From Bacteroidales bacterium (GTDB taxonomy: Bacteria > Bacteroidota > Bacteroidia > Bacteroidales > VadinHA17), in contig JARKQN010000116.1 in the NCBI GenBank assembly GCA_029974835.1, forward strand, positions 1 to 32,184: a stretch of DNA of 32,184 nucleotides, in the 5' to 3' direction. The position numbers were made by a program, and so were the translations under genes. Of the stretch, positions 1-32,184 are shown piece after piece; the stretch's first letter is position 1, and every line of letters begins with the position of its first letter. The notes under the pieces were generated by a model that saw only the letters and a list, made by a program, of their open reading frames with translations, was not told where the DNA came from and did no database searches.

Positions 1-1
1 A

Positions 2-1702
2 ACCAGGCGTTACGCAGAGTCGGCAAAGGCATACCAGCAGGCGGTAAGAATCGATTCCCTGTTCTATAAACCAATTTTTTTCGAACTTGCTTCGGCTGAA
101 TTTTATTCAGGGCAGTACCGCAAAGCTCTGATTCATTTCCAAGCCTATCTTGAACTGAATACAGGTAATGAAAAAAACAGGGAGTTTGCCCTTAAAAGCA
201 TAGCTGATTGTGAATTTGCCATTGAAGCAATAAATCATCCGGTGCCGTTTAATCCCGTTAACCTCGGTGACTCCGTTAATACTGCCGATGATGAATACTG
301 GCCATCTTTAACAGTCGATGGCAGTATGTTATTGTTCACAAAACAGATGAGGACAAAAGGGAGGACAAATATTTACAATCAGGAAGATTTTTATGTAAGC
401 CTGTATAAAAATGGCAGTTGGAGCAGATCGTTCAATGCCGGGGCACCTCTTAATACTCCGCAGAATGAAGGAGCCCAGAGTGTGACCTCCGACGGCTCCG
501 GGATTTATTATACTGCCTGTGACAGGCCGGGCGGACTGGGAAGATGTGATATTTATTTTTCATCCTTTGACGGCAGAAGATGGTCACAGGGTATTAACCT
601 TGGCAGCCCTGTAAACACAGCCTCATGGGAGGCACAGCCTTCAATAAGTGCAAACGGAAGGATGCTGTTCTTCTCAAGCAACAGGCCCGGAGGAGAAGGG
701 GGGATGGATATATGGTTTGCTGTTATGGATGAATCGGGAAAATGGTCAATACCGAAAAATGCGGGGAAGAATATCAATACAAAAGGAGATGAAATGTCGC
801 CGTTTATCCATTTTGACGGGGTAACTCTTTATTTTTCATCAAACGGACAAACGGGCATGGGAGGTTTCGACATCTTCTTTTCACGGATGAGGGATGATAC
901 CACATGGACAGAGCCTGTAAACCTTGGCTACCCGGTAAATACCTATAATGATGAACTGGGTCTGATAATCGATGCGACAGGTTCGAAAGCATATTTCTCC
1001 TCGGTGAGAGATGAAAAATCGGGGAAAGATATTTTTTCTTTTGAATTATATCCCGAAGCAAGACCTTCACCTGTTTCATACTTCAGAGGGAGTGTCCTCG
1101 ATAAGGAGACAGGCCGCACTCTGAAAGCCGATTACGAGCTGGTTGATCTGCGGCGAAGCGTTGTTGTATCGGGCGGGTCAACAGGAGATGACGGAAGCTT
1201 TCTTGTCTGCCTGCCCTCAGGATCAAATTACGGACTCAGTGTAAGCAGACCAGGATACCTTTTTTACTCCGATAATTTCATGCTTGAAGGCATTCACACA
1301 GCTCTTGAACCATACGTAAAAAGGGTAATCCTCTTTCCTGTAAAAACAGGAGAGTCATTACCGCTTTCAAATGTATTTTTTGAGATAGATTCATGGGAAC
1401 TGAAACCTGAATCAAGGTCGGAACTCCGGAAACTGTACCGGCTGCTGGCGGATAATCCCCTTGTTACAGTTGAAATAGCCGGATTCACCGATTCGACGGG
1501 TACAAAGGAGCATAACCAGATACTGTCTGAAAGAAGAGCCATGTCAGTGGTGGATTACCTGGTTCAGCAGGGCATCCCCAAAGAACGGCTTAGCTTTAAA
1601 GGTTATGGTGCATCACAGCCCGTTGCCGAGAATATAACTGCGGAAGGCAGAAGGCTGAACAGGAGGACAGAGGTTAAAATAATATCCGATGGAAAAAAAT
1701 AA
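2..1702 (+). CDS. TPR / PD40 beta-propeller / OmpA C-terminal envelope protein (PorE-like), 5' partial
   Basis: The reading frame is open from the left edge, so the start lies outside the window; 566 residues are visible. The first ~75 show TPR-like helices (motif around FFELASAEFYSGQYRKALIH). Next come about five PD40/WD40-like blades with recurring NLG.PVNT and LFFSSNRPGG-type motifs, then a carboxypeptidase-regulatory-like beta domain (residues ~280-375), then an OmpA C-terminal peptidoglycan-binding domain with GFTDSTG and LSERRA motifs. TPR, propeller, regulatory-like and OmpA domains in this order are the architecture of PorE, a type IX secretion accessory protein of the outer membrane. 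The family has many paralogues in Bacteroidota, so I do not assign the symbol. It probably tethers an outer-membrane complex to peptidoglycan. The missing N-terminus would show whether it is a lipoprotein. Confidence 0.88.
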   Translation, partial: TRRYAESAKAYQQAVRIDSLFYKPIFFELASAEFYSGQYRKALIHFQAYLELNTGNEKNREFALKSIADCEFAIEAINHPVPFNPVNLGDSVNTADDEYWPSLTVDGSMLLFTKQMRTKGRTNIYNQEDFYVSLYKNGSWSRSFNAGAPLNTPQNEGAQSVTSDGSGIYYTACDRPGGLGRCDIYFSSFDGRRWSQGINLGSPVNTASWEAQPSISANGRMLFFSSNRPGGEGGMDIWFAVMDESGKWSIPKNAGKNINTKGDEMSPFIHFDGVTLYFSSNGQTGMGGFDIFFSRMRDDTTWTEPVNLGYPVNTYNDELGLIIDATGSKAYFSSVRDEKSGKDIFSFELYPEARPSPVSYFRGSVLDKETGRTLKADYELVDLRRSVVVSGGSTGDDGSFLVCLPSGSNYGLSVSRPGYLFYSDNFMLEGIHTALEPYVKRVILFPVKTGESLPLSNVFFEIDSWELKPESRSELRKLYRLLADNPLVTVEIAGFTDSTGTKEHNQILSERRAMSVVDYLVQQGIPKERLSFKGYGASQPVAENITAEGRRLNRRTEVKIISDGKK

Positions 1703-1732
1703 AATGAGACCCGTTATCAGGGTCTCATTTTT
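1700..1732. terminator. Bidirectional intrinsic terminator
   Basis: A perfect 9-bp stem (ATGAGACCC at 1704-1712 pairing with GGGTCTCAT at 1720-1728) has a 7-base loop. It is flanked by an A run on the left and a T run on the right, so it can work in both directions. It begins at the stop codon of the OmpA-family gene and also lies downstream of the minus-strand histidine kinase gene. Confidence 0.85.
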
Positions 1733-1776
1733 AACAAAGCCACCTAAAATATTGCAGACAGTTTCAAAACAGATTA

Positions 1777-2607
1777 TCAGATAGCTATCCTGGTATCATT
1801 TAACTTTTTGATGGGGATTTGCGTTATTCTGGATTTTTTCACAGGAAGAGTGAAATAAAAACCTGTACCGGAAATTCCGTTTCTCTCGATCCACATGCGG
1901 CCGCCAAGCGTGGCGATAATCAATCTGGATACAGCCAGGTTAAGAGCGGTTGCGGTATCATTGTATTTTAAAATGGCATCGTGAAGACTCTGTTCACTCA
2001 TAAGATCTGAATTCTTTACGTATCCTGTACCCGAATCAAGTACGTAAAAAGTCACTATGCCATCCGACTGGCTGTGTCCGATTTTGATATACCCCGAACT
2101 TGTGTTGTTGACGGAATTCCTGAAAAGATTGCGTAAAACTTTGTTAACCCTTATGTTATCAATAAAAACTTCATCATTAAAAATTGCCTGATTCTCATGT
2201 ATCAGAACTATTTCGTTTTTTTCCTCCTTTTTAAGAAGAGCACCGAATTCTGTAATCAGTTCTGAAACAAGATTGTTTATGGAGCAGTTTTTCGCTTCGG
2301 AAATTACATTACCCGTATCAATGAAAACCGAATCGAAAAAATTGTCGAACATAAACATCAGTTGTTCACAGGAATCAAGTATCTGGTTTGAAAATTCCTT
2401 TCTCTCTTCATCATTGAGATTGCTGTTATTCATCAGAAAGGTGAACGCCACAATGGAATTCATATGTGTTCTCATCTCGTGCGATAAACCTGAAATAAGA
2501 GCCGGGCAATTGATCATGCTGTCAATATTCTTTTCCACCGGTGAATCTGCCTCATGCAAACCATCAAGGGTGTTTATCAGGTTTATGTTATTTACCCTCT
2601 CTGACAT
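1777..2607 (-). CDS. Soluble sensor histidine kinase without a recognisable sensor domain
   Basis: 276 residues. A HisKA-type dimerisation/phosphoacceptor motif is visible at residues ~39-50 (SGLSHEMRTHMN, candidate phospho-His H43). An HATPase_c domain follows, with a degenerate N box (LRNLFRNSVNNT), a G1 box (DSGTGY) and a G2-like GTGFYFTLP near the C-terminus. There is no membrane segment, PAS or GAF domain; only ~35 residues precede the HisKA motif. Histidine kinases autophosphorylate and pass phosphate to a response regulator, but none is encoded in this window, so the partner is elsewhere or the protein signals differently. The gene lies 51 bp downstream of the TPR anti-sigma-like gene on the same strand, so they are probably co-transcribed. 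The N box deviates from consensus, so reduced activity is possible. Confidence 0.82.
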   Translation of the reverse strand: MSERVNNINLINTLDGLHEADSPVEKNIDSMINCPALISGLSHEMRTHMNSIVAFTFLMNNSNLNDEERKEFSNQILDSCEQLMFMFDNFFDSVFIDTGNVISEAKNCSINNLVSELITEFGALLKKEEKNEIVLIHENQAIFNDEVFIDNIRVNKVLRNLFRNSVNNTSSGYIKIGHSQSDGIVTFYVLDSGTGYVKNSDLMSEQSLHDAILKYNDTATALNLAVSRLIIATLGGRMWIERNGISGTGFYFTLPVKKSRITQIPIKKLNDTRIAI

Positions 2608-2658
2608 TTCTCTGAAAATTTCTTAATAACTAAACTAATTATCTTTCAGGGCCTGGCG

Positions 2659-3408
2659 TTATTTAACTCTTTTCAGCAGTTTTGCTGCCTTTTTGCTGTA
2701 AACAGATCCTGACGATCTTACCGCATTAAGCTCATTTTTTGCAGCCTCGGTTTTACCTGTGTTGATATAACACAGAGCCAGGTACCATCTTGCATTATCA
2801 AGGAAATAGTTGTTGCCGTCGTCAAGGATTGCTGAAAATGATTTCTCAGCTTCGGGGAAATTTCTGTTTTTCATTTCGGATATACCGTAAATAAGACGGG
2901 CTTCCATGTTCCCCGGGCTGTTATATATGAACTCCTTGAAAAGCTTTGCAGCATTTTCAAAATCATTGTTATTGTAAAGGCTTAATGCTTTTGAGTAAAT
3001 GGGGTCTATACCTGAGGCATTGTTGCTTCTTGCCTGGTCTCCGGCTTCATACAGGGAAAAGTAGTGGTTAAACAGTGAAGCAGGCGATTGCATGCGGTTG
3101 ATATAGATAAACATACTTCCAACCATTACCAGGGCTGCAATAACGGCTGCGGAACGGTACGCCATTTTCCTGCGCGCCAGCTTCTGAGCCTCTTTTTTCC
3201 TGTATTCTTCTCCGATGGCAGAGAGCCTGGACCGTAACTTGATCACATCCTGTTTGCGCAGCATTTCATCGGTTTTTCTGCGCAGCATGATTTCCCTTTG
3301 CAGGTATTCGTTTCCCTCAATTTCACTGTTAAACCAGTTTCGTTCCTGCTGATCCATCTCTCCGGCAAGGTACTTTTCGATAAAATAAGAATAATCAATT
3401 GCCTTCAT
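2659..3408 (-). CDS. Membrane TPR protein with anti-sigma-like N-terminus
   Basis: 249 residues. The first ~80 are helical and strongly charged (motif YFIEKYLAGEMDQQERNWF), resembling the cytoplasmic sigma-binding region of Bacteroidota anti-sigma factors, though no zinc-binding His/Cys set is present. A single transmembrane helix spans ~83-103, preceded by Arg/Lys residues, which predicts an N-in, C-out orientation. The periplasmic part (~125-249) has TPR repeats (SLYNNNDFENAAKLF, EMKNRNFPEAEKSF, ALCYINTGKTEAAKNEL). I infer that it may hold an ECF sigma factor inactive, with the one at 7131-7697 the nearest candidate partner. This topology and the TPR periplasmic part are seen in the sequence; the anti-sigma role is inference, and a scaffold role is possible. 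It is probably the first gene of an operon with the histidine kinase. Confidence 0.7.
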   Translation of the reverse strand: MKAIDYSYFIEKYLAGEMDQQERNWFNSEIEGNEYLQREIMLRRKTDEMLRKQDVIKLRSRLSAIGEEYRKKEAQKLARRKMAYRSAAVIAALVMVGSMFIYINRMQSPASLFNHYFSLYEAGDQARSNNASGIDPIYSKALSLYNNNDFENAAKLFKEFIYNSPGNMEARLIYGISEMKNRNFPEAEKSFSAILDDGNNYFLDNARWYLALCYINTGKTEAAKNELNAVRSSGSVYSKKAAKLLKRVK

Positions 3409-3518
3409 GGTATTAATATTTTTAAAATAAACATATTCTTATCATTTAAATCCTTCAGATACAGCCTGATGTAATGATTTTATGATTGCACCAGAATCTC
3501 TGCCGGACAAAAATTATA

Positions 3519-3547
3519 TTCATACCATTGACCAGTCAATGTATGAA
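3519..3547. repeat. Imperfect inverted repeat (hairpin A of the intergenic cluster)
   Basis: TTCATACCATTGAC (3519-3532) pairs with GTCAATGTATGAA (3535-3547) with one bulged C and a 2-base loop in DNA form. It is the first of several consecutive dyads in the 324-bp gap between the TPR gene and the peptide gene. Apart from these dyads and the terminator, I see no credible gene in this gap (3409-3732). Confidence 0.6.
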
Positions 3548-3570
3548 CTGTCAGGAATTATGCTTTTCAT

Positions 3571-3604
3571 GCATAACCCGGTTATGCAGGGAAACCCCGG
3601 TTTC
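3571..3604. repeat. Two adjacent perfect inverted repeats (hairpins B and C)
   Basis: GCATAAC (3571-3577), CCG, GTTATGC (3581-3587) is a perfect 7-bp stem. Immediately after it, GAAACC (3591-3596), CC, GGTTTC (3599-3604) is a perfect 6-bp dyad, flanked by TGCAG on the left and CTGCA-like bases on the right that can extend the second stem. Neither is followed by a T run, so they are not simple terminators. Confidence 0.6.
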
Positions 3605-3639
3605 TGCACACTCCTGATGAATTGCCCTGATATAAACTC

Positions 3640-3659
3640 CCGGGTACAACTTTACCCGG
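3640..3659. repeat. Perfect inverted repeat (hairpin D)
   Basis: CCGGGTA (3640-3646) and TACCCGG (3653-3659) enclose CAACTT. The loop-side ACAACTTTACC can instead pair with GGTAAAAGTTGT (3672-3683) with one bulge, so two alternative folds are possible here. Confidence 0.55.
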
Positions 3660-3703
3660 ACCGGTCGCTACCGGTAAAAGTTGTGCGGGCAAATTATTAT
3701 TTC

Positions 3704-3729
3704 AAAAAACCTGTTCTGTTTTTCAGAAC
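3704..3729 (-). terminator. Intrinsic terminator of the leader-peptide gene
   Basis: On the minus strand, GTTCTG, a 5-base A loop and CAGAAC form a 6-bp stem (3713-3729), followed after AGG by six T residues (3704-3709). It lies three bases beyond the stop codon of the small peptide gene. This supports that gene as a real, separately terminated transcription unit. Confidence 0.75.
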
Positions 3730-3732
3730 ATA

Positions 3733-3897
3733 TTATAATTTTATTGGAGGAGTAGTTGGAGGATTAATTGGATCACCATCACCACCGCCACCGCGAACGG
3801 CTGACATTTCATCATTTGTTAAAGAAAATGCTGCCAGAAATTCCAGATCTTTTTTTACTTCCTGTGTTTTCATAATTTTTTCGTTTTTAGTTTTCAT
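3733..3897 (-). CDS. Double-glycine leader peptide precursor (GG-Bacteroidales type)
   Basis: A small peptide of 54 residues from the ATG at 3897, or 46 from the in-frame ATG at 3873. The leader holds a hydrophobic-acidic stretch (DLEFLAAFSLTNDEMSAVRGG) whose LTNDEM..V.GG end resembles double-glycine leaders of Bacteroidota natural-product precursors. The C-terminal core after the first GG is about 17 residues, GGDGDPINPPTTPPIKL: proline-rich, with no Cys or Ser. A longer in-frame start at 3948 is unlikely because the predicted promoter lies inside that stretch. A promoter and terminator bracket the gene. The C39-type exporter at 7845 would cleave after GG during export. No RiPP modification enzyme is encoded in the window, so the product may be an unmodified signal or bacteriocin-like peptide. 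Its activity is unknown. Confidence 0.78.
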   Translation of the reverse strand: MKTKNEKIMKTQEVKKDLEFLAAFSLTNDEMSAVRGGGGDGDPINPPTTPPIKL

Positions 3898-3927
3898 TGA
3901 TACTTTTTCGGGTAATTGTTTTACATA

Positions 3928-3960
3928 CATACGTACCCGGAACATCAATTTTGTGACAAA
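3928..3960 (-). promoter_or_regulatory. Predicted promoter of the leader-peptide gene
   Basis: On the minus strand, TTTG (3957-3960) is separated by 21 bp from TACGTATG (3928-3935), one mismatch from the Bacteroidota -7 box TAnnTTTG. A-tract DNA just upstream (3961-3990) could act as an UP-like element. Transcription would begin near 3923, leaving a 25-base leader to the ATG at 3897. Confidence 0.55.
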
Positions 3961-3999
3961 AAAAAATCAAAAAAATTTGAAAAAAAATGTATGTGGCTA

Positions 4000-4032
4000 T
4001 ATGTCAATCAATTAAAATTATTAATACTATTG
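4000..4032 (+). promoter_or_regulatory. Weak candidate promoter for the CHAT gene
   Basis: TATG (4000-4003), 21 bp, then TACTATTG (4025-4032) each differ by one base from the Bacteroidota consensus. This would leave a leader of ~40 bases before the GTG start. If the gene is controlled by the local ECF sigma factor, a housekeeping-like match would not be expected, so this call is tentative. Confidence 0.3.
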
Positions 4033-4077
4033 ACTGAATAGATTTATATTTATACCCTGAAAAACCTGTGTAAGGCT

Positions 4078-7000
4078 GTGTGCAGAACTGAAATTATTTT
4101 TGCATTAATTCTGTTTTTACGGATAAACAGTTACGGGATGCCGCCGTGTGAGGCCGGGGCGGAATCCGGGAGCAGTGAGACATCTGTGGTGAGAGCACTT
4201 ATTCAGGACCCGGACTCGGTTCTTGAGAGAATTATTGCCAGGATTGAAGACGCATTCAATTACAGGCAGGCCGACCGGATGGACTCCCTGTCTGACAATA
4301 TAATCAGGATACTCGGTTCCGGAGAAATATCAGAACCAGCCCTTCTCGCAAAAGGTTATTATTATGCCGGAGCTTCTCTCGCTTATACCAAAAGGGTGCA
4401 GAATTCTTTTGATTATTTCAGAAAGGCAATTGAAATTCTTAATATTTATCCCGACGACACCCTGAAAAGCCGCATAATATATTTCATGGGTTATGCTGCA
4501 AATATTGCCGGCGATCATCTTGCTTCAGACAGATACTTTGATGAAGCCCTTTCCCTGAAGAAGAAAATATACGGTGAGAATTCCGGAGAACTGTTGACAG
4601 CATACCTTTCAAGTGCCATCGCCAAAATTAATTTAAGGGACTTCGAAGGGGCAAAATCAATAATTGACGAGATTATTGACAAAACCCGGAGAAATATTAT
4701 TAAACCTGCTCCTTCCGATCTTGCATTGTTATACCAGAACAGGGGAGTCGCTCTTGCAAACCTCTCGGAGCAGAGACAGGCAATACTCAATATGCTGAAA
4801 TCGCTGGAAATTCATGAAAAATATGAATTGCCTGTCGATGATAACAGACTTAACCTTCTTAACAATATTGCCACTACTTATTATTATCTCAAGGAATATG
4901 AAAAATGCATTGAGTACTTTGAAAAAGGACTGAAATACACTGACAATATTCTATCTGTTCATTCGAGAGATCTGGCTGTTAATTACGCGCTTATTCTCGG
5001 CAGGCTGGGATATACCGAGAAGGGCCGGCGGATACTTGAAAATTTATTTAACAGGTTCAGGTTTAAGTACGGAGACGACTCCGAAGAGACGGCTGAGATA
5101 GCCCTCAATTATACCGATTACCTGAGGATTTACCGAACCGATGAGAATAAATTCCTGCTTCTTTATAAACTCTGCTACAATTTTGCGGATACTCATCCCT
5201 GGAATATAAACTTCATAACCAGGCTTTCGCTTGGATATTCCTTATATCTTATTGACCAGGGACACTACAGGGCCGCCCATGATACGATTGCTATCCTGCT
5301 TTGCCGAAATTCAGATATAAAAATACCTGATAATCTGTTTTTTAATCCTGATCCGGGTTTACTCCATAACGACAAAACCACTCTCGATATTCTGAAAGCG
5401 AAATACCTTGCACTTAAGGGGCTATATGATACCGAAAAAGATTTGAAATACCTTGAAATGGCTGTCAGAACCGTCGAAATAATGACAACGGTAATTGAAA
5501 ATATAAGGTTTCGAATGGGGGAGGAGGAGAGCCGTTTACTGCTGGGTGAAAGATTCAGGGATACTTACCTTACGGGAATTGCCGTCAACAGGAAGTTATA
5601 CGAAATAACATCCGATCCTGCATATATTGACAAGGCATTCGGATTTATGGAGAAGGGTAAGGCGGCAAGTCTGCTTACTTCGGTAAGAGAAAACCTCGGA
5701 ATTAAATATCACGTTCCCGGACAACTTGCCAGGCTCGAAAAAGAGACAAGGCTGAAGATAGGTTATTATGAATCAAGAATAAATGATATTGCCAACAGCC
5801 CAGATTCTGATACGAATACTTACAGTACTTACTCAAATCTGCTTCTGGATGAACTGACAAGGATGGATTCAATAATGGCAGCTATCGAGAAAGGCTACCC
5901 GGGATATTACGGCTACAGGTATAATAACCGGGTACTGAACACTGAAGAGGTGCTGAGGGAAACAGGCCGAAGGTCCGATTTTATCAGTTATGTGGCAGGA
6001 GATACAATCCTTTATATTGTCTTATTGAATCATAACGCAAAAGTGGTCAAAGCCGTTAATATAGATACGGGTTTTTACAATAAGGTAAGGGATTTCCGCC
6101 AGATGCTGGCTGAACCCCTGATGGAAGGAAATATTAAATCCTCATTTATCAGAATGCAGGAAACAGGTCATTATTTGTATAAATATCTTATTGAACCTGT
6201 AAAAGAGTTCTTCGTTTCGGACAGGCTGATTATTTCACCCGACAGGGAGCTGGTGCTTTTCCCGTTTGAAGCCCTTCTCTCATCATTCAATTCCGATACA
6301 TCACTATATTACGGCAGGCTTCCTTTCCTCTTCAGGGAATTTAATATCTCATATGCGTACACCGCAACCCTTCTGGCGGAAACAGGAAGGTCGGGAAAAT
6401 CTCTTTTCAACAGAACGATTGTCTTTGCACCTGAATACAGGAATACCATAAACAGCGACTCTCTTGAAATTACAAGGGATCCTTCAGGGATAATGCTTAT
6501 GCCGCTCCGGCATGCCATGCAGGAAGCTGTTTTTGTAAAAAAAATCACCAATGCAGAACTTTTCACCGGTTCATCTGCTACTGTCGAAAATTTCAGAAGA
6601 GAAGTTCAGAGGCATAATATTATTCATCTTGCCCTTCACACAGTGATAGATGAAAGATCATCCGCGAATTCCGGATTATACTTTTCGGAACCAGTCAGTG
6701 GCACAGGACAGGCTGTCTTAAATCTGTATGAGATACCTGAATTATCTCTCGATGCGAGGATGGTGGTTCTCAGCTCCTGCCATACCGGATCGGGCAGGCT
6801 GCTATCGGGAGAAGGGGTTTTGAGCGTGGCCAGGGAATTCATAAAAGCCGGAAGCAGTTCAGTGGTTATGTCGCTCTGGGAGGTCGATGACAGGTCAGGA
6901 GCTGAACTAATGAAGCTTTTTTACAGGAATATCAGATCAGGGATGTTTAAAAGCAAAGCGCTTCGCAAGGCCCGTGAAAAATATCTTGAGACGGCCGACA

Positions 7001-7149
7001 TGAAACATTCAATACCTTACTTCTGGCTTAATATTGTAGTTTACGGAGACGACAGGCCGGTTAGCTGGCCATGGTACCTGAAAATTGGAATACTTGTAAT
7101 TCTGGTGTCGGTAATGGCTATTGTTCGCCTCTACTTCAGGAAGCGCTGA
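4078..7149 (+). CDS. Exported, membrane-anchored TPR-CHAT caspase-like protease
   Basis: 1023 residues from a GTG start; no ATG lies upstream in frame before a stop. An N-terminal hydrophobic segment (IIFALILFLRINSYG) looks like a signal peptide. Residues ~50-450 are TPR repeats. The C-terminal ~300 residues are a CHAT domain with the usual ending motifs (VLSSCHTG, LSGEGVLS, SSVVMSLWEVDD). The predicted dyad is intact: H854 in IHLALH and C901 in SSCHTG. A final transmembrane helix (~1000-1018) is followed by RLYFRKR, predicting a periplasmic protease domain anchored in the inner membrane. CHAT proteins are cysteine proteases of the caspase clan, often with TPR domains. Between a leader-peptide gene and its exporter, it might process that system or the periplasmic TPR regulator; both are inference. 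Its 3' end overlaps the convergent sigma gene by 19 bp. Confidence 0.9.
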   Translation: MCRTEIIFALILFLRINSYGMPPCEAGAESGSSETSVVRALIQDPDSVLERIIARIEDAFNYRQADRMDSLSDNIIRILGSGEISEPALLAKGYYYAGASLAYTKRVQNSFDYFRKAIEILNIYPDDTLKSRIIYFMGYAANIAGDHLASDRYFDEALSLKKKIYGENSGELLTAYLSSAIAKINLRDFEGAKSIIDEIIDKTRRNIIKPAPSDLALLYQNRGVALANLSEQRQAILNMLKSLEIHEKYELPVDDNRLNLLNNIATTYYYLKEYEKCIEYFEKGLKYTDNILSVHSRDLAVNYALILGRLGYTEKGRRILENLFNRFRFKYGDDSEETAEIALNYTDYLRIYRTDENKFLLLYKLCYNFADTHPWNINFITRLSLGYSLYLIDQGHYRAAHDTIAILLCRNSDIKIPDNLFFNPDPGLLHNDKTTLDILKAKYLALKGLYDTEKDLKYLEMAVRTVEIMTTVIENIRFRMGEEESRLLLGERFRDTYLTGIAVNRKLYEITSDPAYIDKAFGFMEKGKAASLLTSVRENLGIKYHVPGQLARLEKETRLKIGYYESRINDIANSPDSDTNTYSTYSNLLLDELTRMDSIMAAIEKGYPGYYGYRYNNRVLNTEEVLRETGRRSDFISYVAGDTILYIVLLNHNAKVVKAVNIDTGFYNKVRDFRQMLAEPLMEGNIKSSFIRMQETGHYLYKYLIEPVKEFFVSDRLIISPDRELVLFPFEALLSSFNSDTSLYYGRLPFLFREFNISYAYTATLLAETGRSGKSLFNRTIVFAPEYRNTINSDSLEITRDPSGIMLMPLRHAMQEAVFVKKITNAELFTGSSATVENFRREVQRHNIIHLALHTVIDERSSANSGLYFSEPVSGTGQAVLNLYEIPELSLDARMVVLSSCHTGSGRLLSGEGVLSVAREFIKAGSSSVVMSLWEVDDRSGAELMKLFYRNIRSGMFKSKALRKAREKYLETADMKHSIPYFWLNIVVYGDDRPVSWPWYLKIGILVILVSVMAIVRLYFRKR

Positions 7150-7697
7150 TACTCTATGTATTCGGGATCAGCCTTTATTATCTCCATAAGCGCTTCCTTG
7201 CACAGGTATTTTTTCCGCCGGGCATATACTTCATTCTTAAGCTGTAATTTCTCTGCAATCTCCTCGTATGATTTACCCTCATAATACATCTCCAGTACAG
7301 ACCGGCAATCGGGCTTAAGCTTATTCAGCGATCTTGTAAGAATCTTCATGAAAAGCGGATCGGATAAACCCTCATCTTCATCCTCTCCGGCGATATCGAA
7401 ATCGAGTTCGTCCGTTTTTGATTTTTCCCTCAGGTGTTTAAGCCAGATATTGCGGGAAATTCCGAAGAAATATCCTTTAAGATCTGAATGTATGTTAAAT
7501 CCGTTGGAGCAGATCTGCTCATAAAGAGCAATAATTGAATCCTGGAACACGTCGTACGAATCTTCTTCCGAACCACCCGTTTTCAGAACATGGCTGTTCA
7601 CCATCTTAAACCAGGCCCGGTACAGGTAATTGAGTACCTTTTCGTCCTGCAGGCGAATTCCTTCAATAATATCCCTATCTTGCAGATTCCCCAACAA
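7131..7697 (-). CDS. ECF-type RNA polymerase sigma-70 factor
   Basis: 188 residues from a TTG start; no in-frame ATG lies between the -7 box and the start. Region 2 spans ~25-90 (SYDVFQDSIIALYEQI, then LKGYFFGISRNIWLKHLRE) and region 4 ~125-175 (KLKPDCRSVLEMYYEGKSYEEIAEKL). Length and layout are normal for an extracytoplasmic-function sigma factor, which directs RNA polymerase to a small regulon in response to envelope signals. It lies between the CHAT gene and the peptide exporter, on the opposite strand. No anti-sigma gene is adjacent, but the membrane TPR protein at 2659-3408 is a candidate. The 3' ends of this gene and the CHAT gene overlap convergently, so mutual antisense effects are possible. 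Confidence 0.9.
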   Translation of the reverse strand: MLGNLQDRDIIEGIRLQDEKVLNYLYRAWFKMVNSHVLKTGGSEEDSYDVFQDSIIALYEQICSNGFNIHSDLKGYFFGISRNIWLKHLREKSKTDELDFDIAGEDEDEGLSDPLFMKILTRSLNKLKPDCRSVLEMYYEGKSYEEIAEKLQLKNEVYARRKKYLCKEALMEIIKADPEYIEYQRFLK

Positions 7698-7725
7698 TCC
7701 CTGTCAGATTGCCTTAATAAACTGA

Positions 7726-7733
7726 CAAATATA
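7726..7733 (-). promoter_or_regulatory. -7 box of the sigma-factor gene promoter
   Basis: TATATTTG on the minus strand matches TAnnTTTG exactly, about 30 bases upstream of the TTG start. No good TTTG lies at the expected -33 spacing, so this is a partial match. Confidence 0.45.
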
Positions 7734-7844
7734 CTATTTCCCTTTTTCATTCCTCATAAATATGGGCAGACAACCTTTTTAATCCGGCCCCGTAACCTGA
7801 AATATTTAAAATAAATATCTTTACCATTATAACGACAGAGAAAA

Positions 7845-10031
7845 ATGTCCTTCCCTTTTTTCAGGCAGCCTGATAATATGGATTGCGGCCCAGCATGCCT
7901 CAAAATGGTTACTGCATATTACGGGAAGAATTTTTCCATTGAAAACCTCCGGAAGAGATGCTATATTACAAGGGAAGGTGTTTCTTTCCTTGGGCTATCA
8001 GAAGCAGCAGATTCACTTGGTTTCAGGACAATAGGAGTGAAGGTTCCTTTTAATACATTTTTGTCGGATGTGCCTTTGCCTGCAATTGTTCACTGGAAAC
8101 AGAAGCATTTTGTCGTTGTCTATAAGACTTCTGACAAGTACGTCTGGGTATCGGATCCCGCCGCCGGGCAAATAAAGTACTCTCACGCCGATTTCATAAA
8201 ACACTGGTCAGGTACCGTTATCAGCGGTGAACCTGTCGGGCTTGCCCTGATAATGGAACCTCAGCCGGAACTTTACAAGGTAAGCGATGATGAGAAAACT
8301 GGCACCGGTTTTAAATTTCTTTGGAAATATTTCCATCTGTACCGGAAATATATTTACCAGCTTCTGCTCGGCCTTTTCCTGGGAAGTATTATCCAACTGA
8401 TCATTCCGTTTATTACCCAGTCGGTAATTGACATAGGTATAAACAACAACGATATCGGCTTCATTTACCTTATTCTCTTTGCCCAACTGGCACTTGTGGC
8501 AGGTCGTTTTTCGGTGGAATTCATTAGAAGCTGGCTTTTGCTGCACATCGGAACCAGGGTTAACGTGGCTATCGTGTCCGGGTTCCTTCAGAAACTTATG
8601 TCTCTGCCGGTTTCATATTTCGATACGAAACTCACCGGGGATATTTTCCAGAGAATAGATGATAATAACCGCATCGAGGAATTTCTTACATCAACATCCT
8701 TAAACATAATCTTTTCCTTCTTCAATATACTGGTATTCGGAATAGTCCTGGCCATATTCAGCCTGAAAATCCTTGCCCTGTTTATGGCAGGCACACTTTT
8801 ATATATCGCATGGGTATTGCTTTTTATGAAACCACGGGCATTGCTCGATAACCAGAGGTTCAGACAAATGTCTGCAACAAACAGCAAGCTCATCCAGATT
8901 GTCAACGGCATGCAGGAAATCAAGCTGACGCAGAGTGAACTTGCAAGGCGATGGGAGTGGGAAAACCTGCAGGCTTCACTTTTCAGGCTCAGGGTGAAAG
9001 GACTTTCGCTTCTTCAGTACCAGAGCGCAGGAGCCACATTAATCAACGAAATCACCAATATCCTCATAACTCTTCTGGCTGCCACATCGGTAATAAAAGG
9101 TGAGCTTACGCTAGGTATGATGCTTGCCATACAGTTTATTATCGGCCAGATGAACGTACCTGTCAGCCAGGTTCTTTATTTTTTCAGAACATCACAGGAC
9201 GCAAGGCTGAGTCTTGACCGGCTGTCTGAGATACACTCCATGGACGATGAGGAAACTTCGCCCGAGATTAAGGTTAATAAACTGCCGGATAAGAAAGATA
9301 TCTATATCAATAACCTGTCGTTTCAGTATGAAGGTCCAAGGTCACCTTATGCTCTCAGAAATATTGATCTTGTTATCCGTGAAAATAACGTTACGGCGAT
9401 TGTCGGCACAAGCGGAAGCGGCAAAACGACTCTCCTTAAGATGATACTTGGTTTCTACAGGCCTGTCACGGGCGAAATAATCATAGGCGATACACGTCTC
9501 GAAAACATTAGTATACGCACTCTCAGAAAAAAAGTGGGGGCTGTAATGCAGGACGGCTATATCTTTGCCGATACTATTGCTGCAAATATAGCCCCGGGCG
9601 TGGAAACAATCGACGAGGAAAGAATGATACGTGCCGCCGAAATGGCTAACATAAGAGGATTTATTGAATCCCTGCCGTTAAGATACAACACTAAAGTGGG
9701 GATAAATGGTCACGGCCTGAGTGAAGGACAAAAGCAGAGACTGCTGATTGCAAGAGTCATTTATAAAAACCCTGAAATAATAATATTTGACGAGGCAACC
9801 AATTCGCTTGATGCAGGCAATGAAAAGGCCATTGTCGAAAACCTAAGGGAATTCTACAGGGGGAAAACAGTCATCATTGTTGCTCACAGGCTGAGCACGG
9901 TTAAGGACGCCGATAAAATCGTAGTACTCGACAACGGACATCTTGTTGAATCAGGTACACACCAGGAACTTACTGAAAAAAAGGGAATATATTACAAACT
10001 GGTAAGAAACCAGCTGGAACTGGGAAACTGA
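7845..10031 (+). CDS. Peptidase C39-containing ABC exporter (PCAT, leader-cleaving)
   Basis: 728 residues. An N-terminal C39 peptidase domain has the DCGPACL motif: Q8, C14, H88 and D104 form the expected oxyanion/catalytic set. Six predicted membrane helices lie between ~160 and ~450. The C-terminal ATPase has Walker A GTSGSGKTT (~520), signature LSEGQ (~624), Walker B IIIFDEA (~645) and the switch His in AHRLS (~679). PCATs in the inner membrane cut the leader after a GG pair and export the core. All catalytic residues look intact. The HlyD-type partner starts 18 bp downstream, so the two form an operon. The 46-54-residue GG-leader peptide at 3733-3897 is the obvious candidate substrate. 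Further substrates may exist elsewhere in the genome. Confidence 0.95.
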   Translation: MSFPFFRQPDNMDCGPACLKMVTAYYGKNFSIENLRKRCYITREGVSFLGLSEAADSLGFRTIGVKVPFNTFLSDVPLPAIVHWKQKHFVVVYKTSDKYVWVSDPAAGQIKYSHADFIKHWSGTVISGEPVGLALIMEPQPELYKVSDDEKTGTGFKFLWKYFHLYRKYIYQLLLGLFLGSIIQLIIPFITQSVIDIGINNNDIGFIYLILFAQLALVAGRFSVEFIRSWLLLHIGTRVNVAIVSGFLQKLMSLPVSYFDTKLTGDIFQRIDDNNRIEEFLTSTSLNIIFSFFNILVFGIVLAIFSLKILALFMAGTLLYIAWVLLFMKPRALLDNQRFRQMSATNSKLIQIVNGMQEIKLTQSELARRWEWENLQASLFRLRVKGLSLLQYQSAGATLINEITNILITLLAATSVIKGELTLGMMLAIQFIIGQMNVPVSQVLYFFRTSQDARLSLDRLSEIHSMDDEETSPEIKVNKLPDKKDIYINNLSFQYEGPRSPYALRNIDLVIRENNVTAIVGTSGSGKTTLLKMILGFYRPVTGEIIIGDTRLENISIRTLRKKVGAVMQDGYIFADTIAANIAPGVETIDEERMIRAAEMANIRGFIESLPLRYNTKVGINGHGLSEGQKQRLLIARVIYKNPEIIIFDEATNSLDAGNEKAIVENLREFYRGKTVIIVAHRLSTVKDADKIVVLDNGHLVESGTHQELTEKKGIYYKLVRNQLELGN

Positions 10032-10049
10032 AAGCTAATTTTATTTAAG

Positions 10050-11342
10050 GTGGTGAAAACAGAAGTCCAATATTCAGAACCTGTAACCGAGATAATGGGA
10101 AGACCTCCGGGCCTTATCACCAGGGTCGGAACGGTGGTTATATTTTCTGTTTTTGTCCTATTCATCCTGTTTTCCTGGCTGATCAGATACCCCGATATTG
10201 TTCCAGCCCAGGTGGAAATCACCACAGAGAATCCTCCTGTTACGGTAATGTCGAGAATCTCGGGAAGGATCATGCATCTGTTGGCAGGAGACAGGGAAAA
10301 GGTTAATGCCGGTCAGGTACTTGCAGTAATGGAAAACCCTGCTGTATATGAGGATATATCCAGGCTGAGGGCATTTACAGACACCTTTAACGTTGATCCG
10401 GAAAATTTTGCCGGTCTGCCAGATCTGTCAGGGCTGGGTGAGTTGCAGAGCAGTTATGAGACTTTCGGAAGAAGCATGGCCGACCTGGTAAACTTTATCG
10501 GAAATGACCTGTACGGGGCAAGGATAAATGCCCTAATGAATGAAATCAGTGAAATAGAAATGTATATAGCAAGGCTTAAGGAAAGCGAGCGCCTTTTCCG
10601 CGATAACTATAACCTTGAATTAAACAGATTCAGGCGTGATTCGTTGCTGAATGCAGGCCGGACAATACCTGATGCTGCTTATGAACAGTCAAGACAGGCC
10701 CTGATAAGGCAGCAGATCGAACTCCAGAAGGTGAGGCTCGATATTTCAGCAAGGAATATAGAACTGACTAACAAAAGACAATTAATTGTGGAGTATAATC
10801 TCCAGAAAAAGGAGGAAAATGACAAACTGTTAAACGCAGCAAGGGAATCATTTAAAAACCTCAGAGCCGACCTGAGCATATGGGAAAACAATTACCTGCT
10901 GGTTTCACCTGTCAACGGCGTTGTTACATACTCAAAATACTGGTCCGAAAACCAGGTTGTTAAGAAGGATGAAGCAGTTCTGTCGGTAGTGCCGGAAGAT
11001 CCCGGAAAACACATCGGTAAAATCAACCTCAGGATGCAGAAATCGGGAAAGGTAAGAGAGGGCCAGACTGTTATGATAAAGCTTTCAGGTTATCCTTATA
11101 TGGAATACGGCATGCTTAGAGGAGTAATCAGATCCAAATCGCTTGTTCCGTCGGGCGACTCATACCTTATTGAGATTTTACTCGAAAATGATCTTACCAC
11201 TCTTTACGGGAAGAAACTCGAATTCTCCCAGAATATGACAGGAACCGGTGAAATAATCACGGATGATATGAGCCTTCTCGAGAAAATGATCTACCCCTTC
11301 AGATATCTTGCCTCGAGGAATAAAAGATATTCAGGAGGTTAA
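10050..11342 (+). CDS. HlyD-family periplasmic adaptor (membrane fusion protein)
   Basis: 430 residues from a GTG start (a second GTG follows at once). One transmembrane helix at ~26-45 is followed by a biotinyl-lipoyl-like segment (SRISGRIMHLLAGDREKVNAG), a long coiled-coil hairpin (~165-285), the returning lipoyl half (VSPVNGVVTYSKYW) and a beta-barrel region. This is the standard adaptor that bridges a peptide exporter in the inner membrane to an outer-membrane channel. It forms an operon with the PCAT exporter. No TolC-like gene is present in the window, so the outer-membrane exit must be encoded elsewhere. The 3' end overlaps the convergent small membrane-protein gene by 4 bp. Confidence 0.93.
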   Translation: MVKTEVQYSEPVTEIMGRPPGLITRVGTVVIFSVFVLFILFSWLIRYPDIVPAQVEITTENPPVTVMSRISGRIMHLLAGDREKVNAGQVLAVMENPAVYEDISRLRAFTDTFNVDPENFAGLPDLSGLGELQSSYETFGRSMADLVNFIGNDLYGARINALMNEISEIEMYIARLKESERLFRDNYNLELNRFRRDSLLNAGRTIPDAAYEQSRQALIRQQIELQKVRLDISARNIELTNKRQLIVEYNLQKKEENDKLLNAARESFKNLRADLSIWENNYLLVSPVNGVVTYSKYWSENQVVKKDEAVLSVVPEDPGKHIGKINLRMQKSGKVREGQTVMIKLSGYPYMEYGMLRGVIRSKSLVPSGDSYLIEILLENDLTTLYGKKLEFSQNMTGTGEIITDDMSLLEKMIYPFRYLASRNKRYSGG

Positions 11343-11509
11343 GGTTTTCTGTAGGGTTCGTAATCGTCACCTTCAGAATCCTTAAACCCGTCACTCTTTT
11401 TCTTCATTGTCTCTCCGGCTCCGGTTTTCGCTCTGTATTTTTTATATAAACTTACTGCTGCCAGAGACAAAGCAGCTACGGTAATTATTAATGAAATATT
11501 GTCTTTCAT
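11339..11509 (-). CDS. Small single-pass membrane protein (56 residues), function unknown
   Basis: I translated this from the minus strand: 56 residues starting MKDNISLIITVAALSLAAVS, a transmembrane helix (~5-21), then a basic stretch (YKKYRAK), and an acidic tyrosine-containing tail ending in YEPYRKP. It has an ATG start and a TAACTTTG -7 box about 23 bases upstream. It is not recognised. The charge pattern (hydrophobic N-terminus, cytoplasmic basic then acidic tail) suggests an inner-membrane protein with the C-terminus inside. Its stop overlaps the HlyD-type gene's stop by 4 bp in convergent orientation. Confidence 0.6.
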   Translation of the reverse strand: MKDNISLIITVAALSLAAVSLYKKYRAKTGAGETMKKKSDGFKDSEGDDYEPYRKP

Positions 11510-11531
11510 CAGAGAGGTAAATTTGATGTTT

Positions 11532-11539
11532 CAAAGTTA
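11532..11539 (-). promoter_or_regulatory. -7 box of the small membrane-protein gene
   Basis: TAACTTTG on the minus strand matches TAnnTTTG exactly. It places the transcript start about 18 bases before the ATG at 11509. A -33 box is not clear. Confidence 0.45.
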
Positions 11540-11656
11540 ATCATATTTTGATTTAACAGACTTTAAAGATAATTCCTGTAATCTTCATCGTGCCTTGTTC
11601 CAGATAGTCAGATTGTTATGGCTAAAATCAACCCGGGGTATTATTTATTCCAAAAC

Positions 11657-11688
11657 TTTGAGTTTTATTAAATAATTCAATATTTTCG
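11657..11688 (+). promoter_or_regulatory. Predicted promoter of the DUF349 / pyrG / yidC cluster
   Basis: TTTG (11657-11660), 20 bp, then TATTTTCG (11681-11688), one mismatch from TAnnTTTG. The start would be near 11694, giving a leader of ~63 bases to the ATG at 11757. In the 414-bp gap after the HlyD-type gene I otherwise see only the small minus-strand gene. Confidence 0.55.
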
Positions 11689-11756
11689 TAGCTTAAAATT
11701 CCAGGGGGGCCTCTTATTGGGATTTTTGAGGGAAAAATTACGTAAAGGGATTGTAA

Positions 11757-13859
11757 ATGAACGAGAAAAATCCAAATGATTCTGTTCGTGATGAACAATT
11801 CACCTTGCCTGAAAACAATGGTGAAACTAATGTGGAACAAAATTCTGAAGTTACAGGTGAACCTGTAAAACAGGAAACACTGCCTGAGGTTGAATCTGAA
11901 ACCGCAGATGTGGCAGAACTGAAAGAAGAACCGCTGTCGCCGGACCCTGTTTCAGACGAAACCGGCCGCGGGGAGGATATATCCCCTGCCGGTGACAGGG
12001 AGGAAGTCAAAAAGGTTCGGACAAGAAAACGGGTCAGCGCCTCCGGGAAAGGGAAACCTGCCGAAGAACCGGTTGCTCATGAACCCGGAAATCCATTGCC
12101 GGATGATGATAATGATGACATGGAACTTCCTCCGGTTGATTATTCAGGATTGTCGAAGAATGAGCTCGTCGAAACACTCGAACTGATAATCGATTACAGG
12201 CAGCCTAACGAAATTAAGGATGATGTAGAAAGAATAAAATCGTTCTTCCACAAAAAGATTAAGCAGGAATCGGAAGAACGAAGAAAGAAATTCCTTGAGG
12301 AAGGCGGAAAGTCTGAAGATTACAGAGTTTATGTCGATCCTCTTGAACACAAGGTAAAGGAACTTCTGGAAAAATTCAGATTAAAAAAGTCCGATTTCGG
12401 TAAAATTCAGGAAGCCGAGAAAAACGAGAACCTAAGGAAAAAATACGATATAATTGACAGGATAAAAGACCTGGTTAACAGGGAAGAATCGATAAATAAA
12501 ACATTCCAGGAGTTCAGGGCATTGCAGAATGAATGGCGTTCCATTGGTATCGTCCCGCAGAATGCACTCAAGGATATGTGGGAAAATTACCATCATGCCG
12601 TTGAGATGTTTTACGATTACATTAAAATCAACAAGGAACTCAGGGACCTTGATCTAAGGAAGAATCTGGAGGAAAAGGTTAAACTCTGCGAAAAAGCTGA
12701 AGAACTGATGCTGGAGCCTAATCCTGTTATCGCTTTCCGTACCCTTCAGGATTATCATAACGCATGGCGCGAAATAGGGCCCGTACCTCACGAGTCCAAA
12801 AACGAAATATGGGAAAGGTTCAGGGAGGCTACCGCCAAAATCAACAAAAGGCACCACGAGTATTTTGAGAATCAGAAAGAAGAACAAAGAAAAAACCTTG
12901 AAGCCAAGATTGCTCTCTGTGAGAAGGTCGAAGAACTTGTAAATGAGGATTATAAAACCTTCAAGGAATTTGACGAAAAGGCTGATATTGTTGTTGAACT
13001 CCAGAAAATGTGGAGAACAATCGGTTTTGCACCCCGCAGGCAGAATAATAAAATCTATCAGCGCTTCAGGGAAGCCTGTGATGCCTTCTTTGAAAAGAAA
13101 AGGAGCTTCTACGCCGACAGTAAGGAGATTCAGATGAATAACCTGCAGCGCAAAACAGACCTATGCGTTCAGGCCGAGGCTCTTCAGGAAAGCACCGACT
13201 GGAAATCGGCTACCGATGCCCTTATTAAGTTGCAGAAAGAATGGAAGGAAATAGGACCGGTACCACGGAAACACTCTGAAAAAATCTGGAAAAGGTTCCG
13301 GAAGGCCTGCGACCATTTTTTTGCCAGGAAAGCCGAATACTACTCAGGCCTCGACAACTCTTATGAAGATAACCTTAAAGCCAAAGAAGCAATTATTGAA
13401 GAACTCGAATCGTTCACTGCAGGCAATGATGTGCAGGAGGCCTTTAACCGGCTCAAGGATATCCAGAAAAGATGGACTGACATAGGCTTTGTTCCGCTTA
13501 ACCGTAAAGAGGAAATAAACAACCGCTACCGGAATGCCCTAAATAAACAATTCGATAAGCTTAAGATAGGAGAAGATGACAAAAGCCTGCTTAGGTACCG
13601 GACTAAACTTGAAACCCTTAAAACCAATCCAAGGTCGGTAAGGAAACTAACGACTGAAAGAGACAAGTTTATTCAGAAGATAAAACAACTTGAAAGCGAT
13701 ATAGTATTATGGGAAAACAATATCGGTTTCTTTGCCAAGTCGCCGAGTGCTGAAAATATGATCAGGGAAGTCCAGGAAAAAATAAATACAGCTAAGAAAA
13801 CCATAAAAACCCTGGAAGAGAAAGTCCGGCTTATCGACCAGATGGGTACTGATGATTAG
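11757..13859 (+). CDS. DUF349-repeat protein with acidic disordered N-terminus
   Basis: 700 residues. The first ~120 are acidic, rich in E, P and D, and likely disordered. From about residue 255, five repeats spaced ~77 residues apart each carry a W+.IG.vP motif followed by an aromatic-basic helix (for example EWKEIGPVPRKHSEKIW near residue 493). This is the DUF349 pattern; the last ~100 residues are coiled coil. DUF349 proteins are common in Bacteroidota and have no settled function that I can state. There is no signal peptide or membrane segment, so it is cytoplasmic. It ends 28 bp before pyrG, on the same strand, suggesting co-transcription with pyrG and yidC. Confidence 0.9.
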   Translation: MNEKNPNDSVRDEQFTLPENNGETNVEQNSEVTGEPVKQETLPEVESETADVAELKEEPLSPDPVSDETGRGEDISPAGDREEVKKVRTRKRVSASGKGKPAEEPVAHEPGNPLPDDDNDDMELPPVDYSGLSKNELVETLELIIDYRQPNEIKDDVERIKSFFHKKIKQESEERRKKFLEEGGKSEDYRVYVDPLEHKVKELLEKFRLKKSDFGKIQEAEKNENLRKKYDIIDRIKDLVNREESINKTFQEFRALQNEWRSIGIVPQNALKDMWENYHHAVEMFYDYIKINKELRDLDLRKNLEEKVKLCEKAEELMLEPNPVIAFRTLQDYHNAWREIGPVPHESKNEIWERFREATAKINKRHHEYFENQKEEQRKNLEAKIALCEKVEELVNEDYKTFKEFDEKADIVVELQKMWRTIGFAPRRQNNKIYQRFREACDAFFEKKRSFYADSKEIQMNNLQRKTDLCVQAEALQESTDWKSATDALIKLQKEWKEIGPVPRKHSEKIWKRFRKACDHFFARKAEYYSGLDNSYEDNLKAKEAIIEELESFTAGNDVQEAFNRLKDIQKRWTDIGFVPLNRKEEINNRYRNALNKQFDKLKIGEDDKSLLRYRTKLETLKTNPRSVRKLTTERDKFIQKIKQLESDIVLWENNIGFFAKSPSAENMIREVQEKINTAKKTIKTLEEKVRLIDQMGTDD

Positions 13860-13881
13860 TAAACATATTAAAACCAACTGA

Positions 13882-15515
<1,634 letters not shown>

Positions 15516-15516
<1 letters not shown>

Positions 15517-17483
15517 TGATGGATAAAAACACAATCACAGGGCTCATCCTGATTTTTTTAATTTTCATAGGATTCAGTATTTACAACAATCACAGGCTGG
15601 AAAAGATTTATAAATCTAAAGTGGTGCTGGCCGACTCATTGTATGAGGCGGGTGATTATGAAAAAGCCAGGGCGGAATATATGTATGCCCTTAACCTGAG
15701 ACCCAATAATCCTGAAGTTGCCATAAAGATCAACGACATTAACAGGCTTCTGGGAAACGATACAATGAGGGTTTCTGCCGACACGGTTATGACGCAAAAC
15801 ACCCAGGCTGTTCCATTGAAGTCCCCCGCGACTCCCGTACCGGACACTTTGACTGCATCAGGAATCTTCGGAAGTGCCTTGAAAGGAGTCCAGGATTACA
15901 TTACTCTCGAAAACGACCTGCTTGAACTGAAAATTTCATTAAAGGGTGGCAGAATTTATTCCGCCAGGCTGAAGGAATATACCACCCACGATGGGAAACC
16001 TCTTATACTTTTTGACGGTGATTCAACTGTTTTCGGGTTCAATTTCTTTACGGTTGATAATAAACCCGTAAGAACAAACGACTTGTATTTTTCTCCGGTA
16101 TCGGATGAAAGACATTTTACGGCGGATAAGCAACCGGAGAGCGTTTCGCTCCGGCTCTATTCCGACAGCAGCAGATATATAATGTACACATATACCCTCG
16201 CTCCCGGAAAATACATGGTTGAGTTTAAAGTCGATTTCGTTTCCATATCGGACCTGGTGGCGCAGAATCAGAATACAATTACGCTCGACTGGAGAATGTA
16301 TATTCCGCAAAAAGAGAAGGGGAGACAAAACGAGGAAAACTATACCACAATTAAATATAAGTATTACCAGGATGAGGTTGACGGCTTCAGGGAGAGGGCC
16401 GGTAAGGAGACCGAAAAGGCCGACATACCCACAAGACTCTCATGGATCGCTTTTAAGGACCAGTTCTTCAGTTCCGTTTTAATCACAAATGATTTCTTTC
16501 AGAATGCCTCGCTCACTTCGAACAGGCTTGTTACTTCCCCGAATTATATAAAGCATTTCACCGCTGAGGCAGGTGTTCCGTTCAATGCACTAAATCCGCA
16601 GGCCCTCGAACTGAAAATGTATATGGGCCCCAACCATTTCAATACTCTCAGGAGAGAGGGTATGGATCTTGACCAGCTGGTAACACTGGGGAAAAACATT
16701 ATCAGATGGATAAACCAGTACCTGATCATCCCCATATTTAACTGGTTGAACAAGTACATAGGAAATTACGGTATAATTATTCTTATCCTGACTATAATAA
16801 TCAAAATCATACTGTTCCCCCTTACGTTCAAGTCATACCAGTCTCAGGCAAAAATGCAGGTGCTGAAACCGCTGGTTGACGAAATTTCCAAAAAATACCC
16901 GCACAGGGAAGATGCAATGAAAAAGCAGCAGGCCACAATGGAACTTTATAAAAGGGCCGGCATAAATCCTCTCGGAGGATGCCTCCCCACACTGCTGCAA
17001 TTCCCCATTCTTTTTGCAATGTTCAGGTTCTTTCCTACTTCAATCGAATTAAGACAGGAAGCATTTCTCTGGGCAAAAGACCTGTCCACCTACGATTCAA
17101 TTCTTACATTGCCGTTTACCATTCCCATATACGGAAATCATGTAAGCCTTTTCACTCTGCTCATGACTGCCTCCACAATACTCACAATGAAAATGTCGGG
17201 GCAGACACCGGGCCAGGATCAACCCGGAATGAAGGTAATGATGTACATGATGCCTGTAATGTTTATGCTTATTCTGAATAATTTCTCCGCCGGATTGACC
17301 TATTACTATTTCCTTGCTAACATACTGACTTACGGACAGAATATGATTTCAAAGAGATTCATAAACGCTGAGGAAGTTCTGGCGCGGCTTGAGGAAAACA
17401 AGAAGAAACCTTTGAAGAAATCGAGGTGGCAGCAGAGACTTGAAGAAGCTGCTAAAGCCAGGGGTATTCAATATAAACGCTAA
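15516..17483 (+). CDS. yidC: Membrane protein insertase YidC with an inserted TPR-like segment
   Basis: 655 residues. The first membrane helix is ITGLILIFLIFIGFSIY. It is followed by about 50 residues that read as a TPR motif (YEAGDYEKARAEYMYALNLRPN), where I would expect only a short charged/glutamine-rich linker. Then come a large periplasmic beta domain (~120-370) and the conserved insertase core from ~415, with GIIILILTIIIKIILFPL, LGGCLPTLLQFPILFAMFRF and later hydrophobic helices. YidC inserts and folds inner-membrane proteins with or without SecYEG. The C-terminal tail is basic (KKPLKKSRWQQR), as needed for ribosome contact. The stop codon lies within a heptanucleotide repeat tract. Confidence 0.97.
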
Positions 17484-17527
17484 ACGCTGAACGCTGAACG
17501 CTGAACGCTAAACGCTGAACGCTGAAC
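17474..17527 (+). repeat. Heptanucleotide tandem repeat (TRAACGC, 7.7 copies)
   Basis: Seven full units plus a partial one: TAAACGC, TAAACGC, then TGAACGC three times, TAAACGC, TGAACGC, and TGAAC. The first unit encodes the end of YidC, and the stop codon is the start of the second unit. Because units are identical around the stop, gain or loss of a copy leaves YidC unchanged and alters only the 3' untranslated region. Confidence 0.9.
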
Positions 17528-17534
17528 AAAAAAA

Positions 17535-17578
17535 GGTCATGGCAGCGTTACAATCGAATTATGATTGAATGCATGACC
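17535..17578. repeat. Nested inverted repeat after yidC
   Basis: GGTCATG (17535-17541) pairs with CATGACC (17572-17578), and inside it CAATC (17551-17555) pairs with GATTG (17563-17567). On the plus strand no T run follows. On the minus strand the structure is followed by seven T residues, so it would resemble a terminator for leftward transcription, though I see no gene there that would need it. Confidence 0.5.
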
Positions 17579-17608
17579 GAATAACAGGGGAATTAAATCC
17601 GGTACTAA

Positions 17609-17640
17609 TTTGATATCGGATAATCAGGAAGATATTTTTG
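17609..17640 (+). promoter_or_regulatory. Promoter of the LacI-type regulator
   Basis: TTTG (17609-17612), 20 bp, TATTTTTG (17633-17640): an exact match to the Bacteroidota consensus in both boxes and spacing. The transcript would start near 17646, leaving a leader of ~75 bases before the ATG at 17720. Confidence 0.7.
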
Positions 17641-17719
17641 TATTAATTTATGTTAATTATTAGACACTTATGGGTTTATATTTAATAATTTTCTAAATTT
17701 ATCAATCTAATTACGGGAA

Positions 17720-18757
17720 ATGGGGAAAAAAGTAAAAAACAAAGATTTAGCCGAAAGGTTGGGAGTATCATGTACTCTGGTTTCTCTGGTACTGAACAAT
17801 AAATCAGACCAGTACGGCATTAAGAAGGAGACTCGGGAGAGAGTTCTTGCAATGGCCCGGCAAATGGGGCTTTTTGATACCGGTGCTGAAAAAAAGACCG
17901 ATTATCCGGTTGAAATCCAACCCGGTATAATAGGAATGGTGGTGCCGTCTCTGCACGAACCTCATGTCTTTGAGCTTACAGGGTATTTACAGAAAGCGTT
18001 CGAAAGTATCGGCGTCGGCTTCACGGTAATAATGCGCGACACTGACGACAGCCGCTTTAACCGGTTCGTTAATTCGTTCAGAAAATTCTTCAGCGGACTT
18101 ATTCTCTACGGTGAGGCTGCAGATGATAAAACCATAAGAACCCTTAAGGATGAAGAATTTCCGTTCGTTCTCCTTGAAAAAACTACCGATAAGTACAGGG
18201 TCAATACCGTAATTACCGACAGGCAGGCAGGCAATAACCTTTTGGCAACACATTTCGCAGGCCTCGGTTATGAAAGACTTCTGATACTTTCGGCCGGAGA
18301 TACCCATAAACAAAACGAGAAAACCATCAGGGAATTCTCATTGGCTCTTGAAACAATTACCGGAAACCGTTCCAGACCTGCAGTTGAGATAATTAATGAA
18401 TACTCGTCTGACGAAGGTATCGATTTCAGCCTTCTTGAGAAATATCTGAGGCCACCGCAGAGCATCCAGGCAATATTGGTTATGAACTCCGCCTTGGTTT
18501 ATCCGTTGATGAAATCGCTGGGAAACAAGAAGATAAGGATTCCACAGGATGTCGCACTGATATCTTATGAGGATTCTCCCGGTTTTGAATTCGCTTTTCC
18601 TCCTGTAACGGCTCTGAAAAGACCACTTGCCGGACTTTCTTTAAAAGCGGCAAATATTATTTGGGCGGAAATAAAGAATTCCGGTAAAAGCAAATACAGG
18701 AGACAGGTGAGCATCCAGCCTTCGCTGATTGTAAGAAAGTCATGCGGTACAATATAA
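17720..18757 (+). CDS. LacI-family transcriptional regulator
   Basis: 345 residues. The N-terminal helix-turn-helix and hinge are clear (NKDLAERLGVSCTLVSLVLN, then YGIKKETRERVLAMARQMG). The remainder is a periplasmic-binding-protein-like effector domain (GIIGMVVPSLHEPHVFEL near residue 72, PQDVALISYEDSP near 275). LacI proteins bind operators as dimers and respond to a small ligand, often a sugar. No sugar transport or catabolic gene is adjacent; the only likely operon partner is the transglutaminase-fold lipoprotein 10 bp downstream. Residues that bind the ligand cannot be assigned from sequence alone. Confidence 0.93.
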   Translation: MGKKVKNKDLAERLGVSCTLVSLVLNNKSDQYGIKKETRERVLAMARQMGLFDTGAEKKTDYPVEIQPGIIGMVVPSLHEPHVFELTGYLQKAFESIGVGFTVIMRDTDDSRFNRFVNSFRKFFSGLILYGEAADDKTIRTLKDEEFPFVLLEKTTDKYRVNTVITDRQAGNNLLATHFAGLGYERLLILSAGDTHKQNEKTIREFSLALETITGNRSRPAVEIINEYSSDEGIDFSLLEKYLRPPQSIQAILVMNSALVYPLMKSLGNKKIRIPQDVALISYEDSPGFEFAFPPVTALKRPLAGLSLKAANIIWAEIKNSGKSKYRRQVSIQPSLIVRKSCGTI

Positions 18758-18767
18758 ACATGTTAAA

Positions 18768-20948
18768 TTGAAGGAACTCTTTTCTACCCTGGCGTTGATA
18801 CTTTTAATTACGGCATCAGGTTGTGCCAGAAAAAATCTTATAAAAGATCCCGCTCTGAGAAAAAAGATAGAATCCGGTTTCAGAGATACGAAGAATACGG
18901 CTTCTGAAAGACAGCAACAGCTGTTTGAGATATTCAGCGGGAATCTCTCTGCGGAAGAAAAAGAGGCTCTGAAATACCTTTATGCATTTATGCCTTTGTC
19001 GGACCTTGCCGATTATAACGGCAGGTTTTTTCTTGACAATGTTTCGCTGGCCATTAAAGCCAGAAAGGAAACGGAATGGGGAAGAACCCTGCCCGATGAT
19101 ATTTTCCTCCGTTATGTTCTGCCGCTTAGGGTAAACAACGAAAACCTTGATTCATTCAGGATTGTCTGTTACCGGGAGATCATGCAAAGGATTAAAGGTC
19201 TCAATGCCGAAGAGGCCGCTCTGGAAATAAACCACTGGTGCCACGAGAAGGTCACGTACCAGCCGTCAGATTCAAGAACATCAGGACCGGTTTCGACCAT
19301 TTTATCTGCAAGAGGCAGGTGCGGCGAAGAATCCGTTTTAACGGTTTCGGCCCTGCGGACAGCCTGCCTTCCCGCCCGTCAGGTTTATGCCCCAAGATGG
19401 TCCCACACCGACGATAATCATGCCTGGGTAGAGGTATGGATCAACGGAGAATGGAAATATATGGGTGCATGTGAACCTGAACCTTACCTGAACAGGGGAT
19501 GGTTTACCGATGCGGCAAGCAGGTCGATGCTGATTCATGCAAAACCTTTCGGCCATCCTTCAACCGGGAAAAACGTTATCTCTGTAAACAGAAATTATTC
19601 CGTGGTCAATATACTTCCTTCATATGCGCCAACGAGGAAGATAACAGCCAGGGTTAACCTTCCCAATTCAGACCCCGACGATGCTGAGGTTGATATAGGG
19701 ATTTTTAATTATGCAGAATTCTATCCTGTTGCAACCCTGAAACCTGCCAGTGACGGTGTGCTGACATTCGAAACAGGATACGGGGATTTTCTGTTGTGGG
19801 CATCCTCAGCCGATGGGTATGATTTCAGGATTATCCGGCCTGATGAGAAAGATACTGTGATCCTTACTCCTGTAATGTTGCCTCCTGATTCGGGTGAGAT
19901 TGACATAGATATTACCGTACCTGCCGGATCTGCCGTAATTCCGGAGTTACCCGAAGATATTAAGGCAATAAACAAGAGGAGATTGTCTTTGGAGGACAGT
20001 CTGAGAGAAGAAAAAATAAAAACCTGGATGAGCGAAGAAGAAGCCGGAAAAATGGCAGCTGCAGCCGGGGCCGATATCAGGACCGTAAAATCCCTGATAA
20101 AGAAATCTGCCGGAAATTACAATGAAATTGTTAAACTCCTTAAGGGATTTCCTGAGATTCCGCTGAGCAGTAAGCTTGCCATCCTGGAACAGGTTTCGGA
20201 GAAGGATCTGCGCGATACTCCGGCGGAAGTGCTTGCAGGCCATCTTATGTATCTTCCACCGGGAGAAGAATGGAAAAACTACTGCAGTGAGGAGATTTAC
20301 CTGAAATATTTACTTAACCCGCGTATCGCTGATGAACTACTGAGCGGCTGGAGAAAATATTTTGCTGAGAATCTTACGGAAGATTTCAGAAAGAAAGGAA
20401 GGGAAAACCCTGAATTTATCGTTGAATATGTAAATTCAGCTATCCGGCACGATAATACGCGCAATAACTACGGCACTCCGTTATCCCCCAGAGGTACTCA
20501 TGAACTTAAGATTGCCGATGATCATTCAAGGAAAATCTATTTTGTTGCTCTGTGCAGGTCGGCAGGTGTCCCTGCAAAAATCGGCAATGGAACAGGAAGG
20601 CCCCGGTATTTCTATAGAGGTGAATGGAACGATGTTTATTTTTCTGATGAAATAAGACCTCAGGGTAAAGGATTCCTGAAAATTGAAAACGGACATAAGG
20701 ATTTTGTTCCGCAATACTATAAACATTTTACCATAGGCAGATACGAAAATGGCCGCTTTTCAACTCTTGAGTATGATTACGATTTACCTGTGACCTCATT
20801 TGATGGAGAACTTGCTCTGCCTGCCGGTAACTACTGGCTTGTCACAGGCAACCGCACCGATGAAAGGAATATCCTGGCTCATATCAGCTTTTTCGCCGTC
20901 AAACCGGACGATACCACCTCAATCAAAGTCACAGTCAGGGGCAAATAA
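18768..20948 (+). CDS. Transglutaminase-fold lipoprotein with a second degenerate domain
   Basis: 726 residues from a TTG start 10 bp after the regulator. A lipoprotein signal ends in the lipobox TASGC (lipidated C19), so the protein is envelope-anchored. The first transglutaminase-like core has C185 (GRCGEES) and H218 (DNHAWVEVW); where Asp is usual, E236 occurs in CEPEP. A beta-sandwich-like region follows (~270-390). A second transglutaminase-like region near 580-630 (IADDHSRKIYFVALCRSAGV) carries Asp where the nucleophilic Cys would be expected and lacks an evident His, so it is probably inactive. Such proteins may act as proteases/amidases or peptide-binding proteins; the substrate is unknown. 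Confidence 0.85.
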   Translation: MKELFSTLALILLITASGCARKNLIKDPALRKKIESGFRDTKNTASERQQQLFEIFSGNLSAEEKEALKYLYAFMPLSDLADYNGRFFLDNVSLAIKARKETEWGRTLPDDIFLRYVLPLRVNNENLDSFRIVCYREIMQRIKGLNAEEAALEINHWCHEKVTYQPSDSRTSGPVSTILSARGRCGEESVLTVSALRTACLPARQVYAPRWSHTDDNHAWVEVWINGEWKYMGACEPEPYLNRGWFTDAASRSMLIHAKPFGHPSTGKNVISVNRNYSVVNILPSYAPTRKITARVNLPNSDPDDAEVDIGIFNYAEFYPVATLKPASDGVLTFETGYGDFLLWASSADGYDFRIIRPDEKDTVILTPVMLPPDSGEIDIDITVPAGSAVIPELPEDIKAINKRRLSLEDSLREEKIKTWMSEEEAGKMAAAAGADIRTVKSLIKKSAGNYNEIVKLLKGFPEIPLSSKLAILEQVSEKDLRDTPAEVLAGHLMYLPPGEEWKNYCSEEIYLKYLLNPRIADELLSGWRKYFAENLTEDFRKKGRENPEFIVEYVNSAIRHDNTRNNYGTPLSPRGTHELKIADDHSRKIYFVALCRSAGVPAKIGNGTGRPRYFYRGEWNDVYFSDEIRPQGKGFLKIENGHKDFVPQYYKHFTIGRYENGRFSTLEYDYDLPVTSFDGELALPAGNYWLVTGNRTDERNILAHISFFAVKPDDTTSIKVTVRGK

Positions 20949-21064
20949 TAACCGTTACTGCTGCATCTTCCGGATAATCATTGCATTACAGGCTGATTGC
21001 AATTTCTTAACAGTTGTTTATAAAATTAAACAGGGGTTACTCCGGATAATTTCCGATAAAAATT

Positions 21065-21072
21065 TACATTTG
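21065..21072 (+). promoter_or_regulatory. -7 promoter box of the cobalamin operon
   Basis: TACATTTG matches TAnnTTTG exactly. Its end is four bases before the first base of the riboswitch P1 stem (21076), so transcription would begin almost at the aptamer's first nucleotide. No convincing -33 TTTG is seen. Confidence 0.5.
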
Positions 21073-21075
21073 TAC

Positions 21076-21260
21076 TCAATGGTGCACTGCAGAGATGACG
21101 CTGCAGTCAAGAGGGAATACGGTATGAATCCGTAACAGTACCCGCTGCTGTGATGCCCGGCCGCTGTGCGGTCAGTTTTCCCGGAAACCTGCCACTGTCC
21201 GTTAAAAAAGAGGATGGGAAGGCTCCGGGGAACGGGACAAGTCAGAAGACCTGCCATTGA
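21076..21260 (+). ncRNA. Cobalamin (B12) riboswitch
   Basis: P1 is closed by TCAATGG (21076-21082) and CCATTGA (21254-21260), seven perfect base pairs. Inside are a stem of ACTGCAG and CTGCAGT, the AAGAGGGAA element, GAATCCG, CCCGCTGCTGTGATG, GCCACTG (21191-21197), GGGAAGG, and the B12-box AGTCAGAAGACCTGCC (ending at 21255). These are the hallmark conserved elements of the cobalamin riboswitch. It binds a cobalamin and switches off expression of the downstream uptake genes. The expression platform lies between 21261 and the ATG at 21385; I cannot tell whether control is of transcription or translation. Confidence 0.95.
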
Positions 21261-21297
21261 AATTCAATAGTTCTAAGCTTTCGGGAAGAAAAGCGCA

Positions 21298-21312
21298 GAA
21301 TCATTATGATTC
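21298..21312. repeat. 15-bp perfect dyad in the riboswitch leader
   Basis: GAATCAT, T, ATGATTC. It lies in the leader between aptamer and first gene. An AT-rich imperfect hairpin (AAGAATTAAA and TTTAATCTT, 21347-21371) follows just before the start codon. Either might form part of the expression platform, but I could not identify a clear anti-aptamer pairing. Confidence 0.4.
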
Positions 21313-21384
21313 CAAACTTAATCTCCTGGCAGTTAAGAATATTGATAAGAATTAAATTATTGTTTAATCTTAAAAAGTATTCTT

Positions 21385-22131
21385 ATGCAACTGAAAAAAA
21401 GATTTGTACTGTCACTGTTTCTTGTCATTGGCTTCCTGGCAGCTTCATGCGAGAAGGAGAAGCCGGTAACCGATAAGGTGGATTTCGAGGAACTCCCACT
21501 TGACGCATCTGGCGTATGGAACGGATCGGACGGCTCCGGCGGGTTCACTTCCGGCAACCTGTTCTTTCCAAACAACTTTAATGCCGATTTCCAGGCCTGG
21601 TCAGGTTTCTCTTATACAAATCACATGGATACAATCACAGGCGACTACACCAACCAGTTCAGCTCGATAGCAGGTTCAGGCGCTGACGGCTCATCAAAAT
21701 ACGGTGTATATTACTATATGGGCGTTCCCGATACAATTAAATTCAATGTTCCTGCAAAAGTGACAGGAGTCGCCTTATGCAATACAACCTATGCCTTCAA
21801 GGCTATGAAATACGGATCTCTTTTTAATAAGAAGTTTGGCGGGGATTCCGGTAATGACCCCGACTGGTTTAAGATTACGTTAACGGCAATTAACCAGCAG
21901 GGAACTGATGTCGGGTATGTTGATGTTTATCTTGCCGATTTCAGGTTCGACGACAGTAAAAAAGACTATATAGCCAATGCCTGGACTTCCATTGATCTCA
22001 GTGCCTTCGGTTTTATAAAGGCTCTGAAGATTGAAATGTCGTCGAGCGATACGGGAGACTGGGGTATAAACACACCCGCCTACTTCTGCATTGACAATAT
22101 TATTTCTGTTCTTGAGAAAACCGTAGAATGA
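21385..22131 (+). CDS. DUF4465 lipoprotein, first gene of the B12 operon
   Basis: 248 residues. The signal peptide ends in lipobox AASC (C22), followed by EKEKPVTD, so it is a lipoprotein and plausibly surface-exposed. The body matches the DUF4465 pattern (LDASGVWNGSDGSGGFTSG at ~39-57, YTNHMDTITGDYTNQF at ~76-91). Members are often found in Bacteroidota beside cobalamin uptake genes. As the first gene under a B12 riboswitch, its likely role is surface corrinoid capture, though binding is not visible in the sequence. The next gene overlaps by 4 bp (ATGA), suggesting translational coupling. Confidence 0.85.
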   Translation: MQLKKRFVLSLFLVIGFLAASCEKEKPVTDKVDFEELPLDASGVWNGSDGSGGFTSGNLFFPNNFNADFQAWSGFSYTNHMDTITGDYTNQFSSIAGSGADGSSKYGVYYYMGVPDTIKFNVPAKVTGVALCNTTYAFKAMKYGSLFNKKFGGDSGNDPDWFKITLTAINQQGTDVGYVDVYLADFRFDDSKKDYIANAWTSIDLSAFGFIKALKIEMSSSDTGDWGINTPAYFCIDNIISVLEKTVE

Positions 22132-23096
22132 AATTTCCCTGCCAGGTTATATTGTTTGTGCTTTTTAACCTCTTTTTGCCGGTTAATGAAACTTTTGGCC
22201 AGATTGCGTCAGGGGAAGCTGTTTATTTTAATTCTCCGGCCATTAAAGGCTGGGCGGTGAAATGTATTGTACGGAGGGGCTATGTCAATATTTCTGACAA
22301 GTCTGCAGGACGGGCATCTGCAGGTGATGACGTGTCATGCCTGGGCAGGGCCGATAACATAACCGTAAGCCTTGGCGATTCAGGCTATGCGGTAGTAGGG
22401 TTCTCCGAACCTGTATTTGATATTGAAGGTGATGACTTTGCCGTTTTTGAGAACTCCTTCGACGGCCGGTTCCTTGAATTTGCCTTTGTGGAAGCAAGCA
22501 CCGACAGCATCAGATGGGTAAGGTTCCCTGCAAGATCTCTTATTCAGACAGATGTTCAGACAGGGGCTTTCGGCTTGTCGGATCCTCAACTGATCCATAA
22601 CCTCGCAGGAAAATACCCGGCATATTACGGAACCCCGTTCGACCTTGCCGTTCTGCGCGATTCGTCGGGTATAGATATTAACAATGTTAACTTTATTAAG
22701 ATTGTCGACTGTATCGGCTCCGTCAATCATGCCTACGCTTCCTACGACTCATACGGAACCAGAATAAATGATCCCTGGCCGACTCCTTTTCCGCAATCAG
22801 GTTTTGACCTTGATGCCGTGGCTGTGCTGAAAACCCCAAGTTCAGACCGGGAGGAAGAATCCGGACATGGATTTGAGGTTTTCCCGAATCCGGCTTCAAC
22901 AAGGTTGTTTATCAATTCATCTGACAATGCCCGGAAAACAATTACGCTGTCCGGGATAACCGGGTCTGTTATCGGAAGATGGGTTTTGAACAGCGTCAGA
23001 GATGAGCTGGATATTCAGGGTATTGCACCGGGAATATATTTTCTCAGTATTACATGTAACAATAAAAAATATTTCACCAGGCTGATTATATACTGA
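22128..23096 (+). CDS. Exported surface protein with T9SS type A sorting domain
   Basis: 322 residues. A Sec signal peptide ends near ETFGQ. The central beta-rich domain has the motif DDFAVFENSF and FLEFAFVEAS. The last ~75 residues are a type IX secretion sorting domain: FPNPAS near 253 and GIAPGIYFLSI and TRLIIY at the end. It would be moved across the outer membrane by T9SS and held at the cell surface. I recognise the general family of surface proteins adjacent to DUF4465 genes, not a specific activity. It lies in the B12 operon, so a role in corrinoid capture is inferred from context. Two bases separate it from the next gene. Confidence 0.8.
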   Translation: MKFPCQVILFVLFNLFLPVNETFGQIASGEAVYFNSPAIKGWAVKCIVRRGYVNISDKSAGRASAGDDVSCLGRADNITVSLGDSGYAVVGFSEPVFDIEGDDFAVFENSFDGRFLEFAFVEASTDSIRWVRFPARSLIQTDVQTGAFGLSDPQLIHNLAGKYPAYYGTPFDLAVLRDSSGIDINNVNFIKIVDCIGSVNHAYASYDSYGTRINDPWPTPFPQSGFDLDAVAVLKTPSSDREEESGHGFEVFPNPASTRLFINSSDNARKTITLSGITGSVIGRWVLNSVRDELDIQGIAPGIYFLSITCNNKKYFTRLIIY

Positions 23097-23097
23097 A

Positions 23098-25014
23098 GTG
23101 AAGAAGATATTTAAAATATCTGTTTTAATACAATTCATATCCGGGTTATTATGTGCCCAGGATTTAACTTCATCCGATACAATAAAAATCAGGGAGGTTA
23201 TTATTTCTGCTGTCAGAAGTATTTCTTTCACCTCTCCATTCAGCCGTTATGAAACCGACAGCACTCTTATTGCAGAGAAAAGATTCTCGAGAGTGACAGA
23301 TCTTCTTGCTGAGGCTGTTCCCGTCTATACTAAGAAATACGGACCCGGAGGACTTTCGACCGTATCATTAAGGGGGACGGCGGCCGTTCATACAACAATT
23401 ACATGGAACGGTCTTTCACTTTCATCACCCATGGCCGGGCAGTCGGATTTATCGCTTATTCCGTCGCTGTTCGCCGATCACCTGACTGTGGAATACGGAG
23501 GGGCTTCCATGTTTTCAGGGGGGGGAAGCTTCGGAGGCAACCTCAACCTGACAACAGAGCCACGCTGGAATACCCCGCTGGAAATTTCCGTGTCGGGTCT
23601 TGCGGGGAGATACGGACTGCTTTCCGGCAATACCATGGTTTCTTCGGGAGGGAAGAATTTCAGTTATTCTGCCAGAATATTCTCGGAAAAAGCTGATAAC
23701 AATTACCGTTATCTTAATTACGCATTATACCCCGACCCGGTACGTGAACGTCGCAGCAACGCCGAAACCGTGATGAATTCCGTAATGCAGGAAGCTTCCT
23801 GGAGAAGCGGGAAATCGGTAACCTGTGCAGCTTTATGGCTCCAGGCATCAGACCGTAACCTGCCGTCAAGCATCCTGGTTTCAGGAACAGGATTCCCGGA
23901 AAATCAGAAGGATGAATCTGTAAGGGCCGTTATTAATCATAAGATAACTTCCGGAGAAAAATCTTACAGCTTTACGGCAGGAGTCACAGGTGACAGACTT
24001 AAATATGTCAACACCCTTTCGTCTGTAATTTCGGATAACAAATCAGCAACTTATACCTTTAAAGGTACAAATGACCTTAAAGCCGGCGGCAATCTGGGAA
24101 TAAGGATCTTTGTTTCGGAAGAATACAGCGTTGTAAGGTCGGTGAACTATGATGGCGGGCAGAAAAACAAAAATGTCTTTTCATTCGGTTCCGCCCTTAC
24201 CAGCAATCAGGGTAAAAGGTCATCTGTTACCCTGCTGGTGCGCGAAACCGCCTTCGATAATAAGTTACAGTTACCTGATTTTTCGGCCGGCTGGAATTAC
24301 TTTCTGTCGGGCAGAAAAGATTCCTGGATTAAGACGAACTTTTCAAGGAACTCCAGAACTCCTGCCCTTAACGATTTGTACTGGGTTCCCGGGGGCAATC
24401 CGGAAATAAGGAATGAGTACTCTCATTCGGGAGAAGTGAATACAGGTTTCAGGCACATTACTGGCAATGGTTTGAATATGAGCAGCGAACTTACCATATA
24501 TTCATCGGTCATAAGGGATATGATACAATGGCTGCCGGGGGAAAACGGTTACTGGAGTCCTTCCAATATCAGAGATGTAAATATCTTGGGTACTGAAATA
24601 AACTGGGGCTTATCGGGTTCTGCCGGACCGGCTTCATGGAGTTTTAAGGGATTTATGTCTTATACAAAATCGGTCTATATGTCGGGGGGACCAGATATGA
24701 AAGGCAACCAGGTAATATATGTGCCTGAAATCGAATGCAGCGGGAAAGCCGGAGTAAAATATAAATCATTCTTCGGAGCGTTTGATGCGGGCTATACCGG
24801 AAAAAGATTTATCACAACCGACAATGCACAACATCTGAAACCATTCGCACTTTTAAACCTTGAAACCGGCTTAGACCTGAAAAAGGGTAAACAGGGTTAT
24901 GTTATCAGACTGAGAATGGAAAACCTTCTGGATGTCAATTATGAACTGGTAAGTTATTATCCGATGCAGGGCTTTGCCTGGCATCTCAGTTTTGAATACA
25001 GGTTCAGAAAATGA
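23098..25014 (+). CDS. btuB: TonB-dependent cobalamin receptor, BtuB-like
   Basis: 638 residues from a GTG start. After a signal peptide (VLIQFISGLLCAQ) come a putative TonB-box region and a plug domain (RFSRVTDLLAEAVPVYTKKY, VSLRGTAAVHTTITWNGL, VEYGGASMFSGGGSFGGNL). The rest is an outer-membrane beta-barrel ending in an aromatic residue pattern (WHLSFEYRFRK). Its length resembles E. coli BtuB (about 600). It should move cobalamin across the outer membrane using TonB energy; the riboswitch and co-located ABC importer assign the substrate. It shares an ATGA-type overlap with the BtuG-like gene. No N-terminal carboxypeptidase-like extension, as in SusC, is present. Confidence 0.9.
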   Translation: MKKIFKISVLIQFISGLLCAQDLTSSDTIKIREVIISAVRSISFTSPFSRYETDSTLIAEKRFSRVTDLLAEAVPVYTKKYGPGGLSTVSLRGTAAVHTTITWNGLSLSSPMAGQSDLSLIPSLFADHLTVEYGGASMFSGGGSFGGNLNLTTEPRWNTPLEISVSGLAGRYGLLSGNTMVSSGGKNFSYSARIFSEKADNNYRYLNYALYPDPVRERRSNAETVMNSVMQEASWRSGKSVTCAALWLQASDRNLPSSILVSGTGFPENQKDESVRAVINHKITSGEKSYSFTAGVTGDRLKYVNTLSSVISDNKSATYTFKGTNDLKAGGNLGIRIFVSEEYSVVRSVNYDGGQKNKNVFSFGSALTSNQGKRSSVTLLVRETAFDNKLQLPDFSAGWNYFLSGRKDSWIKTNFSRNSRTPALNDLYWVPGGNPEIRNEYSHSGEVNTGFRHITGNGLNMSSELTIYSSVIRDMIQWLPGENGYWSPSNIRDVNILGTEINWGLSGSAGPASWSFKGFMSYTKSVYMSGGPDMKGNQVIYVPEIECSGKAGVKYKSFFGAFDAGYTGKRFITTDNAQHLKPFALLNLETGLDLKKGKQGYVIRLRMENLLDVNYELVSYYPMQGFAWHLSFEYRFRK

Positions 25015-26060
25015 AGAAAGAGATATTTGCGGGCTTGTCAGCTCTGGCTCTGATTCTCTCCGGCTGTAAACCCGGAATGGATGATCCGTCAGACTTCTGT
25101 CTGTTGCCGCAGGGGGATGGTATATTTATTGCAAACGAAGGAAACTTCATGTGGGGCAACGGGTCAGTCTCATTTTATTCATTTGATTCTCTGAAAATCT
25201 ATAACGAAATCTTTTCCCGGACAAATGGCCGGCCTGCAGGTGATGTCCCTAATTTCATAGCAATTCATGACGACAGGGCTTTTATTGTAGTAAACAATTC
25301 CAATAAGATCGAGGTTGTCGATTGCAGAACATTTAAAACAGCAGGTGTAATAACCGGACTGGTATCACCGCGTCAGATATGCTTCATAAATGATTCCGAA
25401 GCTTATGTGTCAAGTCTTTACAGTACAAAGATCAGTGTGGTCGATATTACAGGTTATAAAATAACCCGGCATATTGAAACCGGAAGGACTACGGAAGCTA
25501 TTGTGATGAAAGGCGGTATGGCTTATGTCTCCTGCTGGGTCGGAGGTAATGAGGTGATCGTAATTAATACATATACCCATGAAGTTACAGGCAGCGTGGA
25601 GGTGGGCATGGAACCTGAGAGCATGGCTTTTGACAAGTCGGGTATGCTCTGGGTTCTTTGCACCGGCGGATACAGCGGCGGGTTTCTCCCGGAGATAAAT
25701 GTTATTGATCCTGATTTGCTGACTGTAAGCAAAACATTCACCTTTGATTCAGGTAATTCGTATCCTTCATCGCTGGTTATTAACAGGAGCGGCGATACAC
25801 TCTATTATATCGACCGGTCAGTCTGGAGGTTGCCCGTTAATTCTTCCGGATTACCCAGCGAACCTTTTATCCGGGCCTCGGGAAGAACCTTCTACAGAAT
25901 AGCAAAAGATCCGGCAGGTGGCCGGTTGTTTGTCACTAACGCGCTTGATTATCAGCAAAAGGGATACCTGCTTGTTGCCGACAGCAGGGGTGATATCATT
26001 GACTCGGCGAGAGCGGGTATAATCCCGGGAAATATGTGTTTCAGATACAAAAAGAAATGA
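25011..26060 (+). CDS. btuG: Beta-propeller surface lipoprotein, BtuG-like
   Basis: 349 residues. Lipobox LSGC gives lipidated C19, followed by KPGMDDPSD, an acidic stretch like lipoprotein surface-export signals in Bacteroidota. The rest is a YncE/DUF5074-like propeller with repeated blades (VVNNSNKIEVVDCRTFKTAG, YVSSLYSTKISVVDI, NEVIVINTYTHEVTGSVEVG). BtuG of Bacteroides is a seven-bladed propeller that binds cobalamin on the surface and caps BtuB. Placement directly after the receptor, with overlapping start and stop, fits that partnership. The symbol rests on fold and context; I did not identify ligand residues. Confidence 0.8.
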   Translation: MKKEIFAGLSALALILSGCKPGMDDPSDFCLLPQGDGIFIANEGNFMWGNGSVSFYSFDSLKIYNEIFSRTNGRPAGDVPNFIAIHDDRAFIVVNNSNKIEVVDCRTFKTAGVITGLVSPRQICFINDSEAYVSSLYSTKISVVDITGYKITRHIETGRTTEAIVMKGGMAYVSCWVGGNEVIVINTYTHEVTGSVEVGMEPESMAFDKSGMLWVLCTGGYSGGFLPEINVIDPDLLTVSKTFTFDSGNSYPSSLVINRSGDTLYYIDRSVWRLPVNSSGLPSEPFIRASGRTFYRIAKDPAGGRLFVTNALDYQQKGYLLVADSRGDIIDSARAGIIPGNMCFRYKKK

Positions 26061-26072
26061 GCCTCACTGCCA

Positions 26073-27230
26073 ATGAGAATTTTCAATGAAATATCTGTGT
26101 TTCTGTGCCTGATGCTGATGATCTGTTCAGGCTGCCACTCAGGACCGCCTGCGGATAACCATGATGAAAAGGAGAGAGGTGACATTATAAAATATGCAGA
26201 ACACCTGAATATTACCGTGCATGAAGGCTTTACAAAAATTGAGATAATAAATCCGTGGCAGAGGGCATCAGATCTGAAGTTTGAGTATTTCCTGGTTAAA
26301 AAAGGAGAATCTGTACCGGCAGGTAAGGATGATTCAGAAATAATTTTTACACCGGTTGACCGGATTGTATTAATGTCAACCACCTATATTGAAATGATGA
26401 CCGCTCTTGGTAAGCAGGACGCCATTAAAGGTATCTCCGGGACCGGTTATGTTTATAATGAAGATATCCGGAGAAGGATAAAGGATGGCCTGATTTTGGA
26501 AACAGGGTACGAAGAAAATCTTAACCGGGAGTTACTTTTAAAAATAAAACCAGACCTTATTATTGCCTACGGAATCGGCAGCGAGTCGGCGGGTTACCTG
26601 AAGATGCCGGAAGAGGCCGGCATTAAAGTTATCTATAATGCCGATTATCTCGAGGAACATCCGCTTTCCAAAGCAGAATGGATAAAATTATTCGGAGCTC
26701 TTTTCTGCCTGGAGGGGAAGGCTGATTCACTGTTCAGGAAGATAGAATCAGATTACAGTAATATACGCGATTCGGTGAAAAAATACATTCAGGATGCTCC
26801 GAAAGTGCTGCTGGGGCTACCATGGCAGAATGCCTGGTATATTTCCCCCGGGAATTCATATATCAGCAATCTTATTAAAGATGCAGGAGGTCGCTACATC
26901 TGGGAAGATCTTAAATCAGACTACGCAGTTCCGATGAGCCTTGAGAATGTATTCGTAAAAGCTTCCGAAGCCGGGTTCTGGTTAAATGCAGGAAATGCAA
27001 CTGATATCAGTGAAATTATTTCCCTCGATGAGAGGCTGGCCGGATTAAGGCCGGTCAGAGAGGGAAAGGTTTATAATAACAACAGGAGATCTCTGCCGGG
27101 TGGAGGAAATGACTACTGGGAGAGCGGAGCAATCTCTCCCCATATAATACTCAGGGATGTTGCATCTATTCTCCACCCCGGAATATTCAAAGGGTATGAA
27201 CCGGTTTATTACCGTAAGCTTAAAGATTAA
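26073..27230 (+). CDS. btuF: Cobalamin ABC transporter substrate-binding lipoprotein, BtuF-like
   Basis: 385 residues. The lipobox ICSGC gives lipidated C21. The body has class III periplasmic-binding-protein features: VDRIVLMSTTYIEMM, LLLKIKPDLIIAYG, and PLSKAEWIKLFGALF before a long connecting helix, then VLLGLPWQNAWYISPGN. It binds corrinoid in the periplasm and delivers it to the permease. It lies one base before the permease TTG, or 9 bp before the alternative ATG. Iron-siderophore binding proteins share the fold, but the riboswitch supports cobalamin. Confidence 0.88.
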   Translation: MRIFNEISVFLCLMLMICSGCHSGPPADNHDEKERGDIIKYAEHLNITVHEGFTKIEIINPWQRASDLKFEYFLVKKGESVPAGKDDSEIIFTPVDRIVLMSTTYIEMMTALGKQDAIKGISGTGYVYNEDIRRRIKDGLILETGYEENLNRELLLKIKPDLIIAYGIGSESAGYLKMPEEAGIKVIYNADYLEEHPLSKAEWIKLFGALFCLEGKADSLFRKIESDYSNIRDSVKKYIQDAPKVLLGLPWQNAWYISPGNSYISNLIKDAGGRYIWEDLKSDYAVPMSLENVFVKASEAGFWLNAGNATDISEIISLDERLAGLRPVREGKVYNNNRRSLPGGGNDYWESGAISPHIILRDVASILHPGIFKGYEPVYYRKLKD

Positions 27231-27239
27231 TTGACACCA

Positions 27240-28292
27240 ATGGGAAAAGAACTTTCAGATGTAAATGTAAACGGTACCAAATATGCAAGGGTATTCGTAT
27301 ATCTTACGCTGACACTCCTGTTGCTTTTTCTCCTCGATATTATTCTCGGCTCGGTAAGCCTTTCCTTACGCGAAATAGCGGGAGCTTTAAAAGACAGGGA
27401 TGACCTCGCCGGTTTAATTATCTTCAGTTTCAGGCTGCCCAAGGCTTTTACGGCTATTCTTGCCGGTGCAGCCCTTTCGGTAAGCGGCCTCCTGATGCAG
27501 ACAATATTCCGCAATCCGCTGGCCGGTCCGTACGTTCTTGGCATCAGTTCCGGTGCAAGCCTGGGAGTTGCGGTTGTACTGCTGGGCTTTTCATCATTTA
27601 TCCCCGTCTCCGCTGTAAAGGCCTCAGGGGCGTGGCTTATCGCTGCAGCATCATGGATCGGGGCAGGAGCAATTATGATGCTGATCATGTTTATTTCAAT
27701 GAGGATAAAAGATATTCTGACTGTTCTGATCATAGGTATTATGCTCTCTTCCGGTATTTCGGCAGTGGTGAGTATCATGCAGTATTTCAGTTCCGAAACC
27801 ATGCTGAAATCTTATGTTATATGGACCATGGGCAGCCTCGGGAATGTTGATTCCGGGCAGCTTCGTGTAATGGCCCTGTGCGTGCTTGCAGGCCTTGCTC
27901 TGGCACTGGTATCCTCGAAAATGCTTAACGCACTTCTTCTGGGGGAGGCTTATGCCTCAACCCTCGGAACAAATCTCACAACGGCCAGGGTTCTGATCTT
28001 TTCTTCCACAAGCCTCCTCGCCGGCACTGTAACAGCCTTCTGCGGACCAATAGGGTTTATAGGTATCGCAGTGCCTCATATTGTGAAATTTTTCCTTAGA
28101 ACATCAGAACACCGAATCCTGCTTCCGGCTTCAATTCTTGCCGGAAGCTCGATACTTCTTCTCAGCGACATAATCTCGCAGATGCCGGGCTCTGACAAAA
28201 TTCTGCCGGTAAATGCCATCACCTCTCTTACCGGAATACCTGTTATTATATGGGTAATTCTGAAGAACAGGGAATACAGGTTCAGCGTATGA
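27240..28292 (+). CDS. btuC: Cobalamin ABC transporter permease, FecCD/BtuC family
   Basis: 350 residues from the ATG at 27240; an in-frame TTG at 27231 adds three residues, and I prefer the ATG. About nine to ten membrane helices. Family motifs include RLPKAFTAILAGAALSVSG, FRNPLAGPYVLGISSGASLG and FCGPIGFIGIAVPHIVKFF. It dimerises in the inner membrane and carries corrinoid with BtuF and BtuD. The stop overlaps the start of the ATPase (GTATGAATG), implying coupling. Confidence 0.92.
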   Translation: MGKELSDVNVNGTKYARVFVYLTLTLLLLFLLDIILGSVSLSLREIAGALKDRDDLAGLIIFSFRLPKAFTAILAGAALSVSGLLMQTIFRNPLAGPYVLGISSGASLGVAVVLLGFSSFIPVSAVKASGAWLIAAASWIGAGAIMMLIMFISMRIKDILTVLIIGIMLSSGISAVVSIMQYFSSETMLKSYVIWTMGSLGNVDSGQLRVMALCVLAGLALALVSSKMLNALLLGEAYASTLGTNLTTARVLIFSSTSLLAGTVTAFCGPIGFIGIAVPHIVKFFLRTSEHRILLPASILAGSSILLLSDIISQMPGSDKILPVNAITSLTGIPVIIWVILKNREYRFSV

Positions 28293-29350
28293 ATGATGCC
28301 TTAAAAGATATTCTGGTTAAAACCGACTCACTGCTTATTGGATACAGCGGAAGGGTGAGCAAACCACTGCTGCCGCCGGTATCATTTTCGGCCGGCAGGG
28401 GAGAAATGATCGCTGTTGCGGGAAGAAACGGATCGGGAAAGAGTACGTTACTGAAAACACTCGCCGGCATACTTAAGCCCCTGGGAGGTACAATTTACAT
28501 CGACGGGAAAGACATGACAAAGTTCAAACGGACCGAACTGGCGCTGAAAACAGGCTTTGTGGCTACCGGTGATGTAAAGGTACCCGGAATGAAGGTTTCC
28601 GAACTTGTTAAGCTCGGCAGGTACCCTCACACCTCCTGGACAGGCACTCTTGACGACCATGACTACAGCAGAGTGGAATATGCCATTGAAAGTACAGGTC
28701 TCCGTAACCTCTGTGAACGTTATGTGGAAGAACTTTCCGATGGCGAAAGACAAAGGGCCATGATAGGACGTGTGGTTGCACAGGATACGCCGTTGATCAT
28801 TCTCGATGAACCCACAGCTTTTCTTGATATAAAAAGCAGATATGAAATTACAGATCTGCTCAGGAGGCTTGCCGAAGAGGAGGGCAGAACCGTAATCTTC
28901 TCAACACACGATTTGCAGTCCGTATTCGGCATTTGCGGACGTATGCTGCTTCTTACTGAAAAAGAAGTTGCGGAAGGCGCTCCCGAAGACCTGGCTCTTA
29001 ACGGTACCCTGAATCTGCTCTTTGATGACCCGGGTTTGAAATTTAACCCGGAAGATGCCACAGTCTCTTTTCTAAGGCAGATGACAGGCACCGTTCAGGT
29101 AACAGGAGCCGAAGGGGCTGTCAGGCTCTGGACCTGCCGGACAGTGCAGCGGACAGGTTTTCATCCGGTCAGCACCGAGGCACCTTTGCGAATTGAAATC
29201 AGGGATGGAAGTCAGGAAAGAAAATGGATCTGCAGAAATAAGGAAAATTCAGAAGAGGTTATCCTGGAAAATCTTTACGATACGGGTAAATGGCTCGGAG
29301 AACAGAAAAAACAACATGACCGGTCTTCTCAGCGGTTGAACTTCCTGTAA
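28289..29350 (+). CDS. btuD: Cobalamin ABC transporter ATPase, BtuD-like, with C-terminal extension
   Basis: 353 residues from the ATG at 28289, which overlaps the permease stop; an in-frame ATG at 28250 adds 13 residues and lies deeper in the permease gene. Walker A is GRNGSGKST, signature LSDGERQR, Walker B LIILDEP, followed by the D-loop and a switch His (FSTHDLQS). The usual ATPase ends near residue 255. Here roughly 95 more residues follow (from about TGTVQVTGAEGAVRLW), with no motif I recognise. It powers the importer from the cytoplasmic face. The last 22 bp overlap the convergent thioredoxin-fold gene. Confidence 0.92.
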   Translation: MNDALKDILVKTDSLLIGYSGRVSKPLLPPVSFSAGRGEMIAVAGRNGSGKSTLLKTLAGILKPLGGTIYIDGKDMTKFKRTELALKTGFVATGDVKVPGMKVSELVKLGRYPHTSWTGTLDDHDYSRVEYAIESTGLRNLCERYVEELSDGERQRAMIGRVVAQDTPLIILDEPTAFLDIKSRYEITDLLRRLAEEEGRTVIFSTHDLQSVFGICGRMLLLTEKEVAEGAPEDLALNGTLNLLFDDPGLKFNPEDATVSFLRQMTGTVQVTGAEGAVRLWTCRTVQRTGFHPVSTEAPLRIEIRDGSQERKWICRNKENSEEVILENLYDTGKWLGEQKKQHDRSSQRLNFL

Positions 29351-30750
29351 TCATTTATAAACGATTCGACAGACTCTACGGGGAGTTTCTTTGCTATGAT
29401 TTTCTTATCCCTGTCGAGGATATATATAATAGGTGTGGAATTAATATTGTAATAATAATCATATCGTGTTATCCTCGAAGGGTCCCACCCGTTTATCCAT
29501 GTAAGCCTGTTTTCCTGAATGTATTTCTCCCATTTATCTCTATCCGGCTGGGTACAGACCGCAAATACCTCCACCCCCTTGTCCCTGTACTTTTCGTAAT
29601 AATCCCTCAGTTTGGGCACCGCCTCCCTGCAATGTCCGCAGTCAGGTTCCCAGAAAAGAAGAATGGTGAAATCCTTTTTGATATCATACAGGGATACATA
29701 CACATTGTTGAAAGTGTTCATTACAAGATCATGAGCCTTCACGCCTATAAGGTTCGGCCTTATCCTGTCGACCTCTTTTTTCAGGTTATCCCTCCATTCC
29801 TGTGTTGTCCAGTCAGCTTTTCCTGATAGATAGATTTCATCGGCCAGCTTAACGACAACCGCATCATGTCCCATTATCTCGCTTTCGCGGAAATGATTGA
29901 AGAGGTAAACGCAGACATACTGGAATACCTTATAGTTTGATGAAGCAAGGGAAATTACCCTGTCAATTTCCTTGTTGACAGAATCAGCAAGCTGTATTAC
30001 CACATTGGTAAAGAACGAATTAAGCCTGGAATGAAGAATTGGGGTCCTTAAAATTCTTTCATCCGAGAAATCAATATTGTCAAAGTAATGGTTTTTGTTA
30101 TAAAGATATGTCATAAAGTACCTTACCGAATCCGGATTTTTTGTCCCGGCGGGAATATCAAACTTTGGTATTTCGGGAGGTATAATTGATTTTACAAGCA
30201 TGCCCAGCATGGAGCCTTTGTTACGGTCGGAGACATCCCTCAGAAACTGTTTCATCTCCTCCTCGTGTTTTATTCTGGCATCGGCAAGAATCTTTAAAGA
30301 GTCGCTGTTATTCCTGTTCTTCTGATATCTCTCGTTTAGTGATGCAGCTTTTGCCTGAAGCTTAACCCATTCCTTCTGGTAATCCATAAAAGCTGAATTC
30401 TCGGCGGAACCTTCGAATTTCAGAGTTGAGAAATAATCGGGGTATGAGCAGCTCACCCTGAAAACCTGGTCCGATGAAATCAGTATCTCAAAGTACTTCC
30501 TGCCCGGAAGCACTATCATGTAAATACCCTGAGGTAACGGCTCTTCCCCGCTTATTTCCGCACGGCCTTCGTTATCGAGTATTATTGTATCTTTCAGGTA
30601 TTGCTTGTCGCCAAGATGATAGGCCAGATAAATGGTTGAATCGCGCAAGCCATTTATTTTCAGGTCAATCGAGTAACCTTTTTTCTCCTGGCTGCAAAGA
30701 GTGGTCGTTATAAGGAGAAACAGGAATAATGAAATCTGTCTCATTGTCAT
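29329..30750 (-). CDS. TlpA-like thiol-disulfide protein (DUF4369-type N-terminus)
   Basis: 473 residues; a second in-frame ATG at 30744 (two codons later) gives a longer leader after the predicted promoter and may be the true start. A signal peptide (MRQISLFLFLLITTTLCSQ) precedes a DUF4369-like beta domain (~25-120), a helical DUF5106-like middle (~130-340), and a thioredoxin fold with CGHC at C371-C374 (FWEPDCGHCREA). A cis-Pro is likely in STPIIYILD. It is probably a periplasmic thiol reductase or oxidoreductase; the partner is unknown. It has its own near-perfect promoter and is convergent with the B12 operon. Confidence 0.87.
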   Translation of the reverse strand: MTMRQISLFLFLLITTTLCSQEKKGYSIDLKINGLRDSTIYLAYHLGDKQYLKDTIILDNEGRAEISGEEPLPQGIYMIVLPGRKYFEILISSDQVFRVSCSYPDYFSTLKFEGSAENSAFMDYQKEWVKLQAKAASLNERYQKNRNNSDSLKILADARIKHEEEMKQFLRDVSDRNKGSMLGMLVKSIIPPEIPKFDIPAGTKNPDSVRYFMTYLYNKNHYFDNIDFSDERILRTPILHSRLNSFFTNVVIQLADSVNKEIDRVISLASSNYKVFQYVCVYLFNHFRESEIMGHDAVVVKLADEIYLSGKADWTTQEWRDNLKKEVDRIRPNLIGVKAHDLVMNTFNNVYVSLYDIKKDFTILLFWEPDCGHCREAVPKLRDYYEKYRDKGVEVFAVCTQPDRDKWEKYIQENRLTWINGWDPSRITRYDYYYNINSTPIIYILDRDKKIIAKKLPVESVESFINDYRKFNR

Positions 30751-30762
30751 AATTCAACGCAA

Positions 30763-30793
30763 CAAAATTAGTTAATGCAATAACTTTGCCAAA
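30763..30793 (-). promoter_or_regulatory. Promoter of the TlpA-like gene
   Basis: On the minus strand, TTTG (30790-30793), 19 bp, then TAATTTTG (30763-30770): both boxes match the consensus exactly. The transcript would start near 30757, only ~7 bases before the first ATG (30750) and ~13 before the second (30744), favouring the second. Confidence 0.65.
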
Positions 30794-30799
30794 ACGAAT

Positions 30800-30833
30800 A
30801 TTGTCAGGGATTCAGAAATAAATTGTACATTTG
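30800..30833 (+). promoter_or_regulatory. Candidate promoter of the glycosyltransferase gene
   Basis: ATTG (30800-30803) with 22 bp to TACATTTG (30826-30833), an exact -7 box. The -33 has one mismatch. It faces away from the TlpA-like promoter, so the two are divergent and lie within 75 bp. Confidence 0.45.
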
Positions 30834-30861
30834 ATTGGTATATTACGGGGATGAAGGGATT

Positions 30862-31800
30862 ATGATATCAATACTTATTCCGGTAAACAATTGGGACATA
30901 GTTGCATTGGTGCATACTATGAAGGACGGAATTAAAAAAGTTCCGGAGTTTTGTGAGATCATTATCGGAGATGATGGATCCACTCCCGATTACAGGGAGA
31001 AATACACGAAACTTGAAGGGGAAGGGGTTAAACTTGTTGTTTCCGAGAAAAATATCGGCAGGGCAGCCATTCGCAATAAAATGGCACTGGAAGCCAAAGG
31101 AGACTATCTTCTGTTTATTGATGCGGATACAATGGTACCTGCATCTGTCACCGGCGAGATCTGGCTCAGGAAATGGCTTCCATACGTCGGAAAATACAAG
31201 GTTATCTGCGGAGGAGTTCTCTATCATAATATTCCCCCGGGAGATCCTGACGTACTTCTCAGATGGACATACGGAAGATACCGGGAGCAGCGCAAAGCAT
31301 CGGAAAGAAACAGAAGACCTCATGCCTCGTTCTCCTCATTCAACTTTATAATAGAAAAGGAGATAATCAGGAAGATACGTTTTAACGAAGAGCTCAGGCA
31401 ATACGGTCATGAGGATACATTGCTGGGCTACCAGCTTAAAAAAGCAGGGATCAATGTATATCATATCGATAACGGGCTCCTTCATGAAGGATTGGAATCC
31501 AACCGCGATTTTCTTAATAAAACAAGGCTCGGTATAGAAAACCTCTCCCTTCTTTACGATAAGGTAACCGACAAGAAAACATTCTCGGAATCTGTCAGAC
31601 TCCTGGGATTGTATAAGAAGCTCGAATTTCTAAGGCTTACGCCGCTGCTGTCAGCATTATTTATGCGATACCGCGAAAGAATGGAAATAAGACTCGATTC
31701 GGCAAAAGTCTCCCTCTGGCTTTTTTCAATTTACAAAATCAGTCTTTTCTGTACTTACAGGGCAATACACAGCCGGAGAAGTATCCTTCCCGTGCTGTAA
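30862..31800 (+). CDS. Family 2 (GT-A) glycosyltransferase
   Basis: 312 residues from the ATG at 30862, preceded by GAAGGGAT and placing the conserved MISILIPV at the very N-terminus; an upstream TTG at 30835 is inside the candidate promoter. Motifs: IIIGDDGST, ISEKNIG-like VVSEKNIGRAAIRN, and LLFIDADT, the DxD-type metal site. A later GHEDTLLGYQLKKAG is the usual acceptor-side acidic motif. It transfers a sugar from a nucleotide-sugar, probably to a surface glycan or lipid at the membrane. The C-terminal ~60 residues contain hydrophobic stretches but no firm membrane helix. Donor and acceptor cannot be predicted. Confidence 0.9.
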   Translation: MISILIPVNNWDIVALVHTMKDGIKKVPEFCEIIIGDDGSTPDYREKYTKLEGEGVKLVVSEKNIGRAAIRNKMALEAKGDYLLFIDADTMVPASVTGEIWLRKWLPYVGKYKVICGGVLYHNIPPGDPDVLLRWTYGRYREQRKASERNRRPHASFSSFNFIIEKEIIRKIRFNEELRQYGHEDTLLGYQLKKAGINVYHIDNGLLHEGLESNRDFLNKTRLGIENLSLLYDKVTDKKTFSESVRLLGLYKKLEFLRLTPLLSALFMRYRERMEIRLDSAKVSLWLFSIYKISLFCTYRAIHSRRSILPVL

Positions 31801-31819
31801 TCAGTATAATCATTATATT

Positions 31820-32184
31820 TTATTTTGGCGAAAAATCATCTATCTCATCACCACCGAGGGTGAGATATTTTCTGTTGGCATCGGCTGTCATGCAGGAGTG
31901 AACGGGAATTACCGCAACAAGATCTCCCGGAGAGAAACGATTTATCATATTCCCCGGTACACTTATTATTCCATGCTCCTGGGTTATCCTTGTCAGAAAT
32001 ATCCTTTCTTCCGGAAAATGCCACCCTTTTTCGGCAGGAAAGGCAATCTCACCAAACACCGTCGAACCGTCTTTTCTGATCAGCACCTCTTTTGAAAGAT
32101 GGACACCTCCTCCGTAAATCAGGACCTCATTCCTTCTGATGTTTCTGTCAACAACGGGACAGAAAAGTGCTACTGCCACCTGGT
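31820..32184 (-). CDS. D-threonine aldolase / D-serine dehydratase-like enzyme, C-terminal part only
   Basis: The minus-strand frame is open to the right edge, so ~121 C-terminal residues are visible. The motif IPVHSCMTAD near the end is the zinc-ligand His and Cys pair of the D-serine dehydratase-like domain, and LTRITQEHGI fits the preceding EHG region. These are PLP-dependent fold-III enzymes that act on D-amino acids; the alanine-racemase-like PLP barrel would be encoded outside the window. Substrate is undetermined. Its stop lies 19 bp from the convergent glycosyltransferase stop. Confidence 0.72.
   Translation of the reverse strand, partial: QVAVALFCPVVDRNIRRNEVLIYGGGVHLSKEVLIRKDGSTVFGEIAFPAEKGWHFPEERIFLTRITQEHGIISVPGNMINRFSPGDLVAVIPVHSCMTADANRKYLTLGGDEIDDFSPK

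What the first reader, a model, noticed from the sequence alone, without database searches (positions are those of the whole stretch)
1777..11342. Candidate peptide export system with its own sigma factor, membrane regulator and CHAT protease
Seven adjacent genes combine a GG-leader peptide, a leader-cleaving ABC exporter and adaptor, a periplasmic TPR-CHAT protease, an ECF sigma factor, an anti-sigma-like TPR membrane protein and an orphan kinase. The peptide-exporter-adaptor part is known biology. The combination with CHAT and a sigma circuit is not one I can name. No modification enzyme, immunity protein or response regulator is present, which suggests a secreted signal or an as yet unassigned bacteriocin-like function.
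Basis: partly seen in the sequence, partly recalled or inferred. Interest (0 to 1): 0.8.

Follow-up and report, generated by a model that had tools for sequence, protein, structure and literature searches.

The report
Self-inducing secreted peptide circuit in Bacteroidales
Seven neighbouring genes form one unit in which a tiny exported peptide appears to be switched on by its own sigma factor, which is probably held by a membrane protein and freed by a caspase-like protease; if right, it would be a peptide communication circuit of an undescribed design in a major bacterial group.

Summary
Confirmed: all seven genes lie at 1777-11342 and form one cassette. Of 57 other genomes of the genus, 49 have a close CHAT homologue; in 40 loci fetched the gene order is unchanged as far as contigs reach. 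Two CHAT-less genomes have the flanking OmpA and DUF349 genes directly adjacent, so the block comes and goes as a whole. The peptide is the key. Its gene carries an ECF-type promoter (TGTCACAAA, 12-13 bases, then GACATG or a variant; 38 of 38), found once in 18 and twice in 7 of 31 genomes searched; ECF, PCAT and often CHAT have housekeeping-type boxes instead. The peptide core (14-18 residues in 34 of 38; consensus end PP[IV]KI) is conserved and Cys-free in 37 of 38. The peptide sits beside CHAT in other Bacteroidales too, including a named Draconibacterium strain, but not in 60 CHAT loci sampled across the phylum, where a CHAT-ECF-TPR triad often stands alone. Most likely: PCAT/HlyD export the peptide; a periplasmic TPR-CHAT protease reads it (or an envelope signal) and inactivates the TPR anti-sigma; freed ECF makes more peptide. 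Linkage, conservation and promoter are sequence evidence; sensing, cleavage and sigma release are inferred. Nearest analogues: Craspase, DdvA/DdvS, ComAB.

The parts
3733..3897 (-). GG-leader peptide gene (start at 3897, or 3873 by homology); predicted core GGDGDPINPPTTPPIKL at 3733-3786 (stop included)
   Evidence: same place in 37 of 38 covering relatives; leader L[ST]..EM..[VI][RK]GG
3930..3958 (-). ECF-type promoter TGTCACAAA-N13-GTACGTA of the peptide gene
   Evidence: TGTCACAAA upstream of 38 of 38 peptides; the only site in this genome for the pattern
2659..3408 (-). membrane TPR protein: cytosolic helical part, one TM helix (83-101), periplasmic TPR; presumed anti-sigma factor
   Evidence: (weak anti-sigma NF052375, E 0.056)
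4078..7149 (+). TPR-CHAT protease: N-terminal helix (signal-like by eye), TPRs, CHAT with H854/C901, C-terminal TM helix (about 1000-1018)
7131..7697 (-). ECF sigma factor
7726..7733 (-). housekeeping-type -7 box (TATATTTG) in front of the ECF gene
   Evidence: (TAnnTTTG in 39 of 41 loci, 5.5 expected by shuffling)
7816..7823 (+). variant -7 box (TATCTTTA) in front of the PCAT gene
   Evidence: (TATCTTTA in 35 of 41 loci, 0.7 expected; strict TAnnTTTG in only 3 of 41)
7845..10031 (+). PCAT: C39 peptidase-ABC exporter for GG-leader peptides
   Evidence: PCAT1 and ComA align over nearly the full length
10050..11342 (+). HlyD-type periplasmic adaptor
1777..2607 (-). histidine kinase; only HisKA and HATPase_c found by Pfam; accessory, absent in some relatives

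Best explanation
The cassette is a self-contained secreted-peptide signalling circuit. Exporter, protease and sigma gene appear to have housekeeping-type promoters. The ECF sigma factor is held at the membrane by the N-terminal cytosolic part of the TPR protein. The GG peptide is cleaved and exported by PCAT/HlyD as a linear Pro-rich peptide of mostly 14-18 residues. In the periplasm the peptide is read by the TPR domains of the membrane-anchored CHAT protease and/or of the anti-sigma factor; the activated CHAT protease cleaves the anti-sigma protein, the ECF is released and transcribes the peptide gene (and perhaps the anti-sigma gene behind it on the same strand), giving a positive loop with a built-in brake. 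Shown here by sequence: parts, linkage, block gain or loss, conserved core, intact His/Cys pair, topology predictions, and an ECF-type promoter at the peptide gene and not at CHAT, ECF or PCAT. Inferred: that this ECF uses that promoter, that the TPR protein is its anti-sigma, that CHAT cleaves it, and that the peptide is the trigger.
For: Order unchanged in 40 of 40 fetched genus loci as far as contigs reach; the 40 were taken from the 49, mostly the better-scoring. CHAT and PCAT in 58 genus genomes including the window's: 49 both, 1 CHAT only (its contig ends in PCAT), 2 PCAT only, 6 neither; Fisher p 5e-6, not corrected for kinship or incomplete genomes. TPR protein found in 5 of 5 control genomes and 0 of 8 CHAT-less ones. 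OmpA beside DUF349 without the cassette in 2 of 4 regions fetched. GG peptide within 460 nt of CHAT in 60 of 66 covering loci, and nowhere else in the 79 loci at that threshold (the profile was trained partly on these). Promoter: TGTCACAAA 38 of 38, spacing 12 (35) or 13 (3); a stricter pattern hits 25 of 31 genomes with 32 sites, 25 of them at the peptide, against 2 for the reversed control; two CHAT-less genomes have none. TGTCACAAA precedes 15 of 15 peptides in loci with more distant CHATs, and another ECF-like motif precedes the Prolixibacteraceae-type peptides. Core: C-terminal Ile/Leu 37 of 38, Pro at the fifth place from the end 37 of 38. CHAT TPRs match, among many TPR proteins, the peptide receptors RapJ, NprR and Rap3T. 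Fold neighbours: anti-sigma DdvA, separases, Csx29.
Against: No expression, binding or cleavage data. The anti-sigma role rests on position, topology and weak profile hits. One relative (L063) has lost the peptide from its place but keeps promoter, CHAT, ECF and TPR protein. Peptide not found at 60 of 60 phylum CHAT loci and 11 of 19 order/paralogue loci, so CHAT can work without it. No background rate for ECF or TPR genes near random loci was measured. 18 of 20 PCAT-subfamily loci fetched outside the cassette have no adjacent ECF/TPR pair, some on short contigs. HlyD hit in only 4 of 15 more distant cassettes with a PCAT. Five of the eight CHAT-less genomes are under 90% complete, and one of them (G035) has CHAT fragments. 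Seven of 32 promoter-pattern sites are not at the peptide. Much of the linkage within the genus is inherited synteny. TM-scores to DdvA are low (0.21-0.24). The best TPR matches are engineered TPRs and kinesin light chain.
Confidence: 0.5

Rival explanations
1. Stress-triggered effector: CHAT senses an envelope or phage-type insult, frees ECF, and the peptide is a secreted antimicrobial or effector whose production is the output; the peptide is not the signal.
For: CHAT-ECF-TPR triads exist without any detected peptide (21 of 60 phylum loci), so the trigger need not be the peptide; Csx29 is triggered by target RNA, and the signal that inactivates DdvA is described as unknown.
Against: Core conserved over many species, not net positive in 34 of 38 and Cys-free in 37 of 38; no immunity gene seen in the cassette; the peptide is the only recurrent target of the promoter pattern that I recognised, so no separate response genes were found.
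Confidence: 0.27
2. Negative feedback: the peptide is an inhibitor of the CHAT protease or of the TPR protein (like securin for separase), made by ECF to shut the response down.
For: Peptide gene lies beside CHAT in 60 of 66 loci and is under the ECF-type promoter; CHAT is separase-like in fold.
Against: No sequence evidence for inhibition; a predicted exported linear peptide; L063 has lost the peptide without losing the rest.
Confidence: 0.12
3. Two unrelated units side by side: a GG-peptide exporter and a CHAT-ECF-TPR regulator that share a core-genome island.
For: The whole region including OmpA and mostly DUF349-PyrG is syntenic; PCAT is often elsewhere.
Against: Cassette missing as a block in two genomes; the peptide tracks CHAT, not PCAT, in other families and in duplicated loci; ECF-TPR-PCAT operons elsewhere (L166, L171); ECF-type promoter on the peptide.
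Confidence: 0.05

Closest known systems
Craspase (type III-E CRISPR: Csx29 TPR-CHAT, Csx30, CASP-sigma)
   Same: A TPR-CHAT protease, a sigma inhibitor and an ECF sigma; cleavage of the inhibitor relieves sigma (PMC10028731, passages seen). Csx29 chains are among the fold matches.
   Different: There RNA-triggered through Cas7-11; here CHAT is predicted periplasmic and membrane-anchored, with a GG peptide and exporter, and no Cas7-11 was recognised among the ORFs. No sequence match of the CHAT domain in the PDB.
DdvA/DdvS of Myxococcus xanthus
   Same: Best Foldseek hit of the CHAT model is the transmembrane anti-sigma DdvA (8rw5, 8rot); DdvS is needed at its own promoter and becomes active when DdvA is inactivated (PMC4374960, passages seen).
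   Different: Low TM-score (0.21-0.24). That DdvA joins anti-sigma, TPR and CHAT-like parts in one chain is recalled; its structure paper is not held. Here two proteins, plus peptide and exporter.
ComC/ComAB and PCAT1 peptide export
   Same: GG leader cut and exported by a C39 ABC exporter; PCAT1 and ComA are among the solved relatives of the exporter.
   Different: Here an ECF/TPR/CHAT set; the ComD/ComE partner pair is recalled. The kinase here shows only HisKA and HATPase_c and no response regulator lies in the cassette.
Bacteroidetocins
   Same: Bacteroidota GG-leader peptides with a C39 ABC exporter (PMC6671954, passages seen).
   Different: Those are 42-aa mature peptides, family members with at least two Cys, with a TM protein and mostly a thiol oxidoreductase; the core here is 17 aa without Cys.
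RRNPP receptors (Rap, NprR)
   Same: TPR domain of CHAT aligns with RapJ, NprR and Rap3T, among many other TPR proteins.
   Different: Those are cytosolic and read imported peptides (recalled); here a predicted periplasmic protease.

Membership tests
PCAT peptide exporter | C39 peptidase + ABC membrane + ABC ATPase in one chain | tested here: met
   E 3.9e-39, 3.6e-29, 2.4e-29; below the NCBIfam bacteriocin_ABC cut-off (407.8 vs 523.85 bits)
GG-leader peptide | GG at -2/-1 with conserved hydrophobic -4, -7, -12 (motif recalled) | tested here: met
   G 38/38 twice, V/I 38/38, M 38/38, L/M 38/38; cleavage itself not testable
ECF sigma factor | sigma2 + sigma4 only, ECF profile above cut-off | tested here: met
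   sigma70-ECF 61.1 vs 42.9 bits, r4_2 35 vs 25.7; r2 alone just below its cut-off (22.1 vs 24)
Membrane anti-sigma factor | cytosolic sigma-binding domain + TM | tested here: inconclusive
   topology compatible (47 of 48 members with one mid TM); profiles only weak (NF052375 E 0.056; zf-HC2 E 0.0022 in L288 and 0.12 in L248, none in the window); binding not testable
CHAT protease | CHAT domain with His and Cys | tested here: met
   H854 and C901 in 41 of 41; invariant in the 43 sequences
Craspase type III-E | Cas7-11 and CASP-sigma/Csx30 | tested here: not met
   none recognised among the ORFs (by reading); CAS_III-E_sigma 20.5 vs cut-off 100 bits
Bacteroidetocin | mature peptide with at least two Cys | tested here: not met
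   core of the window has none; 37 of 38 cores have none
Known anti-phage defence (PADLOC 2.0.0) | specific model hit | tested here: not met
   6 of the 7 proteins (not the peptide): hits only on PCAT, four models, read as its ATPase domain
Peptide pheromone system | peptide induces its own production | not testable with these tools
   needs experiment; promoter evidence is compatible

The most novel reading that the evidence does not exclude
A periplasmic CHAT (caspase/separase-like) protease is the receptor of a self-produced peptide pheromone and transmits it by cleaving an anti-sigma factor: a peptide quorum-sensing architecture in Bacteroidota, built on a CHAT-sigma switch that also exists without the peptide across the phylum.
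Probability: 0.35. Interest if true: 0.93.

Novelty: new variant of a known kind. Interest (0 to 1): 0.8.

Why it matters

Tried and rejected
Bacteriocin as first choice: core conserved and Cys-free, kept as a rival. PADLOC defence: nothing specific. R/K at -3 as a CHAT cleavage site: considered, not claimed, since another GG leader seen here (L178) also carries it. A conserved small gene beside peptide-less triads: none stood out by eye in 21 loci. Sequence relatives of the CHAT domain in the PDB: none up to E 10 for the single sequence and E 1 for a profile. Plasmid homologues of window 3000-8000: none. OmpA and DUF349 as parts: rejected, they remain when the cassette is absent. Mobile-element boundaries: repeats were sought within each end, not between the two ends; only a short inverted repeat after OmpA and one weak direct pair; GC 0.419 against 0.443 for the rest. 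Promoter-pattern sites away from the peptide: 5 of the 7 were read, none before a GG peptide.
Full report
WHAT IS THERE. The window is a 32 kb contig of a 2.9 Mb genome in 127 contigs; its nearest named relatives are uncultured Bacteroidales or Bacteroidota genomes. The seven genes of the finding exist at the stated places with the stated domains. The peptide ORF has two possible starts; homologues favour 3873.

ONE UNIT. A search of 98 relatives found a close CHAT homologue (E 1.6e-98 or better) in 49 of the 57 other genomes of the same genus. Forty of these loci, mostly the better-scoring ones, were fetched and mapped: wherever contigs reach, the order OmpA, HK, TPR protein, peptide, CHAT, ECF, PCAT, HlyD, DUF349 is unchanged (in L048 a stretch of about 3 kb lies between HlyD and DUF349). 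The kinase is missing in six loci that cover its place (L042, L057, L059, L063, L067, L069); the peptide in one of 38 (L063). In the eight genomes without such a CHAT the TPR protein was not found, while 5 of 5 control genomes gave it; six of the eight also lack the PCAT subfamily, and the other two (G007, G036) keep a more distant member, 53-54% identical. Only three of the eight (G007, G009, G040) are at least 90% complete, and G035 has CHAT fragments. DUF349 was found in five of the eight. Of four regions fetched, two (L313 from G007, L315 from G040) show OmpA directly beside DUF349 without the cassette; in L314 the contig ends just past DUF349, and in L316 other genes lie there. The block is thus gained or lost as a whole at least there, and OmpA and DUF349 are not parts.

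THE PEPTIDE AND ITS PROMOTER. Thirty-eight peptides (37 relatives and the window) share the leader L[ST]..EM..[VI][RK]GG, with single deviations, and a core of 14-22 residues (34 of 38 in 14-18) with the consensus end PP[IV]KI. Upstream of each lies TGTCACAAA, then 12 or 13 bases, then GACATG or a variant. In 31 genomes the pattern TGTCACAAA-N10-14-ACATG occurs in 25, once in 18 and twice in 7, 32 sites in all against 2 for the reversed control pattern; 25 sites are the peptide promoter, 7 lie elsewhere, and of these five were read and none precedes a GG peptide. Of the six genomes without a site, two lack CHAT (G009, G040) and four carry a variant -10 box. The window and two near relatives have one site each for a second pattern with that variant, again at the peptide; the control pattern gave one hit in one of the four genomes searched. 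The ECF gene has TAnnTTTG in 39 of 41 loci (5.5 expected by shuffling), PCAT has TATCTTTA in 35 of 41 (0.7 expected; strict TAnnTTTG in 3), and CHAT has TAnnTTTG in 23 of 36 (4.9 expected); the housekeeping consensus TAnnTTTG is from PMC9723704 (passages seen). TGTCACAAA is absent from the ECF/PCAT interval (0 of 41) and, on the CHAT strand, from the 150 bases before CHAT (0 of 36).

BEYOND THE GENUS. In a genome-contig scan (79 loci, many the same genomes as before) a GG peptide lies within 460 nt of CHAT in 60 of the 66 loci that cover that side; the six misses are L233, L273, L275, L279, L280 and L281. Seventeen loci with more distant CHATs (L248-L251, L253-L264, L270) have the same layout where contigs reach, with other core endings (RPPVIIEI, PPVTEPEI and the like); 15 of 15 peptides found there have TGTCACAAA in front, but a HlyD hit is seen in only 4 of the 15 that hold a PCAT. 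In L284-L289 (Prolixibacteraceae by title or, for Draconibacterium and Mariniphaga, by recall; L286 is unplaced), including Draconibacterium aestuarii with three tandem peptides, the peptide lies divergently beside CHAT, with TPR protein and ECF beyond; its promoter is GGTTACCTTTT..GAATAT-like in 6 of 6. That pattern is found in 5 of 6 of these genomes, 8 sites, 5 of them at the peptide, control 0; three are not explained. PCAT of the subfamily is in 10 of 10 genomes tested, six of them these. Three duplicated loci in genomes of the window's own genus carry peptide, CHAT, TPR protein, ECF and HK as a set without PCAT (L085-L087). In other families of the order the peptide is beside CHAT in L073, L077, L079, L080 and L081. 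PCAT and HlyD lie beside the set in L080, L271 and L282; ECF-TPR-PCAT operons occur in L166 and L171, but 18 of 20 PCAT loci fetched outside the cassette lack such a pair. L074 and L078 have the triad without a detected peptide, and their genomes G062 and G077 lack the PCAT subfamily. Phylum-wide, 147 of 392 genomes have this kind of CHAT at E 1e-40; of 60 loci taken mostly from the upper part of that list, 21 have ECF and TPR hits (over 20 bits, some weak) within 6 kb, 7 have one of them, 32 neither, and none has the GG peptide; of 19 order or paralogue loci, 9 have both and 8 have the peptide. No background rate was measured for these neighbours.

HOW IT LIKELY WORKS. CHAT keeps its His/Cys pair in 41 of 41. 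A C-terminal hydrophobic helix is predicted in 42 of 43 sequences at most and an N-terminal one in 30 of 43, the window's own N-terminus falling below the threshold though modelled as a helix; a periplasmic place is inferred from this. The TPR protein has a helical N-terminal part, one TM helix in 47 of 48, and a TPR domain; in L288 the N-terminal part reads as three repeats (by eye) and touches zf-HC2 weakly. The CHAT TPRs match many TPR proteins, peptide receptors among them. Fold search ranks the anti-sigma DdvA, separases and Csx29 highest, with low TM-scores for DdvA. The simplest reading is protease-controlled release of an ECF sigma whose main target is the exported peptide. Whether the peptide is also the trigger is not shown; a positive loop fits the conserved C-terminus, TPR receptors and dedicated exporter.

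KNOWN OR NEW. Craspase works the same way in its last step (PMC10028731, passages) but fails as a family. Bacteroidetocins fail on cysteines (PMC6671954, passages). A Bacteroidales RiPP survey (PMC10352776, passages) has no occurrence of CHAT or sigma as words. Eight searches of the library and one on GG peptides gave no description of this set among the papers listed, judged by title and abstract start; some lists were cut at 20 of many (859, 84), and subscription papers are mostly not held, so absence in print is not proven.

Noticed in passing
G490:C53:49814 (about L288:13384) and G492:C98:26771 (L305): A second copy of the Prolixibacteraceae-type peptide-promoter pattern lies just past argS (named by reading) in two genomes without a GG peptide behind it.
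   Followed up: partly
L285: Draconibacterium aestuarii has three tandem GG peptides with nearly identical cores beside CHAT.
   Followed up: partly
L063 7690-7900: A relative has lost the peptide gene from its place, so its promoter now directly precedes the TPR gene.
   Followed up: no
L100, L102, L117: Two CHAT genes in tandem, with weak ECF and TPR hits about 3-4 kb beyond the second, outside the order.
   Followed up: no
window 23098-29350: TonB-receptor-like gene, binding protein, permease and ATPase resembling a cobalamin or siderophore uptake locus, by reading of the ORFs only.
   Followed up: no
G011:C1:29382 (L184): Peptide-type promoter pattern just upstream of a second, unrelated HlyD-like/PCAT-like pair (by reading).
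   Followed up: partly
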